This document shows positions 1 to 64,000 of a DNA stretch of 64,000 bases, one piece after another. The stretch spans positions 1-64,000 of the forward strand of contig NC_022792.1 in the NCBI RefSeq assembly GCF_000504085.1. The letters are read 5' to 3'. The stretch is from Pseudothermotoga elfii DSM 9442 = NBRC 107921 (GTDB lineage Bacteria > Thermotogota > Thermotogae > Thermotogales > DSM-5069). The notes under the pieces are model-generated. The model saw nothing but the letters and a program-made list of their open reading frames with translations. It was not told the origin of the DNA and ran no database searches. The stretch's first letter is position 1; the number at the start of each line of letters is the position of its first letter. The position numbers and the translations under genes were made by a program.

Positions 1-1335
1 ATGAAAAGCGAGATAATAGAATCTTTAAAATCAAAACTTAACCGCCGGGTGTGGGAAAGCTGGTTTGGAACCTTTGATGTGAAAGAAATTGGTCCAGACT
101 ATGTAGTTTTTCAGGTTGGAAATCTTTTCATCAGAGAGTGGCTCGAGAAAAAATACGGCTCCCTGATATCTAAAACCTTGCGAGAGTTGTTTGGAAAGCC
201 GATGGATTTTCGAATAGAACACGCCTCAGCAAAGACAGAGGAAAAATTAGATTCCAATGAAGATGAGCCACTCGTTAAAAAACGTCCTTTGATCTTGACA
301 CCTTTGAACCCAATTTTAACTTTCGAAAACTTTGTCGTTGGTCCAAACAATATGTTTGCATACAGCACATGCCTCGAGGTTGCTAAAAATCCTGGTAAAT
401 ATAACCCTCTGTTCCTTCATGGTGGTGTTGGGCTTGGGAAAACGCACCTATTGCAAGCCATAGGGCATTATTTATTCAAGCACGAGCCAGATATGAGAGT
501 AATTTATCTAACCAGTGAAAGATTTTTGAATGAACTGGTTGACTCAATAAAAAAGAACAGAGTTCAAGAATTCAGAGATAAATTCAGGAACAAAATAGAC
601 GTGTTATTACTTGACGATGTACAGTTTCTGATAGGAAAAACTGGCATTCAAACAGAGCTTTTCCACACATTCAATGAACTTTACAACGAAGGTAAGCAAA
701 TAGTTGTGTGTTCTGACAGAGATCCCCAGCAACTCGAAAAATTCCAAGACAGGCTGGTGTCGAGATTTCAAATGGGCGTGGTAACAAAAATAGAAAAGCC
801 TGATGAAGAAACTTGTTTTAAAATAGCCCAAAAAATGGCACAGCTGGAGAATGCAGAGCTTCAGGAAGATATTTTGAAATTAATATCGAAAAACTTCTCG
901 GATAATCTTAGAAGGCTCCGTGGCGCTCTTGTAAAACTTATAATGTATCAACAGATATCCGGTGAGAAAGTTGACCTGCAAAAAGCCTTTGAGCTGCTAG
1001 CAATACAAAATTCGTATCACAACAAATCCCTACCAGAGGAAAAACTGATGAACTCAATCTGCGAAATTTTTGGCGTCTCTCAGGAAGAAATCCTCAGTAA
1101 GAGCAGAAAAAAGGAAGTGGCTCTTGCAAGGCAGATTGGCATGTATGTCGCCAGAAATTACATGGGGTTCTCTTTAAGAAAAGTAGCTGACATGTTTAAA
1201 AGATCACATCCTACTGTCTCACACACAATACAAAAACTGGAGGAATTAACCAATAGTGGGAACATGGTTATAAAATCCCAGATAGATAGGCTGGCAAGAT
1301 GTGTCACAGGTCAGATTCTGGACCAATCTGTGTAA
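1..1335 (+). CDS. dnaA: chromosomal replication initiator DnaA
   Basis: Initiator ATPase that binds DnaA boxes and opens the origin. The 444-residue protein shows an N-terminal DnaB/DiaA-interaction domain, a short linker (about residues 75-100), an AAA+ core with Walker A GGVGLGKTHL (from about 141) and Walker B LLLDDVQF (from about 202), and a C-terminal DNA-binding domain with the DnaA signature ADMFKRSHPTVSHTIQ (about 396-411). The ATG is the first base of the window, so promoter, RBS and any upstream origin cannot be seen. This suggests the chromosome was numbered from dnaA. Its last 32 bp overlap the 3' end of gpsA on the other strand. Length and motifs are normal for the family. Confidence 0.98.
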   Translation: MKSEIIESLKSKLNRRVWESWFGTFDVKEIGPDYVVFQVGNLFIREWLEKKYGSLISKTLRELFGKPMDFRIEHASAKTEEKLDSNEDEPLVKKRPLILTPLNPILTFENFVVGPNNMFAYSTCLEVAKNPGKYNPLFLHGGVGLGKTHLLQAIGHYLFKHEPDMRVIYLTSERFLNELVDSIKKNRVQEFRDKFRNKIDVLLLDDVQFLIGKTGIQTELFHTFNELYNEGKQIVVCSDRDPQQLEKFQDRLVSRFQMGVVTKIEKPDEETCFKIAQKMAQLENAELQEDILKLISKNFSDNLRRLRGALVKLIMYQQISGEKVDLQKAFELLAIQNSYHNKSLPEEKLMNSICEIFGVSQEEILSKSRKKEVALARQIGMYVARNYMGFSLRKVADMFKRSHPTVSHTIQKLEELTNSGNMVIKSQIDRLARCVTGQILDQSV

Positions 1336-2314
1336 GATCTATTTCCATCTTCAGTGGTCTGCTCATCAATTCAGATATAGCCTGATAGGGATCTTTTTTT
1401 CTAAAAAGTACGTCATAAACCTGCCTGCATATGGGCATATCTATGTGTAAAGAATCAGCCATTCTCAATAAAGGCCCTACCGTATAGACACCCTCAGCAA
1501 CCATTTTCATCTGAGAAAGAATATCTTTTAGTGCCATACCTTTACCTATCATTTCTCCTACATATCTGTTCCTGCTATAAGGGCTTGTACAGGTAACAAT
1601 CAAATCACCCATGCCGGCAAGCCCCATAAAAGTAAGGGGGCTCCTTGCGCCGAGGGATAATCCAAATCTTGCTATTTCCTGTAAACCTCGCGTTATCAAA
1701 GCCGCTTTTGCATTGTGCCATTGACCAAGACCATCTAATATTCCTGCTGCTATGGCTATTACGTTTTTAACCGCTCCAGATATTTCGACGCCAAGAACAT
1801 CATCATTTACATAAACTCTGAAATAATCATTGCTGAAGGCCTGTTGAAATGCTTCGGTAATGCTGTTTGGACCAGCGATAACAACGCTGGTGGGCAATCT
1901 CTTTGCAACTTCCACAGCATGGCACGGGCCAGAAAGAACTAAATAATCAGCGTCTCTCCATCGCGATTTAACGATAGAACTTATTGTTCTCAATTTCTCG
2001 TCGATACCTTTTGAGAGATTCACAATAACTGCCGGTTTTCTCTCAATTTTTGCCATAGTTTCATCAACGTATTTGGTTGGCACAGCTATTACCAGATTAT
2101 CTGAAAAATGAACCGCACTGGAAATATCAGATGAAGCAATTAGAGTCTCTGGAAGTCTCACGTTCGGTAAATAATCGTCGTTTGCATGATATTTGTTTAT
2201 CTTGTCTGCCAATTCTTCTCTTCTTGCCCAAATTAAAACTTCGTGACCGTTCTCAACCAAAAGCTTTGCAAAAGCTGTTCCCCAACTTCCAGCACCAAGA
2301 ATGGAAAACTTCAA
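1304..2314 (-). CDS. gpsA: NAD(P)H-dependent glycerol-3-phosphate dehydrogenase
   Basis: Cytosolic enzyme reducing dihydroxyacetone phosphate to sn-glycerol 3-phosphate for phospholipid synthesis. The 336-residue protein opens with the Rossmann motif GAGSWGTAFAKLL, and has GPCHAVEV in the nucleotide-binding half and KNVIAIAAGILDGL around the catalytic lysine. The start is TTG within a TTGA overlap with the trmB stop, with a GAGGTGAT-like SD upstream in trmB, so translation is probably coupled. It is the last gene of a leftward operon beginning near 8216 and runs 32 bp into the 3' end of convergent dnaA. Confidence 0.96.
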   Translation of the reverse strand: MKFSILGAGSWGTAFAKLLVENGHEVLIWARREELADKINKYHANDDYLPNVRLPETLIASSDISSAVHFSDNLVIAVPTKYVDETMAKIERKPAVIVNLSKGIDEKLRTISSIVKSRWRDADYLVLSGPCHAVEVAKRLPTSVVIAGPNSITEAFQQAFSNDYFRVYVNDDVLGVEISGAVKNVIAIAAGILDGLGQWHNAKAALITRGLQEIARFGLSLGARSPLTFMGLAGMGDLIVTCTSPYSRNRYVGEMIGKGMALKDILSQMKMVAEGVYTVGPLLRMADSLHIDMPICRQVYDVLFRKKDPYQAISELMSRPLKMEIDLTQIGPESDL

Positions 2315-3237
2315 AATCCTATCACCTCTGCTATTTTGCGCACCGAAAATTTTACAACGGGTGTTCGGTATGCAGATGCATCTGTATCGAGTTTAACGAG
2401 CCATCTATCATGAACTTTCTCTACACTGATAAAATATCTCTGCTGAAAACCTCCTTCATTTGAAACAATTCTAAGCAGGTATTCGTCCTGTGAGTAATAC
2501 ACTGATTTAACCACAAAAACCCCTTTTAAATGCTTGAAAATGGTATCCTTTAATCCAAGAATTTTTTCTCTATTCACATTCTCTATATGAACATGAGGCA
2601 TCTCAAAACCTCCCCAGGTCCATCTCTCAACAGTAATGTGATTGATTTTCTTAGCCCGCAAAATGTAGATATCCTTACCCTGAGAAATCCACTTTTTTTC
2701 ATACCTCGTACCCACAATCGTTTTATCACTTTTGCCAAATTCGATAATTTCAAAACATCCTGTTTTCAAAAGAAATGCCTTCATGTGTTCCACATACCAT
2801 TTAACATCGCTGATCAACTGAAAATTACCATCCGCTTTCAAAACGGCCGCGAGTGTTTCTGTAAATCCTTGATCTGTGAACCTTTTCCCTTGATGAGACT
2901 TCTTTGGCCAGGGACATGGAAAATTGATGTATACTTCCCAAACGCTGTTGTCGGAAAAAAATTCTCTCAGGGCAAATTTTCCATCTATGCGTGATACTTT
3001 CACATTCTCTATCGATTCAGAATACAGCTTTTTTTGTATCTTTACGAGCGAAATAAGGGACGTTTCAAATCCAATAAAATTGCACCAGCTCTTCTCTTTT
3101 GCCATAGAAACAAGGAACTCGCCATTGCCAAAACCTATTTCCACAGCGAGTTCCTTATTGTTGCCAAAGATCTTTTTCCAATCTATCGGTGCTGCGTAAT
3201 GACGAAGATCCAAATCATATCTCAAAAATTCGCTCAT
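2311..3237 (-). CDS. trmB: tRNA (guanine-N7-)-methyltransferase with C-terminal extension
   Basis: Makes m7G46 in the tRNA variable loop using S-adenosylmethionine. The SAM-binding motif EIGFGNGEFL is near residue 33, FPCPWPKKSHQGKR (about 106-119) is the TrmB catalytic signature, and GTRYEKKW closes the methyltransferase domain near 190. Typical bacterial TrmB ends about there. This one has about 115 further residues (195-308) of unrecognised sequence rich in beta-type hydrophobic patterning. From memory, Thermotoga enzymes carry a comparable extension. ATG start, 4-bp ATGA-type overlap with the upstream gene. Confidence 0.93.
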   Translation of the reverse strand: MSEFLRYDLDLRHYAAPIDWKKIFGNNKELAVEIGFGNGEFLVSMAKEKSWCNFIGFETSLISLVKIQKKLYSESIENVKVSRIDGKFALREFFSDNSVWEVYINFPCPWPKKSHQGKRFTDQGFTETLAAVLKADGNFQLISDVKWYVEHMKAFLLKTGCFEIIEFGKSDKTIVGTRYEKKWISQGKDIYILRAKKINHITVERWTWGGFEMPHVHIENVNREKILGLKDTIFKHLKGVFVVKSVYYSQDEYLLRIVSNEGGFQQRYFISVEKVHDRWLVKLDTDASAYRTPVVKFSVRKIAEVIGF

Positions 3238-4382
3238 TTCCCAGCTCCTGACATCCTTTCAAGAAAATATTTTGCATGGGGCACATATTCACTATCAGGA
3301 TACAAGGTAATAAATTTGCTGAACAATTGGCTTGCCATTACTATATTGCCCACCTCGTAACTACTCAATGCCATGAAATAAAAAGCATCATCTTTAAAAT
3401 ATATGCTGGTGTCTTTCAAAATATTAGACACATTCTCCAAAACATTGTACGCATCTTGATAATAACCAGACCTATACAGCTGGTAACCAAACAGCCAGAG
3501 TGATCTTACCAAATCAATACTTAAATTCTCAGACAATTCCAGAGAAATCGGTTTTGACCTTGCTTCACCCAAAAGCTTTATTATTTCTTCCTTCAAAGAT
3601 CCCAGTTCCTGCGACTCGCCTTCTTTTATTGATTCAATTGCCAGTAGAATTTTATCGATAGACTGCGACAGCTCGTTAGATGTCTGCTCCACTTTTTCAC
3701 TCAGTGTGGAAATCTCAAAATTTGAAAATGACTCGTTGATTCTCCTGAGAGACAAATCGAGTTCTTTCACGTGTGTTCTAAGTTCTTGCATTTCAGATTC
3801 AACAACATCAATTTTGCTAGATTGAGCCATGCTTTGGAATATACCAGCGAGAGAAATTGCCAATGTGAAGAGTATCGCTATCAATACAATCAGATCCATT
3901 TTTACAAAATTAGAAGCCCCGCCAGATTTCGCAATAAGCAAAGGATGAGAAGCATCAAGTTTTTTTAGAACATTTTCAAAGATTTTTGCCCTGGCTTTGT
4001 CACCTTTCCTCCTCGCGAGTTCAAGTTTTAAAGCTACAGCTTCGACTAATTCCGGATACGTTTTTGAAACAGACTCTAAAATAGCCATAGCCCCTTCAAA
4101 ATTGTTCTTGTTGGCCTCTTCAAAAGCTTCCTTAACATCCTGGGAATAATCTGTTTTGACTCTTTCGTGAGCCGTTTTGTAAAGAGTGCTGTATTCATCT
4201 TTTCTTTCCTCCGACAAATTTTCGTACACCTTCAGCACTGTCTTCCAATTTCCAGAAGCAGCCTCTAACTCAAGCAACAAATGAGGATAATCGTCCTGAA
4301 ACAAACTTAAAACAGCCCTTGCCCTCGAGAGCATATTTTCTTTTATCAAATCCCTTACCACCCTCTCGACTGCATCGTTCAC
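3234..4382 (-). CDS. membrane-anchored coiled-coil / TPR-like protein, unknown function
   Basis: Not recognised as a named family. Predicted layout of the 382 residues: an alpha-helical TPR-like N-terminal part (about 1-150), one strong membrane segment VLIAILFTLAISLAGIF (about 167-185), a long coiled coil (about 190-270; heptads around VESEMQELRTHVKELDLSL), then C-terminal TPR-like helices (about 285-380) ending YVPHAKYFLERM, reminiscent of YbgF/BamD-type repeats. A GTG at 4388 is in frame but lies directly on the SD; the GTG at 4382 is spaced 7 nt from GGAGG and is chosen. It overlaps trmB by 4 bp. A scaffold role in the envelope is inference. Confidence 0.8.
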   Translation of the reverse strand: MNDAVERVVRDLIKENMLSRARAVLSLFQDDYPHLLLELEAASGNWKTVLKVYENLSEERKDEYSTLYKTAHERVKTDYSQDVKEAFEEANKNNFEGAMAILESVSKTYPELVEAVALKLELARRKGDKARAKIFENVLKKLDASHPLLIAKSGGASNFVKMDLIVLIAILFTLAISLAGIFQSMAQSSKIDVVESEMQELRTHVKELDLSLRRINESFSNFEISTLSEKVEQTSNELSQSIDKILLAIESIKEGESQELGSLKEEIIKLLGEARSKPISLELSENLSIDLVRSLWLFGYQLYRSGYYQDAYNVLENVSNILKDTSIYFKDDAFYFMALSSYEVGNIVMASQLFSKFITLYPDSEYVPHAKYFLERMSGAGK

Positions 4383-4384
4383 AC

Positions 4385-5908
4385 TCACACCTCCTCCATC
4401 GCAACTGGTATCAAATCCAGAAGTTCGCTTACTAACATCGATCCTTCCCTGTGTCTATAATGTTCCGAAGCAAGACCGTGTAGATAAACGCTGCAAATGG
4501 ATGCATCTTTTTGGTTTAATCCTTGAGCAGCAAAACCGCCTATCATACCTGCAAGTATGTCTCCACTACCCGCTTTTGAAAGAGAGGTATTTCCCGTCAA
4601 ATTGAAAAAAGTTTCATTTGGTGTGCTTATTATCGTGGTTGCACTTTTCAAAACAACCACCAGATTATATTTTTTCGAAAACTCTTCTGTTAAAAGATAA
4701 TTGTACTTTACATCTGATAAATCTTCACCAGTCAAACGTGCAAATTCTGCAGGATGAGGTGTTAGAACAGCCGGAACCTGAATTTTTTCCAGAATATTTA
4801 GATCCCTTGCCAGACAATTCAATCCATCTGCATCTATGACAACCGGAACCTTCAAATTTTCCAAAAATTCACTTAAGAACTTTCTCACACCATCATTGCA
4901 AGTAATACCTGGACCTATAACTACTGCATCTGCATTATTTGATAGCTCCAGAGCAATTGCTACATCTTGCTCACAAAAGTGTTTTTTATCAACCACTGTT
5001 GCCACCAATCCAGGCTCTCTCTGTATTGCTACCTCATTTGCGGGAGAGCATGTTAGAAGATGAACATATCCGCAACCAACCCGCAGGGCCGACAAAGATG
5101 TCAAAACGGCTGCGCCCGGATATTCAGCAGATCCTGCTATAACAAGCAATTTTCCATAACTTCCTTTATGGGAATCAGGAAATCTCTCTGGTATCAATCG
5201 GGAAACAAGCTGCTTGGTTATTATTTGCCTTGTAAACTGTTTTGATTCTCTTAGCACTCTCGGTATACCTATGCTTGCCACCTTGAGCTGTCCACAAAGT
5301 TCTCTGCCAGGATACAAAAGATGACATGGTTTTGGTAAACCAAAAGTCACAGTTAAATCAGCTTTTACAGCTATTCCCAGTATTTTACCTGTATCCGAAT
5401 CCAATCCGGACGGAATATCTATAGAAACTACGTAATTTGAATATAAGTTAATCAACTTGATCAATTCTGCTATCTGACCGCGGACCTCACCTTTAATACC
5501 TATCCCAAGAAGTGCATCAATCACAATATCACACTTTTTCATGATATCAGCAACATCATCGAGTGTTACATCAACTCCAAGTACCCTGATATCTCCACCA
5601 ACACTTTTCAACCTTTTGAAATTTTCTCCAGCCTCGACAGACAATTTTTTCTCATCACCTGCAAAAACGATCGTCACATAATCTGTATAGTCAAGCAAAT
5701 CTCTTGCTGCAACAAAGCCGTCTCCGCCATTATTTCCAGGTCCGCACAAAACAAGAAACGACAGATCTGACAAATTTTTGAAAACCTGTTCTATTGAGAG
5801 CACAACTGAAAGACCTGCTCGCTCCATGAGAATAGAAGAAGGAATAAAAAATTGCTCAGCAGCTAATCTATCAATCTCTTTCATCTGCTGTGACGTCACT
5901 ATTTTCAA
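4385..5908 (-). CDS. nnr: bifunctional NAD(P)HX epimerase / dehydratase
   Basis: Repairs hydrated NAD(P)H. The N-terminal YjeF domain (about 1-210; CGPGNNGGDGFVAARDL and DIPSGLDSDTG) epimerises R-NAD(P)HX. The C-terminal carbohydrate-kinase-like domain (about 225-500; VIGPGI, DADGLN, LTPHPAEFARL and NTSLSKAGSGDILAGMIGG) is the ADP-dependent S-NAD(P)HX dehydratase. At 507 residues it is normal for the fused bacterial form. The start is TTG after a GGGGTGATT ribosome-binding site. The gene lies 4 bp after the transglycosylase gene and overlaps the next gene's start region, inside a compact operon. Hydrate repair fits a thermophile because NADH hydration is faster when hot (inference). Confidence 0.95.
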   Translation of the reverse strand: MKIVTSQQMKEIDRLAAEQFFIPSSILMERAGLSVVLSIEQVFKNLSDLSFLVLCGPGNNGGDGFVAARDLLDYTDYVTIVFAGDEKKLSVEAGENFKRLKSVGGDIRVLGVDVTLDDVADIMKKCDIVIDALLGIGIKGEVRGQIAELIKLINLYSNYVVSIDIPSGLDSDTGKILGIAVKADLTVTFGLPKPCHLLYPGRELCGQLKVASIGIPRVLRESKQFTRQIITKQLVSRLIPERFPDSHKGSYGKLLVIAGSAEYPGAAVLTSLSALRVGCGYVHLLTCSPANEVAIQREPGLVATVVDKKHFCEQDVAIALELSNNADAVVIGPGITCNDGVRKFLSEFLENLKVPVVIDADGLNCLARDLNILEKIQVPAVLTPHPAEFARLTGEDLSDVKYNYLLTEEFSKKYNLVVVLKSATTIISTPNETFFNLTGNTSLSKAGSGDILAGMIGGFAAQGLNQKDASICSVYLHGLASEHYRHREGSMLVSELLDLIPVAMEEV

Positions 5909-5912
5909 AAAA

Positions 5913-6374
5913 TCACCCCATCCAGAAATAAAGTACTTTATAGATTTTATAATACAATTTTATTCTATACAAATACTTCTCCGCCAACGTTTTACGGGTT
6001 TCCAGCTGTGATGGTCCAACGTTGTAAGCCATCAGTGCAAGATCTATATTTTCATCATACAGCTGCATTAAATATTTCAAATAAGTTGTACCTAAGACAA
6101 TATTGTCAACAGGATGATTGACATTGCTATCAATCAAATTGAACTTTTCCTTCATCCAGTCAGCCGTCCTGGGCATGACTTGCATCAAACCTATTGCACC
6201 TGCCGGAGAAATTGCGTTCTCCCTGAAATTGCTCTCAACTTTGATCAAAGCCATTATTAAAAGAGGGTCCAAAGGTTTGCTGTTCTCTCTGACAACTGAA
6301 TAATACTTCACGGGAAATTGCCAATAGAAAAGCACAATAATTATCAAAAACAAAGTCAGGCAGATCAGTTTCAC
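5913..6374 (-). CDS. lytic transglycosylase (SLT domain), membrane-anchored
   Basis: Peptidoglycan-cleaving enzyme of the soluble-lytic-transglycosylase fold acting outside the cytoplasmic membrane. The 153 residues have an N-terminal anchor or uncleaved signal (LICLTLFLIIIVLFYWQF) and a compact SLT domain: ALIKVESNF holds the catalytic Glu, followed by SPAGAIGLMQVMP and LALMAYNVGPSQ, the three classic SLT motifs. Start is GTG with no convincing SD, so the exact N-terminus is uncertain. It follows the prepilin peptidase gene after a 61-bp gap; one possible role is opening the wall for a pilus or secretion apparatus (inference). Confidence 0.9.
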   Translation of the reverse strand: MKLICLTLFLIIIVLFYWQFPVKYYSVVRENSKPLDPLLIMALIKVESNFRENAISPAGAIGLMQVMPRTADWMKEKFNLIDSNVNHPVDNIVLGTTYLKYLMQLYDENIDLALMAYNVGPSQLETRKTLAEKYLYRIKLYYKIYKVLYFWMG

Positions 6375-6435
6375 AAATAAAGAGCGTTCAAAAGCAAATT
6401 ATCATGAACGCCGTTAGCACCTCCTTAACACAAAA

Positions 6436-7158
6436 TTACACTGACAGAAATTTTTGAATCACAAGAATTATATATCCAGTCGGAGCCAGGAACGTTCCAA
6501 AAGGGATTCTCTTTTTTGCGATAAGTTTTCCTTTATCTCTTATTAGAGCATATATTATGCCAGATAAAGAGGCAAAGACCAGGCTGTAGAGTGAACCAGT
6601 TATTCCAAGTGACAGGCTCATCGCAGCCATCAATAAGATATCACCGCTTCCCATTCCACCTTTATACAAAAGGCTCAGAACTATCAAAAGAACTGTTACA
6701 AGACCAACAGCTACCAGATTCAATAATTCAGCACCTCTTACAATCCATAAAACGAAACTACCAGCACCTATTAATAAAAGAGTTATATCTGGGATTAACA
6801 TAAATTGCAAATCGATAAGCGATAGAACTATTACAGACGATAAAATTATTGAAAGAGCAATAAATTCCAAGAAATTAGAACAGAAAATAAAATTGACAAG
6901 ATAACCAACGCCATTGCAAAGCTCGACTGCAGGATATCTCAAACTTATCCTTCCGCCACAATTTCTGCATCTTCCGCCAAGTAAGATATAACTTATTAAA
7001 GGAATGTTGTCGTACCATCGAATTTTTTTACCACATAAAGGGCATATGGAATAGGCAGGTTTCACCAAACTCAAATTTTCACGCGGCAATCTGTAAATTA
7101 CTGCGTTCAGGAAACTTCCAATAATGACCCCAAACACAAAACTCAGGAAATGCCACAA
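6436..7158 (-). CDS. pilD: type IV prepilin peptidase (A24 family)
   Basis: Inner-membrane aspartic protease that cleaves and usually N-methylates type IV pilin-like precursors. The 240-residue protein has the N-terminal methyltransferase-type segment with the zinc pair of CxxC motifs (CPLCGKK and CRNCGG), then multiple membrane helices with the two catalytic aspartates in [11 protein letters not shown] and GMGSGD. Length and topology are typical. TTG start with GAGGAGG upstream; the start lies inside the end of the TPR gene (16-bp overlap), so translation is likely coupled. No pilin gene is visible in this window, so the substrate is encoded elsewhere. Confidence 0.93.
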
Positions 7159-8216
7159 GAGCGCATCTCCTCCTCGGTCAGAAACTCAGAAAACAGCTCT
7201 TTTTTCCCATACAAATACCATATGTTCTGGTCTTTCATTTCCTGAATAATCTGCTTTGCCTGATCTTTTTTCCCCTGTTTTAAATACGCCAGGAACAGCA
7301 GCAATTTTAAATGTGTTTTTGTTTTTGAATCACCAAGCATCTGTGTAACAACTTCTTCAACTGTCGCATAATTCCCATGTTTTAACTGAATTCTGCTCCA
7401 GACTTCCACATCACTCATGTAAACTGGCCTGGTCTTTAAAATTCTCTGCTCCATCTCGGTTGCTTTATCTAACTTCCCAACTTTTTTATAAGCTTCTGAG
7501 AGCTCAAACATACCAAGAACGCTGTTTGAATCTATCTTCAAAAATCTTTCCAGTACCTCGCACACTCTGCTATGTGCACCCATCTTTCTGTATGCTTCAG
7601 CGAGCATGAAATAAGTGAATTTGTTATCCGGTGCATACTCTATCTCTTTTTCCCAGTAAGAAGCTGCTCTCGCATATTCACCAAGGTTGTAGTAAGCCTC
7701 GCCGAGAGAAGAATAAGCCTCTACAAGCCACGGATCAATCTCTATAGCTTTGTCAAGATATCTTATTCCCTGCTCAAAATCGCCTCTTTCGAGCATCAAA
7801 GATCCAAGAAGTTCATAAGCTGGTGCGTAATTTTTATCTATCTCAAGAATATACTTTATAACCTTGAATGATACTTCATGAAGATCCTTATCCGCATAAT
7901 CAAGCGCAAGATCATACAAACCGTTCATAGTTGCATGAATAAAATTTCTCGGAGATATTTTCTTTTTTTCAAGCCATTCAACCAGTTCTTCGAAACAAAC
8001 CGGGTCATAAACCACTTCATTCAGCAAAGTTACATTATTTTCGATATATTCACAATTCTCGATCTCCTTCGCAATCCACTCCTTATTAACAAAATCCTGT
8101 TTCATGAATTCCCAGTCTCCTTCGTACATTAAATCCCTGAGCATAATTACAAAAGGTGTGTCAGTTGTAATCTCAATCTGCTTTTGCTGTATTTCCAAGA
8201 TAATCACCCTTTCCAC
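7143..8216 (-). CDS. tetratricopeptide-repeat protein, unknown function
   Basis: Soluble 357-residue protein dominated by TPR units (about residues 105-265; [55 protein letters not shown]). Such repeats bind proteins; no catalytic domain is seen. The N-terminal hundred residues ([15 protein letters not shown] and after) are not recognised. The frame is open to a TTG at 8234, but GTG 8216 follows AGGGGAG by 7 nt and is preferred. First gene of the leftward operon down to gpsA, with a good promoter at 8258-8287. Position next to pilD hints at a pilus or envelope assembly partner (inference). Confidence 0.85.
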
Positions 8217-8257
8217 TGTACCACTCCCCTGCAATATTTACTTCATCATCATTTTAC

Positions 8258-8287
8258 ATTATACCCTGATTTTTTAAAATGTGTCAC
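8258..8287 (-). promoter_or_regulatory. promoter of the TPR-pilD-slt-nnr-trmB-gpsA operon
   Basis: On the minus strand GTGACA (8287-8282), an 18-bp spacer and a perfect TATAAT (8263-8258). It lies 41 bp before the chosen GTG start of the TPR gene, and the -35 box overlaps the last codons of the flippase gene upstream. No terminator was seen between the flippase gene and this promoter, so some read-through is possible. Confidence 0.6.
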
Positions 8288-9297
8288 TTTACATAAAACT
8301 TGCTCATATTCCTCATTTCATGAGCCGTAATCAAACCTCCAATTATTATATTCACGTAATACGTTAAAAATCTCCACAGTAACAATGTAGCGACAGTTTC
8401 AGGGCCAAAAAGAAATTTGAAAAACAGAACATATCCACTTTCTGAAACGCCCATTGCACCAGGTGTTGGCATCAGTGAGATCACCAGAAATAGCACAAGC
8501 TGAAACAAAACTGTTTCTAAATACGAACAATTGACACCTACAGACCGGGCAACAAAATAAGTTATAGAAACTCTTGCTGTCATCTGACACAGCGTTGTAA
8601 AAATAGAGAAGATAAGGAGAAAAGGACTGCCCATAGATCTGAGCATGTATTTGTTGAAAAGCTCTGTTTGTGCTATTGTTTTCTCAACAACTGCTTGTTG
8701 ATGTTTTATTAATCTTAAAAAAGCCAGGGGTTTTATCAATGTCTTAACGAGCCATATAGCAAGGTTTCTATTGATGGAAAAAATCAATAAAAACATCAAC
8801 ACAGCTCCATTTAGGGCAAAACCAGCGAATGCAAACCAGGCAAATCTGGTTATGTTTTTTTGGAGAATGTCATATGCAGCATAAACACCAAAAATTCCCA
8901 TACCGGTTGCTACCAGTTGATAAACTATAAATCTTGAAACATACAGGGCGGTAGCTTCTCCGTACTCAACACCTCTTTTGTTCATAAAGGCTATCTGGGC
9001 AGGCTGTCCCCCTGTGGAAAAAGGTGTAATTGCTGAGAAGAAGCTGCCAATGAGTGTAGATTTAAATAGATAAGTCATACTTATTTTTGTCTTATAAGAG
9101 ATAGCAAAAATCTTAACTGTTATCGTTTCCAGAAACCAATCGCATATCATTAAAAACCCACCGATCGTTAACCACCCTATAGATACTCTCTTCAAAGCCC
9201 TCACAGTTGAGGATAGATCCGTGAAACCTGCGATGAATATTACTATAATAAAGCTGATAACAAGTATAATAAGGGATTTTGATAATGTGTTCTTCAA
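8284..9297 (-). CDS. flippase-like / LPG-synthase-type membrane protein (UPF0104)
   Basis: Integral membrane protein of the lysylphosphatidylglycerol-synthase transmembrane family (YbhN/AglD-like), here without the cytosolic aminoacyl-transferase domain. About eight hydrophobic segments are visible. The family motif region SFFSAITPFSTGGQPAQI (about 90-107) and the C-terminal MPTPGAMGVSESGYVLFFKF are well conserved. Members are thought to move or modify lipid-linked groups. Frame opens at GTG 9306, but TTG 9297 has an 8-nt spacing from GGGCGG and makes a TTGA overlap with the glycosyltransferase stop, so I use it. Pairing with a glycosyltransferase suggests glycolipid synthesis (inference). 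Confidence 0.88.
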   Translation of the reverse strand: MKNTLSKSLIILVISFIIVIFIAGFTDLSSTVRALKRVSIGWLTIGGFLMICDWFLETITVKIFAISYKTKISMTYLFKSTLIGSFFSAITPFSTGGQPAQIAFMNKRGVEYGEATALYVSRFIVYQLVATGMGIFGVYAAYDILQKNITRFAWFAFAGFALNGAVLMFLLIFSINRNLAIWLVKTLIKPLAFLRLIKHQQAVVEKTIAQTELFNKYMLRSMGSPFLLIFSIFTTLCQMTARVSITYFVARSVGVNCSYLETVLFQLVLFLVISLMPTPGAMGVSESGYVLFFKFLFGPETVATLLLWRFLTYYVNIIIGGLITAHEMRNMSKFYVK

Positions 9298-10304
9298 CTT
9301 GTGCACCGCCCTAAGATATTTTCATAAATTTCTCTCAAGGCTCTCCCAATATTCGACAAGTCTCTTTCAAAAGCCACCTTTCTGCCTTCCCGAGAAAGTT
9401 TGTCCGAGAGATTCTTATCCACAATTAATTTTTCTATAAGTGCCTCGAAATCATCGTTCGAGTTTCCTTTTAAACAGTTAACACCGTTTTCTAACCAATC
9501 TCGGTACACGGGAATATCTCTAACGACAACAGGGCATTCACAGGAGAGCGCTTCAAGGACCACAATTCCTTCGTTTTCCTCGTAAGTTGGAAAGAAAAAA
9601 ACATCTGCCGCAGAATACGCGCCAACAAGTTCTTCGCGATCCAAGAAACCAGGAAAAATGACATTTTGTGGGGGATTTTTAATCATTTCACGAACATCTC
9701 TTGGAAGAACACTTGTTATTTTCGCTCCGAGCCATACAAAGGTGTAATTTCTCATTTTACGAGCAACGGCCACAAAATCGTGTATGCCTTTTCTTTTAAA
9801 TGGAAAGCCAACAGAGAGGACGATGGGTTTGCTCAAACCAAATTTTTTCAGGAATTGTTTGGCTTTTTCATCATTTTTCTTAAATATTTCTGTGTCAATT
9901 CCATTGGATAAAACTGTCCCGGGGATTTGTATACCATAACCCCTGATGATCGATTCTGTATACTTAGTTGGGAAAATCAAATAATCTGCCTTTGAATAAA
10001 GCTTTTTCAACCATTTTTGAGAAATCCGAGCATAAAAATTGCTGAAAATAAAACTATTTCGGATATCCTCAGCAGTTGTATGAACATGCCATATAACCGG
10101 TATATTCTTTTTTTTACAGTGCTCAACAACCATTCTGGAGCTGGGTCCAACCGTATTTACGTGGGCAATATCATATATATCTTCCCAATCGCAGGTATAG
10201 TCAACTCCTGCCCTCTTAAGTGCTTCTATTTGTTGTTTATATGCTGTCCCTATACCAGATTTAGATATTAACCTTGCAGCTTCGGCATACAACAGAATTC
10301 TCAC
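9294..10304 (-). CDS. glycosyltransferase family 4 (GT-B)
   Basis: Transfers a sugar from an activated donor, probably to a lipid or polysaccharide acceptor at the membrane. The 336-residue protein has the GT-B layout: N-terminal RILLYAEAARL and acceptor half, then VLSVGFPFKRKGIHDFVA and the donor-site motif FFPTYEENEGIVVLEALSCECPVV (EX7E-type). The open frame extends back to 10448 through the antisense of the tRNA-Val gene; that extension is spurious. I start at GTG 10304, after a GGGGGCG ribosome site. It overlaps the flippase start (TTGA) and is probably cotranscribed with it. Confidence 0.9.
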   Translation of the reverse strand: MRILLYAEAARLISKSGIGTAYKQQIEALKRAGVDYTCDWEDIYDIAHVNTVGPSSRMVVEHCKKKNIPVIWHVHTTAEDIRNSFIFSNFYARISQKWLKKLYSKADYLIFPTKYTESIIRGYGIQIPGTVLSNGIDTEIFKKNDEKAKQFLKKFGLSKPIVLSVGFPFKRKGIHDFVAVARKMRNYTFVWLGAKITSVLPRDVREMIKNPPQNVIFPGFLDREELVGAYSAADVFFFPTYEENEGIVVLEALSCECPVVVRDIPVYRDWLENGVNCLKGNSNDDFEALIEKLIVDKNLSDKLSREGRKVAFERDLSNIGRALREIYENILGRCTS

Positions 10305-10338
10305 ACTAAATCGCCCCCAAATCAATCTGGAGCAAGTC

Positions 10339-10367
10339 TTGAAAAAAAACTCCTCGGGTGATAGAAT
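10339..10367 (+). promoter_or_regulatory. promoter of tRNA-Val
   Basis: TTGAAA (10339-10344), 17-bp spacer, TAGAAT (10362-10367) preceded by TGA, an extended -10 (TGnTAGAAT). The mature tRNA begins 12 nt after the -10 hexamer, a fitting distance for a very short 5' leader. Confidence 0.65.
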
Positions 10368-10379
10368 TTTACCATGCAT

Positions 10380-10454
10380 GGGTGCGTAGCTCAGAGGGAG
10401 AGCGCTTCCCTCACGAGGAAGAGGCCGCAGGTTCGATTCCTGCCGCACCCACCA
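10380..10454 (+). tRNA. tRNA-Val (CAC)
   Basis: Complete cloverleaf with encoded CCA: acceptor GGGTGCG (10380-10386) pairs CGCACCC (10444-10450), D-arm GCTC/GAGC, anticodon stem CTTCC/GGAAG with loop CTCACGA giving anticodon CAC (valine, GUG codons), and T-arm GCAGG-TTCGATT-CCTGC. The discriminator A and CCA occupy 10451-10454. It stands alone between two leftward genes; recG ends one base beyond it. Confidence 0.97.
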
Positions 10455-10455
10455 G

Positions 10456-12798
10456 TCAGGCTATTTTTACAAGTTTCAGCCTTTCCCCATAGATTGTTTT
10501 CACCTTCTTAACTATATCCGGGTATTGTTCTTTTTTTCTCACTATTTCCTCAGCATCATTTCTTGCTCTGAAAAGAAGTTCTCTGTCCCTTATCAAATCA
10601 GCTATCTTTAATTCCGGCAATCCATGCTGCTTTAATCCGAGAATTTCTCCAGGACCTCGAAGTTTCATATCATATTCTGCTACCTCGAACCCGTTTTTAG
10701 TCATAGAAAAATACCTGAGTCTTTCCAGAGCATCATCATCAACATTTCCAACAACCAGAAAACAGTAACCCTGTTTATCTCCACGACCTATCCTTCCCCG
10801 AAGCTGATGAAGCTGTGCCAGTCCAAAACGTTCTGGATTTTCTATAATCATCACCGTTGCTCTTGGCACATCTATACCCACCTCTATTACAGTTGTTGAA
10901 ATCAGAATATCGAACTCTCCCGTGGCAAACCTCTCCATTATTTTATCTTTTTCTTGCTGACTCATTTTTCCATGCAACAATCCGACTCTGAATTCCCCAA
11001 AAATCTTTTTTGACAGATATTCATGCATTCGAATGGCTGCTTTTGCTTGAATTTTGTCGGATTCTTCTATAAGTGGATAAACGATAAAAACCTGTCCTCC
11101 CTCTGCTATTTCTTTCTTCACAAATTCATACACCTGTTCTAATTTTGAAACGGAGACAAGCATAGTTTTCACATCTTTTCTACCCGGGGGCATTTCATCA
11201 ATAACTGTTATATCCAGGTCCCCATATATCGTTAATGCCAGGGTTCTTGGAATAGGAGTAGCAGTCATAACAAGTGTGTCAAGCGCTTTTCCTTTACTTA
11301 CAAGTGCTTCTCTCTGCTTTACGCCAAATCTGTGCTGTTCATCTATTATTACAAGTCCAAGATTGGAAAAGCTGACATCCTCCTGAATCAACGTGTGTGT
11401 ACCTATAACAACCGATATTTCTCCGTCAGAAAGCATGCGCTTTATCTTTTCTTTTTCTCTTGAGCTGGTTTCACCCAAAAGAAGAGCTGTTCTGATACCC
11501 ATTTCTTCAAAAGCAGGTGACATTCTTCTGTAATGCTGCATTGCAAGAATTGAAGTCGGTGCCATCACTGCCGATTGAAAACCTGCTTCAAAATTATCAA
11601 CAATAGCAAGCTGTGCAACAACTGTTTTGCCACAGCCAACATCACCCTGTAGCAATCTACTCATCGGTTTATTTGACATCAAATCCGCTCTTATTTGCCT
11701 GTGTGCCTCTTTCTGAGAGTCTGTCAACTTAAAAGGCAATTTTCTCAAAAACTCTTCCGCAAGCTTACCAGGGATCTTCTTTGGCAGTCCACCAATTTCT
11801 TCAAAAGATTTTCGAGAAAGTAAAAGGGCAAACTGCATTAAAAATAATTCTTCATATGCTAATCTCTCGATCGATTTCTTAAGGTGATAGTTACTCTTTG
11901 GAAAATGTATGCCAAGAAGAGCCCTTGAAATATCCATCAATTTTCGTTTTTTCATCAACTCCTCGGGCAATTCATCTGTGTAGTGACAGACGCAGGAAAT
12001 ATTCTCCCTGACTATTCTTCTAATCTCTTTCTGGCTTATGCCATGGGTTAAGGGGTATATTGGAAGAATCTCAAGAACTTGTGTCCCATCCTCTGGTTCA
12101 ATCTCTGGATTTACCATTTCAATACCACCAAATTGAGAATGTTTTACCAAACCAGTTGCATAAATAGTTTTATTTTTTAAAACCTGAAGGCCTTTATGGA
12201 GGTATTCCTGATTGAACCATTTCAATAAAAGCTGACTTACACCGTCGGCAAGTACAGCTGCTGTAATTGTCATAGAACCAATTTTCTTGGTTTCAACATT
12301 CACCACTTTTCCTCTTGTGGTGAGCTTTCCTTCGAAACTAATCTCCGAAATCGGAATTATTTTTCTGCGATCTTCGTAATCCCGTGGAAAGTAGAAAATC
12401 AGATCCCCAAGTGTTGATATTCCCAGTTTCTTCAAAATGGCCTCTTTTCTTGGTCCAACTCTCTTTGCATATTTAATTTCACAGCTCGGTTGTTTCATCT
12501 GCGAACAATCTGGATTTGAGATTAGATACCAATCTCTGAAACGCTCAATCATTCCCAAGGAATTTTTTACTCTTTTTATAGCTCTCTCAGGCTGCATATC
12601 GGCAACTGGTTCGATGTATTCAAATAATTGCTTAAATTTCTCGAGAATCTCCGAATTTTGCAAAACATGGTCAGCAACAAGTTCATACCGATCCTGGACT
12701 TCCTCGACCAGCTCGTTTGTACCCTTTTTTCCATGTAACACTTCAAGCAAACTTTGCTCAAGAAAATCAAGAAACTCTTCAACGAGGATAGGGTGCAT
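10456..12798 (-). CDS. recG: ATP-dependent DNA helicase RecG
   Basis: Helicase that regresses stalled forks and processes branched DNA. The order is an N-terminal extension (about 1-110), the wedge/OB domain (KLGISTLGDLIFYFPRDYEDR, about 120-290), and a helicase core with Walker A LLQGDVGCGKT, DEQHRFGVKQR, TATPIPRTLAL and the C-terminal FGLAQLHQLRGRIGRGDKQG (TRG region). The frame opens at 12897, but ATG 12798 has GGGAGAG 11 nt upstream and gives 780 residues, matching my memory of the T. maritima protein. The start lies within the end of a small membrane-protein gene (20-bp overlap). Confidence 0.96.
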   Translation of the reverse strand: MHPILVEEFLDFLEQSLLEVLHGKKGTNELVEEVQDRYELVADHVLQNSEILEKFKQLFEYIEPVADMQPERAIKRVKNSLGMIERFRDWYLISNPDCSQMKQPSCEIKYAKRVGPRKEAILKKLGISTLGDLIFYFPRDYEDRRKIIPISEISFEGKLTTRGKVVNVETKKIGSMTITAAVLADGVSQLLLKWFNQEYLHKGLQVLKNKTIYATGLVKHSQFGGIEMVNPEIEPEDGTQVLEILPIYPLTHGISQKEIRRIVRENISCVCHYTDELPEELMKKRKLMDISRALLGIHFPKSNYHLKKSIERLAYEELFLMQFALLLSRKSFEEIGGLPKKIPGKLAEEFLRKLPFKLTDSQKEAHRQIRADLMSNKPMSRLLQGDVGCGKTVVAQLAIVDNFEAGFQSAVMAPTSILAMQHYRRMSPAFEEMGIRTALLLGETSSREKEKIKRMLSDGEISVVIGTHTLIQEDVSFSNLGLVIIDEQHRFGVKQREALVSKGKALDTLVMTATPIPRTLALTIYGDLDITVIDEMPPGRKDVKTMLVSVSKLEQVYEFVKKEIAEGGQVFIVYPLIEESDKIQAKAAIRMHEYLSKKIFGEFRVGLLHGKMSQQEKDKIMERFATGEFDILISTTVIEVGIDVPRATVMIIENPERFGLAQLHQLRGRIGRGDKQGYCFLVVGNVDDDALERLRYFSMTKNGFEVAEYDMKLRGPGEILGLKQHGLPELKIADLIRDRELLFRARNDAEEIVRKKEQYPDIVKKVKTIYGERLKLVKIA

Positions 12799-12937
12799 CG
12801 TAAACAATGCTCTCCCAGTTTTGAAGATTAACCCAACCAGAAATTCGCATCTCGATAAGTTTCTGCAACGAGAAGAGAATGCCAGATACCACCACAAGCA
12901 ATATCAAGCCAGCAATAATCATTGAACCTTTTTTCAT
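12779..12937 (-). CDS. 52-residue single-span membrane protein, unknown
   Basis: Small gene between hpt and recG. Its ATG overlaps the hpt stop (ATGA, 4 bp) and its TGA lies 20 bp inside recG, the spacing expected of three translationally coupled genes. An AGGA lies about 9 nt before the ATG. The product begins MKKGSMIIAGLILLVVVSG, so it has a basic N-terminus followed by a hydrophobic segment (about residues 6-23), then a short tail ILFSLQKLIEMRISGWVN ending DAPYPR. A septum/DivIC-like or bitopic anchor is possible; I do not recognise it. It is real by context, not by homology. Confidence 0.6.
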   Translation of the reverse strand: MKKGSMIIAGLILLVVVSGILFSLQKLIEMRISGWVNLQNWESIVYDAPYPR

Positions 12938-13446
12938 TCTAAATATCCTATATAGGGAAGATTTCTGTACCTTTCTTCATAATCAAGCCCATAACCAACT
13001 ACGAAGAGATCTCCTACTTTGAATCCAACAAAATCTATTGGTATGCCATGATCATGCTTTTGTTTCTCAATCAAAGTTACTACTTTGAGATCTGCTGGTT
13101 TGTATTTCCTCAAATATGCAAGTATGTACCTCAACGTATTACCGGTGTCGATTATATCCTCAACTACAAGGACATGCTTACCTGCAAGATCTTCATCAAC
13201 CCACGATTTGACGCGTATTCTTCCTGTTGATTGAGTACCTGCATAGCTCGATACATGAACAAATGAATAGCTAATATTCATATTTATGCTCAAAACCAAC
13301 TCACTGAAAAAATGTACTGAGCCCTTGAGCACGCATATAGCACTGAGCGAATCCGTTTTATCCCTGTAGTACTCTTCTATCTCTCTTCCCATTTCAGAAA
13401 TTCTGCTGCGTACAGCTCCTTCATCAAACAAAATTTTTGGTAACAC
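12934..13446 (-). CDS. hpt: hypoxanthine phosphoribosyltransferase
   Basis: Purine salvage enzyme converting hypoxanthine (or guanine) and PRPP to the nucleotide. In 170 residues: VLKGSVHFFSEL (PPi loop), flexible-loop serine region SSYAGTQSTG, the PRPP motif VVEDIIDTGNTL (about 96-107), and the base-site KPADLKVVTL. GTG start 8 nt after GAGGAGG. Its stop overlaps the start of the 52-residue membrane-protein gene, and it lies 13 bp after the UPF0173 gene, so all are probably one leftward transcript. Confidence 0.95.
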   Translation of the reverse strand: MLPKILFDEGAVRSRISEMGREIEEYYRDKTDSLSAICVLKGSVHFFSELVLSINMNISYSFVHVSSYAGTQSTGRIRVKSWVDEDLAGKHVLVVEDIIDTGNTLRYILAYLRKYKPADLKVVTLIEKQKHDHGIPIDFVGFKVGDLFVVGYGLDYEERYRNLPYIGYLE

Positions 13447-13459
13447 ACAATGCCTCCTC

Positions 13460-14092
13460 TCAAACGTTCAGTACCTGAACCATTCTATCAAAACTTTTAA
13501 GTTCCTCGCTCAAATCAATAAAATTATCACTTGTATATCTAACATTTTCGCACAATCTTGTAAATTCCTCAACAGGGGCTATGTCAAATTTTATATACTT
13601 TGTTTTATAATGCATAGGAATCGCAATTTTCGGCTTGATCAGGTCCAAAATCTTTCTTGCTTCTTTCGGTCCTATGGTAAAAGTCCCTCCTACCGGTAAA
13701 AGCAGAACATCTAAATCTTTTAGATGTTTTATCTGTGACTCATCCGGAATGTGACCAAGATCGCCAAGGTGAGCTACTCTGAATCGACCGAAATCAAATA
13801 CAAAAACTATATTACGACCCCTCCGGGCACCAGATTCATCATCATGAAAAGTTTCTATTCCAGAGATCTTCACGTCCCTGAATTCATAGTCCCCCGAATC
13901 CTTGATAATCTCAAATTTTCCTTTAATGAGTCTGTGGGCATTGTGATCAAAATGCTGGTGACTTTCCGTAATTAAATCAACGGTTACATCTGGAACTCTA
14001 TAGCCAACCGAACTATCAAAAGGATCGGTGAGTATCAATGTCTTGCCGGTATCAATCAAAAAACATGCATGCCCAAACCACGTTATTCTCAT
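13460..14092 (-). CDS. metal-dependent hydrolase, UPF0173 (metallo-beta-lactamase fold)
   Basis: Soluble 210-residue protein of the UlaG/YtkL-like branch of the metallo-beta-lactamase superfamily. MRITWFGHACFLID opens the fold, ESHQHFDHNAH is the HxHxDH metal site, HLGDLGHIP supplies further ligands, and AIPMHYKT is the terminal histidine motif. Physiological substrate is not known for this family. ATG start. First gene of the leftward UPF0173-hpt-small-recG unit, divergent from dnaK, with an extended -10 about 65 bp upstream. Confidence 0.92.
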   Translation of the reverse strand: MRITWFGHACFLIDTGKTLILTDPFDSSVGYRVPDVTVDLITESHQHFDHNAHRLIKGKFEIIKDSGDYEFRDVKISGIETFHDDESGARRGRNIVFVFDFGRFRVAHLGDLGHIPDESQIKHLKDLDVLLLPVGGTFTIGPKEARKILDLIKPKIAIPMHYKTKYIKFDIAPVEEFTRLCENVRYTSDNFIDLSEELKSFDRMVQVLNV

Positions 14093-14156
14093 GCCAACAC
14101 CCCCTTGGTTTTCTCATCGAAAAAAATCTTACGTTCAGACTAATTCATTCAACAAA

Positions 14157-14165
14157 ATTATAACA
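14157..14165 (-). promoter_or_regulatory. possible extended -10 promoter for UPF0173-hpt-recG
   Basis: Minus strand TGTTATAAT (TG, one base, perfect TATAAT), 65 bp before the UPF0173 start codon. No convincing -35 hexamer is visible, which an extended -10 can tolerate. Confidence 0.4.
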
Positions 14166-14207
14166 GCATTTACTATCGCTGGATTCACTTATAACCAGCC
14201 AGCATTA

Positions 14208-14234
14208 GTATCAGTCTATAATTACGAGTGCTAT
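14208..14234 (+). promoter_or_regulatory. possible degenerate CIRCE (HrcA) element
   Basis: GTATCAGTC, exactly 9 bp, then GAGTGCTAT. Against the consensus TTAGCACTC-N9-GAGTGCTAA the right arm matches 8 of 9 and the left arm 6 of 9. It lies upstream of dnaK, but about 85 bp before the -35 box, further than usual for repression. Tentative. Confidence 0.3.
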
Positions 14235-14318
14235 ACAATTTATATACAGATACATTATTATAACCTAATCGCTTTTATATAGATAACTTTATAAACAACC
14301 AAATAGAGCCAATAGCCC

Positions 14319-14347
14319 TTGACAAGCTGGTTTTCAACCCATATAAT
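14319..14347 (+). promoter_or_regulatory. consensus promoter of dnaK-hsp20-clp
   Basis: Perfect TTGACA (14319-14324), 17-bp spacer, perfect TATAAT (14342-14347), then AGGAGG about 17 nt further on, so the leader is very short. A fully consensus sigma-A promoter suggests high basal expression of the chaperone operon. Confidence 0.85.
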
Positions 14348-14376
14348 GATACTGGAAGTACTTAGGAGGTGAAATG

Positions 14377-16152
14377 ATGAGCGAAAGAGAATACGTTGTT
14401 GGTATTGATTTAGGCACGACAAATTCAGTAATAGCTTGGATGAAACCGGATGGATCGATTGAAGTAATCCCGAATGCTGAAGGTGGAAGGATAACTCCAT
14501 CCATAGTAGCCTTCACAAAATCTGGGGAAATAATAGTTGGCGAACCAGCAAAACGCCAGATGATACTCAATTCAGAGCGAACTATTAAATCCATAAAGCG
14601 TAAAATGGGAAGCGATTACAAAGTAAAAATCGACGACAAGCAATATACTCCGCAGGAAATCAGCGCTTTGATTTTGAAAAAGATGAAGAAAGACGCTGAA
14701 CAATACCTGAATGGAAAGATCAAAAAAGCAGTTATAACCTGTCCGGCCTATTTCAACGACGCTCAGAGACAGGCAACAAAAGAAGCCGGGCAAATTGCAG
14801 GCTTTGAAGTTCTGAGAATAATCAACGAACCAACTGCTGCTGCACTGGCTTATGGGCTTGACAAGAAAAAAGAAGAGAAGGTGCTTGTTTACGATCTCGG
14901 CGGAGGAACATTTGACGTATCCATACTCGAGATAGGCGAAGGTGTTATACAAGTAGTGGCAACATCTGGCAATAACCATCTTGGTGGAGACGATTTTGAT
15001 CAGAGAATTGTCGATTGGATGGCTGAAGAATTCAAAAAACAGCACGGTGTGGATTTAAGAGAAGACAGACAAGCACTTCAAAGGTTAAGAGATGCCGCAG
15101 AGAAAGCAAAAATAGAGCTTTCGAGCAAGCTTGAAACAGACATAAGTTTGCCATACATCACTGCTACTGCATCAGGTCCGCTACATCTCGAATTGAGATT
15201 AACGAGATCTCTCTACGAATCTCTTGTTAAAGATCTGTTTGAAATGACAAAAGGTCCCGTGGAGAAAGCCTTAAGTGATGCAAAACTTTCTCCAAAGGAC
15301 ATAAATGAAGTAATACTTGTCGGTGGTATGACGCGTTCACCAACGGTTCACAAGATCATACAAGATATTTTTGGTAAAGAACCTAACAAAGGTGTGAACC
15401 CGGATGAGGCAGTTGCAATAGGTGCAGCTATTCAGGCAGCAATTCTTGCTGGAGAAGCAAAAGAAAAAGACATAGTTCTCGTAGATGTTACGCCACTGAC
15501 GCTTGGTATCGAAGTTAAGGGAGGTCTTATGGAACCTGTTATCCCAAGAAATACCACTATACCTGTTAAAAAAAGTAAGATATTCACAACAGCGGAAGAT
15601 TATCAAACGGAAGTAGAAATAAGAGTCTATCAAGGTGAAAGAACCATGGCAAGAGACAACATATTCCTCGGAAGCTTTAGACTTGTCGACATTCCACCAG
15701 CGCCAAGGGGTGTACCACAGATAGAAGTAACATTCGACATAGACAGCGATGGCATAGTACATGTCTCTGCGAAAGACCTTGCATCTAACAAAGAACAATC
15801 GATGGTAGTTACAGGTAGGCATAAATTAAAAGATGAAGACATAAAGAAAATGATGGAAGAAGCTCAGAAATATGAGGAACAAGATAAGAGAAAACGTGAA
15901 GAAGTCGAACTCAAAAATAAAGCAGACGATCTTGCCTACAGCGTGAGCAAATCTTTGAAAGAACATGGAGATAAGCTCCCAGCTGATTTGAAATCAAAAC
16001 TTGAACAGCTTGTCAATGATCTGCGAGATGCGATAAATAAAGATGACATTCCAAGAGTCAAGATGCTTTTCGATGATTTACAGCAAGAGAGCATGAAGGT
16101 AGGTCAGTATCTGTACGAAAATGTTAGAAAAGAACAATCAAGTTCACAATAA
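14377..16152 (+). CDS. dnaK: chaperone protein DnaK (Hsp70)
   Basis: Cytosolic ATP-dependent folding chaperone. [14 protein letters not shown] is phosphate loop 1, then [14 protein letters not shown] and [17 protein letters not shown], all in the nucleotide-binding domain (1-about 365). The linker [13 protein letters not shown] leads to the substrate-binding beta domain and an alpha-helical lid (about 480-580). At 591 residues it is slightly short, as in other Thermotogales, with a short C-terminal tail ending in a serine/glutamine run. ATG 14374 is in frame but ATG 14377 is better spaced (7 nt) from AGGAGG. No grpE or dnaJ is adjacent. Confidence 0.97.
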
Positions 16153-16176
16153 AGATTTTTGAAAGGAGGGGTCTTC

Positions 16177-16620
16177 ATGTTGCTGGAAAGACGTGAGGAT
16201 TTCATGAAACCATTCAGAGAACTTCAACGTGAAATCGACAGGCTTTTTGAAGACTTCTTCGCTCCAGTGACTCGCAGAAGCACAGTTTATTCGTATTTAC
16301 CAGATGTCGATGTTTATGAAACCGATGACTCAGTAGTGGTCGAAGTCGAGGTTCCTGGAATGGACAAAAAAGACTTTGAAGTAAAGGTCGAAGACAGTAT
16401 TTTGAGAATCACCGGCGAAAAGAAACTCGAGCGCGAGAAGGAGAACAGAAACTACAAAGTCGTTGAAAGATGCTACGGGAAATTTGAAAGAACCCTGTCG
16501 TTGCCTGACTATGTCGATGCAGACAAAATCAAAGCAAAATATGAAAACGGTGTCTTGACAATCTCCCTGCCTAAACGCGAAGAGAAAAAGGCTAAAGTAG
16601 TGGATGTGAAAATTGAGTAA
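16177..16620 (+). CDS. small heat-shock protein Hsp20
   Basis: ATP-independent holdase that binds unfolding proteins. The 147-residue protein has a short N-terminus (LQREIDRLFEDFF), an alpha-crystallin domain from about 45 (PDVDVYETDDSVVVEVEVPG) through GVLTISLPKR near 130, and a C-terminal KVVDVKIE. The frame opens at TTG 16159, but that region holds the SD AAGGAGGGG, so ATG 16177 is the start. It follows dnaK by 24 bp and is followed by a GNRA-capped hairpin before the clp gene, which would let its mRNA level differ from clp. Confidence 0.93.
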   Translation: MLLERREDFMKPFRELQREIDRLFEDFFAPVTRRSTVYSYLPDVDVYETDDSVVVEVEVPGMDKKDFEVKVEDSILRITGEKKLEREKENRNYKVVERCYGKFERTLSLPDYVDADKIKAKYENGVLTISLPKREEKKAKVVDVKIE

Positions 16621-16623
16621 AAG

Positions 16624-16651
16624 ATGGGGCGGGCAACCGCCCCATTAATTT
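16624..16651 (+). terminator. GCAA-tetraloop hairpin between hsp20 and clp
   Basis: Nine-pair stem ATGGGGCGG / CCGCCCCAT closed by GCAA, a GNRA tetraloop, starting 4 bp after the hsp20 stop. It is followed by ATTAATTT, a weak U-run, so partial termination or 3'-end protection of dnaK-hsp20 mRNA is more likely than full termination. The clp SD follows at once. Confidence 0.6.
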
Positions 16652-16665
16652 AGGAGGTGATAATT

Positions 16666-18885
16666 GTGATTGATTTCAAAGATTACACTGAAAGTGCCCA
16701 AAGAGTTCTAACTTCTGTCCAAGACATTCTAAATAGATTTTCCCAAAATCAAATGTCCTCTGAGCACATATTACTTGCCATATTAGAGGATAGCGACAAC
16801 GCAGCTATAGATATTTTGAAAAAAATAGGAGTAAATATAGATACCCTGAGAGATGAGACATCTTCGTTTGTTAGCAGATATGGAATGCGTGGAGGATTAA
16901 TAAACCCATCTGGATCTCTATCTCAGGTCTATATAACACCCGATGCAAGGCATGTGCTCGAAGAATCAAAAAAAGAAGCGAGAAGAATGGGAGATGAAAA
17001 AATAGGAACCGATCATTTGTTGCTTGGAATGATTTTATCACCAAGTTCAATGACATACAGATTGCTCTCCAGACACGGCGTCACTCCAGATAAAGTTTAC
17101 GAAGCCATAAGAGAGCTGAGAACAAGTGGAAAAACTGCCGAAGATGAGAATGTCGACGTATTGTTCAAATTCACCGAAGATCTTACAAAACTCGCCAAGG
17201 ATGGAAAACTGCTACCTGTAATAGGAAGAGAGAAAGAGATTCTCAGAATTATACAAATACTTGGCAGAAAATTCAAAAATAATCCGGTTTTGATAGGAGA
17301 TCCTGGAGTAGGGAAAACGGCAGTTGCCGAAGGACTGGCTCAAAAAATAATCTCAGAAAATGTACCAGGTTTTCTAAAAAATAAAAAAATCCTGAAATTG
17401 GATATGGGAAGGATCATTGCCGGTACCAAATTTAGAGGTGAATTCGAAGAGAGAATGAAAAAATTGATAGATGCCCTTAAAAAAAATGTCGGGCAGTACA
17501 TACTGTTTATAGATGAACTTCACACTGTCGTTGGTGCAGGTGCAGCAGAGGGCGCCGTTGATGCTGCTAATTTACTCAAACCAGAGCTTGCTCGAGGCGA
17601 AATGCAGGTAATAGGAGCAACAACTGTTAATGAATATAGAAAATATGTTGAAAAAGATAAAGCACTGGCTCGAAGATTCCAGCCGGTCTTCGTGGGGGAA
17701 CCATCTGTTGAAGAAACTATTGAAATATTGCGCGGTATAAAAAAAGAATTTGAAAAACACCATGAGGTATCAATAACTGATCAGGCGCTTGTTGCAGCTG
17801 CCCGTTTGGGTGCAAGATATATCACAGATCGTTTTCTACCAGATAAAGCAATAGACTTAATAGATGAAGCTGCATCAGCAATAAGACTTCAAGATAATGG
17901 AAAAATTGTGAATGAAAACGATATAGCCAAGGTAGTAGAGCTCTGGACGGGTATACCTGTCTCAAAAATGTTGCAATCTGAAAGAGAAAAGTTGATGAAT
18001 CTTGAGCAACTCATCCACAAAAGAATTGTAGACCAAGATAACGCAGTAAAAATTGTTGCACAAACAATAAGAAAATCAAGGGCCGGTCTGAAAGATCCAA
18101 AAAGACCAAATGGTGTCTTTCTCTTTCTTGGTCCAACAGGTGTTGGCAAAACAGAACTTGCAAAAGCTCTCGCGGAGGTTCTTTTTGGAAGTGAAGATGC
18201 TTTGATAAGGATTGATATGAGCGAATACACAGAAAAACACACCGTTAGTCGATTAATCGGTGCACCTCCTGGATATGTCGGTTACGAAGAAGGGGGTCAA
18301 CTAACCGAACAAGTCAGAAGAAGGCCATACAGTGTTATTCTGCTCGATGAAATAGAAAAGGCACATCAAGAAGTTTTCAATGTTCTGCTTCAGGTATTTG
18401 ACGACGGCAGATTAACCGACGGCAAAGGTAACACAGTAGATTTCAGGAATACAATTATAATAATGACAAGCAATATAGCAAGTGAGCAAATACTTGATGC
18501 CCTCGAAGAAGGCATTGATGATTTGACAGTAATGATTGAAGAAGAAATGAAAAAGCATTTCAAGCCAGAGTTTGTAAACAGAATAGATGCAGCTGTTGTT
18601 TTCAAACCTCTCTCACTTGAGCACATGAAACAAATTGTTGAACTTCAACTCGAAAAAATTTCTGAAAGACTTAGTGAACAGGGAAGAAAAGTATATTTTA
18701 CAGAGCAAGCAAAGGAATATATAGCCAAACGCGGGTATCTTCCTGCGCTTGGTGCAAGACCTCTCAGAAGGGTTGTGGAGAGCGAAATAGAAGCTCCTAT
18801 TGCCGAAAAAATAATTTCAGAGCAATTCAAAGAGAACGAAACAATAACAATAGATGCAGACGAATACGGAATAATATTTAAATAA
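16666..18885 (+). CDS. Hsp100/Clp ATPase (ClpA/C/B family, no M-domain)
   Basis: Hexameric double-AAA+ unfoldase of 739 residues. Two Clp_N repeats (about 1-145) precede AAA1 (Walker [17 protein letters not shown] near 215) and AAA2 ([16 protein letters not shown] near 490; DEIEKAH; RPEF-like [23 protein letters not shown] at the end). Between [14 protein letters not shown] and [11 protein letters not shown] there are only about 20 residues, so the ClpB/ClpC middle domain is absent. The stretch after TSNIASEQ lacks the usual IGF/LGF ClpP-binding loop. AAA2 resembles ClpB by eye. GTG 16666 is chosen over GTG 16657, which overlaps the SD. Automatic pipelines would probably call it ClpC or ClpA. 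Confidence 0.9.
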
Positions 18886-18886
18886 A

Positions 18887-18912
18887 GAGGGGCAGTTGCC
18901 CCTCATATTTTT
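18887..18912. terminator. bidirectional terminator between clp and lacI
   Basis: Stem GAGGGGC-AGTT-GCCCCTC (18887-18904). To the right is ATATTTTT; read leftward the stem is followed by TTTATTT. It starts 2 bp after the clp stop and overlaps the lacI stop codon, so it can serve both convergent genes. Confidence 0.8.
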
Positions 18913-19907
18913 GCAACAGATTGTCGCTCGATAAAATGTGCTTTTAAAACTGTCCTGCTCGTTTTTTTATCGTGAAAGATATTGTTGATCAAAAGAGTGG
19001 CAGCTATCAGACCCATTTGTTCTGGTTCCTGAGCAACACAGGTAATTGGAGGTTCAAAAATTTCATTCCAGTGAGAATCATCAAAAGAAACAAGCGAAAT
19101 GTCCTGCGGGACTTTCAATCCAGTTTCTTTGATGACCTTCATAACACCAAGCATCATCAAATTGTTGCTCACGATAAGTGCTGTGGGTTTTCTGCATAGA
19201 GAAAAAAACCTCTTGGCTGCTCGATATCCTCCCTCTTCGCTTGATTCTCCGTCTATAATCCACTCATTCTGAACAGTTATTCCAAGCTCCTTACATGCCT
19301 TCAGAACCCCATTAAGTCTTTCCTTTCCAGTAAAAGATCTGGCCCTTAATGTCATTATTCCAATTGTTCTATGTCCACTTTTGTAAAGATATGTCACAAG
19401 CTCCCTAACGCCAGATTCATTATCTGTTATGACATAACTCACATCTACATTTGGTACTATCCTGTCGAAAAAAACAAGCGGAATTCCTGATTCTGCAATT
19501 TTTTTGTATATAGTTCTGTTACCTCCAGAATCAACTGGAGCAGCAAGAATGCCTTCTACTTTCTGACTTGCAAGTGTTCTAAGATTCTCCACTTCTTGAT
19601 CAGGATCTTCATTAGTAGAACACAAAAGCAGGTGATACCCTATCGGCCGAAGGACTTTTTCCATCCCGCGAACAGTATATGCGAAAAAAGGATTAGAAAT
19701 ATCTGGTATCAAAACACCTATAATTTTAGTCTGACCTTTTTTCAATCCCATCGCTGTCAGATCCGGAAGATACCCCATCTTCTCGGCTAATTGTATTATC
19801 TTTTCTCTGAGTTGAGCACTCACACCGGGTTTACCATTTAAAGCACGAGACACAGTTGATGCATTGACACCAAGTTTTTTTGCAATATCTTTGATCGTTA
19901 TTTTCAT
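18903..19907 (-). CDS. LacI-family transcriptional regulator
   Basis: Sugar-responsive repressor. N-terminal LacI helix-turn-helix (ITIKDIAKKLGVNASTVSRAL, residues 2-22) with hinge MGYLPDLTAMGLK, then a periplasmic-binding-like effector domain from about 62 (IIGVLIPDISNPFFAYTVRGM) ending in QEPEQMGLIAATLLI; 334 residues, full length. The ATG overlaps the stop of the IscB-like ORF (TGATG), and no SD is visible directly upstream. A good SD and promoter lie about 1 kb upstream on the other side of the inserted element. It divergently faces the isomerase-lyase-TRAP operon and probably controls it through the CGCAAACGAATGCG site at 21153. Confidence 0.93.
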   Translation of the reverse strand: MKITIKDIAKKLGVNASTVSRALNGKPGVSAQLREKIIQLAEKMGYLPDLTAMGLKKGQTKIIGVLIPDISNPFFAYTVRGMEKVLRPIGYHLLLCSTNEDPDQEVENLRTLASQKVEGILAAPVDSGGNRTIYKKIAESGIPLVFFDRIVPNVDVSYVITDNESGVRELVTYLYKSGHRTIGIMTLRARSFTGKERLNGVLKACKELGITVQNEWIIDGESSEEGGYRAAKRFFSLCRKPTALIVSNNLMMLGVMKVIKETGLKVPQDISLVSFDDSHWNEIFEPPITCVAQEPEQMGLIAATLLINNIFHDKKTSRTVLKAHFIERQSVAKI

Positions 19908-20704
19908 CACAACCCAGCGCAGGAGACTGCATCTTCTTTAAGATGAAGAAAAGTGCGCTGTTCCCTCCTTTCTAACATTAGCATCTTTGTTAAGTCTTGA
20001 TACTTAGCTGATGAATGAATTTTTTCCCCATTCAATGTACGTATATCAAAATACCCAGAACTCAAACTATAAATTATACCAACTTGATTTTTGTACCTCA
20101 CTTTATCAAACCTTCTATGAATACCTTTCTTGCCAGATAATTCAGATTTATACCCTGCTCTCCATAAACAATATTCTCTTACATCGAAAAAACCTTTTTG
20201 TGGACCTTCTTGATATTGACTGCCTTCTACGTCAGGGTTGACTATTTTGTGTATATCAAACGGTGCTATTTCTACTTTTGCAATCGGCAGTATCTTGGTT
20301 ATTAAGTTAACAAGTCTGTTGTGTGCATCAACCTTCCATTGAAGACTTGGTGACAACCAATTATTTCGTCTCTTTCTATTTAGAAACCTTGTTTTTCCAT
20401 ATCTTCTGTTTCTTCTATACTCTCTTCTCTCTAAAAGCAGTTTCTTTATATCTTGTCGCAGTTCTACTTCAATGCTGAACAGTTTTTGTTTGTCTGTTAT
20501 TGCTGAAACGCCAGCTGTTTTTGAACCTGTGTCCATTCCAGCAATAACAGGTTGTGTGTATGTTGTTGTGTCATACAGCAACTGGATTGTAAATGGTTCT
20601 CTTCTAACAACTTTTGCAAGACCCTGTTTTAATAATCTTCTTACTTTTCTATGCCTTTTTGTTGGCATTAATGGTTTGCTATCTTTTGAAATTACATAAA
20701 CCAC
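19907..20704 (-). CDS. iscB: shortened IscB-like OMEGA protein (no HNH, no RuvC-III)
   Basis: RNA-guided nuclease relative, 265 residues, GTG start. Visible in order: PLMP domain (VYVISKDSKPLMPTKR, 2-17; VRREPFTIQL), RuvC-I with its Asp (IAGMDTGSKTAG, about 54-65), arginine-rich bridge helix (ERREYRRNRRYGKTRFLNR, about 92-110), RuvC-II Glu (AKVEIAPFDIHKIVNP, about 142-157) and VREYCLWRAG, where IscB normally enters HNH. Then it jumps to the C-terminal target/PI-like region (RRFDKVRYKNQ, SSGYFDIRTLNGEKIH). HNH and RuvC-III are missing without breaking the frame; intact IscB is about 400-500 residues. It is preceded by an omega RNA. Domain assignments are by eye against remembered IscB sequences. 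Confidence 0.85.
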   Translation of the reverse strand: MVYVISKDSKPLMPTKRHRKVRRLLKQGLAKVVRREPFTIQLLYDTTTYTQPVIAGMDTGSKTAGVSAITDKQKLFSIEVELRQDIKKLLLERREYRRNRRYGKTRFLNRKRRNNWLSPSLQWKVDAHNRLVNLITKILPIAKVEIAPFDIHKIVNPDVEGSQYQEGPQKGFFDVREYCLWRAGYKSELSGKKGIHRRFDKVRYKNQVGIIYSLSSGYFDIRTLNGEKIHSSAKYQDLTKMLMLERREQRTFLHLKEDAVSCAGL

Positions 20705-20956
20705 ACAATCACTTCCAATTGTCTTTTGACGATAACTCAGGGATTATCCCTGTAAGGTGCTCATCCCCAATGTTAGACAGGCTTGTTATGTGCAGATCAC
20801 TGCCCTTACCCCTCAGGACTGTTTAGACCTGCACGACAGAGTCTGGAACTTGAGCAGCATCCCAAGGTGTAACTGTCTAACGTAGCCACTTATGTGGCTG
20901 AGGGTAGTCAATCAGGCTTTTTTCAAGCCCCCGCTTTCTATAGTGGGCAGTTGACT
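19908..20956 (-). mobile_element. IscB/OMEGA (HEARO) element inserted in lacI leader
   Basis: About 1.05 kb comprising the omega RNA and the shortened iscB-like ORF. On the minus strand the left boundary is placed just before AGTCAACTGCCC and the right boundary just before ATGAAAA, the lacI start codon. HEARO/IscB elements are reported to sit next to ATGA or GTGA. Removing the element joins AGAGGAG-TGTAAG directly to ATG, rebuilding a well-spaced Shine-Dalgarno for lacI. No transposase gene is present, so it would have needed a TnpA in trans. Boundaries are good to a few nucleotides. Confidence 0.75.
20705..20956 (-). ncRNA. omega RNA (HEARO RNA) of the IscB-like element
   Basis: About 250 nt directly upstream of the IscB-like start, strongly structured. 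Helices visible on the RNA strand: AGTCAA (from 20956) with TTGACT (to 20906); GGCTT-GAAAA-AAGCC (20929-20915); AGCCAC-ATAA-GTGGCT near 20899-20884; long-range CCCTCAG with CTGAGGG (near 20904 and 20812); TTAGACAG with CTGTCTAA (near 20880 and 20770); CAGGGATAATCCCTG near the ORF. The pattern and wording match my memory of the HEARO/omega RNA consensus. The guide would be the about 16 nt preceding the scaffold (20972-20957). Confidence 0.75.
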
Positions 20957-20972
20957 CTTACACTCCTCTTTT
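20957..20972 (-). other. predicted omega RNA guide = original lacI RBS region
   Basis: Minus strand AAAAGAGGAGTGTAAG, immediately 5' of the omega RNA scaffold where IscB guides are encoded. It contains AGAGGAG, the presumed original lacI Shine-Dalgarno. The sequence across the element, ATGAAA, fits the NWRRNA motif described for one IscB. Thus the guide would match the element-free lacI allele. Confidence 0.5.
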
Positions 20973-20995
20973 CTTCGCGTCTTCGCGCACAATTT

Positions 20996-21023
20996 ATTTT
21001 ACATGACTTGCATAAGTGATCAA
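20996..21023 (-). promoter_or_regulatory. promoter for lacI and the omega RNA
   Basis: Minus strand TTGATC (21023-21018), 16-bp spacer, TAAAAT (21001-20996). It lies about 25-30 bp before the old SD and so would be the original lacI promoter, now also reading the omega RNA and IscB-like ORF. Two direct CTTCGCG copies (20973-20979, 20981-20987) lie between promoter and element. Confidence 0.6.
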
Positions 21024-21110
21024 TTCTGAAAATCAATGATTTTTTACCGTTCTGAGGATATTATAGTGGAAATTCTCCTTGTTTCACTTTTTTGCATCAT
21101 TTTTTCATAT

Positions 21111-21139
21111 TTGACTATAACATTTTTCTGTTTTATTCT
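21111..21139 (+). promoter_or_regulatory. promoter of the isomerase-lyase-TRAP-larA operon
   Basis: TTGACT (21111-21116), 17-bp spacer, TATTCT (21134-21139). It faces away from the lacI promoter about 90 bp to the left and precedes a LacI-type operator. Confidence 0.5.
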
Positions 21140-21152
21140 ATTTTCAGATTAT

Positions 21153-21166
21153 CGCAAACGAATGCG
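21153..21166 (+). promoter_or_regulatory. candidate LacI-family operator
   Basis: CGCAAACGAATGCG, a near-palindrome centred on CG (10 of 14 positions symmetric), the usual form of LacI-family sites. It lies between the -10 box and the SD of the isomerase gene, where binding would block transcription. Confidence 0.5.
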
Positions 21167-21194
21167 TTACTTTATATAGAAAGGAGTGTTACTT

Positions 21195-22610
21195 TTGAAA
21201 AGAAAAGTTGGGCTCATGACCTTTTCCGATGGCAGAGAATATGTTCACAAAGACCTTATAAATATCAACAAAGCTTTTGAGCAAAAACTTGTTGAGGCTC
21301 TTGAATCTACCGGAGAAATACAGGTAATAAGGTCAAATAAGATTGTAAATAAACCCTCTGTAGCCAGAGAAGAAGCTGTTTTTCTAAATAATAGTGGAGC
21401 ACAAATGACTATTTTCAATTATGCGGTCTGGGCCTTTCCGCATTTCAGCGTGATTGCAAGTAAATTCGCTCCACCACCATTTTTACTCTTCGGAAATATT
21501 AATCCAAAATACCCGGGCATGGTGGGAATGCTTGCCGCAGCAGGCGCACTCGATCAAGATGGTACTCAGACTTACAGAGTCTGGGGAGATATAAAACAAA
21601 AAGATGTTCTGAGAAAAGTCCTTGCTTTTGTAAGGGCCGCGACTGCAAGAAACATGCTTAGAGGTCAAAGATATGGTCTTTTTGGCGGAAGGTCGATGGG
21701 CATGTACACAGCTGTTCCAAATGTGGATTTATGGAACAAGCTCTTTGGAATAGACATAGAGCACATAGATCAACTTGAAATCATTGAAAAAAGTAAAAAA
21801 ATACCAGATCAAGCCGCAAAAAGTGCAAGAGAGTGGCTTGAAAAATTAACAAGAAAGATCCACTACGATGGCAAACAGCTCACACCAGAAAAGCTCGAAC
21901 TGCAGATCAAGAGTTATTACGCTGTCAAAAAGATCTGTGAAGAATTCGAACTTGATTTTACAGGTATAAAAGCTCAGCCAGAATTGACAGAGCATTTTGT
22001 CACCATGGATCTCACAGAAGCCTTTATGAACGATCCGTACGATTTCGATGGCCCAAAGGAACCAATCGTATGTGCAACTGAAGCTGATTCAGATGGTGCT
22101 TTAACAATGCAAATATTGAAGCTTATATCCAACCAGCCCGTGCTTTTTGCTGATCTTCGCCACTATGATGAACAGGATGATTTCTTTGATCTGTGTAACT
22201 CTGGAGAACACGCCACTTTTTTTGCGGCAAAATCTTATGATCCCGCCGTGAATCTTGCAAAAGTGGAGCTCTATCCAGAAAGTTTCTATTTTCCAGCAGG
22301 TGGAGCTTCTATAAGACACATCGCAGCACCTGGGGAAGTAACTCTGGCTCGCCTCACGAGAAAAAACGGCGAGTATGTGATGACTGTTATAAAAGGAGAA
22401 TTTCTTGATTTTGGTGAGCAAAAAAACGAAGAGAAGGCAAGAAATACACAGATTGAATGGCCTCATGCTTTTGCAAAACTCAAAATCTCAGCAGATGATT
22501 TTCTGGCAACTTATAGTTCTAACCATATTCATGGAGTGTATGGAGATTACGTGGAAGAATTAAAGCATTTCTGCGATATATCAGGAATCAAATGTGTCAT
22601 CTACGCATAA
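21195..22610 (+). CDS. L-fucose/L-arabinose isomerase-family protein
   Basis: Sugar isomerase-fold protein of 471 residues, expected to be metal dependent and cytosolic. The layout follows the FucI/AraA family: N-terminal VGLMTFSDGREYVHKDL, central GRSMGMYTAVPNVDLW and FGIDIEHIDQLEI, then a C-terminal domain with IVCATEADSDGALTMQIL, FYFPAGGASIRHIA and SSNHIHGVYGDY, whose Glu/His are candidates for metal binding. Exact sugar cannot be read. Start TTG 21195, 8 nt after AAGGAG; GTG 21186 is too close. First gene of a LacI-controlled operon, so it probably isomerises the imported or a derived sugar. Confidence 0.82.
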   Translation: MKRKVGLMTFSDGREYVHKDLININKAFEQKLVEALESTGEIQVIRSNKIVNKPSVAREEAVFLNNSGAQMTIFNYAVWAFPHFSVIASKFAPPPFLLFGNINPKYPGMVGMLAAAGALDQDGTQTYRVWGDIKQKDVLRKVLAFVRAATARNMLRGQRYGLFGGRSMGMYTAVPNVDLWNKLFGIDIEHIDQLEIIEKSKKIPDQAAKSAREWLEKLTRKIHYDGKQLTPEKLELQIKSYYAVKKICEEFELDFTGIKAQPELTEHFVTMDLTEAFMNDPYDFDGPKEPIVCATEADSDGALTMQILKLISNQPVLFADLRHYDEQDDFFDLCNSGEHATFFAAKSYDPAVNLAKVELYPESFYFPAGGASIRHIAAPGEVTLARLTRKNGEYVMTVIKGEFLDFGEQKNEEKARNTQIEWPHAFAKLKISADDFLATYSSNHIHGVYGDYVEELKHFCDISGIKCVIYA

Positions 22611-22654
22611 ATCATATGTTGGTTCAAATATTTTTTAATAAGGAGGTATGCACT

Positions 22655-23584
22655 ATGGATTTAGTAAAAGAATTCGGCAGGATCTTGGTTCCTATGATTA
22701 CACCTTTCAATGAGGATTACTCTGTCGATTATCAAACGGCCAGGAAAGTGGCAAGATACATAATCGATAACAAATACTGTGATTCAATCATTGTCAGTGG
22801 TACAACGGGCGAATTTCATTCCCTTTCTTTCGACGAGAGAGTAAAACTGTTCGAGGAGATCAAGGATGAGATGGGAAACGAAGTTCCATTGATAGCAGGC
22901 ACGGGTGCCGTGTACACAAAAGAAGCCATCAAGTTAACAAAAGAAGCAGAGAGACTTGGATACAAAGCTGCAATGGTGATTGTGCCATATTATTGTCATC
23001 CAACGCAAGAAGGGATATATCAACATTTTAAAGAGATAGCAGAGAATACATCGCTACCGATAATAATATACAACATACCATTGTTCGTAAATGAAAGTAT
23101 TTCTCCTGAGACGGCAGCAAGACTTTCAGAGATAGAAAACATAGTTGCTGTGAAAGACGAAGCAGGGATCAATCCTCTACAAACAATGGAGTTTATAAAA
23201 AAATCTGGAGGCAAATTAACGGTCTATTCCGGGGATGACATAATGATTTTGCAAGTTATTCAGCAAGGTGGAATAGGAGTGGTTAGTGGAGGAGCACACG
23301 TGGTGGGAGATATGATAAGAGACCTGATAGATTCGTTTCTATCAGGAAAAGTGGAAAGATCGAGGAAGCTATTCGAAATATTGTACGATGTATTCAAGAG
23401 TTTCTTCGGTGTATCAGATAGTCGAGTTAATCCAACACCAGGTGTGAAAATGGCATTGGAGGTGGTAAGTGGTCTCCGCGTTTCAACAGCGAGACCACCG
23501 CTTCTAACTTATACAAAGGAAGATAGAGAGTTCATAAGTAAAGCCTTGAAAATCGCAAGAAAAGAGTATCAGAAATTAAGTTAA
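22655..23584 (+). CDS. DapA/NanA-family aldolase (class I lyase)
   Basis: TIM-barrel Schiff-base lyase/synthase of 309 residues. SGTTGEFHSLSFDERVKLF matches the TTGE pyruvate-binding loop, VPYYCHPTQEGIYQHF contains the YY pair including the catalytic tyrosine, and NIVAVKDEAG holds the Schiff-base lysine. The family covers dihydrodipicolinate synthase, N-acetylneuraminate lyase and 2-keto-3-deoxy-sugar-acid aldolases. The sugar-transport setting argues for a catabolic aldolase cleaving a keto-deoxy acid to pyruvate plus an aldehyde (inference). ATG 22655 follows AGGAGG by 8 nt; the frame is open upstream to 22592. Confidence 0.9.
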   Translation: MDLVKEFGRILVPMITPFNEDYSVDYQTARKVARYIIDNKYCDSIIVSGTTGEFHSLSFDERVKLFEEIKDEMGNEVPLIAGTGAVYTKEAIKLTKEAERLGYKAAMVIVPYYCHPTQEGIYQHFKEIAENTSLPIIIYNIPLFVNESISPETAARLSEIENIVAVKDEAGINPLQTMEFIKKSGGKLTVYSGDDIMILQVIQQGGIGVVSGGAHVVGDMIRDLIDSFLSGKVERSRKLFEILYDVFKSFFGVSDSRVNPTPGVKMALEVVSGLRVSTARPPLLTYTKEDREFISKALKIARKEYQKLS

Positions 23585-23600
23585 AGGGGAGGGATCATGG

Positions 23601-24653
23601 ATGAAAAGGTTTCCATTTTTTCTGTTGATGGTTATGATTATTTTGGTTTTCGGTTCCTTAACAGTTTTGGCTGAGAAAGTCTATGTAATGAAATTCGGTT
23701 GGATCGATCCACCTGATCCTTACAGCAATCCAACGAGTGCATACGCAGTTACTTTAAAAAGTGAAGTAGAAAGACTTTCTGGCGGGAGAATAAAGGTCGA
23801 ACTTTATCCAGCTGGTCAACTTGGTGATCAACGATCATCTGTCGAACAGGTTAGAAAAGGTACCATAGAAGCTTGTAATATCAGTTCGGGTGTTCTGGCT
23901 TCAGCATATTATCCACCACTGGAACTGGTTGATATGCCGTTTTTATTTACTTCATATGAACACGTTAGATTGGTTGTAAATAGCGACTTTATGAAAAATC
24001 TTATTGAAGATTGTGCTAAAAAGACAGGGATTAGGATACTTTCACTTCAACCATTTGGATTCAGACATATATTCAATAGCAGACGACCAATTAAAGTTCC
24101 GAGCGATTTGAAAGGTTTGAAAATAAGAACGATGGAAATAGTCCCTCACATGAAATTAATCGAAGCTGCTGGGGGCACGCCAACTCCAATGCCAATGTTA
24201 GAACTTTACACAGCTTTACAAACAAAAGTAGTGGACGGTGCAGAAAACACGATATCTAATATTTTGGCTCAAAAGTATTATCAGGTTCAAAAGTATCTAA
24301 CTTTAACAGGCCATCTCATGGGAATAGGAGCTACCATAATTAATGAAGAATGGTTCCAGTCATTACCAAGCGATTTAAAAGCGGCACTTGTAGAAGGCGA
24401 AAAGACTGCTTGGTTAGTTTATTCAGGAATAGGCCAACTTGTTTCCGATGTCAAGCTGGATGAATTGAAAAAGAAAATGGAAGTGTATGTTCCAACCACT
24501 AAAGAAATAGAATTGTGGAAAGAGAAAACCCAATCTTATGTTAAGGAATATCTCGTTGAAAAATTAGGTAAAGATCTTGTGGATGAATTTCTTAAGATTG
24601 TCGATGAAGCCAGACAACAAATAGTTACTGAAGCAACTTCCCTGGGTAAATAA
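23601..24653 (+). CDS. dctP: TRAP transporter solute-binding protein (DctP)
   Basis: Periplasmic receptor that captures a carboxylate for a sodium-driven TRAP carrier. 350 residues with signal peptide (MKRFPFFLLMVMIILVFGSL...LA, cleavage near 24). The DctP core has DLKGLKIRTMEIVPHM (ligand arginine in KIRT, where the substrate carboxylate is bound), GGTPTPMPMLELYTALQTKVVDGAEN, the family signature. GGGGAGGG SD. Next gene in the operon after the lyase. A 17-bp perfect hairpin follows before dctQ, expected to make more binding protein than permease. Confidence 0.95.
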   Translation: MKRFPFFLLMVMIILVFGSLTVLAEKVYVMKFGWIDPPDPYSNPTSAYAVTLKSEVERLSGGRIKVELYPAGQLGDQRSSVEQVRKGTIEACNISSGVLASAYYPPLELVDMPFLFTSYEHVRLVVNSDFMKNLIEDCAKKTGIRILSLQPFGFRHIFNSRRPIKVPSDLKGLKIRTMEIVPHMKLIEAAGGTPTPMPMLELYTALQTKVVDGAENTISNILAQKYYQVQKYLTLTGHLMGIGATIINEEWFQSLPSDLKAALVEGEKTAWLVYSGIGQLVSDVKLDELKKKMEVYVPTTKEIELWKEKTQSYVKEYLVEKLGKDLVDEFLKIVDEARQQIVTEATSLGK

Positions 24654-24660
24654 CTCTGAA

Positions 24661-24697
24661 TTCCAAACATCACGGGGAATCCCCGTGATGTTTGGAA
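24661..24697 (+). terminator. 17-bp perfect hairpin between dctP and dctQ
   Basis: Arms TTCCAAACATCACGGGG (24661-24677) and its exact complement (24681-24697) around AAT. No U-run follows, so it is probably an mRNA-stabilising or partially attenuating structure protecting the dctP message, not a full terminator. Confidence 0.7.
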
Positions 24698-24722
24698 AAT
24701 CAGGATAAGGGAGGACACCTAT

Positions 24723-25190
24723 ATGTTAAAGAAAATAGACTCTCTTTTGAGAAAAATAACTGAATATACTGGGGTTATTCTATTAATAGCTATGTTTGCA
24801 ATAACAATATTCGGCATTTTAAATAGATATGTTCTTGTCAATCCTGTCTTTTGGACGGCGGAATTGACTCGCTATCTTATGTTTTACATGGTTACTTTAT
24901 CCTGCGGATTGGTATTTCGTGAAAATCGTCATCCCAATCTTCTCATAGTTTTGGAGAAAATGCCATCAAAGATTCGTAAAAATTGGCTGTTTATAGTAGA
25001 TATCTTAATTTTCTTTTCATACATTGTGGTAATAAAAGAAGGATTTTCGATGGCAGTAGATGCTTTGATAATGAAAACTCCTGCTTTGAGAATACCATTT
25101 TTCTACATTTATCTTGCATTGCCAATAGGTGGTGTTCTCATGGAGATACAAATAATTTTCAAATATATAGTCAAAAACAAAGGGGGATAA
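24723..25190 (+). CDS. dctQ: TRAP transporter small permease (DctQ)
   Basis: Four-helix membrane subunit that partners DctM. The 155 residues show hydrophobic segments near 17-36, 50-68, 88-106 and 128-148, with FWTAELTRYLMFYMVTLSCGL and FRENRHPNLLIVLEKMP as the typical DctQ helix 2 and loop. ATG after GGGAGGACACCT. Ends 4 bp before dctM. Diverged from the second DctQ in this window (57951-58448). Confidence 0.93.
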   Translation: MLKKIDSLLRKITEYTGVILLIAMFAITIFGILNRYVLVNPVFWTAELTRYLMFYMVTLSCGLVFRENRHPNLLIVLEKMPSKIRKNWLFIVDILIFFSYIVVIKEGFSMAVDALIMKTPALRIPFFYIYLALPIGGVLMEIQIIFKYIVKNKGG

Positions 25191-25194
25191 ACTT

Positions 25195-26493
25195 ATGTCC
25201 ACAGCACTTTTAGTCGTAATTTTATCTTTCGCATTTTTTACGATCATGGGAATGCCTCTGTCTTTCACTATGCTTTTGAGTTCAATTGTGTACTTCTTGG
25301 TTAAAGGTGACCCCCTTTATTTAGTCGTCCATACTTTTTTCACGGGTTTGGATGCTTTTACTCTTTTGGCAATTCCATTTTTCATCTTAGCAGGGGAGCT
25401 GATGGTATACTCCGGCACCATAAACAAAATAGCTGAATTCTCAAATGTTTTAGTTGGAAAATATCGAGGTGGTTTAGCTTATGTCAACGTTTTGGCAAGT
25501 ATGCTCTTTGGAGGGGTTTCTGGTTCCGCTATTGCTGATGTTGGTGGCATAGGAAGACTAATAATGGATTCAATGGTAGAAGCTGGATATGATAAGCCGT
25601 TTTCAGTTGCTTTGACTGTGAGCTCTTCTATTCAGGGTCCGTTGATTCCGCCAAGTATAATAATGGTACTTTTAGGTGCGATCACAGGTGTTTCAATTGG
25701 TGGATTATTGTTGGGAGGCGCTATACCAGGTATTCTTGTTGGTATCTCGCAAATAATAATCATTGCTATCATAGCCAAGAAAAAAAATTTCCCCAGATAT
25801 TTACTTAATGTAACTTTTGGTAGAAAGATCAAAATTCTGTTTGGTGGAACACCATTTTTGATTATGCCTTTTATTATATTGGGCGGTATATTAAGCGGCA
25901 TGTTCACACCTACAGAAGCTTCTGGAATCGCCGTGCTTTATGGCTTAGTATTATCACTGGTGATCAAAAAAGGAAAATTAGGAAAAGATGTTCTAAAATA
26001 TTTGAAAAGCGCTATGATAACTTCAGCTGCTATTCTAATGCTCACAGGAACTTCCAGTGTATTCGCAAGAATCTTGGCTATAGAAAAAGTACCCGAAGTT
26101 CTCACAAATTTTCTTCTGTCAACAATTGGAGAAAATAAATTTTTCTTCTTGTTGTTTGTGAATATCTTCTTGCTTCTTTTTGGTATGGTCATGGATGCTA
26201 TGCCTGCACTGCTAGTCCTTGCACCAACCTTTTTGCCGATTGCCATTAATCACTATGGATTGAATCCCGTTCATTTTGGGGTGATAATGGGATTCAATCT
26301 GATCATAGGACTCATGACACCTCCATATGGAGCTGCATTGTTTACAGGTGCCGCTGTGAGCGGATTATCCATCGGTAAAATTTCGAAGGAAATGATTCCT
26401 TTTATAATAGCTTCAATTATAATCTTGTTCTTGGTAACATACATTCCGGAGACCGTATTATTTCTTCCAAGATTATTTGGGGTAGTCGAGTAA
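25195..26493 (+). CDS. dctM: TRAP transporter large permease (DctM)
   Basis: Main transport subunit, 432 residues with roughly twelve membrane spans. Conserved DctM features: PFFILAGELMVYSG, the glycine-rich hairpin GGVSGSAIADVGGIGRLI, PPSIIMVLLGAITGVSIGGLLLGGAIPG, GMFTPTEASGIAVLYG, and LMTPPYGAALFTGAAVSG. It exchanges Na+ for the substrate held by DctP. Sits in the LacI-controlled operon; the substrate is presumably a sugar acid handled by the isomerase and the lyase encoded upstream. Confidence 0.95.
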   Translation: MSTALLVVILSFAFFTIMGMPLSFTMLLSSIVYFLVKGDPLYLVVHTFFTGLDAFTLLAIPFFILAGELMVYSGTINKIAEFSNVLVGKYRGGLAYVNVLASMLFGGVSGSAIADVGGIGRLIMDSMVEAGYDKPFSVALTVSSSIQGPLIPPSIIMVLLGAITGVSIGGLLLGGAIPGILVGISQIIIIAIIAKKKNFPRYLLNVTFGRKIKILFGGTPFLIMPFIILGGILSGMFTPTEASGIAVLYGLVLSLVIKKGKLGKDVLKYLKSAMITSAAILMLTGTSSVFARILAIEKVPEVLTNFLLSTIGENKFFFLLFVNIFLLLFGMVMDAMPALLVLAPTFLPIAINHYGLNPVHFGVIMGFNLIIGLMTPPYGAALFTGAAVSGLSIGKISKEMIPFIIASIIILFLVTYIPETVLFLPRLFGVVE

Positions 26494-26517
26494 TTTGAGT
26501 TCGAGAGGAGATCTATT

Positions 26518-27801
26518 ATGTTCAAAATTGTTGAACTTTTTTCTGGTGATTTTGAAGAAAAGGTTTTTATACACTCAGAAAATTTGAAAGCAATTCTAAT
26601 TCCTAAAGAAAGTGCCTCTCGCCCAGTGGAAAATCCAAGGGATGTAGTAGAAAAAATGCTCAATATGCCTGTGGACTCCAAATCTTTGGAATTATTGCTA
26701 AGTGAAGATTCAAGGGTTTCAATTGTTGTCGATGACGCAACTCGTCAAACACCAACAAAGTTCATCTTGAAAATTTTATTGAAAAAATTAGAAAAAATCA
26801 GGGTAAAGAAAAAGAACATAGTAATGCAAATAGCAAATGGATTACACCGCTTAACAACATTGGAAGAAAAAAAGAAAATATTTGGAATGGAAATTCTTGA
26901 AAAATTCGAAGTTCACGATAATGACACAAAAAATGATCAATATCAGTACTTTGGAGAAACATCCAAGGGTACACCTTTGTTTTTCAACAAAAGAGTAACT
27001 TCAGCTGATTTAATTGTAACTATTGGAATGATTAAATCACATTCCTTCGCTGGATTCACTGGTGGCGCGAAAAGTATACTCCCAGGTATATCAAACGAAA
27101 AAACCGTGCTTTCAAATCATCGTTTTGAGTTTATAGAATATCCCAATGGTATTTTGGGCGATGCAGAAAAGAGCATGGTTAGACAAGATATGGAAGAGGC
27201 TGCAAAGAAATTGCCTGTTTTTATCATCAATGTTGTCTTGAATGATAAAAATCAGATCATTGACGTTGTAGCTGGTGATGTCATTGGTGCGCATCGTAAA
27301 GGAGTAGAAGCCTTTAAAAAAATGGCAGAAGTTTTTTTGAAAGAGCCCATGGATTTGGTTGTAGTTGAAGGGGGGTACCCCGGTTCTATAAACTTTTATC
27401 AAGCACTCTTTGGTTGTAATGTTGTTCTCACAACTCCTAAGCCAGTACTTAAAGAAAACGGAATCATAATTTTATTTGCGCAATGTAAAGAAGGCATGGG
27501 AAGTGATATCATTGAAGAACTTTTTACGACATATCGAGATCCAAAGAAAGTTTTAAAGTATCTAAAAGCCTCTTCTCCATTACCAGAACAATGGGCAGCT
27601 CAATTCCTGGCATCGTTTTTACTCAGAGCACGCCTAATTGTTATCACATCGAACACACTGTTAAAAGACAAATTAAAAAACTTTGGAATAACATGCTTCA
27701 ACTCGACTCAGGAAGCAATCGATAATTTTATCGCTGAAAATGAAAAGATAAATGTCGCTGTGATAAAAAATCCAGACTTTCTGATACCCAATCTGGAATA
27801 A
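26518..27801 (+). CDS. larA: LarA-like (nickel-pincer 2-hydroxyacid racemase/epimerase) protein
   Basis: Member of the lactate racemase family (DUF2088), 427 residues. SIVVDDATRQTP is the N-terminal nucleotide-like motif; NGLHR supplies the first histidine; GMIKSHSFAGFTGGAKSILPG carries the second histidine and the lysine that tethers the nickel-pincer cofactor in characterised LarA; TVLSNH gives the next histidine. All cofactor ligands are present. No larB/C/E cofactor-synthesis genes are nearby, so they must lie elsewhere. LarA homologues act on various 2-hydroxy acids, so a sugar-acid epimerase fits the TRAP/lyase operon (inference). ATG after GAGGAGAT. Confidence 0.85.
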   Translation: MFKIVELFSGDFEEKVFIHSENLKAILIPKESASRPVENPRDVVEKMLNMPVDSKSLELLLSEDSRVSIVVDDATRQTPTKFILKILLKKLEKIRVKKKNIVMQIANGLHRLTTLEEKKKIFGMEILEKFEVHDNDTKNDQYQYFGETSKGTPLFFNKRVTSADLIVTIGMIKSHSFAGFTGGAKSILPGISNEKTVLSNHRFEFIEYPNGILGDAEKSMVRQDMEEAAKKLPVFIINVVLNDKNQIIDVVAGDVIGAHRKGVEAFKKMAEVFLKEPMDLVVVEGGYPGSINFYQALFGCNVVLTTPKPVLKENGIIILFAQCKEGMGSDIIEELFTTYRDPKKVLKYLKASSPLPEQWAAQFLASFLLRARLIVITSNTLLKDKLKNFGITCFNSTQEAIDNFIAENEKINVAVIKNPDFLIPNLE

Positions 27802-27845
27802 ATGTTGAAGCGTCTTTCATTTTCTGTTCTTTAACAAATCCTTTT

Positions 27846-27878
27846 GATTGTATTTCTGCGCGATTTTGCGCTACAATC
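27846..27878. repeat. inverted repeat 45 bp after larA
   Basis: GATTGTA (27846-27852) and TACAATC (27872-27878) with an inner GCGC-GATTTT-GCGC stem (27858-27871). No U-run follows. Could be a transcript-end structure of the operon or a protein site. Confidence 0.4.
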
Positions 27879-27917
27879 ATGGTACGATAAACGAAAAAAA
27901 TTATTTCATTTCATAAA

Positions 27918-27953
27918 ATGAAGAGTGAAAAAGATATGAAGAGTGAAAAAGAT
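27918..27953 (+). repeat. tandem 18-bp duplication
   Basis: ATGAAGAGTGAAAAAGAT occurs twice without a gap (27918-27935, 27936-27953). It lies just before the first recognisable codons of the decayed dapA copy and may be slippage in degenerating DNA. Confidence 0.85.
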
Positions 27954-27990
27954 CATAAGATCAGAGAAATTGAAAGAAAAAATAAAAGGA

Positions 27991-28832
27991 TTGAAAAAAC
28001 TTACCCAATTTTTGATTGATATCAATGTAAGAAACAGTACTGGTTTTTTGGTGTCTGTTGGAAGTATTCAAGAATGTGCGGTAATGCTCACAGATGAAGA
28101 GAAAAGATAATATTCGAAATAGTCAAAGAGAAAGCAGGAAAAGCAAGAGACGAAGTTCCTGCAACTGGTGGATGTGACTGTGCCGATACACGAACAACGG
28201 TCATAAAGTTGGTTCATTGTACAGAAAAAACTGGACTGGACTCGGTGGAATGATGATCAGTCTGTTGTATTGTTGGAGATCTAACGAAGAGATAGTTTTA
28301 ACCCGCTACAAAGCAATCGCAAAAGAAACCGAATTAAGACTTGTTTCACAACTCGATATATTTTTGGAAACATCGATAAAGTTGATCAATAAAATTAGCC
28401 GCCTTAAAGGGCGGTGCTTTTTGTATTGAGAAATTCGAAAAGTAGTTGAAATTCTGTGAAACAAAATAACGACCTTTAATGCTGCGGGTGAACCGCCCAA
28501 ATCTCATACAATAATCTTATGCTACTCAAATGGGTGCAAAGGGGTGTGTTTCAGGTCCTGCAGCAGTTTTCCCCGAGTTTTTTGTAAGGCTGTATGAGCA
28601 GTTCAAAAAAGGTGATATCGAAGGAGCAAGGCAAACTCAGAGAAAACTTACAAAACTTTCACTTGCCTTGGGAGATGGAGCAAGTATTCCTATATTGAAA
28701 ACAGTTTTGAGCTGGCGAGGAATCAACGCAGGCGGATGCAGATCACCTCTTAAAATTCTTAATGAAACCGAGCTTCAGAAATTGAAGATCTCAATTGAAA
28801 CCGTTCTTGAGGAGGTAAAATTAACCTTTTGA
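27991..28832 (+). pseudogene. decayed DapA-family aldolase gene
   Basis: Fragments of a DapA/NanA-family protein persist in order but in different frames. First LTQFLIDINV...SIQECAVMLTDEEKR then a stop (28108). After a frame change IFEIVKEKAGK...GGCDCADTRTTVIKLV and KTGLDSVE, then a double stop (28251). Next RYKAIAKETELRL, and finally a longer open tail (28530-28832) MGAKGCVSGPAAVFPEFFVRLYEQFKKGD. The middle with the Schiff-base lysine is lost, replaced in part by a CCGCC/GGCGG hairpin with a U-run (28399-28422). At least three frame shifts; not functional. It is a paralogue of, not a copy of, the intact lyase at 22655. Confidence 0.8.
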
Positions 28833-28835
28833 TTT

Positions 28836-29666
28836 TCAATAACCTGCTTTTCTCAAATTTTCTTTCATATCGTTGATAGTCACTCTCAGATACCTTTCCG
28901 TGGTCGCCAGACTCGAGTGCCCAAGAAATTCCTGGACAATTTTGAGATTTACACCTTTCTTCAAAAGATTCGTCGCAGCGGTGTGCCTTAAAACATGCGG
29001 TGATATATGTTTAATTCCAGTTTTCTTTGCAAGATTTTTGAGCAGATATGAAATACCATGGGAAGTTATTGGTTTGCCGGAAAGATTTTTCAAGAGAGGT
29101 TCTTCTTCTTTCAATTTAGGAACTATCTTGAATATATAGGGTTTAAGTTTGGAAGGAATCGGAACTATTCTCATTTTCCTTCCTTTTCCATTAACCAATA
29201 TATGATCTTCCCGAAGATTTATGTGCCCTACTTTTAAAGATCTGATCTCACTAACCCTCAAACCTGCATAGCCTGCAAGGCCAACAATAAGAAGTTGCCT
29301 GTAATCTTCATCAAATATCTTAACAGCCTTGTTCCATAACTTTAGAAACTCTCTTTCAGAAAGCGCTTTCGGTATAGTAGAAGACCTTCCCTTAACTTTA
29401 AGTTTGTTTCTTAAATCAAGTAATATTTCTGGAGAAACTTCCTCAAGAAATCTTCTTATAGCACAGTAATATAGATTCACTGTAGATGGCTTCCGACCTT
29501 CTGCAGTTGTTTCAGCCCATTTGAGGATCTCTTCTACATTGAGCTCTTCAATGCTCTGTGTAAATTTCCTCACAGCGGACATATAGGCTCTGACGGTCAT
29601 TGAACTCAATTTTTGACTCCGAAGAACGGCTTCAAAACGTTTGAGTAAATCAACATCTGTTTTCAT
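28836..29666 (-). CDS. tyrosine recombinase (XerC/D-like)
   Basis: Site-specific recombinase of 276 residues. N-terminal SAM-like DNA-binding domain (1-about 95; TVRAYMSAVRKFTQ), then the catalytic domain with Arg in AGLRVSEIRSL, Lys in NGKGRKMRIVPI, HVLRHTAATNLL (HxxR) and LGHSSLATTERY with the nucleophilic Tyr. The complete catalytic set is present. Size and compactness fit a housekeeping Xer protein for chromosome-dimer resolution; position next to a decayed gene and an inverted repeat leaves a mobile-element integrase possible. ATG after AAGGAGG. It converges on the pseudogene with 3 bp between. Confidence 0.88.
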   Translation of the reverse strand: MKTDVDLLKRFEAVLRSQKLSSMTVRAYMSAVRKFTQSIEELNVEEILKWAETTAEGRKPSTVNLYYCAIRRFLEEVSPEILLDLRNKLKVKGRSSTIPKALSEREFLKLWNKAVKIFDEDYRQLLIVGLAGYAGLRVSEIRSLKVGHINLREDHILVNGKGRKMRIVPIPSKLKPYIFKIVPKLKEEEPLLKNLSGKPITSHGISYLLKNLAKKTGIKHISPHVLRHTAATNLLKKGVNLKIVQEFLGHSSLATTERYLRVTINDMKENLRKAGY

Positions 29667-30045
29667 GATCCCGGCCTCCTTAAATTATGTAGATATACGT
29701 TAAAGAGAGACATTTTCATCACCGATCGGACGTAGTTTCAATCAATTGCAGGCATAATATTTTAAAACAAAAGTGAAAGGTAATATTAAGAATGAGAAAA
29801 ATTTATAAATCAAAATAATGATGATTATTGATAGTAAAGATTCAAATGATTTTTCTTTTTCTAAGTGTATTTTCGCATTTTTTGTATTATCGTGTCAATC
29901 GCAAACTCTATAGTTTTTCAGCACTATTTTTGAATAAAAACTTTCCTCGTCGTAACTTTGAACTTAGATTTCTTCAATGTACTATCAATAATCATCATTC
30001 TCGTTAGTTGTCATTATAACTATATAAATGTCAGGAGGAGATACG
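29667..30045. other. 379-bp intergenic region with a long inverted repeat
   Basis: No credible gene. Holds the recombinase RBS at the left, a 20-bp perfect inverted repeat (29817-29836 and 29980-29999) enclosing 143 very AT-rich bases, and the HD-GYP RBS at the right. No tRNA, riboswitch or terminator was recognised. Confidence 0.7.
29817..29999. repeat. 20-bp perfect inverted repeat, 143 bp apart
   Basis: AATGATGATTATTGATAGTA (29817-29836) has its exact reverse complement at 29980-29999; pairing stops abruptly on both sides. The interior has no open frame of note. No target duplication flanks it. Possible miniature element, structured RNA, or paired binding sites. Confidence 0.8.
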
Positions 30046-31044
30046 ATGCAGCAGAAAAAAATACTAATAGTTGCGGAAAGCAGAAATAAACTCAAAAGCA
30101 TTCAAGAGTTTCTTCAGGGAAAATGTTTACTTGACATATGCGAAAACTGCATAGATGCCTACAGGATCTGTCGAAAATCACCCTGTGAATATGACCTTCT
30201 CATAACATATTGTGATTATCCATTCAATATTCTTCCTTTGATACGTGCAATAAGAAATGATATATCCTTCATACATCCGTATATTCTTGCTGTTACGGAT
30301 GACAGGCTTAAAACAACCACCATAGCATTAAAGGCTGGTGCAGATAGTGTTGTTGAAAAAGAAACAGTTCAGGATTTTCTGAGATCTGCCCTTGAAAAAG
30401 AAAAAAAGTCAACAGATCTCAGGGCCTTTACAGAGTTCGCAATGAAAATCATTGAGTATAAAAACTTCCCCACTTACGAACATTCGAAAAATGTAAAAAT
30501 TATTTCCTCTATCCTGGCAAATCTCTACTTTCTGGAAAACAAAAAGATTGATTTTCAATTTCACGATAATTTGAGGATTGCGGCACTTTTTCATGATATA
30601 GGAAAAATACTTGTTCCTGAATCGATTCTCTGTAAACCGTCTTCGCTAACATATGATGAGTTCAATACTATGAAAAGCCACACCAGGAGGGGAGCTGAAC
30701 TTTTCTCGACAATTTCGAAAATTTATCCGGAAGACGAATTGTTGTCAGCATGTATGAAAGTATGTTTATACCATCACGAAAAGTTTGATGGAAGTGGATA
30801 TCCTCACGGATTAAAAGGCGAGCAGATTCCTCTGGAAGCAAGAATTGTGGCGATTGCGGATGTTTTTGACGCGTTAACATCAGTTAGATACTATAGATCT
30901 GCTTATTCGTTAGAAAAAGCTCTACGTGTCATGGAAGAGGAAAAAGCTCATTATGATCCCTATATTTTTCATCTGTTCATGGACAATATCGAGTTCTTCT
31001 GCAACTTGAAATTAGACAGCTCTCATTCTGAAAGTCCGTTATAG
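30046..31044 (+). CDS. HD-GYP domain protein with degenerate receiver
   Basis: Probable cyclic-di-GMP phosphodiesterase, cytosolic, 332 residues. The N-terminal 115 residues fold like a response-regulator receiver (KKILIVAESRNKLKSI ... GADSVVEKE), but the phospho-acceptor strand reads YDLLITYCDYPF, so the usual Asp position is not clear. The HD-GYP domain follows: FHDIGKILVPESIL (HD), SHTRRGAELF, CLYHHEKFDGSGYPHGLKGEQIPLEARIVAIADVFDAL (HHExxDGxGYP). The SD AGGAGGAG lies after the first in-frame ATG (30028), so ATG 30046 is used. The sensor partner is not seen. Confidence 0.9.
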   Translation: MQQKKILIVAESRNKLKSIQEFLQGKCLLDICENCIDAYRICRKSPCEYDLLITYCDYPFNILPLIRAIRNDISFIHPYILAVTDDRLKTTTIALKAGADSVVEKETVQDFLRSALEKEKKSTDLRAFTEFAMKIIEYKNFPTYEHSKNVKIISSILANLYFLENKKIDFQFHDNLRIAALFHDIGKILVPESILCKPSSLTYDEFNTMKSHTRRGAELFSTISKIYPEDELLSACMKVCLYHHEKFDGSGYPHGLKGEQIPLEARIVAIADVFDALTSVRYYRSAYSLEKALRVMEEEKAHYDPYIFHLFMDNIEFFCNLKLDSSHSESPL

Positions 31045-31078
31045 TATAATTCTCCTGAGATACAGGAGGTGATTTTTC

Positions 31079-31564
31079 ATGAATTTTGAGATTGTACAGG
31101 TCAAAATTCCAGAAGGGGCTAACGTCATTATAGGTCATTCACATTTTATTAAGACCGTGGAAGATTTGTATGAAGTCATAGTCACAACAAACCCAAATAT
31201 TAAATTTGGCCTGGCTTTTAATGAAGCAAGTGGCCCTTGCCTGATAAGGTATGAAGGCAATGACCAGCAATTAACTGATGTAGCAATCGAAAATGCCAGA
31301 AATATAGGTGCTGGGCATCTATTTGTACTTGTTATCAAAGATGGTTACCCCATAAACATACTCAATCAAATCAAAAATGTTCAGGAAGTTTGCAGAATCT
31401 TCGCAGCTACAGCAAACCCACTTCAGGTAATTGTAACTGAAACAGATCAAGGAAGAGCTGTTCTTGGTGTGGTAGATGGATACAAAATCAAGGATGTCGA
31501 AACAGAAAAAGATAGAGAGTTCAGACACAATTTTTTAAGACAGGTCACAAAATACAAGAAATAA
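31079..31564 (+). CDS. adenosine-specific kinase-like protein (DUF355)
   Basis: Compact 161-residue protein of a family found mainly in archaea and thermophilic bacteria, named from work proposing adenosine-specific kinase activity. Recognisable features: [25 protein letters not shown] at the start, [40 protein letters not shown], and [30 protein letters not shown] near the end. No classical Walker motif. AGGAGGTGATT is an excellent ribosome site. It follows the HD-GYP gene by 34 bp and ends at a strong terminator. Confidence 0.85.
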
Positions 31565-31587
31565 CTGGCCTTCAGGCCAGTTATTTT
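31561..31587. terminator. bidirectional terminator
   Basis: Ten-pair perfect stem ATAACTGGCC-TTCA-GGCCAGTTAT followed by a TTTG tail, formed from the stop region of the kinase gene and the last codons of the convergent propeller gene. Read leftward the stem is followed by TTCTTG, so it is best for the rightward transcript. Confidence 0.8.
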
Positions 31588-32825
31588 GTCTTCACAATAA
31601 ATACATCCCCACCACCATGAGATCTTCCCGCAATTCCAGCGGCGTAAGAATAAGAAATGCCCCCTATCAAAAAACCACTCTTTGAATTTTCTAACGCATA
31701 AGCAACCTCGTCCATGTCGCCCCCAAAGCATTTTTGCCATATAAGCTCGCCATCTTTATCAACCTTGATAAGCCAATAATCACTACCTTTATGTTTACCC
31801 GCAACATCACCATCATCAGACCATGATGTCCCAGCCAGAACATAACCATCTTCAGTTACTAATATCTTTTGAACAATATCATCTGAGCTTCCACCATAGG
31901 TTCTGAAAAATTGAACTTTGCCATTTATATCAAATTTGATCATCACAAAATCTGCTTTTCTTTCCTTGCCAACTATTTCTTCAGACCAGCTGACCCCAGC
32001 AGCGATATACCCATCTTCGACAGCTGTTAAGTCTACTATCTGATCCCATTCACTTCCTCCAAAAGCGTTTTCCCAGAGTAATCTTCCGTCGGTAGATATT
32101 TCTGCGATCCACATATCCGCCGAACCATGGTTTATTTTGACATCACCATCAGCTGATTTTGACATTCCAGCAACTATATATCCATTCTTGGATTTTGCTA
32201 CGCTGAAAGCTGCATCCCAATCAGTTCCACCGAAATTTCTGCTCCAGACAACATCTCCAGACTTATCAACTTTTACTACCCAGAAATCTTCCTGACCATC
32301 TATATTTATGCTGCCCGCAAAAATATATCCTTCATCTTCTATCACATCAAAAGCCGTCTCGTAACCATATGTACCGTAACATTTCTTCCATTGAAGTGTA
32401 CCTTTGTTATCGAACTTCAAAAGCCAGACGTCTTGTTCTCCAAACTGTGCAAATAGCTCTCCAGAATCTGAATCGCTAAGTGCAAGAACTACAAATCCTC
32501 CGTCAGAAGCCGGCGTTAGTGAAACCGCACCATCAGTTCCCGTCCCACCAAATTCCTTTTCCCAGAGCAATTTCCCACCTTTGTCCATTCCAAGCAGTAA
32601 AACATCCTGATCGAAATCTTCTTTTGATCCTGTCCATCCAGCGATTACAAATGACCCATCATTTAACCTTGCTATATCATAGGCTATATCCCTTGATGTC
32701 CTGCCTATAAATTTCAACCACTCGACATCTTCTCTCGATTGCCTCGTTAAAGGTGAAACAAAAACCAATAATATGAGAAATATCCCAAATATTATGAGTG
32801 TCCAGAAAGATGAAAACCGTCCCAT
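31581..32825 (-). CDS. secreted or anchored beta-propeller repeat protein
   Basis: 414 residues: an N-terminal signal anchor (FWTLIIFGIFLILLVFVSPL, about 7-26), then about seven tandem repeats of roughly 50-55 residues with the pattern FGG..WD....V......GYI.AG.S.S..G......D.W..K.D..G...W. Examples are NFGGTDWDAAFSVAKSKNG and TYGGSSDDIVQKILVTEDG. This is a beta-propeller built from PQQ/delta-60-like blades. Seven blades would close the propeller. Probably extracytoplasmic and binding, not catalytic; function unknown. ATG after AGAGGTGG. Flanked by the terminator on one side and a small gene's promoter on the other. Confidence 0.82.
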   Translation of the reverse strand: MGRFSSFWTLIIFGIFLILLVFVSPLTRQSREDVEWLKFIGRTSRDIAYDIARLNDGSFVIAGWTGSKEDFDQDVLLLGMDKGGKLLWEKEFGGTGTDGAVSLTPASDGGFVVLALSDSDSGELFAQFGEQDVWLLKFDNKGTLQWKKCYGTYGYETAFDVIEDEGYIFAGSINIDGQEDFWVVKVDKSGDVVWSRNFGGTDWDAAFSVAKSKNGYIVAGMSKSADGDVKINHGSADMWIAEISTDGRLLWENAFGGSEWDQIVDLTAVEDGYIAAGVSWSEEIVGKERKADFVMIKFDINGKVQFFRTYGGSSDDIVQKILVTEDGYVLAGTSWSDDGDVAGKHKGSDYWLIKVDKDGELIWQKCFGGDMDEVAYALENSKSGFLIGGISYSYAAGIAGRSHGGGDVFIVKTK

Positions 32826-32974
32826 AAAACCACCTCTTTTTCATTTTACACCAGCCTTCGAAAAATATTTCTCCATCTCACCTAAATATTATTGATATAA
32901 TTATAATTATTTTTGATATTTCCAGGCTTATTCCATATATATCAAAATAAAAACTCATATTTATGAAATTACAC

Positions 32975-33003
32975 TTGACAAATTTCAAAGTATATGCTAA
33001 AAT
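32975..33003 (+). promoter_or_regulatory. strong promoter of the 54-codon gene
   Basis: TTGACA (32975-32980), 17-bp spacer ending TGC, TAAAAT (32998-33003): consensus -35, near-consensus -10 and extended TGn. Just upstream TTTTGATAT (32911-32919) and ATATCAAAA (32939-32947) form an inverted repeat that could be an operator. Confidence 0.8.
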
Positions 33004-33021
33004 TTTTTCGGAGGTGGGAGC

Positions 33022-33186
33022 ATGTTAGAATATCTACTCGCAAAGGCTCGTTTAGATGAACTTTTGAGAGAAGCTGAAACAGAAAGAATGTTGAAAAAGG
33101 CAAAAGATATCAAAGTTATAGAGGGCTCCAATATTGATAAGAATGAGGTCCAGCAGAGAAAAGATCGTTCAAAAGCTCGTCTCTAA
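33022..33186 (+). CDS. 54-residue charged small protein, unknown
   Basis: Small gene with an almost ideal promoter and ribosome site (GGAGGTGGGAG ending 2 nt before ATG). The product begins MLEYLLAKARLDELLREAE and continues as a highly charged, probably amphipathic helix (about 1-30), then VIEGSNIDKNEV and a basic tail QQRKDRSKARL. No cysteines, no membrane segment. Not recognised. Its last 4 bp overlap the end of the convergent flavodoxin gene. The regulatory quality, not homology, supports it as a real, possibly abundant protein. Confidence 0.65.
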   Translation: MLEYLLAKARLDELLREAETERMLKKAKDIKVIEGSNIDKNEVQQRKDRSKARL

Positions 33187-33656
33187 TCCATTAATTGCTT
33201 TGCAAAATTCTCTATCTTTTCTTCCCTTACACCAAGCTTTGGCTTGGTGTTTTTGACAATCAGTTTCAATATAAATCTGAAGACAAAGTTCATTCTTTCA
33301 TAGTTAAGTTCTCCACCAAAGTAATCCTTTGCCTTTACAAGATCAAGAAACTGACTCGAAAAATTTCTGGAAACATACTCTTCAAAATCTTTTTCTTCCC
33401 CCAGCATGCATAAAAATATACCTATTTTTTTACCCCTAAGATTTTCAATATTCTTTTCACAGAATTTTTTAACCCTCTTGCTTATTTTTCCAGCGTGCAC
33501 GTAGCTTCCAACAACCACACAATCATATTCATTCAGAACCACTCCATAACCTTTCGCAAGATTAATAATTCTTGCCTCTTTAAATTTCTCTGCCAGGATT
33601 TTTGCGCACTTTTCTGTTGTTCCCGTGTAAGTGTCATAAGCAACCAAAACTTTCAC
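33183..33656 (-). CDS. flavodoxin-domain protein (HemG-like)
   Basis: FMN-binding flavodoxin-fold protein, 157 residues. VLVAYDTYTGTTEKCAKILAE is the phosphate-binding loop, followed by YDCVVVGSYVHAGKISKRVKKF and GKKIGIFLCMLGE, the pattern of protoporphyrinogen-oxidase HemG / flavodoxin_5 proteins. No other haem genes are near, so a general electron-transfer or redox role is as likely. The frame is open to 33692; GTG 33656 after GGTGGTGAT (8 nt) gives the natural start MKVLVAYDT, though ATG 33662 is possible. Overlaps the 54-codon gene tail by 4 bp. Confidence 0.85.
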   Translation of the reverse strand: MKVLVAYDTYTGTTEKCAKILAEKFKEARIINLAKGYGVVLNEYDCVVVGSYVHAGKISKRVKKFCEKNIENLRGKKIGIFLCMLGEEKDFEEYVSRNFSSQFLDLVKAKDYFGGELNYERMNFVFRFILKLIVKNTKPKLGVREEKIENFAKQLMD

Positions 33657-33746
33657 AATCATCACCACCAACTGTATTATACGCTGACACAACTACCGGA
33701 AAACCAGCTGTCTATAGTATAATTAAAAAAACAAAGGAGATTGGAA

Positions 33747-34850
33747 ATGTTAAACTCATGCGTTCTTGAGGCACTTATCTATTCTATTATGGCGTGTTCA
33801 ACGTTGATGAGCCAGTATTTTACTATAACAGGTTTTTCGCCTTCACAGATAGGTCTTTTGATGGCGTTAATGCCGTTAACTGCTGTCTACGGAAACTACA
33901 TATACTTTTCTCTGGTAGATAGATTTTCAACGATAAAAATAATAAGGATTTTTTCAATATCCGCTGTACTTTCCTCCTGGTTGCTTTATATATCAGAAGG
34001 ATTCGTCATGAAATTTCTTTTCATGGCTGTGCTTGCATTTTTCCAAGCTTCATTTTTACCTTTGGTCGAATCAGCCATGATTGATCTTTCGGAAAAATAT
34101 GCTTTTTCATACAACAAGATAAGAATCTTTGGTTCTATTGGATACGCAGTAGCAGCATTTTTAATAGGCCAGTTAGTTAGATTGGGGTTTGAATGGCTTT
34201 TCATTGTCCTGTCTGTCATTTTTGTACTTATAAATTTGCTAATACGAAAAATCAATATAAAAACTGAAAAGGCCGAAAAAAATCGAAAATTTGGGAAAGT
34301 ACCCTCGCCTTTTCTGTTCCTCTTCATTATGGTAACAATTGCTATCGGTTTTAATCTATTCAACAGCAATTTTTTACCGGTTTTTGTAAAACACAGAAAC
34401 TACAATGTGTCAATTGTTGGAACAACCTTGTCTTTAATGGCATTGAGCGAAGTCCCTTTTCTGATGTCCGCAGAAAAAATCAGAAAGAAAATTTCGAGTA
34501 AATTTCTCTTTCTTACAGGTATTTTGATAATTGGTGTAAGACTTATTCTCGTACCTATGAGCTGGTCCACCGGAAGCATGGTTTTAATCCAGATGCTTCA
34601 CGGCTGGACATTTATTGTGGTTTACTATTCAACTATTTTCATCATGAGGGAAGCCTTAAAAGGTCAAACATTGAGATCAGCACAAACACTTTTCTGGATA
34701 GCTCTTCAAGGAGTGGGGCCGCTGCTTGGTTCTACGATGGGCGGCATTGTAGTCGACAGCATAGGCATTTCAAACACGTACATAACATTTGGCGCAATTT
34801 GCTTGGTTACAAGCGCCGTTTATTCCTCTTATTTTATAAAAAAACTTTGA
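33747..34850 (+). CDS. MFS transporter (MFS_1-like, LacY/NupG-type)
   Basis: Integral membrane carrier, 367 residues with about eleven to twelve spans, of the MFS group related to LacY/NupG/phenylpropionate carriers. SPSQIGLLMALMPLTAVYGNYIYFSLVDRF carries the loop 2-3 motif, FLPLVESAMIDL and KIRIFGSIGYAVAAFLIG are diagnostic. The second half starts near 190 (PSPFLFLFIMVTIAIGFNLF). Substrate unknown, perhaps a sugar or nucleoside. ATG 33747 is preferred to TTG 33741, which touches the AAAGGAGA ribosome site. It ends 4 bp from the convergent ABC operon with no obvious terminator. Confidence 0.85.
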   Translation: MLNSCVLEALIYSIMACSTLMSQYFTITGFSPSQIGLLMALMPLTAVYGNYIYFSLVDRFSTIKIIRIFSISAVLSSWLLYISEGFVMKFLFMAVLAFFQASFLPLVESAMIDLSEKYAFSYNKIRIFGSIGYAVAAFLIGQLVRLGFEWLFIVLSVIFVLINLLIRKINIKTEKAEKNRKFGKVPSPFLFLFIMVTIAIGFNLFNSNFLPVFVKHRNYNVSIVGTTLSLMALSEVPFLMSAEKIRKKISSKFLFLTGILIIGVRLILVPMSWSTGSMVLIQMLHGWTFIVVYYSTIFIMREALKGQTLRSAQTLFWIALQGVGPLLGSTMGGIVVDSIGISNTYITFGAICLVTSAVYSSYFIKKL

Positions 34851-34854
34851 AAAA

Positions 34855-36069
34855 TCAGCTTTTTATTGCTCCTTCAAGGATACCAGATATGATTCTCTTT
34901 TCAAAGATCAAAAACATCAGAATTATAGGCAATCCTGCTATAGCAGACGCCGCCATTAATGACGGCCATGTGAAAACGTTTAATTTTTGATAGAGTGCGA
35001 GCCCTATCTGCACAGTCCGCATTTCTCGGGATGTGGTCAAAATTAGTGGATAAAAAACATCATTCCAGGTCAAGACAAAAGTGTTTATACCAAGTACCGA
35101 AAGGGCTGGCTTACTCAAAGGTAATATGATATAGCGAAAAATCTGAAAATCGGTTGCTCCATCTACAAATGCAGCCTGATCCAATTCAACTGGCAGCTGT
35201 TCGATATACTGTCTCATAAGAAAAATGCCAAATGGTGTTACCAGATTCGGCAAAATCAGAGCCCAGTAAGTATCTATGAAGCCAAGTTTTTTCATCAATA
35301 TGAAAGTAGGAATGATCGTTACCTGCGGTGGAATCATCATCGTTCCGAGAATCAAAGAAAAAAGAAGTTCTTTGAATCTGAAATTTTTCCTTGCAAAGGC
35401 ATAGGCCACCATTGAGCAGAAAAACAAATTCCCCACCACAGAGCCCGTCGAGACAATAGCGCTGTTGAGCAAATATCTTCCAAAGTAATCATCCCTGAGA
35501 ACTTTAACGAAATTATAGAATGTGGGATATCTGTTCACAAGCTTTACATCATCTATATCAACCCAACCATCTCCCAGTGTCTCAATTCTTAACTGAGAAA
35601 TGTGAAATGTATCCAGAGAAAGATCGCCTGGCTTAATTTCGAATCTGAGATTTTGCCATTCTCTGGATGCCGGGATATCCCTCACTATACAATAATCTAC
35701 CCTGTCTTTTATATCTTTGAAGCCTACTCTTAGACGAATAGATTCTTCATTTCTTAACCTCAATTCGACGAATTTGACTTTATTTATATCTGAAGAGCCC
35801 ATCGATGGTGCTATACCGGAAAAATCCTTCGAAGCGTCTATTCTCAAAAAACTATTCTCACCTTCTTTTATTAAATTTATAGTCGTTTTTACAGGTCTGA
35901 CCTTACTCAGCAGAATTGCCTTCGGCAACTCAAAATCTGTGATGGTCTTTTCAATTGTCCTGTTAAACAAATCACCTTCGGGAACGAAAGCCGTAAAAAA
36001 CATTAAAAACGTGGGGAAAAGCGATAACACCATAAAGATAATTAGAATCGCATAAATAAAAAATCTCAT
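34855..36069 (-). CDS. ABC sugar permease (MalG-type) with inserted extracytoplasmic domain
   Basis: Second membrane subunit of a carbohydrate ABC importer. 404 residues, against about 275-290 for usual MalG-type permeases. After TM1 (YAILIIFMVLSLFPTFLMFF, 5-24) there are about 150 extra residues (about 30-185) with no membrane segment and beta-type alternation (VELRLRNEESIRLRVGF, LRIETLGDGWVDIDDVKL), resembling a jelly-roll/galactose-binding-like module. The permease core follows with the EAA loop ELDQAAFVDGATDFQIFRYIILPL. It overlaps the first permease gene by ATGA. No ATPase gene is in the operon, so a shared MsmK-like ATPase is expected. Confidence 0.92.
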   Translation of the reverse strand: MRFFIYAILIIFMVLSLFPTFLMFFTAFVPEGDLFNRTIEKTITDFELPKAILLSKVRPVKTTINLIKEGENSFLRIDASKDFSGIAPSMGSSDINKVKFVELRLRNEESIRLRVGFKDIKDRVDYCIVRDIPASREWQNLRFEIKPGDLSLDTFHISQLRIETLGDGWVDIDDVKLVNRYPTFYNFVKVLRDDYFGRYLLNSAIVSTGSVVGNLFFCSMVAYAFARKNFRFKELLFSLILGTMMIPPQVTIIPTFILMKKLGFIDTYWALILPNLVTPFGIFLMRQYIEQLPVELDQAAFVDGATDFQIFRYIILPLSKPALSVLGINTFVLTWNDVFYPLILTTSREMRTVQIGLALYQKLNVFTWPSLMAASAIAGLPIILMFLIFEKRIISGILEGAIKS

Positions 36070-36932
36070 AATTGCTCACCCTTCAAAAACTTTCTTTGAA
36101 TAAATGTTACCGACATAATTATCAAAAACAAGATATACGCAATAGCCGAACCATATCCCATCTCAAATTTGCGAAACGACGTATCATAAAGATAATAAAC
36201 AACAGTTTGCGTGGAGTTCGCAGGGCCACCGCCGGTTAGAGTGAATATTTCTGTGAATATCTGAAAGGAACGAATTGAGTTTATTGATATGACAAAAAGT
36301 ATTGTTGATTTTAGAAGTGGTAGAGTAATAGATTTCACAATCTGCCATTTTGTTGCGCCATCTATTCTTGCAGCTTCATAGAGTTGAATGGGAATACTTT
36401 GAAGGCCTGCAACAAACAAAACTGTATAATACCCTATGGCAGACCATATGTCCATAACCATTATTGACCCAAGTGCTGTTTTCGAGGATGAAAGCCAGCT
36501 TCTTGCGGGAAAATTGAACCCCAAAGCATTTAACAACAGATTAAGCGGACCTGTAGCACTGTATATGTACAACCAGATCATAGAAATGACTACCATCGAT
36601 ATTACAGATGGAAGAAAATAGCTCGCCTGAAAGACTCTTTTAAGCCTTATTCCACCTGTCAGGAGAATAGCCAAAAATAACGAAATAACAGTCGTTATTG
36701 GAACTGTTATAATTACAAAACTAAATGTATTAAGAAGAGCTTTGAGGAAAATCTTATCTGAAAAAGCTCTTGTGTAATTGGACAATCCGATAAATTTCAT
36801 AGCCGGGTTTAGTCCAGAATAATCTGTGAAGCTGACAAAAATCGAGAAAATCAATGGATAAGCCGTGAAAAAAATGAAACTGACAATCCACGGAAGTAAG
36901 AACAATATTGTGATTCTGCCTCTTTTTTTCAT
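36066..36932 (-). CDS. ABC sugar permease (MalF-type)
   Basis: First membrane subunit of the importer, 288 residues with six predicted spans. ILFLLPWIVSFIFFTAYPLIFSIFVSFTDY is the typical first helix and loop; the EAA motif YEAARIDGATKWQIVKSITLPLL (in part) contacts the ATPase; FTLTGGGPANSTQTVVYYLY is a hallmark of sugar permeases. It lies 48 bp after the solute-binding protein gene, separated by a hairpin. ATG start, no obvious anomalies. Confidence 0.95.
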   Translation of the reverse strand: MKKRGRITILFLLPWIVSFIFFTAYPLIFSIFVSFTDYSGLNPAMKFIGLSNYTRAFSDKIFLKALLNTFSFVIITVPITTVISLFLAILLTGGIRLKRVFQASYFLPSVISMVVISMIWLYIYSATGPLNLLLNALGFNFPARSWLSSSKTALGSIMVMDIWSAIGYYTVLFVAGLQSIPIQLYEAARIDGATKWQIVKSITLPLLKSTILFVISINSIRSFQIFTEIFTLTGGGPANSTQTVVYYLYDTSFRKFEMGYGSAIAYILFLIIMSVTFIQRKFLKGEQL

Positions 36933-36950
36933 AATTTTTCACTCCACCAA

Positions 36951-36980
36951 AAACAGGGAGCCAGAGCTCCCTGTTTTTTT
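36951..36980 (-). terminator. hairpin between sugar-binding protein and permease genes
   Basis: Ten-pair stem AACAGGGAGC / GCTCCCTGTT with a four-base loop, flanked by TTTTTTT on one side and, in the gene direction, TTTTT. It begins at the binding-protein stop codon. A leaky terminator that would raise binding protein over permease. Confidence 0.75.
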
Positions 36981-38195
36981 CTACATACCCACCTCATCGA
37001 GAATTCTCTGAATTTCCGTGTTGTAGAAATTCAAAACTTCATCGACATCTTTGTAGGAAATTATCAAATCATCTACCACATTCGTCAGAACATCCTCGAT
37101 TTTTGGCCATGCAGGAGTCGGCGGAACAGGAAAAGCTGTTTTCAATTGCTCAAAAAAGACTAAGTGTAATGGATTGTCCTCAAACCATGGGTCTGAAGAA
37201 GCCTTTGGATCAGCAGGATAGACCCCTGGATAATGTTTGGTTATGATCATAGCTATCTCTGGTCTCATAAGATAATTTATAAATTTTCTCGCAGCATCTA
37301 CATTTTTTGTCTGAGAAGGCACAGCGAGTATTTCCCCTCCTAAAAATGAAGCATGAATTCCGTCAGGTTTATCAGGTTTTGGTATAAGACATACACCATA
37401 ATTTAAATTTGGATATGATTGTGCAAGCGTTCCTATTGACCAGGCCCCACTTACTAAAAAACCTACCCGACCTTCTCCAAACGCATCACCGAGATCTTTT
37501 TGTTTGCTTTTCAAAGCGTACTTAGAAAGTTCTTGATAAAATCTGGCCGTATCTCTATTCTGTTGAGAGTTGAGAGTAGCTTTTTTCAAATCCTTGGAAA
37601 TAACATTTCCACCATTTCCCCATATAGCCAGCAAAAACCATTCCTGCCACGGGCTATATACTTCTCCAGCAGGCAAACCAATTCCGTAAACATCCGGCAA
37701 TTCAGAAATTTTTCTGGCAGCCTCGAGCAATTCAGACCACGTCTGCGGCGGCCGATCCGGATCAAGCCCTGCTTTCATCATAAGATCAACATTGTAGAAC
37801 ATGGCGCGTGTTCCAAGCAACCATGGATAGCCGTAGTATTTTCCCATGTATTCAGTACTATTCATACCCGGAAAATCCCTATATTTTTCAAGATCCTCCG
37901 GATGAAGTTCCGAAAGTACCCCCTCTGAAGCAAAATTTGCTATCCATGTATTTCCCAATTCCACAACATCCGGCGCAGCCCCGGCTGCGATTGCAGTAAC
38001 TATCTTGTCAAATCCAGTCGACCATGAAAGCTGAACTACTTCCACTTCAATATCGGGAAACTCCTTTGAAAAACCGGAAAGGACTTCTTTTGCCAGAGCA
38101 TCATCCATCATAAATTGCCAGAATGTAAGTTTGGTTTTTCCAAAGCTGATGACTACAAGGACGAGTATGACAAAGATAAAAAACTTTCTCAACAT
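36981..38195 (-). CDS. ABC sugar-binding protein
   Basis: Periplasmic receptor of the carbohydrate importer, 404 residues. Signal peptide FFIFVILVLVVISFGKT at the start, then the family 1 binding-protein fold: KLTFWQFMMDDALAKEVLSGF, APDVVELGNTWIANFASEG, YPWLLGTRAMFYNVDLMMKAGL, SGAWSIGTLAQSYP and AARKFINYLMRPEIA. No lipobox cysteine is clear. TTG 38201 overlaps the GH3 stop, but ATG 38195 is 9 nt from GGGGG and is preferred. Encoded just after a beta-N-acetylhexosaminidase-type GH3 enzyme, suggesting an oligosaccharide or amino-sugar ligand (inference). Confidence 0.94.
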   Translation of the reverse strand: MLRKFFIFVILVLVVISFGKTKLTFWQFMMDDALAKEVLSGFSKEFPDIEVEVVQLSWSTGFDKIVTAIAAGAAPDVVELGNTWIANFASEGVLSELHPEDLEKYRDFPGMNSTEYMGKYYGYPWLLGTRAMFYNVDLMMKAGLDPDRPPQTWSELLEAARKISELPDVYGIGLPAGEVYSPWQEWFLLAIWGNGGNVISKDLKKATLNSQQNRDTARFYQELSKYALKSKQKDLGDAFGEGRVGFLVSGAWSIGTLAQSYPNLNYGVCLIPKPDKPDGIHASFLGGEILAVPSQTKNVDAARKFINYLMRPEIAMIITKHYPGVYPADPKASSDPWFEDNPLHLVFFEQLKTAFPVPPTPAWPKIEDVLTNVVDDLIISYKDVDEVLNFYNTEIQRILDEVGM

Positions 38196-38197
38196 CT

Positions 38198-39568
38198 TCA
38201 AACACCCCCTTTTAAAAACCGTGATATTTTTTTAAAAACATACCCCATAACAATCGGAGAAAGGGAGTAGGTAACGATATAATTTCTATCGCAGAAATAC
38301 GTCTTCAGAAATGGATTTCTCGTTATTATGTGAACTGTTTCAAAATTTTCCGACAACTTTCTATGGGCAACTATTTCTTTATCCGAAGCATCAATCAAAA
38401 GATCTATAATCAGAACATTTCCAGACACACTGTTGATCCCACTGAAAGGAATAATCTTTGCCTTTAAAAACCTTTTTGCCTGTTTCTTAAAAAATTCGAG
38501 ATAGCTCTCAGATACATCTGCCTCACTGTAAAATGTCAAATCGGGAAGCACCAATACAGCTTGTTCTGATCTCAATTGCTCAATATGAAATTCCACCGCT
38601 TCTTCAATTGCATGGCGGATAAATCCATAACTATCCTCAATAGCAGGAGAGATTTTTTCTATGCGTTGCATACTTTCGGCAAGAAATGTTTTTTCAAGTT
38701 TTCCATTTTTGATAAGTTTATGAAGCATTTCAACATAGATTCTCAAAGTTCTGGGGCGAGAAATTATTAGCATATCTCCTCTTGAACTAAAAAAATCCAC
38801 TAATATATCTTCAGGGCTGTAATGCCGCGAAAGAGATTTCATTTCCACAGCATCACTTATGATCAAACCATCATACTGCAACTCATTCCTGAGCATGGAG
38901 TCTATGAATCTTCTTGAAATTGAGGCCGGTTTTTCATCGATCTTTGAATAGATTACATGTGCCATCATTATAGAATCGACACCATTTTGAACAGCTATCC
39001 TGAACGGATAAAGGTCCTTATCAAGTTCTTCACGATCAATATCGACAACAGCAATTTCCTGGTGGCTATCCTGGCGAGTTCTACCATGGCCAGGAAAATG
39101 TTTTGCACACGAAAGCAAACCAGCTGCTTTATAACCATTTATAGCAGATAATCCAAACTCGGAAACTTTTTTTGGATCGCTTCCATAGCTTCTGTAACCA
39201 ATCACAGGGTTAGTTTCCGGGAACTTTAAATCCAATACAGGCGCAAAGATCATATTTATTCCAAGTTCTTTCATAAATTTTCCGGATAAATTACAATACT
39301 TGAACACAAAATCCGGATTTGTTTGTCCGAAGAGAAGATTACCCGGAGATTGAGGGATGAACGGCAAAATTTCAAGCTGACCGCCTTCGTGATCTGTGGA
39401 AACCAACAACTTTTTTCCCTCAAGATTGCACATTATCTCAGCAAATTCAGATGGATCTTCGAAAACCGAAGGATAAAGGAGAACTCCACCAATATCGTAA
39501 TTCAAAACAACTTTTAAATCATCTGAATTTGATACACCGCAAAAGAAAACTTTCTCATATCTTCCCAT
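38198..39568 (-). CDS. glycoside hydrolase family 3 (NagZ-like)
   Basis: Cytosolic exo-glycosidase, 456 residues. The NagZ signature KHFPGHGRTRQDSH (about 162-175) provides the acid/base His-Asp dyad, VSTDHEGGQ binds substrate, and LIISDAVEMKSL carries the Asp nucleophile. NagZ enzymes remove beta-N-acetylglucosamine, so the ABC importer may bring in GlcNAc-containing oligosaccharides or muropeptides. The C-terminal 140 residues (after about 310) are longer than in small NagZ and unassigned. The frame opens at 39613; ATG 39568 with AAGGGTG upstream is used, overlapping the ROK gene by 14 bp. Confidence 0.88.
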   Translation of the reverse strand: MGRYEKVFFCGVSNSDDLKVVLNYDIGGVLLYPSVFEDPSEFAEIMCNLEGKKLLVSTDHEGGQLEILPFIPQSPGNLLFGQTNPDFVFKYCNLSGKFMKELGINMIFAPVLDLKFPETNPVIGYRSYGSDPKKVSEFGLSAINGYKAAGLLSCAKHFPGHGRTRQDSHQEIAVVDIDREELDKDLYPFRIAVQNGVDSIMMAHVIYSKIDEKPASISRRFIDSMLRNELQYDGLIISDAVEMKSLSRHYSPEDILVDFFSSRGDMLIISRPRTLRIYVEMLHKLIKNGKLEKTFLAESMQRIEKISPAIEDSYGFIRHAIEEAVEFHIEQLRSEQAVLVLPDLTFYSEADVSESYLEFFKKQAKRFLKAKIIPFSGINSVSGNVLIIDLLIDASDKEIVAHRKLSENFETVHIITRNPFLKTYFCDRNYIVTYSLSPIVMGYVFKKISRFLKGGV

Positions 39569-40622
39569 TTTGAACGCACCCTTTGCTTTCAAAAACGTAT
39601 TTCGCAAATTCATAATCGTAGAAAAACCTTTCTAAGAATGCCAAAACAGAACCAAGCGCAACTGTCTTAGAACCACTCATATCCAGTTGCCAGTTGATTT
39701 TTTTCACCCTCTTCACAGTAACCTGGCTTTCTATCTTATCTATTACTTTTGAAAGAACGCGCTCCCCAAGTAGATGAAAATCCCCTCCAAGGACAAACAA
39801 CTCCGGGTCAATTAAATTAACCGCAGTTGCAACCTTATCGCAGATATGCTTTATAAAAGCTTCGAGATCATTCTCGTGTTCTGTTAAAAGATTTCTGTTT
39901 TTTTCAAGATCTTCAACTGTAAAAGGCGTTTTTCTTATTACCGGGACACCTTCTCCAAGCTCGCCAGCAGACCCATTACTACCCTCATAAATCGTCCCGT
40001 TTATAACCATGCCCGCTCCAAGTCCGACAGGCTTTGAAAGTTCATAGGGGATTGAAAGCAGTAAATACACCAGGTTGTTTGCAAAATTCAAATAACACGC
40101 TGCGGCAGCATTTGCATCGTTAAAGAGCAAAAATGGACCATGATAAATACCATTCAGGGAATAATTTTCTATGCCAAGTGCTTCAGAAAACACGATGAAA
40201 TTCTCAGAAGATTTTATTAATCCCGGCATAGCTATTGTCACAACATCAAACGAATTTTCAAATAAAACCTTGGAAACAACTTGTTCAAAATTTTCTCTAT
40301 CAATATTAGTAATTAATCTTTTAAAAAAAAGAGCTCTTCCCAGAAAATCGCTGATTGTCCAGCATATCTCTCCTTGTTCTACAGATATACCAAGTAGCTT
40401 GAGCCACTCAGGATTCAAGCAAAGTAGTCGGGGTTTTCTCCCACCAGCACTTTTAGCAGGCAGATGATCTTTTACAAAAACTATTCCGCACTCAAGAAGA
40501 TATCTCAAATTTCTTGAAATAGTTGATTCATTTACAGATAATTCTTCGCTAATGCCCTGAGCTGTCATAGGTCCATTTTTTTTGAGACAAGATAGTATTT
40601 GATGGTGCAGATGGTTCAGCAT
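39555..40622 (-). CDS. ROK-family transcriptional repressor
   Basis: Sugar-sensing regulator of 355 residues: N-terminal winged helix (SCLKKNGPMTAQGISEELSVNESTISRNLRYLLECG, in part residues 10-45) and a ROK/sugar-kinase domain from about 85. It has FNDANAAAACYL and GLGAGMVINGTIYEGSNGSAGELGEG but lacks the GH plus cysteine zinc cluster (CxCGxxGC) of ROK kinases, so it is a regulator. ATG 40622 is 6 nt after AGAGGTG; GTG 40631 overlaps the SD. First gene of the leftward GH3-ABC operon and placed right behind a perfect palindrome, so autorepression is likely. Confidence 0.9.
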   Translation of the reverse strand: MLNHLHHQILSCLKKNGPMTAQGISEELSVNESTISRNLRYLLECGIVFVKDHLPAKSAGGRKPRLLCLNPEWLKLLGISVEQGEICWTISDFLGRALFFKRLITNIDRENFEQVVSKVLFENSFDVVTIAMPGLIKSSENFIVFSEALGIENYSLNGIYHGPFLLFNDANAAAACYLNFANNLVYLLLSIPYELSKPVGLGAGMVINGTIYEGSNGSAGELGEGVPVIRKTPFTVEDLEKNRNLLTEHENDLEAFIKHICDKVATAVNLIDPELFVLGGDFHLLGERVLSKVIDKIESQVTVKRVKKINWQLDMSGSKTVALGSVLAFLERFFYDYEFAKYVFESKGCVQNGKI

Positions 40623-40636
40623 GTTTTTCACCTCTT

Positions 40637-40663
40637 GTTAGTTGCTTGCATACTGCAACTAAC
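40637..40663. promoter_or_regulatory. palindromic operator before the ROK gene
   Basis: GTTAGTTGC (40637-40645), 9 bp, GCAACTAAC (40655-40663): perfect 9-bp arms directly upstream of the ROK Shine-Dalgarno. Position and symmetry fit an autoregulatory ROK site controlling the whole ROK-GH3-ABC operon. Confidence 0.65.
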
Positions 40664-40808
40664 TTATCATAAATATCACTCTCAGTCAAAAGCTGTAAAA
40701 TGGGAAAATTCTCGAATAACAAAATAATTTTTACTGTTTTAAACTAAAAACCTCCATTTTTTAAAAAATATCTTGTCTTATCGTGACTTTTCTAAAAATA
40801 TCTTTAAT

Positions 40809-40834
40809 AAAAAAGCCAGCCTTGTATGGCTGGC
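40809..40834 (-). terminator. terminator of the tctCBA-gntR operon
   Basis: Read on the minus strand: GCCAGCC, loop ATACAA, GGCTGGC (seven pairs, 40834-40815), then TTTTTT (40814-40809). A textbook intrinsic terminator, about 220 bp after the gntR stop. Confidence 0.85.
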
Positions 40835-40856
40835 ACCACATCATATTTCAATTTTG

Positions 40857-41010
40857 TGAACCATTCCTCCTATAGCGGTGGCTTCCTGCTTCACCGACCA
40901 AACTTGCCACTGGAAAATTCGATAGTAAAGGCATTATCTTTATAGTCTCAGGTGGTCCACATGCTGATTGCTTGTAATTGCATACAAAAATAAATATTTG
41001 TCTGCTGCAA
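40857..41010 (-). pseudogene. remnant of an IS605-type TnpB 3' end
   Basis: On the minus strand an open stretch of about 50 codons reads IFIFVCNYKQSACGPPE, TIKIMPLLSNFPVASL and VGEAGSHRYRRNGSQN before a stop. The ending VGEAGSHRYRRNG, and the DNA GGTGAAGCAGGAAGCCACCG encoding it, recall the C-terminus and guide-RNA 3' scaffold of IS200/IS605 tnpB genes. Nothing upstream of it remains; the frame closes within about 15 codons. Recognition rests on memory of such tails, so this is tentative. Confidence 0.4.
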
Positions 41011-41056
41011 CTCATCTTCACTTTCTGCAGGATGAAGACTTCTTGCAGGGCACAAG

Positions 41057-41716
41057 TTAAATCAAACCTTCACTGGCTCTCTTGATAAGAACATCTCTTA
41101 CGCATTTTATATGTTCCTCCATTAATTTCTCGGATAATTCTATATCTTTGCTCTTTATTGCTTTGTATATTTGCAAATGTTCTTGATAAGACTGTTTAAT
41201 TCGCCCCGGATAGGAAAGCGAAAATACCCTTACTCTGTAAAGTTTATCTCGCAAAGCAGATATAACCTTTCTGAGCTCCTCGTTTTTAGATCCCATTACT
41301 ATAACATTATGAAAATCTGTATTGAGCTGTAACAATCTTTGCAAATTCTCGGAATCAGCTGCAATTGACATTTCTTTCACTATCTGCTCTAAAATTGATA
41401 TGTTTTCATCATAGCCTCTTTCTATAAAAAGTCTCACAGCTAATCTCTCCAGATACATTCTCAATAAAAGCAGATCTTCGATTTCCTTTCTATTCCATTT
41501 TTTCACTGAGAAACCCTTATGAGGTTCTACATCAATAAGCCCTTCAGCCGCAAGATAATTTAATGCTTCTCTTACTGGCGTTACGCTAACGCCAAGGTCC
41601 TTGGCAAGGCTATCGATTACTATCTTTTGACCCGGTGAATAACGCCCTTTCAGTATGTATTCTTTTACTCTTTCTACTACTTCATCCTTCAAAGATTTTC
41701 TACCTATAACTGTCAA
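41057..41716 (-). CDS. GntR-family regulator (FadR subfamily, FCD domain)
   Basis: Metabolite-responsive repressor of 219 residues. Winged helix at 8-70 (EYILKGRYSPGQKIVIDSL; GVSVTPVREALNYLAAEGL) and an FCD ligand domain with the metal-binding D/H set (LNTDFHNVIV, SYQEHLQIYKAI, MEEHIKCVRDVL). FCD regulators usually sense carboxylates, which fits its place at the end of a tricarboxylate-transporter operon. TTG start after GAGGAGGAATT. The 30-bp palindrome at 44765-44794 is its likely operator. Confidence 0.92.
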   Translation of the reverse strand: MTVIGRKSLKDEVVERVKEYILKGRYSPGQKIVIDSLAKDLGVSVTPVREALNYLAAEGLIDVEPHKGFSVKKWNRKEIEDLLLLRMYLERLAVRLFIERGYDENISILEQIVKEMSIAADSENLQRLLQLNTDFHNVIVMGSKNEELRKVISALRDKLYRVRVFSLSYPGRIKQSYQEHLQIYKAIKSKDIELSEKLMEEHIKCVRDVLIKRASEGLI

Positions 41717-41745
41717 AGCAATTCCTCCTCAGTTCACTGATTATA

Positions 41746-43248
41746 CTATTTTCCCAAGCGCTTTGATTTGATTTTCTTAGATATAAACGGATAAAACAGC
41801 GAAAAAACCGTCAACAATATAAGAACTAAAGAAATCTTAGATTGAAAAAATATTGTGAAATCACCGTCAGAGAGCATCAAAGATTGCCTGAATGATTGCT
41901 CTAATTTTCCACCTACAACAGTTGCCAAAATCAATGGAGCAGTTGGAATTTCAAATTTTCTCATGGCATATCCGAGTAATCCAAATATTATTAGGAGATA
42001 AAAATCAACTGTACTCACATTGACAGCATACACACCTATGAAACACAGGGCAGCAACCAAAGGATACAGTATTTTTGGAGGTACTGCAAGCACTCTCACA
42101 AGTAGCCCTGCTAAAGGAAGATTGATCACGGCGCATATAATGTCTCCTACAAAAAGTGCTGCGATAATACCCCAGCCAATTTCGGGATATTGTTGAAACA
42201 AAAGAGGCCCTGGTTGAAGCCCATAGATCATGAGTGCACCAAGCATGACTGCCGCTGTACCAGACCCGGGTATGCCCAGCGTGAGAGTTGGTATCATAGC
42301 CCCTATAGAACAAGCATTATTTGCCGATTCTGGCGCTGCAACTCCTTCAATGGCTCCTTTACCAAATTTTTCTGGATTTTTTGAGAGTTTCTTTTCAACG
42401 TTATAAGACATGAGGGCTGCTATAGTTCCTCCTGCACCGGGTAGTATTCCTATCAGGAATCCTAAAGGTGCAGATCTCAATATTGGTACGACACTCCTTC
42501 TCCATTGCTCTTTTGTAATCCAAATTCGCTTGAATTTTTTTTGGATGGATCTATTAGATTCTTTTTTAGCCATCTTTTCAAGATTTTTTAGTACCTCACC
42601 CAAACCATAAACTCCCATAATTACCACTATGAAATCAATTCCTCCTTGAAGTTCCAAAACACCGAACGTAAATCTGGAAACACCCGATTGGGGATCAAGC
42701 CCAATGACCGATATCATCAACCCTATTGTCATCGACAATAATCCCTTCAAAACCTTGCCTTCCGATAGAGAGGCTGTGGCAGTCAAAGCTAAAACCATAA
42801 GTGCAAAATACTCAGGTGGCCCGAACATTAAAGCAATTTTTGCAAGTGGCAAAGCAAGAAAAACAAAGCCAATTGCAGCAAGCAGGCCACCTATAAAAGA
42901 AGCTATCGCTGAGATAGCAAGAGCAGCTTCAGCTTCGCCATTCATTGCCATAGGATATCCGTCAAAACAAGTCGCAACTGCTGATGCGTCTCCCGGGATG
43001 TTGAGTAAGATTGAACTTCGTGATCCACCAAACATAGCACCAAAGAAAATTGCAGCCATTGCTATTAGAGCTGTCTCGGGCTTTAACACAAATGTTAGTG
43101 GCAAAAGCAAAGCTATACCCGTGGCTGGTCCAAGGCCAGGAACCATCCCCAGAATAGTACCAAGAACACTTCCAATGGTTATCCAAAGCATATTTGATGG
43201 TCTTAAAACAACTTCAAGTCCATATATTAAGTGTTGCAACGCCTCCAT
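41746..43248 (-). CDS. tctA: tripartite tricarboxylate transporter large permease (TctA)
   Basis: Twelve-span membrane subunit, 500 residues. Family motifs: [24 protein letters not shown] near the start, [26 protein letters not shown] (the Gly/Pro-rich substrate loop), [22 protein letters not shown] and [35 protein letters not shown] in the second repeat. Works with TctB and the TctC receptor to import citrate-like or other carboxylates with sodium. Follows tctB by 12 bp. Confidence 0.95.
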
Positions 43249-43260
43249 TCAGATCACCAC

Positions 43261-43695
43261 CTATGGCAAGCTGATCATGAAAATTTTTTCAAACACATAC
43301 CATATACCAAACGTGTATGAAATTGCAACGATAATATTTATCAACCATTTCTTATACCCGTTGAGTAAAAACAACAAACCCACCAAAAACAGCATTGTTG
43401 ATGCCACAAACCCAATTATTTTGAACAACATAGCATAAGCAAAGCAGGCACATAGAATCGTAAGTATCATAAAATAACTTCTTTTTGGTACCTCTTTCCT
43501 TACTTTACTGCCCTCTGTTCTAATAAGCATTAAAAACCCTAAAACACTCATTAAAATCCCCAGACCTATGGGAAAATAAAGCGGGCTCATAGGATTTCCC
43601 ACCGGTGCTCTTGGCAACCCCAATGTTGTGATTATGTACATGACTCCAAAACTTAAAACCACTATAGCCAATATTTTTTCAGAACTTTGTTTCAT
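43261..43695 (-). CDS. tctB: tripartite tricarboxylate transporter small permease (TctB)
   Basis: Four-span membrane protein of 144 residues. Typical TctB features are an N-terminal first helix ILAIVVLSFGVMYIITTLGLP with the following MSPLYFPIGLGILMSVLGF, and a C-terminal pair of helices (IGFVASTMLFLVGLLFLLNG and the last about 20 residues before FEKIFMISLP). Identity is supported mostly by position between tctC and tctA. ATG start. Confidence 0.9.
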   Translation of the reverse strand: MKQSSEKILAIVVLSFGVMYIITTLGLPRAPVGNPMSPLYFPIGLGILMSVLGFLMLIRTEGSKVRKEVPKRSYFMILTILCACFAYAMLFKIIGFVASTMLFLVGLLFLLNGYKKWLINIIVAISYTFGIWYVFEKIFMISLP

Positions 43696-43711
43696 AATAG
43701 ACCCTCCAGAT

Positions 43712-43735
43712 TCCTGCAGGGAGAACCCTGCAGGA
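43712..43735 (-). terminator. hairpin between tctC and tctB
   Basis: Ten-pair stem TCCTGCAGGG / CCCTGCAGGA around AGAA, 5 bp after the tctC stop. No strong U-run in the leftward direction. Probably stabilises or attenuates after the receptor gene. Confidence 0.7.
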
Positions 43736-43740
43736 TTAAA

Positions 43741-44712
43741 CTATTCTTTGTACAAACCGATCTCTCTGAGTATTTCTTTATAGTTTTCATTAACTTTATC
43801 CAGGTAATTTTCGAAATCTTTTCCATTCATAAATGCCTTAGTCCAGCTGTATTTCGAAACAATTTTGTCCCACTCTGGTCTTTGAACCATTTTGCTAAAA
43901 GTATTTATCCAATAATCCACTGCATACGATGGCATATCCGGTGGTCCAAAGAATCCACGCCAATTTATGAATTCCGCGTCTATTCCTTCCTCTCTAAGAG
44001 TAGGGACAGATGACAAAATACCTCCTACTCGCTGTGGAGCAGTTACCGCTAAAACTCTTACTGCTCCTGCCTGCATTGCTGTAACAGTTTCAGCCAGCCC
44101 GGTGGATAAAACATCTATATGCCCTCCGAGTAAAGCCGCCAGATGTTCTCCTTCCTGAAAAGAAACGTAAGTTATATCTTTTAAATTTTTCACACCGGCT
44201 GCTTTTGCTGCAATGAGAAACTGTATATGGTCCATAGAACCAAACGAAGATATTCCACCCACTTTAATACTCTTGGGATCTTTTTTCAAAGCTTCCATAA
44301 TTTCTGATATACTGTTGAATTTCGATTTTTTTGAAACTGCGAATGCTCCATAGTCATGTATCAACATTGCAAGCGGGGTAAGATTTTTATAAGAATAACC
44401 TGTCTGACCGGTTAGATTTATCAACAGCAATGGCGGAGAAAAAACTATCATCGTGTATGGATCGCCTTTTTTACTTTGCATATGAGCCAAACCAACACCG
44501 CCTCCCCCTCCTGGCATGTTGACCACAATTATTGGCTGATCCACCAAATTAGTCTCTTTCAAAATTTGAGAAACCACTCTTGCTGTTGTATCCCATCCTC
44601 CTCCAGGACCTGCAGGAGCTATAAATGTGATAGGTTTTGCCGGGTAAATTTCCGCGAATAAAATCCCGGTAAAAAATACAGCTAACATAAAAATTCCAAA
44701 CCTTAATTTCAT
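43741..44712 (-). CDS. tctC: tripartite tricarboxylate transporter receptor (TctC)
   Basis: Periplasmic solute receptor of the Bug/TctC family, 323 residues with signal peptide (FGIFMLAVFFTGILFAEIYP). Family landmarks: YPAKPITFIAPAGPGGGWDTTARV, VVNMPGGGGGVGLAHM, GGISSFGSMDHIQFLIAAKAAG (two-fold beta-strand/helix contacts holding the carboxylate), and LGGHIDVLSTGLAETVTAMQAGAVRVLAV. First gene of the leftward tctCBA-gntR operon, with SD GGGAGGTGG and the palindromic operator just upstream. Confidence 0.95.
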   Translation of the reverse strand: MKLRFGIFMLAVFFTGILFAEIYPAKPITFIAPAGPGGGWDTTARVVSQILKETNLVDQPIIVVNMPGGGGGVGLAHMQSKKGDPYTMIVFSPPLLLINLTGQTGYSYKNLTPLAMLIHDYGAFAVSKKSKFNSISEIMEALKKDPKSIKVGGISSFGSMDHIQFLIAAKAAGVKNLKDITYVSFQEGEHLAALLGGHIDVLSTGLAETVTAMQAGAVRVLAVTAPQRVGGILSSVPTLREEGIDAEFINWRGFFGPPDMPSYAVDYWINTFSKMVQRPEWDKIVSKYSWTKAFMNGKDFENYLDKVNENYKEILREIGLYKE

Positions 44713-44764
44713 AACACCACCTCCCGATATAAAATTTCATGTTAAAATATTTTTTGAGATATCA

Positions 44765-44794
44765 CATATAATATATGATATCATATATTATATG
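44765..44794. promoter_or_regulatory. 30-bp perfect palindrome between tctC and the lyase gene
   Basis: Half-site CATATAATATATGAT followed directly by its exact complement, centred on GATATC. It occupies the 157-bp divergent control region, overlapping where both promoters should be. Likely operator for the GntR/FCD regulator of the tct operon, controlling both directions. Confidence 0.7.
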
Positions 44795-44869
44795 GTTCAA
44801 AGCAATTATATAACATGTTACATCTAAAAACAAATCTCAGAATATCTTTACTTTGGGAGGGTATGGCCA

Positions 44870-45754
44870 ATGAATTCAAAATCTTTTGAAAAAGCTAAAA
44901 AATTGAGAGAATATCTTCAAAGAGAAGGTGTTCTGACACTCAGGGTTTGTGCATACGATGCGCTCTCGGCTGTTTTAATAGAAAGAGCAGGTTTCGAAGT
45001 TGTTGGAACAACTGGGTATGGTATTTCTGCATCACTCATAGGGCAACCTGACATAGGTCTTGTTGGGTTTGCTGAAATGCTTGAAAGAGTGAGAACAATT
45101 GTTAATGCTACCGAACTGCCCGTCGATGCAGACATTGATACAGGTTATGGAAATGCGTTGAATGTTTTCTGGGCTGTAAAAAATTTTGCCAGAGTAGGCG
45201 TGGCTGGCATCAGGCTGGAAGATCAGGTCTGGCCAAAAAGATGTGGACACATGGAGGGAAAAAATATAGTTCCTCTCGAGGAGATGATTAACAAGATAAA
45301 AGCAGCCACCGATGCGAAAAATGAAGAAAATCCGGAAATGGTAATAGGTGCAAGAACTGATGCAAGAACAGTAGCCGGATTTGAAGAAGTGGTTCGTAGG
45401 GCTAAAGCTTACGCAGAAGCCGGGGCAGATTACGTTTATGTCGAAACTCCACAATCACTTTATGAGATTGAAACGCTTGTTAGAGAAGTATCCAAGCCAA
45501 TCTCTTTTAACATCATACCTGGTGGAAAAACACCTATTTTTGAACTGGAGAAACTCGCCGAGTTAGGGGTTAAGTATCTATCTGTCCCGATGATATGTCT
45601 GTATCCTGCGACAAAAGCTATTATGGAAGCTCTAAATGCGCTTAAAAACAAAGATCTTGAAAAAATATCACATATGGGTGTCAACTGGTCTGAATTCAAT
45701 GAAATTGTTGGAATAAAAAAATGGAATAAATTAGAAACAAAATATTCGAAATAA
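44870..45754 (+). CDS. isocitrate lyase / PEP mutase superfamily lyase (methylisocitrate-lyase-like)
   Basis: TIM-barrel C-C lyase of 294 residues. CAYDALSAVLIERAGFEVVGTTGYGISAS opens the fold, DADIDTGYGNALNV binds Mg, and PKRCGHMEGK is the active-site cysteine loop K(R/K)CGH of methylisocitrate/isocitrate lyases; ARTDAR follows near 160. The Cys argues for a lyase rather than oxaloacetate decarboxylase or PEP mutase. Divergent from the tricarboxylate transporter across a shared operator, so it may split the imported tricarboxylate (for example 2-methylisocitrate or dimethylmalate) into pyruvate and a second acid (inference). Confidence 0.88.
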   Translation: MNSKSFEKAKKLREYLQREGVLTLRVCAYDALSAVLIERAGFEVVGTTGYGISASLIGQPDIGLVGFAEMLERVRTIVNATELPVDADIDTGYGNALNVFWAVKNFARVGVAGIRLEDQVWPKRCGHMEGKNIVPLEEMINKIKAATDAKNEENPEMVIGARTDARTVAGFEEVVRRAKAYAEAGADYVYVETPQSLYEIETLVREVSKPISFNIIPGGKTPIFELEKLAELGVKYLSVPMICLYPATKAIMEALNALKNKDLEKISHMGVNWSEFNEIVGIKKWNKLETKYSK

Positions 45755-45761
45755 AAACAAA

Positions 45762-45790
45762 GGCGGGGCAGGCCCGCCAGTTAATTTATT
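45762..45790. terminator. probable terminator between lyase and LtaS-like genes
   Basis: Six-pair GC stem GGCGGG-GCAGG-CCCGCC (45762-45778) then AGTTAATTTATT. Located between two convergent stops (45754 and 45793). The U-run is interrupted, so strength is uncertain. Confidence 0.6.
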
Positions 45791-45792
45791 AT

Positions 45793-47586
45793 TCAGCGCA
45801 ATTTTGCCAAAGTTGCTTCGGCTGTTTCAAGCATATTCTTTGAAGTCTCTATTTGCTTTACGGCTGCTTTAAATCCATCCAGACATTCATAATATGGCAG
45901 AGAGGTACCCTCAATATAATTCACAGCCAGACTGTTCTGCAGGATTCCATCTTTCGATATCTCGAAATATCTTTCATCGTCAACAAAAGAACCATCCGGA
46001 ACATGGTATCGTAAAGCTACAAAACCATCTTCAGTATTGAGCAAATCCCTGCCAAACGAAACCACGCCGGAATCGTCTATCCCTATTACATTAAGAACTG
46101 TACGCAAGAAATCTATCTGCCCCCCAACGGTACTTACAATTTCATTGATTTTGCAACCCGGGATATGAAAAATTAGAGGAATATTCATAGCCTCTTTGTA
46201 TGTATATTCTTTTTCAAAGATCGCAGACAACCTTTCTTTTGATTCTTTATTGAATGGATATAAACCTGCATGATCTCCATACAGTATAAGAATGCATCTC
46301 TCATACAACCCTGCTTTTTTCAGCCTATCTACAAAAATTCCAAGGGCGTAATCTGCATAATGAACTGCCTGAAGATAGTTTCCAAACATCGTATTCTCAT
46401 CTTCCGGTAAAAGCATAAGTTTTCTATATTGTTCCGGTATAACAAAAGGGCTATGACTTGATACTGTTACGAGAAAGGAAAAAAATGGTTCGGGATAGTT
46501 TTTCAAAACATCCACAGACTGTTCGAAAAAGGAAACATCATTCAACCCCATACCGAATACTTCATCCTGATTGAAATCTTCCAAACTAAGGAATTTTTCA
46601 AAACCAAGATGAGGGTATATTTTGAATCTATTCCAGAACCAACCAACGTTACCGTGCATTGCCACTGTATGAAATCCATGATTTTTCAATATCCTTGGTA
46701 GAGCATAAAAATCTATATCAGCATACTTTTCATAAGCAACTTCGTCGCCTGGCACATGCAAAGAGACAAGCGAAACAAATTCCGCATCGGCAGTGTTTCC
46801 TATACCTGTTTGTTGATAGTAATTGTTGAAATATATCGAATCATTCCTGACAAGTTTGTTGAGGTTTGGTGTGACTTCCTGACCGTTATATCTCATATTC
46901 ACCAGAAAATTCTGGAATGATTCAAGTTGGACAACTATGATATTTCTATTTGAAGCAATGGACCAATATTTTTTGGAAGATGGCTGCTCGTGGTTCATAT
47001 GAGTCACTGAATAGTTCTCTCGCTCAGGTTTCGAAAAGACTGTAGCAATATCAAAAATATGGTACGCAAAAAAGCCATATCTGTTAAAAACCTGGCCAGG
47101 CTTCAATTTTTCGGATACAAGGGGAACAATTGCAAATACACTACATAAAATCATTGTCAAAAACAATCCTTTGGGAGTACTGAAATCAGTTGTTCTCAAT
47201 TGTAAATAACGCCTTCTATCAAAAATCCCAAGTGGTATTAAATCTGCAACAAACAGCAGGGAAAAAAAATTTGTGAAATACCTTATATTTGCCCCAAGTT
47301 TTCCAACTTGAGGCAGGAGAACAAGCTGTTTAACAGACGGAAGATTGCCAAAGTTCTGAAAATAGAGAAAATCTATAAAAAGTGCTATGGATATTACGCA
47401 ATAAAGACCAAACCCCCATTCTCTGAAAAAGAAAGTGAACAGAAGAAAAAACAGAATCAGCCAGCCAGTTGTACTCAGGAGAGTTGAAAATCTCAAAACC
47501 TCTGGTACCGTCGTATAGAAACCGAAGATCTTCAAGCTGCTTAAAATAAGTAAAAACAACATGTAATTCAACGTAGACTTCAGCAT
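45793..47586 (-). CDS. LtaS-like membrane sulfatase / phosphoglycerol transferase
   Basis: 597-residue protein: about five membrane helices (1-165), then an extracytoplasmic sulfatase-fold domain. VVQLESFQNF supplies the metal-binding Glu, GIGNTADAEF the catalytic Thr, AMHGNVGWFWNR the substrate region and ILYGDHAGLYPF the C-terminal Asp-His metal pair, all as in LtaS-type lipoteichoic-acid synthases and OpgB/MdoB phosphoglycerol transferases. Thermotogales are not known for teichoic acids, so the acceptor may be a glycolipid or envelope glycan (inference). ATG start; divergent from the deacetylase cassette. Confidence 0.9.
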   Translation of the reverse strand: MLKSTLNYMLFLLILSSLKIFGFYTTVPEVLRFSTLLSTTGWLILFFLLFTFFFREWGFGLYCVISIALFIDFLYFQNFGNLPSVKQLVLLPQVGKLGANIRYFTNFFSLLFVADLIPLGIFDRRRYLQLRTTDFSTPKGLFLTMILCSVFAIVPLVSEKLKPGQVFNRYGFFAYHIFDIATVFSKPERENYSVTHMNHEQPSSKKYWSIASNRNIIVVQLESFQNFLVNMRYNGQEVTPNLNKLVRNDSIYFNNYYQQTGIGNTADAEFVSLVSLHVPGDEVAYEKYADIDFYALPRILKNHGFHTVAMHGNVGWFWNRFKIYPHLGFEKFLSLEDFNQDEVFGMGLNDVSFFEQSVDVLKNYPEPFFSFLVTVSSHSPFVIPEQYRKLMLLPEDENTMFGNYLQAVHYADYALGIFVDRLKKAGLYERCILILYGDHAGLYPFNKESKERLSAIFEKEYTYKEAMNIPLIFHIPGCKINEIVSTVGGQIDFLRTVLNVIGIDDSGVVSFGRDLLNTEDGFVALRYHVPDGSFVDDERYFEISKDGILQNSLAVNYIEGTSLPYYECLDGFKAAVKQIETSKNMLETAEATLAKLR

Positions 47587-47678
47587 CTAATCGCCTCCAG
47601 TGAAAGATTATACAACTACATTAGTAATCATTGTGGTAAAGTTAAATAGAGCCGAAAAACAAGAAAGAAGGTGAATGT

Positions 47679-48425
47679 ATGAATTCTTTACTAGAACATC
47701 TCAGAAATTTTTTCAAAATGCCAGATTTAGAGGAATACAGAACAATTCTATGCATACAACCTCACCCAGATGACGCAGATATAGGTATGGGAGCAACGGT
47801 GGCAAAGCTATCTGAAAAAGGCGCTAAAGTTTTCTACCTCACAGTGACAGATGGTAGTGCCGGTTCAACCAACGAAAGATTAATCGGAGAGACTTTGAGC
47901 AAAATACGCAAAGAAGAGCAAGAAAAAGCTGCTGAAATTCTTGGTGTACATGACCTGATCTGGCTTGATTTCGAAGACTTAGGAGATTACCAGTTGAAAG
48001 AATTAAGGTCAATGATAGCAGAACATATCGTTGTCTTAAAGCCCGATATCGTTTTTACCGTTGACCCATTTTTACCATATGAAATTCACCCGGATCATAT
48101 AAAATGCGGTTTCGCTGCTGCCCAGGCGAGTAGTTTTTATAAATTGCCAAAAATTTCCAAATTTAGAACCGATCATATCCTGCACGCGATTGGTTTTTTC
48201 AACACAGCCAATCCTAATAACTTTTATCAGATCGAGAGAAAGCACCTTGAAAAAAAGTTTCTTGCACTATCCCATCATAAAAGCCAATTTGATGAAAAAA
48301 CTCTTCAGACATTATATTTTTATTTAGAAGAGAGGGCAAAGGTTGGAGAAGACAAACTGGCAGAGTCATTCAAAATACTGCCCCCTGTTATGCTCCACGT
48401 TTTTCCAGAAGCGCAGGATTTCTAA
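47679..48425 (+). CDS. PIG-L / LmbE family deacetylase
   Basis: Zinc-dependent N-deacetylase fold, 248 residues. CIQPHPDDADIGMGATVAKL gives the HPDD metal/catalytic motif, FYLTVTDGSAGSTN the second, and EIHPDHIKCG the downstream HxxH. The family removes acetyl from GlcNAc-containing lipids, mycothiol precursors or, in archaeal Dac enzymes, diacetylchitobiose. ATG after AAGGTG. First gene of a cassette with a sugar kinase, a GH4 phosphoglycosidase and a GPH carrier, pointing to an N-acetylated disaccharide substrate (inference). Confidence 0.9.
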   Translation: MNSLLEHLRNFFKMPDLEEYRTILCIQPHPDDADIGMGATVAKLSEKGAKVFYLTVTDGSAGSTNERLIGETLSKIRKEEQEKAAEILGVHDLIWLDFEDLGDYQLKELRSMIAEHIVVLKPDIVFTVDPFLPYEIHPDHIKCGFAAAQASSFYKLPKISKFRTDHILHAIGFFNTANPNNFYQIERKHLEKKFLALSHHKSQFDEKTLQTLYFYLEERAKVGEDKLAESFKILPPVMLHVFPEAQDF

Positions 48426-48438
48426 GGGAGGAAAGAAA

Positions 48439-49404
48439 ATGTACTTCATGGGTATCGATGTAGGTGGAAGTAAAACAGATGTTGCTATCGTTGATAAAAA
48501 TGGAAAATTGATCTCTCACGTCAGAGCTTCAGGGGCAAATTATCAAGGAGTAGGAGTGCAGAAAGCCTACGAAATTTTAAAAAGTGCTATAAACGATGCT
48601 TTGCAAAAATCCAGTTTAAATTATAATGAGCTTTCGTACTCTTACTTTGGTGTTGCCGGTGCAGATATGGAGTATGAAATAAAAATTGTTAAATCCATAC
48701 TCGAAAGACTCCAATTGAAAAACTATGACTTTGATAATGACGGTAGAATAGCCCTGAAATCTGGTACTTTCGACGATAAAGGCATCCTGATAAGTTGTGG
48801 AACCGGCGGAATAACCTATGCAGGAGATGGGAAGAAGATCGCAAGAAAGGGCGGCTTTTCGAGATTCTTCGGTGAAAGACTTGGAGCATTCGTTATCGCA
48901 AGTATGGTAGCTTCTGCTATTATCAGGTCAAAAGATCAAAGAGATGAAAACACACTTATGAAACAAATATTCGAATCAAAAATAAACCAGCCGATAGAAG
49001 AAATAATGCATTATGAATATGCAAATGAGGATAAGTCAAAGTTAGCAGAATATGCCATTTTACTCATACAATCTCTTTACGAAGCCGCTCATCAATTTGA
49101 CTATGTAGCACTTAGAATAATGGGAAATATTGTCGATGAAATAATAAAAATTGTTACAGCATACAGAAAAGAAATGTATTTTACCTCTCCTGTAAAGGTT
49201 GTCTTAGAGGGAAGCTTTTTCAAAAAAGCAGATCCAATACTGATAAACATGATACAGTCAGCTCTTAGCGACGAATACATTCTCATAATTCCAAAACATC
49301 CTCCTGTGGTTGGTGCGGTGCTACTCGCTGCTGAAAAAGCAGGTTATAAATACGATGAAAATTTTATCGCCAATTTACTGAGTCACTGGGGGGGTAAAAA
49401 ATGA
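48439..49404 (+). CDS. BadF/BadG-type ATPase, N-acetylglucosamine-kinase-like
   Basis: Actin-fold sugar kinase of 321 residues. MGIDVGGSKTDVAIVDKNG is phosphate-1, YFGVAGADME and NDGRIAL lie at the sugar site, ISCGTGGITYAGD is phosphate-2, and RKGGFSRFFGERLGAFVIA matches GlcNAc kinase. The frame opens at 48343 but ATG 48439, after GGGAGGAAAG, is the start. Its stop overlaps the GH4 start (ATGA). Such kinases phosphorylate GlcNAc or glucosamine and, in this setting, might phosphorylate a disaccharide for GH4 (inference). Confidence 0.88.
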   Translation: MYFMGIDVGGSKTDVAIVDKNGKLISHVRASGANYQGVGVQKAYEILKSAINDALQKSSLNYNELSYSYFGVAGADMEYEIKIVKSILERLQLKNYDFDNDGRIALKSGTFDDKGILISCGTGGITYAGDGKKIARKGGFSRFFGERLGAFVIASMVASAIIRSKDQRDENTLMKQIFESKINQPIEEIMHYEYANEDKSKLAEYAILLIQSLYEAAHQFDYVALRIMGNIVDEIIKIVTAYRKEMYFTSPVKVVLEGSFFKKADPILINMIQSALSDEYILIIPKHPPVVGAVLLAAEKAGYKYDENFIANLLSHWGGKK

Positions 49405-50654
49405 AAATAACGGTTATTGGTGCCGGAAGTACTTATACCCCGGAGCTTGTCAAAGGCATCATGGACATATCCAGCGAAGTAAAAGTAGACGAGCTTATTC
49501 TGTACGATCTGGAAGAATCGGAAGAAAAGCTTGAAACTATATACCAGTTCAGCAAAAGACTGGTAAAAGACCTTTTCAAAGTGGTGAAACCGAAAAATTT
49601 GATCGATGCACTTCAAGGAGCCGATTATGTGATTTTTCAATTCAGAGTTGGTTTTCTCAAAGCAAGAGAAAATGATGAAAAAATTCCCCTTCGTTACAAT
49701 CTGATCGGCCAGGAAACAACAGGCATGGGAGGATTTTCCTGCGCACTGAGAACATTTCCAGTCATTGAAAAATACATCGAGCTGGTTGACAAATATAGCA
49801 AAGCAACAGTCATAAACTTTACCAATCCTTCGGGTCACATAACAGAATTCGTGATGAATTATATAGGTTTCGAAAGATTCATAGGTTTGTGCAATATTCC
49901 GGTAAATTTGCTTCACATGATTTCACAGGTAACTGGATATCCGCCGAAAGACATATTCGTCAAATACTATGGATTGAATCACCTGACATTTCTTGAAAAA
50001 GTCTACTTGAAAAATGAAGATGCAACTGAGAAATTGCTTGAGACCGTTAAATTGGAACTTGCAAATATACCAAAGGAAGATTTTCCGGGCTGGTTAATAG
50101 AATGCCTGAAGATGTATCCGAATTCTTATTTGAGATACTATCTTATGGAGAAAAAAATGCTCAAAAAAATAAAAAAAGAAGGTACACGTGCCGAAAAAGT
50201 AATCTCCATTGAAAAGCAGCTGCTCGAACTTTACAAAACAGGTGATAAAATCCCTGATCAGCTTTCTCAGCGAGGCGGTAGCATGTATTCAACGGCAGCA
50301 GCCTATCTTATCAGAGATCTGCATCTTTCAAATGGTTCGGTGCATATACTAAATACAAGAAATAATGGAGCCATCAGCAATCTCCCTGATGATTACGTTT
50401 TGGAAATACCATGTATGGTCAAAGCCGGAAAAGTTTTTCCAACCTCACTTGGTATTGCTGATGAATTTGCATCCGGGCTTATCCATATTGTAAAAATGTA
50501 CGAGCGCATAACTATCGACGCATACCTTAAAAAATCGAAGAACCTCGCGCTCAAGGCCATGCTTCTACACCCGCTGGGCCCAGATGTTGAAGATGCTCCA
50601 AAATTACTCGAAGATATTTTAAACGCAAACAAAGATTTCATTAAACTTGAATAG
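49401..50654 (+). CDS. glycoside hydrolase family 4 (6-phospho-beta-glucosidase-like)
   Basis: NAD+ and Mn2+ dependent glycosidase that works by redox elimination, 417 residues. ITVIGAGSTYTPELVKGI is the dinucleotide fold; NLIGQETTGMGGFSCALRTFPV and INFTNPSGHITEF are conserved; FIGLCNIP holds the metal-binding Cys and YGLNHLTF the metal His; SQRGGSMYSTAAAYLI carries the late Tyr. The pattern is closest to BglT/ChbF 6-phospho-beta-glycosidases rather than alpha enzymes. ATGA overlap with the kinase suggests the kinase makes its phosphorylated substrate. Confidence 0.92.
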   Translation: MKITVIGAGSTYTPELVKGIMDISSEVKVDELILYDLEESEEKLETIYQFSKRLVKDLFKVVKPKNLIDALQGADYVIFQFRVGFLKARENDEKIPLRYNLIGQETTGMGGFSCALRTFPVIEKYIELVDKYSKATVINFTNPSGHITEFVMNYIGFERFIGLCNIPVNLLHMISQVTGYPPKDIFVKYYGLNHLTFLEKVYLKNEDATEKLLETVKLELANIPKEDFPGWLIECLKMYPNSYLRYYLMEKKMLKKIKKEGTRAEKVISIEKQLLELYKTGDKIPDQLSQRGGSMYSTAAAYLIRDLHLSNGSVHILNTRNNGAISNLPDDYVLEIPCMVKAGKVFPTSLGIADEFASGLIHIVKMYERITIDAYLKKSKNLALKAMLLHPLGPDVEDAPKLLEDILNANKDFIKLE

Positions 50655-50665
50655 GAGTGGAAAAG

Positions 50666-51982
50666 GTGAAAAATTTCCTATACAGTCTGGGATCTTTCAG
50701 TTCTGCTTTGTTTTCCAACGCGATCTCCACCTTTGCCATTTTCTACTACGTCGATGTTTTAAAAGCCCCGCCTCATTTAATAAGCATAATCATGGTGTTA
50801 TACGGAATCTGGAACGCTATAAATGATCCTCTATTCGGATATCTTTCCGACACAACGAAGACAAGATGGGGAAGAAGAAAGCCCTATATTGTATGGTTTT
50901 CCCTGCCCCTAACAATAAGTTTTGCCATGTTCTGGGCACCACCTTTCGATAGCTCCCAGAAAACAGCTCTGGTTATTTACTACCTGATTATGATCTTTCT
51001 ATTTGATACGTTTTTCACCATAGTTTTCCTGAACTGGACTGCTTTGTTTCCAGAGATGTATCCAACCCTCAAAGAACGCGCAAAAATCTCCGGACTAAGG
51101 CAAATTCTTGCCATACCGGGACTTTTACTTGGAGTAGCAGTTACCCCTGTAATTGCTGCAAAGATTGGATGGGGGAAAATGGGTGCGGTCTTTGCAGTGA
51201 TTGGTGGTTCTATCCTCTATATGACACTGTTTGGAATTAAGGAAAACCCGGAGTTTTCTCATCAACAAACTCTGAATATAATTGAGGCAATAAAGTTCAC
51301 CTTTTTCAACAGGTCTTTTTTCACCTATGTCGTGCCGTCATTTCTTTTACAATTTACATACACCATGCTGACAGCTACACTCCCATTTTATGCAAAATAT
51401 GTCCTCAAAGCCAGTGAGACACAAACTACTTTGCTTTTAGCTTCAATATTCGTCGTGGCTTTTTTCCTCATACCCGTCTGGCAAAAAATAACAGCGAAGA
51501 TAGGAGCCAAAAAAACCATGAAGGTTTCAATGATTTTGTGGGCAATACTCCTGATTGGTTTTGGATTCGTGAAAACCTTTTTTCAAGCAATTATATTAAC
51601 CTCTGCTCTTGCCATGAGCCTTGCCGGAGCTCTGATCGTCTTTGACATAATGATTGCCGATATATCTGACGAAGATGAGATTAAAACTGGCAAGAGGAGA
51701 GAAGGAATGTATTTTGGAGCAAACGCGCTTATAATAAGGCTCGGCATCTCTTTGAACTCGTTAATCATGGGATTTGTGCTTTCTTCAAGCGGATATGATG
51801 CAAATTTACCTGCAGAAATGCAACCACTAACGGCTGTTTCCGGATTCAGAATTCTATGCAGTGTCGTACCAATAATTGCTACGATAGGTGGTCTACTTAT
51901 TTTGAAATACTACCCACTTGAGGGCGATTATCTAAATCGAATTAAAGAAAAGATTAAAAATATGCGTGGCGAGGAAGTATGA
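50666..51982 (+). CDS. GPH-family sugar/cation symporter
   Basis: Twelve-span carrier of the glycoside-pentoside-hexuronide family (MelB-like), 438 residues. FYYVDVLKAPP in helix 1, GIWNAINDPLFGYLSDTTKTRWGRRKPYI is the GPH signature with the cation-site Asp and the loop 2-3 motif, and a second-half DISDEDEIKTGKRREGMYFGA is diagnostic. Expected to import a glycoside with Na+ or H+, here in place of a PTS. GTG 50666 lies 8 nt after AGGAG; GTG 50657 overlaps the SD. The stop overlaps rsmD (ATGA). Confidence 0.93.
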   Translation: MKNFLYSLGSFSSALFSNAISTFAIFYYVDVLKAPPHLISIIMVLYGIWNAINDPLFGYLSDTTKTRWGRRKPYIVWFSLPLTISFAMFWAPPFDSSQKTALVIYYLIMIFLFDTFFTIVFLNWTALFPEMYPTLKERAKISGLRQILAIPGLLLGVAVTPVIAAKIGWGKMGAVFAVIGGSILYMTLFGIKENPEFSHQQTLNIIEAIKFTFFNRSFFTYVVPSFLLQFTYTMLTATLPFYAKYVLKASETQTTLLLASIFVVAFFLIPVWQKITAKIGAKKTMKVSMILWAILLIGFGFVKTFFQAIILTSALAMSLAGALIVFDIMIADISDEDEIKTGKRREGMYFGANALIIRLGISLNSLIMGFVLSSSGYDANLPAEMQPLTAVSGFRILCSVVPIIATIGGLLILKYYPLEGDYLNRIKEKIKNMRGEEV

Positions 51983-52500
51983 AGATAACAGGAGGAACCC
52001 TCAAAGGCTACCATTTGAATCCCGTTCCTGATTCAAGGACGAGATATACAACTTCACTTGTGAGACAGGCTGTTTTCAACATGATTGATGTTTCACAAAG
52101 CAGTTTTTTAGAGCTTTTTTGCGGGAGCGCTGTGATGTCAATCGAAGCGCTGAGCCGCGGAGCAAAACACGCTGTTGCGGTTGATATTTCAAGCAAAGCA
52201 ATTAAAACCGCCATTGAAAATGCGAAAAAATGCGGGGTTGAACTCAAAATTGTGAAATCCGATTTCAGAAAATTCATCAACCTCTGCAACGACAATTTTG
52301 ATGTTGTTTTTGCCGATCCTCCATATAATCTTGGCTTTGTTCAAAAACTTCTCGAGCTTCTTTCAATAAAGCCGTCTCTCGGTCAGATAATCATTATTGA
52401 AAAAGCAGCAGCAGAACAGGTTGTTATCCCTGAAAAATTAAAAATTCTGAAATCAAAAAAATATGGGGAAACGGAGGTTCTTGTGATTGCAAGAACATAA
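51979..52500 (+). CDS. rsmD: 16S rRNA (guanine966-N2)-methyltransferase
   Basis: SAM-dependent enzyme modifying G966 of 16S rRNA, 173 residues. MKITGGTLKGYHLNPVPDS..TRYTTSLVRQAVFNMI is the classic N-terminal RsmD sequence, LELFCGSAVMSIEALSRGA the SAM loop, and VVFADPPYNLGF the (D/N)PPY catalytic motif. A housekeeping gene attached by an ATGA overlap to the end of a sugar operon. It ends one base from the convergent FGGY kinase gene with no terminator seen. Confidence 0.95.
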   Translation: MKITGGTLKGYHLNPVPDSRTRYTTSLVRQAVFNMIDVSQSSFLELFCGSAVMSIEALSRGAKHAVAVDISSKAIKTAIENAKKCGVELKIVKSDFRKFINLCNDNFDVVFADPPYNLGFVQKLLELLSIKPSLGQIIIIEKAAAEQVVIPEKLKILKSKKYGETEVLVIART

Positions 52501-52501
52501 A

Positions 52502-53944
52502 TCAGAAATTCTCCACCCACATTCTGTACAATTTGCTGTAATATTCAAAAAGCGATCGATCAGGTCGGAAAATCTCAACTTCATTATTAGATAGATAACC
52601 GCCAATAGAATGAAGATCACCCTTGCTCAAAAAATAAAGTATCGTACCAAGCGCAGCCCCCTGCCGTTTACTTTGGACCAAAATAGGATGGTTTAAAATA
52701 GCTGAAAGCATTTTCATCCAAACAGTCGCTCGCGTTAGACCACCCGTTGCAAACACTTTTTCAAGTGAATCAGGTATAGTTTTCACCACATCAAAAGCTC
52801 TCTTTAGATTGAAAGCGATACCCTCAAGTACACTTCTGGCTACTTGTTCTTGCGTCGTCGTACTTGTCAAGTTATCAAACTTTGCCCTGGGAGAAGGATC
52901 AAACTCAGGAAACCTTTTCCCAAAGATAAACGGATAAAAAAGCACAGGTTTTTCATCCAAAAAATTCAGATTTTCCTCCACCTTTTTTACAATAGTTTCA
53001 TGATCATAACAGCAAAACAGCTTTACATACCAGTCGAAAACATAACCACCATTTTTGATGGCTGCACCTGAGATATAATGATTCTCATCCAGCACATAGC
53101 ACCAGATACTACTCACAGGATATTGTTTCACAGGATGATTCAATACAGCCCTTATAGCTGCGCTACTACCAACAGATATCGTTATTGAATTTTCAACGAA
53201 GGCGCCAGCCCCAATACTCGAAGCTGCTGCATCAGAGATACCGACCACTACCGGCAATCCTTCTGGCAAACCAGTGATTTTAGCTGCTTCTTTGCTCAAT
53301 CTCAAAACAGTTTTTGGAGAAACAAGTTGTGGCAATTTTTCACTGCTTATTTCTAAAAAATCTTTTAACAGTTCTTCGCACCAAACTTTTTTTTCAATAT
53401 CCATATACCCGCTTCCAGAAGCAACGCCTATATCGCTGACCAGATCACCTGTTAACTTGTATATTACGTAATCCTTTAGAGAAACTATTTTTGAGGCAGA
53501 ATTCAACATGTCTTTTTCATTCTGTTTTATCCAAAGGAGTTTATAAAGAGGATAAACTGTATCCGGTGGACATCCAGTTTTCAAATGTAAATGCTTCGAA
53601 AGCTGATTATCTGAAATCACCTTTTTAACATGATCAACAGATCTCTCATCAAGCCATGGTATAACATTACTCAGTGGCTCAAAGTCACCATTAAGCAACA
53701 TGACAGTGTGAAGAGCAGAATCGAGGACTATAGCTCTTACATTTGTAAAAGATTTGGAAACCTGTTTCAATGTTTCGAAAACAGCCCTTTCGATTTGACG
53801 AGGATCCTGTTCAAACTGCCCATGTCCTTTTGAGAAAGCTTCATAAGATTGACTTACGTCCATTTCTATCTTTTTAGCATCAGAGTTGTAAACAATAGTC
53901 TTAACAGCTGTCGTACCTATATCGACGCCAATGTACATTTCCAT
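52502..53944 (-). CDS. FGGY-family sugar kinase (gluconokinase-like)
   Basis: Carbohydrate kinase of 480 residues. N-terminal MYIGVDIGTTAVKTIVYN (phosphate-1), HGQFEQDP and DSALHTVMLL resemble gluconokinase, PWLDERS marks the sugar site, VGISDAAASSIGAGAF and TISVGSSAAIR are adenosine/phosphate motifs, and VFATGGLTRATVWMKML the C-terminal FGGY signature region. Assignment to gluconate is inference from sequence feel and neighbours. The frame opens at ATG 53962, which contains the SD GGAGGTG; ATG 53944 is used. Last gene of the TRAP operon. Confidence 0.88.
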   Translation of the reverse strand: MEMYIGVDIGTTAVKTIVYNSDAKKIEMDVSQSYEAFSKGHGQFEQDPRQIERAVFETLKQVSKSFTNVRAIVLDSALHTVMLLNGDFEPLSNVIPWLDERSVDHVKKVISDNQLSKHLHLKTGCPPDTVYPLYKLLWIKQNEKDMLNSASKIVSLKDYVIYKLTGDLVSDIGVASGSGYMDIEKKVWCEELLKDFLEISSEKLPQLVSPKTVLRLSKEAAKITGLPEGLPVVVGISDAAASSIGAGAFVENSITISVGSSAAIRAVLNHPVKQYPVSSIWCYVLDENHYISGAAIKNGGYVFDWYVKLFCCYDHETIVKKVEENLNFLDEKPVLFYPFIFGKRFPEFDPSPRAKFDNLTSTTTQEQVARSVLEGIAFNLKRAFDVVKTIPDSLEKVFATGGLTRATVWMKMLSAILNHPILVQSKRQGAALGTILYFLSKGDLHSIGGYLSNNEVEIFRPDRSLFEYYSKLYRMWVENF

Positions 53945-53974
53945 CGCCCGGGGCACCTCCATTTGTTAAACCTA

Positions 53975-54949
53975 TTATCCCCTTAAAAATCCCATTTCAA
54001 GCAGTTTTTCAACAACTTTCTCATTTGCAACATGCAGAGGAATCTTTCCATCAAAGAAATCCACAACTGCCTGAGCAGACATCATATTCATTTTATAAAT
54101 AGCTTCATAAGTATGAGCCCCAGCATGTGGAGTTAAAACCAGATTGGGACAGTCATACAAGATAGAATCCTCTGGCAGTGGCTCTTGCTCAAAGGCATCT
54201 AAGGCAGCTCCAGATATGTAACCTTCCTTCAAAGCTTCGACAAGAGCACGCTCATCAACGATACCTCCACGCGAGGTATTGATGAGAAATGCAGATTTTT
54301 TCATCATTTTCAGTTGCTCTTTGCCTATCATATGCTTAGTTGATTGAGTCAATGGAACATGGAGCGAAACAAAATCACTGTTTTTCAATAAAGTTTCAAG
54401 GTCAACAGCTTCTACGGAATGTCTTTCTATTATGTTTTTTTCAACATACGGATCACACGCCAGAACTTTCATTCCAAGACAGATTGCTCTTTTGGAAGTT
54501 TCCCTTCCTATTGCCCCAAAACCTATTATTCCAAGCGTCTTGCCAAAAATTTCTATTCCTGTCACAGGAGAAAACTTTTTCTCAGAGATCTCTCTGTACG
54601 AATCTATCAATCTCCTCGAAAGGGCTAATATAAGTGCTATAGTCAACTCTGCCACTGATACAGTATTAGCATTCGGCGTTATCGTAACAGGTATACCAAG
54701 TTCTGTGGCTGTTTTCAAATCAACGTTGTCCACTCCTACTCCATGTCTTGCAATTATTTTTATGGAAGAGTGTCTTATCATTTCTCCGCTAAGTTTGCCT
54801 GTACCAAGTATAATTGCATCTGCTCTCTTTAAAATATTTTCATCAAGGTATTCCGGCCGAAGCAATGTGAAACCATTTTTTTCTAACAATTTCACGGGTT
54901 CTTCCGAATATTTTCCGAATGTTCTCGTAGCAACAATTACCGTTTTCAC
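53975..54949 (-). CDS. D-isomer-specific 2-hydroxyacid dehydrogenase
   Basis: NAD(P)-dependent dehydrogenase of 324 residues, SerA/GhrB-type. GFGAIGRETSKRAICLGMKVLACDPY is the nucleotide-binding fold (no clear NADP-specific basic pair after it), LINTSRGGIVDERALVEAL holds the catalytic Arg/Glu region and VLTPHAGAHTYEA the catalytic His. No ACT domain, so it is not a full-length regulated SerA. Between a gluconokinase-like and a regulator gene, a role as 2-ketogluconate reductase is plausible (inference). GTG start after AGGAGGGG. Confidence 0.9.
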   Translation of the reverse strand: MKTVIVATRTFGKYSEEPVKLLEKNGFTLLRPEYLDENILKRADAIILGTGKLSGEMIRHSSIKIIARHGVGVDNVDLKTATELGIPVTITPNANTVSVAELTIALILALSRRLIDSYREISEKKFSPVTGIEIFGKTLGIIGFGAIGRETSKRAICLGMKVLACDPYVEKNIIERHSVEAVDLETLLKNSDFVSLHVPLTQSTKHMIGKEQLKMMKKSAFLINTSRGGIVDERALVEALKEGYISGAALDAFEQEPLPEDSILYDCPNLVLTPHAGAHTYEAIYKMNMMSAQAVVDFFDGKIPLHVANEKVVEKLLEMGFLRG

Positions 54950-54971
54950 ACCGTTCCCCTCCTGAAAGATA

Positions 54972-55814
54972 TCAATACTTCAACTCCGAAACAGCCAGCC
55001 TGCTTTTATTAAGGCTCTCTACTGCTTTTGGATCTTTTGCCGCAAGCATCGTGTATATTGTGTCAAGAATCACCAATTGAACAATACGAGATGTCATGGC
55101 ATCTGTTCTTATACGTGTTTCTCTTGTATTGGTGCAAAGGACAACCGTAGAAACTTTTGCTAAACTTGATTTTCTATTACCAGTAACAGTAACAACAGGA
55201 ACTCCAAGTCCAATTGCTTTTTTTGCCAGCGAAACCATGGATTTCGTCTCTCCAGAATGAGAAACAGCTACAAGCACATCGCCAGCAATAGAATTTGCAA
55301 GCAATGTGGCCATTATATGTTCGTCGTTCGAAAAAAGGCAATTTTTTCCTATCCTGCTAAATTTGTGAAATGCATCAAAAGCCACTGCAGCTGAAGCAGC
55401 AAAACCAAAAAACAACACTCTGTTTGCTTCTTTTATGAGATCAGTAGCCTTTTCAATGGCATCAAAATCTATACTATCAAGTGTGTCGAGAATCGCTTTA
55501 ACTGTGGCTTTGAAAATCTTTTGAGTAATTGTCTTCAAGTCGTCCTGCTCAGAAACATCTTCATAAACAATTTCCAGCGGAGCTTTCGATAGATCCTGAG
55601 CAAGTAACACTTTAAACTGCTGAAAGCTGCTTAAATTCAGTTTTCTGTAGAATTTAACTACCGAAGCCTCGCTTTTTACATTTGCAAGTCTGCTCAGTTC
55701 ACTTATGGAACATTCAAGAACACCTCTTGGATTTGTCAGTATCACATCAGCTATCCTTTTTTCAGCAGCGGTTAAAGAATCATAAACAGTTCTCAGGGTT
55801 TGAAGAATATCCAT
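54972..55814 (-). CDS. RpiR-family transcriptional regulator
   Basis: Sugar-phosphate-responsive regulator of 280 residues. HTH_6 domain (1-about 75; LTAAEKRIADVILTNPRGV; SISELSRLANVKSEASVVKFYRKL in part) and a SIS sugar-phosphate-binding domain (about 125-250; FFGFAASAAVAFDAF; AVSHSGETKSMVSLAKKA). Controls the operon in which it lies. The frame opens at 55841; ATG 55814 after GGAGGTGG is used. An 88-bp gap from the SDR gene could hold its own promoter, but none is convincing. Confidence 0.92.
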   Translation of the reverse strand: MDILQTLRTVYDSLTAAEKRIADVILTNPRGVLECSISELSRLANVKSEASVVKFYRKLNLSSFQQFKVLLAQDLSKAPLEIVYEDVSEQDDLKTITQKIFKATVKAILDTLDSIDFDAIEKATDLIKEANRVLFFGFAASAAVAFDAFHKFSRIGKNCLFSNDEHIMATLLANSIAGDVLVAVSHSGETKSMVSLAKKAIGLGVPVVTVTGNRKSSLAKVSTVVLCTNTRETRIRTDAMTSRIVQLVILDTIYTMLAAKDPKAVESLNKSRLAVSELKY

Positions 55815-55902
55815 TTTTTCCACCTCCAGAGTTTTGTTCAATGCTCCATAGAAAAGTTTAGCTCAGTGCAGTTTATTTTCTATTTAATAGCTTAATGTAA
55901 AA

Positions 55903-56658
55903 TTACACCATTGTAGATCCTCCGTCAATGTTTATAAAACTGCCTGTCATAAAAGATGCCTCATCACAGGCTGCAAACAATATTGCAAACGCGATTTCTT
56001 CTTCTTTACCAAGACGTTTCATGGGAATTCGTGAAACCATTTTATTCATAGTTTCTTCTGGATTCGCAGATGACCTGACTCTTTCAGCGAGTCCTTGAGA
56101 GTAGGTTGTACCAGGGCAAATGGCGTTCACTCTTATTCCATATTGAACATAATCAACAGCAAAAGATCTTGTCAAACCGAGCAAAGCTGCCTTTGAAATG
56201 CTGTAAACACACCTGCGAGGAATACCAATTAAACCTGCCTCTGAAGCAATGTTAACTATGACGCCAGATCTCTGCTCTTTCATATACTTTACGGCGTGCT
56301 TCGATAGTAAAAATGGTCCTTTCACATTTATATCTATTGTCTTTTGAAATTCTTCATCAGAGGTTTCTTCAGCGTTTCCATAAGGCACTATCCCAGCATT
56401 GTTAACCAGTATATCAATTTTTCCAAAAACCTCAACTGTTTTTTCGACTATCTTTTCTGCATCTTTGGAAACATCCCCAAAAACAAAAATTGCTTCACCA
56501 TTCTGATTTTTGATCATCTCGACCGTTTCATTTCCCTTTTCTTCCGAAACATCGTTTATCGCCACCTTAGCACCTCTTTCGGCAAACATCATAGCAGCTT
56601 TTCTCCCTATACCAGAACCGGCTCCTGTAATTAAAACAACCTTTCCCTTAAAATTCAT
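55903..56658 (-). CDS. short-chain dehydrogenase/reductase
   Basis: Classical SDR of 251 residues: GAGSGIGRKAAMMFAERGAKVAI (cofactor loop, followed by ND, favouring NAD), NNAGIVPYG, the Ser in VNIASEAG, and active-site YSISKAALLGLTR (YxxxK), then INIDGGSTMV at the end. Close in style to gluconate 5-dehydrogenase and 3-oxoacyl reductase types. In this TRAP/gluconokinase operon, 5-ketogluconate reductase is a reasonable guess (inference). It follows dctM by 12 bp. Confidence 0.92.
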   Translation of the reverse strand: MNFKGKVVLITGAGSGIGRKAAMMFAERGAKVAINDVSEEKGNETVEMIKNQNGEAIFVFGDVSKDAEKIVEKTVEVFGKIDILVNNAGIVPYGNAEETSDEEFQKTIDINVKGPFLLSKHAVKYMKEQRSGVIVNIASEAGLIGIPRRCVYSISKAALLGLTRSFAVDYVQYGIRVNAICPGTTYSQGLAERVRSSANPEETMNKMVSRIPMKRLGKEEEIAFAILFAACDEASFMTGSFINIDGGSTMV

Positions 56659-56670
56659 CTCACTACCTCC

Positions 56671-57954
56671 TTATCTGAACAGCAAATCGGGTATAAACAA
56701 AACAAGCTGCGGGAAAAATACCAATAATGCAATGACAGCAATAGTGGCAACAAAGAATGGTATGGATGCTTTGACATATTCTTCTACTGACGCACCCAGA
56801 ACTGAACATCCTGCATACATAGAGGCTCCGACGGGCGGTGTCTGATTACCCAGAGCTGCTGATAGTATGAACACTAACCCAAAATAAACTGGATCTATGC
56901 CTATTTTTCTCGCTACAGGAAGAAAAACAGCCGTGGTCATCAATATCAAAGCTGTGGCATCTATGAACAAACCAGCAAAAATCAAAAATATCATAATCAT
57001 CAAAAGCAAAACATAAGGATTGCTGCTTATGCCAAGCAGAAAATTTGCAAGTACTTCGGGGATTCTGTCCCAAACAAGACCATACCCAAAGATAGCTGAC
57101 ATGACAATTATGTACATCACGCTACCTATATCTCCTATGGAGTTATCCAGAGTCTCTTTAAACAATGTCTTAAGATTCAATTCTCTATGAATCAAAAATC
57201 CAACGATCAGGCCATAGATCACAGCAAAAGACCCAACTTCAGATGGTGTAAATATACCTGTTCTGAGACCCAGGATGAGCAAGATCGGAAAAATCACCGA
57301 CCATATACTTTTTGAAAAGGCGGATGCTATTTCTTTACTGGAAGCACGTCTTTCTCTCTCCGGTTGCAATCCCATTCTCTTCGCAGCTGCCCATATTGCA
57401 ATCATATAAACAACCATCAGAAGTAAACCAGGAACAATGCCCGCCGCAAAAAGCCTACCGACAGAAACCTGGCCAATTGTTCCATAAATAATAAAAGCGA
57501 TCCCTGGAGGTATAATAGGAGTAATGAGAGAAGTCCACACATTTACTGCAACTGCAAAACCCTTTGGATAACCTCTCTTTAACATTTCAGGGCCGAGCAT
57601 TCTTGTTTCCATAGCTGCATCCGCGATGCTTGAACCGGAAACACCACCCATCAAGGTGGATAAAACAGCAGATACCTGGCCGAGACCACCTCTCATATGT
57701 CCGGTCAAAGCAGACGCCAAATTCATCAATCTTCCCGTCACGCCCGCGCTGTTCATAACATTTCCAGCGAAAATAAACATGGGAATTGCGAGCAGTGTGA
57801 AACTTTGGGTTTGGGAGAGTGCCAGCTGTATAGGAATAGTTACAGGTAAATCCAGATGCTGCAAAAACCATAGAAAACCCGATATTCCTATGGCAAAAGC
57901 AACAGGCATGCCTATTGCCAGAAAGATTATGAAAGCTATTATAACTATTATCAT
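56671..57954 (-). CDS. dctM: TRAP transporter large permease (DctM), second copy
   Basis: 427-residue, about twelve-span subunit. PMFIFAGNVMNSAGVTGRLMNLAS, LMGGVSGSSIADAAMETRML, PPGIAFIIYGTIGQVSVGRLFAAGIVPGLLL and LGNQTPPVGASMYAGCSVLGAS are the DctM landmarks. Diverged from the first DctM (25195-26493), so a different substrate is likely. It overlaps dctQ by 4 bp (ATGA). Confidence 0.95.
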   Translation of the reverse strand: MIIVIIAFIIFLAIGMPVAFAIGISGFLWFLQHLDLPVTIPIQLALSQTQSFTLLAIPMFIFAGNVMNSAGVTGRLMNLASALTGHMRGGLGQVSAVLSTLMGGVSGSSIADAAMETRMLGPEMLKRGYPKGFAVAVNVWTSLITPIIPPGIAFIIYGTIGQVSVGRLFAAGIVPGLLLMVVYMIAIWAAAKRMGLQPERERRASSKEIASAFSKSIWSVIFPILLILGLRTGIFTPSEVGSFAVIYGLIVGFLIHRELNLKTLFKETLDNSIGDIGSVMYIIVMSAIFGYGLVWDRIPEVLANFLLGISSNPYVLLLMIMIFLIFAGLFIDATALILMTTAVFLPVARKIGIDPVYFGLVFILSAALGNQTPPVGASMYAGCSVLGASVEEYVKASIPFFVATIAVIALLVFFPQLVLFIPDLLFR

Positions 57955-58448
57955 TTATCTTCCCCCTCAGTGCTGGCCCTTTCTTTGTTTTCGGCAAACT
58001 CACTTTTTATTTTTAAAAAAGTAGTCCTCAGCATCAATATCGCTCCTATTGGTATACTCAATGTAACCCACGTATAACTGAAATTTGGAATACCAACGAA
58101 AGTTCTGAAACGAGTCGTGTAAGAAAGATAAAATCCCCATATTACTAAATAAATCAAAAAAGCCGCAATAATAAAATAATTGGCAAGTCTGAGAATTTTC
58201 TGTACTTTTCGAGAAAGCCTTTTAACAAATAAATCAACCGTCATCATCTTTCCCTCACGCCATGCAACATCAGCTGCAAAAAAACATGCCCAGGCAAACA
58301 TGAATGTGCTCATATCAACTGCCCAATTTATTGGATATCTCAAAAATCTCATTATTCCAGATGCAAAAACCAGTATCACCATAACCAGAATCAATATTTT
58401 TGCTGCATTTTTCTCAAACTTAAGCAAAAACTCATCAATCTTCCGCAT
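57951..58448 (-). CDS. dctQ: TRAP transporter small permease (DctQ), second copy
   Basis: 165-residue, four-span protein. INWAVDMSTFMFAWACFFAADVAWREGKMMTVDLF (in part) is the DctQ helix 2 and loop, and SYTWVTLSIPIGAILMLRTTFL the last helix; charged tail AENKERASTEGED. ATG start; separated from dctP by 88 bp that include a hairpin. Confidence 0.92.
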   Translation of the reverse strand: MRKIDEFLLKFEKNAAKILILVMVILVFASGIMRFLRYPINWAVDMSTFMFAWACFFAADVAWREGKMMTVDLFVKRLSRKVQKILRLANYFIIAAFLIYLVIWGFYLSYTTRFRTFVGIPNFSYTWVTLSIPIGAILMLRTTFLKIKSEFAENKERASTEGEDK

Positions 58449-58480
58449 CTTTTACCACCTCTGCATTCATACATAGGTCA

Positions 58481-58512
58481 AAGGCCCAACCCAATAAAAG
58501 AGCTGGGCCCTT
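58481..58512 (-). terminator. hairpin between dctP and dctQ (second TRAP)
   Basis: AAGGCCCA pairs TGGGCC(C)TT with one bulged C and a 15-base loop. It lies 24 bp after the dctP stop in the gene direction and is followed by a short U-run. Weaker than the other three binding-protein/permease hairpins but in the same place. Confidence 0.5.
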
Positions 58513-58536
58513 CATGATAAAAGGAGTATCCTTTCA

Positions 58537-59550
58537 TTACTTAACCTTTATAGCCTCCATGAGAGCATTTCTTGCCTCTACAAGTCCAAGTTTCTCATAC
58601 GCTTTTTCAGCAGCCTTCATAAAAGCCTCTTTATCAACATCTGTGATAACTTCAATACCCTTTTCGACAGCTTGTTGCTTGAAGGATTCCTCAAGCTCTT
58701 TCATTATCTTCAACGATGTTTCAATACCAGCTCTATCACATTCTTCAACAAGAATCTGTTGATACTCTTCTGGCAAATTATTGAACCATTTTGCGCTGAC
58801 AACCTCAAAATTGATCAGCAAAATATGGCCTGTCTCCGACATATACTTTAAAACTTCATAAAGTGCACCCGCCACAACATTTGCATAAACAAGTTCCGCA
58901 CCATCAACTGCTCTTGTTTGAACAGCTGTGTAGATTTCTCCAAAATTGACTGCCACTGGTTGTGCACCAAGTGCGCGAATAGATTCTTGCCATATGGGAG
59001 CACCCGGGGTTCTTATCCTTAAACCCTTGAGATCGTCAGGAGTCCTGATAGGCTTGTTTGTAACAAAATGCCTGTACCCCTGAACCCACATAAATGAAAC
59101 TACTTTGAAGCCATATTTTTGTTCAAGTTCGTCCAGCCATTTTTTCATAACATCTGATTCCTTGATCTTTTTCAACACTTCAATAACTTCATCGGGTGTT
59201 TTTGCACCCATGAAATCAATGAAGTAAGCCGCGTTCATAACGGCTATTTGTGGAACGTACATGCCCATCCTTGCTGAATCTGTATTTTGTCCAATATTTG
59301 CACCTGCTCTTATCTGTTCGAGAATATCTTCTTCAACACCGAGCTGGGCACTGTGGTAAACCTCAATTTTAAGGTTTCCATTTGTTCTTTCTTCAACAGC
59401 CTTTGCCCACTTAAGAAATCCCTCATGATATGGTTCGCTTGGTCCTAAAACGTGATTGAATTTCAAAGTATACTTTGGTGCTGCTATAAGTGACCCTGCC
59501 AGAATCACGCAAGCAACAAACATCAACAAGTACCTGCTTTTACCCTTCAT
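58537..59550 (-). CDS. dctP: TRAP transporter solute-binding protein (DctP), second copy
   Basis: Periplasmic receptor of 337 residues with signal peptide (LLMFVACVILAGSLIAAP). LKFNHVLGPSEPYHEGFLKWAKAVEERT starts the mature fold; DLKGLRIRTPGAPIWQ carries the ligand arginine; GAQPVAVNFGEIYTAVQTRAVDGAELVYANV is the family signature. First gene of the leftward sugar-acid operon, with a near-consensus promoter at 59613-59640. Confidence 0.95.
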   Translation of the reverse strand: MKGKSRYLLMFVACVILAGSLIAAPKYTLKFNHVLGPSEPYHEGFLKWAKAVEERTNGNLKIEVYHSAQLGVEEDILEQIRAGANIGQNTDSARMGMYVPQIAVMNAAYFIDFMGAKTPDEVIEVLKKIKESDVMKKWLDELEQKYGFKVVSFMWVQGYRHFVTNKPIRTPDDLKGLRIRTPGAPIWQESIRALGAQPVAVNFGEIYTAVQTRAVDGAELVYANVVAGALYEVLKYMSETGHILLINFEVVSAKWFNNLPEEYQQILVEECDRAGIETSLKIMKELEESFKQQAVEKGIEVITDVDKEAFMKAAEKAYEKLGLVEARNALMEAIKVK

Positions 59551-59612
59551 GGGTTCACCCCCTGTGAAAAAATTATATGATTTGGACTACCTAAAATGGC
59601 GTCCGAAAAAAA

Positions 59613-59640
59613 ATTATACACCACGATGAAGATATGTCAA
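59613..59640 (-). promoter_or_regulatory. promoter of the dctPQM-SDR-RpiR-dehydrogenase-kinase operon
   Basis: Minus strand TTGACA (59640-59635), 16-bp spacer, TATAAT (59618-59613), both hexamers perfect, 63 bp before the dctP start codon. Confidence 0.8.
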
Positions 59641-59684
59641 CAATTCGTATAAAATGTAACAGAGGTATTTCTAAAGAGGTACTT

Positions 59685-60611
59685 CTAAATAAGGGGATTC
59701 GGTGTGTTTTTCAAAAATTTGATTACTCTATTCGCTATGAACTTTCTGAAAAAATAAGAAGATCTGTGACCACAAGGCAGGACTATTTTTTTTACCTTAG
59801 GGAGGCTTTTAAACAACGCTTCTGAACTTCTTAATGGGATTATTCTGTCAAAAATTCCCCTGAAGAAAAGAATTTCCTGATTAACGAACATTCCATATAA
59901 ACACGGATCATAATGAAAGCATTTGGGGGATAAAAGAAAAATGTCATCAAGCGAATCAGGCTTTTTCAAATTTTTCATAGCATCTCTATTTTTTAAGCAA
60001 TCATTTTCATCCCGGCACCCGTATTCATTCCCATTCAATCTGTAGTTTTTTCTGAGCTCCTCTGTATATGGTGAGTGCCAATTTATCCATCTCCAATCTC
60101 CCCCGGTAAAAGCCAGAACACCTTTCTTCAACCTCTTATCAAGTGCAAGCGACATTACCGCTATCATGCCACCAAAACTAAATCCCATAATAGATGTATG
60201 CAAATCTGAAATACTATCAATATAATCAATAGTCCTCCTCACATCTTTTACTGTCTCGTGAAATCTATTGATACAGTAAGATGGTGATGGCGAGAAAAAT
60301 GGTTCTCCACCTTTCCAACCATGCATTCCACGCCTTTCGTGATAAGGAAGTACCATAAAAAAAGTATTTATACCATGCAATTTAAAATATTCAGCAAACC
60401 ACAACAAATATGGAATATTTCCATTTCCAATGCCATGCAAAAATATCAGGTTCATCCATGCTTTTTTTGCTTTATAAACATACACATAAACCCTTTTTGA
60501 TTGAGGAATAGCTGGATCATACACAGCATCAAAGCTTACAAGTAAATAGCAACCAAGATCGATTGTTTCAACATTTAGAGGTAAAGTTTTATCATATTCA
60601 TAAATTTTCAT
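59685..60611 (-). CDS. alpha/beta-hydrolase
   Basis: Cytosolic serine hydrolase of 308 residues, substrate unknown. MNLIFLHGIGNGNIPYLLWFAEYF is the first strand and oxyanion region, IMGFSFGGMIAVMSLALDKR the nucleophile elbow (GFSFG), FRGIFDRIIPLRSS gives a candidate Asp and LPCGHRSSYFF the His. The central insert (about 165-240) is cysteine-containing and carries the pattern NGNEYGCRDENDCLKN. Dienelactone-hydrolase-like lengths and topology. Stands 6 bp after pheT on the same strand, so read-through is likely. Confidence 0.85.
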   Translation of the reverse strand: MKIYEYDKTLPLNVETIDLGCYLLVSFDAVYDPAIPQSKRVYVYVYKAKKAWMNLIFLHGIGNGNIPYLLWFAEYFKLHGINTFFMVLPYHERRGMHGWKGGEPFFSPSPSYCINRFHETVKDVRRTIDYIDSISDLHTSIMGFSFGGMIAVMSLALDKRLKKGVLAFTGGDWRWINWHSPYTEELRKNYRLNGNEYGCRDENDCLKNRDAMKNLKKPDSLDDIFLLSPKCFHYDPCLYGMFVNQEILFFRGIFDRIIPLRSSEALFKSLPKVKKIVLPCGHRSSYFFRKFIANRVIKFLKNTPNPLI

Positions 60612-60617
60612 AGCGTG

Positions 60618-62987
60618 TCACGAAAATCGCCTTTTCAAATTAAACCTGGTTTCAATTTCTGAAACCGTTTTTTCAAAAAGATCATTGACTTCTTCATCGG
60701 TTAGAGAACGATCCGGGGCTCTGTAAACAACATAAAAAGTAATGCTCAACACATCCTGTGGTATATCTTTTCCTCTGTATATATCACTCACTCCTACTTT
60801 TTCTACATATTCGCTGGATTGCTTGAGATGAGACACAATCTTTCCACAATTAAAACCTACAGGAGCCAGTAAAGATATGTCTCTTCTTACAGATGGAAAA
60901 CTTGAGAGATTACCAATTTGTTTGAATATTCTGCGATTTTCAAAAATTACCTGAAGATCAAGCTCCATAAAATAAACATCACCTTTAAAATCATAGAAAT
61001 CGTTAAAATCACCCGATAGCATCCCCATAACACCGACAGATTTATCATTCAAAAATATTTCAGCGCTGCGCCCGGGAACGAAGAAAGGCATTTCTTTTTC
61101 TGCAACTTCAAATTGAACAGACAGATGGCTCGCCAGCTCATCAAGAACGCCTTTCAAATTAAGTAATGAAACTGTCCGGTAATCGGTATAATCATCCTCA
61201 TTCAGTTTCCCTGTCATTACAAGCCCTATTTTTTCTCTCTCACAAACAGTACCGCTTTCAAAATTGTAGACTTTTGCTATTTCGAACAGCTTTACATCCC
61301 TGAGTTGCCTTTTGAGATTGTATGCAACAGAATCTATCAATCCAAAAACAAGAGAAGGTCTTAAGCAGTCCATATCTTCACTCAGGGGGTTTTTCAGTCT
61401 GACCGGCTCCATTTTTACAAGTTTTTTTACAACAGAAGAAGAACAAAAAGACAGATTTATACTCTCATCAAACCCTGACGCTATGAGCAATTGATTGATT
61501 TTTTTTCGAAATCTCTGTAATTCACCAAACCCCGTGCTCTTAACTGGTATCCTTAACATTTTTCCTTCTATTTTTTCATAACCGTAGATTCTCCCAACTT
61601 CTTCTATCAAATCCTCTTCAATAGAAATGTCCGGTCTGAAAGTGGGAATAAGCACTTTCCAGCCATCAGTTATTCTTTCAGTAACAAAATCCAGTCCGGA
61701 TAGAATATGCTCCACTGAACTTTGATCGATGTCAATTCCTAAAATCCTGCTCAATTTTGAATCTCTTAAAAAAACTGTCCTTGGTGGAATTTTGTGAACA
61801 TACTTATCCACAAATCCCCTTGCTGCTACTCCACCTGAAGTCTCCTCAATAACCTTTATTAAACGCTTCATCACAAAATCAACGTCATTTGGATCAACAC
61901 CTCTTTCAAATCTATAAGACGCATCAGATTTTATATTCATACTTCTGGAGGTTTTGCGAATTCTCACAGGGTTAAAATAAGCAACTTCAAGAAGGAGTGA
62001 ATCAGTTTTGTCTGATACACCTGAATCTGCAGTTCCCATAACACCTCCAACTGCCAGAACTTTTTCCCCATCCGTTATTAGTGTCTCTATACCATGCAGT
62101 GAGTATTCTCTTTCATCAAGCAGAAGAACTCTCTCGCTTTTATTTGCTTTTCTAACAACAATCCGTCCGCTGGAAATTTTCGAATAATCGAAAGTATGAA
62201 CAGGATGACCTGTCTCAAGCATTACATAATTTGCCGCATCGACAATCGAATTTATCGGTCTGATACCTGCAGACATGAGTCTACGCCGCATCCACACCGG
62301 GCTTGAAACTGCCTTCACTGACTCCATAAAAGCGGCACAATAACGCGGGCATCCATCCACATCCTCTATCGATACACTCACCATATCATTCACCGGTTTA
62401 TCGGATTCTGTATAATCAACAGACGGTTTTTTCAAAGGTCTGCCAGATAGAACAGCCATTTCTCTTGCAACACCGATAACCCCAAGACAATCCGGCCTAT
62501 TGGGAGTTATTTCTATATCAAGAACCTTGCCGTCAAGCTTCCAGTATCTTATTAGATCTGTTCCTACAGGTATTTCTTCTCTTATCTGATAAACACACTC
62601 CGATTTTTCCTCAAGTCCAAGTTCCTGTAGAGAACACATAATTACTTCAGACGTAATACCTTTTATATCCATTGCCTCAACTATTCTTCCATCTGACAGG
62701 GTTGTGCCAGGGAAAGCTACAGGAACCTTTGTGCCTTTGCAAATATTCATGTCCGAAGTGATTGTTGTATGAACGCTGTCACCATCAAAAACTTTACATA
62801 CATGAAGCTTTTCTGAGCGGGGATGAGGAGACACTTCACGCACTATTCCGCAAGTAATTTTTCCTCTTATGGGTAAATCAATTACATTTGCAACATTCAA
62901 TCCAGCTATAGTAAGCTTTGACGCTATTTCTTCATCTGTCCAGTCTATATCAACATATTCTCTGAGCCATTCTGTAGCTACAAGCAC
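60618..62987 (-). CDS. pheT: phenylalanyl-tRNA synthetase beta subunit
   Basis: Large subunit of the (alpha-beta)2 synthetase, 789 residues. LVATEWLREYVDIDWTDEEIASKLT at the N-terminus, EMAP-like tRNA-binding domain with GIVREVSPHPRSEKLHVCKVFDGD (about 47-70), B3/B4 editing domain, B5 with EITPNRPDCLGVIGVAREMAVLSGRPL, a catalytic-like core (RFERGVDPNDVD), and the C-terminal anticodon-binding FDX-ACB domain (FPSVRRDISLL). GTG start after GGAGGATGAAAT. Downstream of pheS by 14 bp. Confidence 0.96.
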   Translation of the reverse strand: MLVATEWLREYVDIDWTDEEIASKLTIAGLNVANVIDLPIRGKITCGIVREVSPHPRSEKLHVCKVFDGDSVHTTITSDMNICKGTKVPVAFPGTTLSDGRIVEAMDIKGITSEVIMCSLQELGLEEKSECVYQIREEIPVGTDLIRYWKLDGKVLDIEITPNRPDCLGVIGVAREMAVLSGRPLKKPSVDYTESDKPVNDMVSVSIEDVDGCPRYCAAFMESVKAVSSPVWMRRRLMSAGIRPINSIVDAANYVMLETGHPVHTFDYSKISSGRIVVRKANKSERVLLLDEREYSLHGIETLITDGEKVLAVGGVMGTADSGVSDKTDSLLLEVAYFNPVRIRKTSRSMNIKSDASYRFERGVDPNDVDFVMKRLIKVIEETSGGVAARGFVDKYVHKIPPRTVFLRDSKLSRILGIDIDQSSVEHILSGLDFVTERITDGWKVLIPTFRPDISIEEDLIEEVGRIYGYEKIEGKMLRIPVKSTGFGELQRFRKKINQLLIASGFDESINLSFCSSSVVKKLVKMEPVRLKNPLSEDMDCLRPSLVFGLIDSVAYNLKRQLRDVKLFEIAKVYNFESGTVCEREKIGLVMTGKLNEDDYTDYRTVSLLNLKGVLDELASHLSVQFEVAEKEMPFFVPGRSAEIFLNDKSVGVMGMLSGDFNDFYDFKGDVYFMELDLQVIFENRRIFKQIGNLSSFPSVRRDISLLAPVGFNCGKIVSHLKQSSEYVEKVGVSDIYRGKDIPQDVLSITFYVVYRAPDRSLTDEEVNDLFEKTVSEIETRFNLKRRFS

Positions 62988-63001
62988 ATTTCATCCCTCC
63001 A

Positions 63002-64000
63002 TCAGAATTTTTCTAAAAATCTCTTGTCATTTTTTACAAAATCCCTTATATCTTTGATGTTATATTTGAGCATCGCTATACGCTCAACGCCCATTCCAAA
63101 AGCAAAACCGGTCCATTTTTCCGAATCATAACCAACATTTTTGAAAACATTGGGATGAACCATACCAGCACCAAGAATTTCAAGCCAACCAGTGTATCCA
63201 CAGGCCTGACATCCTTTTCCATTGCAGATGCCACATGAGACATCTACCTCAAAGCTTGGCTCAGTGAATGGGAAAAAGCTTGGTCTCAGCCGTATTTTTC
63301 TTTCGCTTCCAAAAACCATCTGGGCAAATCTCTCCAATGTGTATTTCAGGTGACCAACCGACACATTTTCATCCACATACAAACCTTCAACCTGGGTAAA
63401 CATGGGAAGATGTGTCGCATCATAATCTCTCCTGTAAACACGCCCTGGTGATATAATTGCGATAGGTGGTTTTGCTGACATCATTGTTCTAATCTGAACC
63501 GGAGAAGTGTGCGTTCTAAGAAGTAGATCATTTATATAAAAAGAATCATGTTCGTCTCTCGCAGGATGCCACTCTGGAGTATTCAAAGCATCAAAATTGT
63601 GCCATACATCTTCTATCTCGGGACCTTCAACTACTTTAAAGCCCATTGATACGAAGATGCTTTCTATCTCTTCAAGCATCAATGATATAGGATGTCTGTG
63701 ACCAACATTTCTCCGCGCACCCGGGAGAGTCACATCTACCCAGTACTTTCTGGCGATTATTTGACTTTCTATCTTTTTTAACATCTCCTTTTTCTGTTCT
63801 ATAGCACGCTGAACAGCATCTTTGAGTTCATTCAGGATCTTACCAGCCCCCGGTCTTTCATGAACAGGAAGGCTGGCTATATTTTTCATCTGTTCGGTAA
63901 TAGTGCCTTTTTTACCCAGAAGAGATACTCTTATTTTTTCAAGTTGTTGAAGATCGGTTGCTGCATTGATTTCTCGAAGTGCCTGTTCTCTCAATTGCTC
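63002..64000 (-). CDS. pheS: phenylalanyl-tRNA synthetase alpha subunit (5' end beyond window)
   Basis: Catalytic subunit that activates phenylalanine. Coiled N-terminal region ([22 protein letters not shown]), then class II motifs: [21 protein letters not shown] with [37 protein letters not shown] and [22 protein letters not shown] (motif 3). [18 protein letters not shown] segment has two CxxC pairs, a possible zinc site seen in some bacterial PheS. The frame remains open through the last base (codons GAG CAA before the internal TTG 63994), so the true start is likely outside the window. Confidence 0.95.

Follow-up and report, generated by a model that had tools for sequence, protein, structure and literature searches.

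A partly decayed HEARO/IscB element inserted exactly between the ribosome-binding site and the start codon of a lacI-family gene, and the recurrence of its Thermotogota relatives at translation starts

HEARO RNAs reportedly precede ATGA or GTGA, an observation attributed to Weinberg in 2009. Nuclease-dead TnpB proteins with a guide RNA serve as regulators (TldR), and IStrons relieve the cost of their own insertion at the RNA level by splicing. Within OMEGA elements it is established logic that a flank-derived guide recognises the empty site and that the motif is the insertion site (PMC11870625), and in the homing or gene-drive model of TnpB/TnpA the nuclease cuts the empty site, with the result that the element is retained (PMC11870625). 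OgeuIscB works with a guide of 16-17 nt and an NNRR motif (PMC9640706), and IsrB, from Desulfovirgula thermocuniculi and others, which keeps a full RuvC domain and nicks DNA, has the measured, start-codon-like motifs NTGA, NTG and NTGG (PMC9581776). In translation, hairpins in the leaders of phage T4 genes 38 and 25 shorten the distance between Shine-Dalgarno sequence and AUG from 22 to 5 nt and from 27 to 11 nt, respectively (PMC3014915).

The window, by which we mean the whole stretch analysed (the first 64,000 nucleotides of the Pseudothermotoga elfii DSM 9442 contig NC_022792.1), carries on its minus strand a HEARO/IscB element of 1048 bp (19908..20955, GTCAAC...GTTGTG). It is a partly decayed element of the ISC-type OMEGA kind, inserted exactly between the ribosome-binding site and the start codon of a lacI-family gene, with the following features.

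18903..19907, minus strand: lacI-family regulator, intact (PF00356, PF00532, PF13377)
19902..19907, minus strand: ATGAAA, target-adjacent motif and lacI start codon (sequence; motif table)
19907..20704, minus strand: iscB-like ORF, 265 aa (PF14239 RRXRR; PDB IscB as best match; comparison with sister copy L006)
19915..19960, minus strand: predicted terminal hairpin between the element Shine-Dalgarno and the host ATG (RNAfold at 37 and 70 C)
19964..19971, minus strand: element-borne Shine-Dalgarno-like AAAGGAGG (same block in 31 of 36 elements)
20752..20955, minus strand: omega RNA scaffold (Rfam HEARO RF02033, 145.5 bits against a cut-off of 83, E 2e-30)
20956..20971, minus strand: predicted 16-nt guide AAAGAGGAGTGTAAGA, abutting the scaffold start at 20955 (boundary calibrated on sister empty sites)
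20963..20969, minus strand: native lacI Shine-Dalgarno AGAGGAG (sequence; aligned with AAAAGAGG upstream of lacI in relatives)
21060..21087, minus strand: promoter-like site GTGAAA-16-TATAAT, 10/12 (pattern scan only)

With HEARO/IscB OMEGA elements (ISC group, IS200/IS605-like) the locus shares the RF02033 scaffold, which lies 5' of iscB on the same strand and starts with the GTCAAC at 20955 that is position 1 of the Rfam family, the PLMP and RuvC-I parts of the protein, a guide derived from the 5' flank, and a motif on the other side; unlike them, its IscB is without HNH and RuvC-III. Insertion beside the motif is precise and without target duplication, the boundaries being taken from sister copies and from near-identical empty sites of sister elements. 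At the lacI junction itself, three same-genus relatives are homologous on both sides and without the element, and at about 70% identity they are too diverged to fix a single boundary base. The promoter-like site, from a pattern scan that returned three matches where 1.2 were expected, could drive guide, omega RNA, iscB and lacI together. Between lacI and a divergent sugar isomerase gene lies a LacI-type operator-like palindrome, CGCAAACGAATGCG, at about 21154-21168, and a similar sequence is found upstream of lacI in two same-genus relatives.

The preliminary description of this locus had placed the guide at 20957-20972, and in that register the minus strand has AAAAGAGGAGTGTAAG separated from GTCAAC by the single base A20956, which belonged to neither guide nor scaffold and had no explanation. 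Empty sites were sought within the genus of the sister elements by means of nine of their joined flank pairs, and in orthologous empty sites of up to 98-99% identity the flank meets ATGAA right at the base before GTCAAC, with nothing gained or lost: ...CAAAAAGGGGGAAA[G/A]^ATGAAATATTC, ...GGTTAGAAGA^ATGGAAAAAAAC and ...CTGGAGGTAA.TT^ATGAATATAAAA, where the caret marks the junction. Because these sites place the element start at GTCAAC, A20956 is most likely flank, and its assignment to the element is contradicted; the guide abuts the omega RNA as proposed, in a register shifted by one base to 20956-20971, and the reconstructed empty lacI site reads AGGAGTGTAAGA^ATGAAA. The other elements of the proposal, namely that the guide copies the flank 5' of the scaffold and covers the lacI ribosome-binding site, and that the adjacent ATGAAA, which is the lacI start codon (19907-19902, minus strand), fits NWRRNA, hold as well, and ATGAAA also fits NNRR. 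Only the empty allele would be recognisable, as had been argued, given that in the occupied site AGTCAA follows the guide as originally placed and no motif is present. Since the guide is the flank, it matches the empty site by construction, and such matching is ordinary OMEGA logic and no surprise; the original observation is correct up to one base and ordinary for its family.

Two further suggestions, that a dead complex might bind an empty allele or ribosome-binding-site-like matches elsewhere, find no counterpart in this genome. There is no empty lacI allele in a single-copy genome, and the recommended genome search for guide matches followed by a motif returned a single exact match, the element's own flank, where the motif is absent. 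With up to three mismatches, 45 sites in the whole genome match the guide, against 79 for a reversed control pattern, and a fitting motif is lacking behind all 30 that were inspected; off-target regulation by this guide was rejected on these grounds.

That the protein is dead, as the same description had supposed, agrees with its domain content. It is an RRXRR/PLMP-RuvC-I protein similar to IscB (PF14239, 191 bits; PDB IscB, E 1e-35, best match ending at residue 178), in which, by comparison with the sister copy L006, an in-frame deletion joins SGKKGI to HRRFDKV, keeping the N-terminal part and a C-terminal TI-like part and removing HNH and RuvC-III; many Thermotogota copies have ORFs of 410-450 codons. 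It resembles IsrB in being without HNH and differs from that nickase in the deletion of its RuvC-III segment. The genome (2.17 Mb, one contig) holds seven HEARO copies, four of them exactly before start codons (lacI, cobT, gntR, cinA); L006 has a nonsense change and a frameshift, L005 an internal deletion different from that of the window copy, and L001, L002 and L004 are short derivatives without iscB. No intact IscB of this kind was found in the genome, and a protein-based scan of genome contigs gave only three distant relatives. Since the window copy has lost HNH and RuvC-III and an intact copy was not found elsewhere in the genome, the system is unlikely to cleave DNA in this organism; the locus, which recalls the TnpB/TnpA model in that cutting of the empty site would retain the element, departs from it in that no active nuclease was found in this genome. 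Between the window IscB and L006, dN/dS is 0.14, a value that probably mostly predates the deletion, the data being unable to separate the time before it from the time after.

The three short derivatives share a mini-ORF (VVYVIS...ERRxQR...AGL) that runs in frame from the iscB start to a TGATG on the host start codon. A cobalamin riboswitch (RF00174, 102.7 bits) immediately precedes the cobT copy L001 (1269-1436 and 1501-1705), whose omega RNA may for this reason be regulated by vitamin B12. The sole full-length Y1 transposase found in the genome (L169, 1481632-1481994) adjoins a weak (36%) IscB-like match and might be what mobilises the HEARO copies.

Across the phylum, HEARO is present in 24 of 103 Thermotogota genomes, from which 60 regions were taken; 36 elements, six of them from this genome, had a right end that could be located. 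Over the first five positions of the right flank these read A35 T35 G36 A34 A32, and an RF02033 match together with an ATGAA right flank in 36 elements is far beyond chance; the family motif is consistent with the NTGA, NTG and NTGG of IsrB. A junction was counted as start-like where the ATG at the right junction (in L147, just after it) begins an ORF of 60 or more codons and has an in-frame upstream stop within 40 codons of the joined flank, and by this definition 27/36 elements qualify, compared with 54/598 ATGA[AGT] sites in the window (9%; p=2.6e-21). The left flanks have a median anti-Shine-Dalgarno energy of -8.3 against a background of -1.8 (p=3e-9), and in start-codon insertions the left flank carries what reads as the host gene's Shine-Dalgarno sequence. 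In Thermotogota, HEARO/IscB elements as a rule have a predicted guide taken from a ribosome-binding site and, for their motif, a start codon.

The host genes comprise cobT, gntR, cinA, rimO, yifB, purH, cas1b, mutL, a Dam-type methylase, gltX, rplC and rpoD, and the profiles of most begin at the first residues; gltX, rplC and rpoD are essential in well-studied bacteria. At rplC the native Shine-Dalgarno is cut in two (GGAG^GTGAA, where relatives read CTGGAG^GTGAAAAAATG), and at rpoD, whose start codon abuts the element, relatives read CCCT^ATGGAGGTAAACTAATCGATGGAAAAG and the inserted allele is without 18 bases bearing the native Shine-Dalgarno. Plasmids from outside Thermotogota also carry elements that end at the annotated start codon of the following gene, which encodes a thioredoxin in Anoxybacillus, a hypothetical protein in Finegoldia and a metallophosphoesterase in Cetobacterium; Natranaerobius is an exception (ATGAATTGA).

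Nine of the 36 elements lie elsewhere than at starts, among them L145, which is within an ORF. The motif of L145 (genome G097) is ATGGAA, and the ORF that it hit is uninterrupted in sister species. In genome G060, which has 17 HEARO hits (L109-L123), 13 copies with a resolved end have the motif ATRATAA, none opens an ORF of at least 80 codons at the junction, and in most the iscB ORF is shortened to at most 211 aa; this is apparently an expanded non-autonomous family, and the idea that it targets stop codons was rejected, its sites being mixed and several of them inside ORFs. In two species, different HEARO elements (L131 in G058, GTCAACAACCCACC; L139 in G063, GTCAACTACCCTCG) follow nearly the same left flank, L139 before the start of the Dam-type methylase, which reflects either repeated insertion at one site or the replacement of one element by another.

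Insertion leaves the native lacI Shine-Dalgarno within the guide and now 1 kb from the lacI start codon, and the element end offers a candidate replacement. Over their final 44-93 nt these elements run through AAAGGAGG, a hairpin and a short tail up to the host ATG, and a AAAGGAGG-type block occurs in 31/36 elements, a frequency that is inflated and not unbiased in that many ends were located partly by means of the block itself. In folds predicted at 70 C, the host organisms being largely thermophiles, 25/35 leave an effective spacing of 8-14 nt between Shine-Dalgarno and ATG out of a linear 44-93 nt, with poor spacing or a paired Shine-Dalgarno in some (L139, L155). The window copy is predicted to have 56 nt of linear and 10 nt of effective spacing with the Shine-Dalgarno unpaired, so that a distant Shine-Dalgarno would be brought to working distance by a hairpin, as in the T4 gene 38 and 25 leaders (PMC3014915); the T4 case is a fixed phage leader, whereas here it is the end of a mobile element.

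Because AAAGGAGG encodes Arg-Arg near the IscB C terminus, in frame in most copies, and is located where a Y1 transposase would read the element end, its conservation has other possible causes. Four lines argue that the putative Shine-Dalgarno is more than a transposase signal or coding sequence: it is kept past the iscB stop in L140 and L145 (AAAGGAGG) and in an Acidithiobacillus plasmid element (AGGAGG); the 13 G060 copies, away from starts, have AAAGGATTT and the terminal hairpin but no Shine-Dalgarno; a second family (L164-L166, with six relatives showing the empty site of L166) ends in GGAG at the target GTGAA and regenerates GGAGGTGA; and in the orthologous pair L146/L160 the terminal 120 nt differ by 2 changes, against 100/1236 in the broken iscB (p=0.006). 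Start-codon motif, guides from ribosome-binding sites and an apparent element-borne replacement site are well supported by comparison.

The reading that we favour, and hold to be fairly probable, is that these elements insert at translation starts, borrow the host promoter to express their guide RNA and replace the ribosome-binding site that they split. Boundaries, motif, identity of the guide, IscB deletion and recurrence at start codons are read directly from the sequences. Because the motif for insertion and nuclease is ATGA(A), elements would insert at start codons and in the same orientation as the gene, and the host promoter would then transcribe the 5' UTR as guide, followed by omega RNA, iscB and the host gene in one transcript. 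Active IscB would cut only the empty allele, in which the ribosome-binding site is followed by ATGAAA, and the element would be retained. The cost to the host would be relieved because the 3' end of the element carries its own Shine-Dalgarno, AAAGGAGG, which the folding out of the terminal hairpin would bring to about 8-14 nt from the host ATG; the translation steps are ones that we infer. Relief of insertion cost at the RNA level would recall IStrons, with a replacement ribosome-binding site here in place of splicing. In the window, cutting of the empty allele appears to be lost with HNH and RuvC-III, no intact IscB having been found in the genome, and what remains is probably the replacement ribosome-binding site of lacI.

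The same loci might also be explained by an ordinary OMEGA element, in which the guide is the flank, ATGAA the motif of transposase and nuclease, the starts the survivors of selection, and AAAGGAGG with its hairpin a transposase end and IscB C terminus. Flank-derived guides and motifs equal to insertion sites are indeed the known rule (PMC11870625), the Arg-Arg codons and the nine insertions away from starts fit such a view, and the start-codon excess may reflect survival rather than targeting; set against it are the Shine-Dalgarno kept past the stop, its absence from G060 despite the kept hairpin, the intact Shine-Dalgarno gained by the second family through a different end design, and the intactness of normally essential genes that have lost their native site, and we rate it as rather unlikely. 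A possible, though doubtful, variant attributes host translation to termination and reinitiation, with ribosomes that end iscB or the mini-ORF restarting at TGATG and the Shine-Dalgarno across the hairpin playing a minor part. The iscB-like stop in the window is indeed TG completed by the A of the host ATG, the TGATG overlap occurs at all six junctions of this genome and in L132 and L167, and each of the three shortened copies, like the deleted L003 and L005, has retained a frame that terminates at it, whereas in most other families, which keep Shine-Dalgarno and hairpin, the frame stops 7-39 nt short of the host ATG. In the favoured account the overlap may aid host translation in this genome's copies, as a second route through reinitiation.

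Domestication of the HNH-less IscB and its guide as an RNA-guided binder that represses a lacI-type start site would parallel TldR, likewise nuclease-dead and guided by RNA, and the in-frame deletion, the kept RNA-binding N terminus and TI-like part and the dN/dS of 0.14, probably mostly from before the deletion, could be read in this way. It is nevertheless very improbable: the arrangement is known from a single genome, the element is absent at lacI in three same-genus relatives, so that, unlike TldR, there is no conserved locus, no second target with a motif was found among the genomic near matches inspected, and the differently deleted L005 looks like decay; domestication at lacI was rejected as a candidate. 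Silencing of lacI by the insertion, with the gene now passively kept, would agree with a native Shine-Dalgarno about 1 kb from the start codon, but the frame and domains of lacI are intact and a new Shine-Dalgarno and stop-start overlap are in place, which makes this explanation improbable.

None of the publications consulted describes the splitting and replacement of ribosome-binding sites by HEARO/IscB, which is no proof of priority. A broader proposition, towards which we lean only slightly, is that HEARO/IscB elements are built for starts, with ATGA, a start codon, or GTGA, the latter half of a Shine-Dalgarno, as motif, a guide RNA made from the host promoter that is the host ribosome-binding site, and a 3' end that supplies a new one, and that host genes, some of them essential, come to depend on the element. 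If true, this would explain why the motifs of IscB and IsrB resemble NTG(A), how a guide RNA that begins outside the element comes to be transcribed, and how elements reside harmlessly before genes such as rpoD, rplC and gltX; a host losing the element would forfeit the gene as well, even where the nuclease is dead, and natural, portable ribosome-binding ends would be in ready supply.

What the first reader, a model, noticed from the sequence alone, without database searches (positions are those of the whole stretch)
47679..51982. Possible PTS-free counterpart of the chitobiose (chb) pathway
Gene order is PIG-L deacetylase, BadF/GlcNAc-kinase-like ATPase, GH4 phospho-glycosidase, GPH symporter. 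In E. coli, chitobiose enters by a PTS as the 6-phosphate, is deacetylated by ChbG and split by the GH4 enzyme ChbF. Here a GPH carrier would replace the PTS, a cytosolic kinase would phosphorylate, the PIG-L enzyme would deacetylate and GH4 would cleave. Kinase and GH4 overlap by ATGA, as expected for consecutive steps.
Basis: inference. Interest (0 to 1): 0.6.

Follow-up and report, generated by a model that had tools for sequence, protein, structure and literature searches.

The report
PTS-free chitobiose-type kinase–glycosidase operon
A heat-loving bacterium without the usual sugar-phosphorylating importer carries a gene set that looks able to import a chitin-type sugar pair, remove an acetyl group, add a phosphate with a separate kinase, and cut it, which would also explain what a well-studied enzyme of Thermotoga is for.

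Summary
PIG-L is closest, among solved structures, to archaeal diacetylchitobiose deacetylases. The GH4 is a close relative of Thermotoga maritima BglT, which needs 6-phosphorylated substrates. The kinase has a BadF/NagK fold but forms its own clade. Among 103 Thermotogota genomes all 29 with this GH4 have this kinase (26 adjacent, 3 on different contigs), and none of the 29 shows a PTS EIIC or HPr match. T. maritima's own BglT sits beside the kinase. So a cytosolic kinase most probably makes the 6-phospho-beta-glycoside that the PTS makes elsewhere. The chitobiose part is plausible but conditional: PIG-L shares the cluster in 9 genomes, once with a GlcN6P-deaminase-like gene and in two with a chitin-oligosaccharide-type ABC binding protein; but it is absent from T. 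maritima-type genomes, a congener keeps PIG-L after losing the other three genes, the window genome has no GH18 match and has a separate NagK/GH20 locus, and nothing has been assayed. A new variant of a known pathway kind, not a new kind.

The parts
47679..48425 (+). PIG-L (CE14-type) deacetylase, 248 aa, nearest to archaeal diacetylchitobiose deacetylases
   Evidence: PF02585 107.5 bits; PDB 8bgn/8bgo/3wl4/3we7 149-167 bits, next best other PIG-L structure 52 bits; BshB1 77.5 bits against a cut-off of 182.5
48439..49404 (+). BadF/NagK-fold sugar kinase of the GH4-linked clade; inferred 6-kinase of a beta-linked disaccharide
   Evidence: PF01869 143.1 bits; NagK_SO3507 62.1 bits against a cut-off of 370; model pLDDT 91.5, closest fold MurK 8zo3 Z 30.3, rmsd 2.9 over 297 residues; one clade of 34 rows, support 99/96
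49401..50654 (+). GH4 6-phospho-beta-glycosidase (BglT/ChbF type)
   Evidence: PF02056/PF11975; T. maritima BglT 1up4/1up6/1up7 578.6 bits; 38% identical to E. coli ChbF with shared CNIP and Q(L/F)RVG...R..DE.IPL blocks
50657..51982 (+). GPH-type (MFS_2) cation symporter, inferred carrier of the disaccharide
   Evidence: PF13347 234.9 bits; TIGR00792 199.6 bits, below its cut-off of 231.35; MelB among the PDB matches; PIG-L is followed by a 31-32% identical GPH in four further genomes without kinase or GH4 match
49401..49404 (+). ATGA overlap of kinase stop and GH4 start
   Evidence: a 4-nt kinase/GH4 overlap also in 19 other loci by the coordinates printed
51979..52500 (+). rsmD (16S rRNA G966 methyltransferase), last gene of the run; housekeeping, not part of the pathway
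   Evidence: TIGR00095 124.7 bits over a cut-off of 117.5; ATGA overlap with GPH

Best explanation
The operon is a PTS-free counterpart of the E. coli chb route. Inferred steps: (1) the GPH symporter brings in an N-acetylated beta-linked disaccharide, most likely diacetylchitobiose; (2) the PIG-L enzyme removes the acetyl group of the non-reducing sugar, giving GlcN-beta-1,4-GlcNAc; (3) the BadF-type kinase phosphorylates that sugar at O6 with ATP; (4) the NAD+/Mn2+-dependent GH4 cleaves it into GlcN-6P and GlcNAc, which go to the GlmD/NagB-II-like deaminase, NagK and NagA encoded elsewhere in the genome. Best supported: the kinase supplies the GH4's phosphorylated substrate (about 0.8). Less sure: that this substrate is chitobiose-derived in this organism (about 0.6). 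Open: whether PIG-L acts before or after the kinase. No step has been shown biochemically for these proteins; only the requirement of BglT for a 6-phospho substrate is shown, for the T. maritima enzyme.
For: 29 of 29 GH4 genomes have the kinase; 26 adjacent within 72 nt, three of these with the gene order swapped; 3 on different contigs; 0 of 29 with EIIC or HPr matches. The pair is also adjacent in a Spirochaetales MAG, in a second genome of its phylum, and in five genomes of another phylum. The G090 GH4 is 100% identical to BglT 1up4 over 414 residues and has the same kinase next to it; a paper passage says BglT requires a 6-phospho hexopyranoside (PMC10628242). The kinases form one clade of 34, 99/96, apart from NagK paralogues, many of which sit beside GlmD-like SIS, ABC or GH20 genes. 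Trp140-Gly141 is in 25 of 25 comparison kinases and 0 of 34 clade members. PIG-L is nearest to diacetylchitobiose deacetylases. In G089 the order is DeoR, GlmD-like SIS, PIG-L, kinase, GH4. In G012 and G015 it is ROK, kinase, GH4, SBP5 ABC transporter, PIG-L; the SBP5 of G012 best matches Vibrio chitin-oligosaccharide-binding protein structures, and that of G015 is 82% identical to it. Strong GH18 genomes: 7 of 8 have PIG-L against 20 of 95 others. E. coli logic, that GH4 cleaves GlcN6P-glycosides and phosphorylated chitobiose must be deacetylated first, from a passage of PMC12791066.
Against: 11 of 29 GH4 genomes have no PIG-L match, among them all seven T. maritima-type (g13) genomes, so the pair does not need it. 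G065 keeps PIG-L next to rsmD without kinase or GH4 match. 9 of 27 PIG-L genomes lack the GH4. The window genome has no GH18 match at E 1e-10 and has a second GlmD/ABC/NagK/GH20 locus that could serve chitobiose. The T. maritima regulon study gives chitobiose to chiEFG-cbsA-nagAB (PMC3750489 passages). In three other lineages DegT and/or GFO/IDH/MocA genes join the pair, pointing to other substrates. The association counts ignore shared ancestry.
Confidence: 0.6

Rival explanations
1. The kinase-GH4 pair is a general beta-glucoside (cellobiose-type) kinase plus 6-phospho-beta-glucosidase module; PIG-L and GPH in this operon are partners for a different or only sometimes shared purpose, and the main substrate is a plain beta-glucoside.
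For: In T. maritima-type genomes the pair stands without a PIG-L match and without a recognised transporter beside it. BglT is deposited as a 6-phospho-beta-glucosidase and cleaves 6-phospho-phlorizin, though slowly (PMC10628242 passage). PIG-L and the GH4 occur apart in 9 + 11 genomes.
Against: PIG-L shares a cluster with the pair in 9 genomes, with a GlmD-like deaminase in one and a chitin-oligosaccharide-type binding protein in two. ChbF, a GlcN6P-glycosidase, keeps the same sequence blocks.
Confidence: 0.25
2. The kinase is a monosaccharide (GlcNAc or GlcN) kinase that merely shares an operon with the GH4; the phosphorylated disaccharide comes from elsewhere or the GH4 takes non-phosphorylated glycosides.
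For: Nearest solved folds are MurK, S. tokodaii hexokinase and human NAGK, all monosaccharide kinases. BadF kinases of known function, as I recall them, act on monosaccharides.
Against: No EIIC or HPr match in any of the 29 GH4 genomes, BglT needs a 6-phospho substrate, a separate NagK-type paralogue sits beside GH20 in this genome, and the clade has lost the Trp-Gly motif of all 25 comparison kinases.
Confidence: 0.12
3. PIG-L works in low-molecular-weight thiol (bacillithiol-like) synthesis and is in the operon by chance.
For: Weak resemblance to BshB1/BshB2 models; the PIG-L of G089 scores 114.7 bits to BshB1.
Against: BshB1 score 77.5 against a cut-off of 182.5; no gene over the BshA cut-off in the genome (best 121.7 against 273.7); diacetylchitobiose deacetylases score far higher.
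Confidence: 0.03

Closest known systems
E. coli chb pathway (ChbBCA PTS, ChbG, ChbF)
   Same: Deacetylase plus GH4 acting on a 6-phosphorylated beta-disaccharide; GH4 38% identical to ChbF with shared signature blocks
   Different: No PTS EIIC or HPr match; an ATP-type kinase and a GPH carrier instead; PIG-L instead of a YdjC-type ChbG (the family of ChbG is recalled; passage says it lacks similarity to other such deacetylases)
Thermotoga maritima BglT (1UP4/1UP6/1UP7)
   Same: Same GH4 subgroup, same kinase neighbour
   Different: The genome with the identical BglT has no PIG-L match and no GPH labelled next to it
Klebsiella beta-glucoside kinase BglK
   Same: Concept of an ATP kinase making 6-phospho-beta-glucosides without PTS (a beta-glucoside kinase is cited in the PMC10628242 passage; source organism recalled)
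   Different: Recalled as a ROK-family kinase; the kinase here is in the BadF/NagK family
Archaeal diacetylchitobiose deacetylase (Dac) with GlmA glucosaminidase
   Same: Dac-type PIG-L; deacetylation before cleavage (pathway recalled)
   Different: Cleavage by a GH4 on a phosphorylated sugar instead of a glucosaminidase on the free one
BadF/NagK GlcNAc and MurNAc/GlcNAc kinases (NAGK 2CH5, MurK 8ZO3)
   Same: Fold, Z 26.8-30.3
   Different: Separate clade, Trp-Gly motif lost, tied to GH4 rather than to GH20 or GlmD

Membership tests
E. coli-type chb pathway | PTS import with phosphorylation | tested here: not met
   0 EIIC (PF02378) and 0 HPr (PF00381) matches in the window genome; none in any of the 29 GH4 genomes
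E. coli-type chb pathway | GH4 of the ChbF/6-phospho type | tested here: met
   38% identity to ChbF, shared CNIP and QxRVG...R..DE.IPL blocks; a distant GH4 row (G100_other) lacks them
E. coli-type chb pathway | chitooligosaccharide deacetylase | tested here: inconclusive
   PIG-L closest to diacetylchitobiose deacetylase structures by sequence; activity not testable here
GH4 6-phospho-beta-glucosidase (BglT) | both GH4 domains and close sequence relation to BglT | tested here: met
GH4 6-phospho-beta-glucosidase (BglT) | activity on 6-phospho-beta-glycosides with NAD+ and Mn2+ | not testable with these tools
   needs assay; T. maritima enzyme requires a 6-phospho substrate (passage)
GlcNAc kinase NagK | score over the NagK_SO3507 cut-off | tested here: not met
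   62.1 bits against 370; the cut-off is for one equivalog; the paralogue at L067, 104.2 bits, also fails it
BadF/BadG/BcrA/BcrD ATPase superfamily | PF01869 over cut-off and fold | tested here: met
   143.1 bits against 31.5; Z 30.3 to MurK
Diacetylchitobiose deacetylase (PIG-L/CE14) | PF02585 and nearest relation to Dac | tested here: met
Bacillithiol deacetylase BshB | score over BshB1/BshB2 cut-offs | tested here: not met
   77.5 against 182.5; 73.6 against 195.25
GPH cation symporter | PF13347 over cut-off; TIGR00792 over cut-off | tested here: inconclusive
   PF13347 234.9 against 27 met; TIGR00792 199.6 against 231.35 not met

The most novel reading that the evidence does not exclude
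The kinase clade is an undescribed family of ATP-dependent disaccharide (beta-glycoside) 6-kinases of BadF type, the missing partner that gives BglT its substrate in PTS-less Thermotogota. The kinase-GH4 pair would be a portable module, re-targeted by its partners: PIG-L for N-acetylated sugars such as chitobiose, and DegT aminotransferase plus GFO/IDH/MocA dehydrogenase for amino-sugar or amino-cyclitol glycosides.
Probability: 0.45. Interest if true: 0.65.

Novelty: new variant of a known kind. Interest (0 to 1): 0.52.

Why it matters
BglT of T. maritima is a model enzyme for the NAD+-dependent GH4 mechanism, yet an organism without PTS should have no 6-phospho-beta-glycoside to offer it. 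A dedicated kinase beside it, present in every genome examined that has the GH4, gives a direct and testable answer. If right, it adds ATP-driven disaccharide phosphorylation by a BadF-type kinase to carbohydrate catabolism, and warns that such kinases should not be annotated as GlcNAc kinases by fold alone.

Tried and rejected
Bacillithiol role for PIG-L: rejected on scores and lack of a BshA over cut-off. Non-phospho alpha-glycosidase role for the GH4: disfavoured by sequence blocks and BglT relation. Promoter and terminator scan and Rfam gave nothing beyond chance. Counting ATGA at GH4 starts (27 of 29) is uninformative, because ATG followed by a codon beginning with A gives ATGA anyway; not used. 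Association of PIG-L or kinase with an efflux/ABC-like set in g4 and G005 looked like chance neighbours (OEP hit). Row handling: A1 left out the G062, G087, G014 and G003 kinases (partial or fragmentary, except G062, which I simply did not include); A2 left out L107, L110 and L113 (partial or at contig ends); the GH4 alignment used 16 rows, a hand-picked subset; the G208 kinase row was read on the wrong strand and ignored, and was read correctly. Of the 34 clade rows, 32 have GH4 next to them (G086 ends at a contig end, G005 has GH4 on another contig). Fisher values ignore phylogeny. The genome-contig scan used two peptide patterns and can miss relatives.

Literature: 10 of 10 searches used. 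No listed paper was seen to join BglT with a BadF kinase or to describe a PIG-L/kinase/GH4 route; the library is open-access PMC only and most listed papers were not opened, so this is weak. Papers seen as passages only: PMC3750489, PMC5507952 (not relevant), PMC10628242, PMC12791066, PMC9402603, PMC11653859; the others as search listings.
Full report
What is there. The window lies in a 2,169,860-base single-contig genome. It is of the Thermotogota: a record of the same family group is titled Pseudothermotoga sp. (L097, equal in length to G062 contig 106). I recall the genome length as that of P. elfii, which no call shows. The GH4 is closest to T. maritima BglT, 578.6 bits over its full length. 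The PIG-L is closest to archaeal diacetylchitobiose deacetylases, 149-167 bits, while the next PIG-L structure scores 52. The kinase matches PF01869 well, but scores only 62 bits on the NagK equivalog model, whose cut-off is 370.

The kinase and the GH4 belong together. In 103 Thermotogota genomes the kinase (the closely related class, leaving out the weaker NagK-like paralogues) was found in 31 and the GH4 in 29. All 29 GH4 genomes have the kinase. In 26 the genes are next to each other, with 2-72 bases between matched residues; in 3 they are on different contigs. In G097, G098 and G099 the order is reversed and the pair stays together. Outside the phylum the pair is adjacent in a Spirochaetales MAG (L112), in a second genome of its phylum (G208), and in five genomes of another phylum (G104, G440, G443, G444, G448). 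Two kinase genomes lack a visible GH4: G003, where only a fragment was matched, and G086, where the contig ends shortly after the kinase.

There is no sign of a PTS to do the phosphorylation. PTS EIIC (PF02378) is over cut-off in 5 of 103 genomes and HPr in 12 of 103; none of these is among the 29 GH4 genomes. PF02378 does not cover every EIIC class, but HPr is common to PTS systems (recalled). A passage in PMC10628242 says that BglT requires a 6-phospho hexopyranoside. The GH4 of G090 is 100% identical to BglT over 414 residues and has the same kinase directly upstream. From this I infer that the kinase makes the GH4's substrate.

The kinase is its own subfamily. A tree of 59 proteins puts 34 kinases of this type in one clade (99/96), apart from 18 NagK paralogues and 7 others. 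Many of the paralogues, including the one in this genome, sit beside GlmD-like SIS genes, ABC transporters or GH20. At window residues 140-141 all 25 comparison proteins have Trp-Gly; none of the 34 has either. The model is confident (pLDDT 91.5) and closest to MurK with GlcNAc, Z 30.3. That a changed pocket admits a disaccharide is inference; no ligand was modelled.

The chitobiose part. PIG-L was found in 27 of 103 genomes: 18 of the 29 GH4 genomes and 9 of the other 74. It lies in the same cluster as the pair in 9 genomes: G000, G057, G063, G064, G089, G012, G014, G015 and the Spirochaetales MAG (in G014 next to the GH4, the kinase being on another contig). In G089 the operon reads DeoR regulator, two-domain SIS protein resembling GlmD/NagB-II glucosamine-6-phosphate deaminases, PIG-L, kinase, GH4; the SIS match is below the curated cut-offs. 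In G012 and G015 it reads ROK, kinase, GH4, SBP5 ABC transporter, PIG-L. The SBP5 of G012 is closest to a group of structures (5yqw, 6lzu and others, which I recall as a Vibrio chitooligosaccharide-binding protein) followed by 8i5j and 1zty, the last named chitin oligosaccharide binding protein. The same group heads the list for the SBP5 next to PIG-L in G011. Of 8 genomes with a strong GH18 chitinase match, 7 have PIG-L, against 20 of 95 others. In four genomes PIG-L is followed by a GPH carrier without kinase or GH4 match. In E. coli, ChbF cleaves GlcN6P-glycosides and phosphorylated chitobiose must first be deacetylated (PMC12791066 passage); ChbF is 38% identical to the window GH4.

What speaks against chitobiose here. 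Eleven GH4 genomes have no PIG-L match, including all seven T. maritima-type genomes. G065, of the same genus, keeps PIG-L beside rsmD but has no kinase or GH4 match. The window genome has no GH18 match, so it would depend on chitobiose made by others. It also has a GlmD-like/ABC/NagK/GH20 locus and a NagA over cut-off. In T. maritima chitobiose is assigned to another operon (PMC3750489 passages). In G004, G099 and the Spirochaetales MAG a DegT aminotransferase, in the last two also a GFO/IDH/MocA dehydrogenase, joins the pair. The Spirochaetales DegT is nearest to 2-deoxy-scyllo-inosose aminotransferases. So the pair may serve other amino-sugar glycosides elsewhere.

Verdict. The PTS-free kinase-to-GH4 step is well supported by context. 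The full chb-like chain is the best single reading for this operon, at about 0.6. By kind it is a variant of the chb and 6-phospho-beta-glucoside pathways, with the kinase as the new element.

Noticed in passing
L112 1566-11449; L087 277-3798; L080 2194-9839: Kinase-GH4 pair joined by DegT aminotransferase (all three) and GFO/IDH/MocA dehydrogenase (L112, L080), in L112 also by PIG-L and an SBP1-type ABC transporter; suggests amino-sugar or amino-cyclitol glycoside use in other lineages.
   Followed up: partly
window 45793-47586 (-): Membrane sulfatase-family protein resembling lipoteichoic acid synthase (272.9 bits against a cut-off of 970) in a bacterium not known to me for teichoic acids; a relative is divergent from the operon in G064 and G057 too.
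   Followed up: no
L048 1059-2527: G065, same genus, has PIG-L directly followed by rsmD, with kinase, GH4 and GPH missing: a likely three-gene loss that leaves PIG-L intact.
   Followed up: partly
window 52502-58448 (-): FGGY kinase, 2-hydroxyacid dehydrogenase, RpiR regulator, then by my reading a short-chain dehydrogenase and a TRAP transporter: looks like a sugar-acid catabolic cluster; partly conserved beside the operon in G063.
   Followed up: no
window 41746-44712 (-): By my reading, a TctA/TctB/TctC-like tripartite transporter next to an isocitrate-lyase-like gene at 44870-45754; not searched.
   Followed up: no
L067 6418-18000: Second amino-sugar locus of the window genome: GH20, NagK paralogue, SBP1 ABC, SIS_2 protein and GlmD-like SIS, with two mutually related proteins (560 and 373 aa) without any Pfam match at 1e-8.
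   Followed up: no
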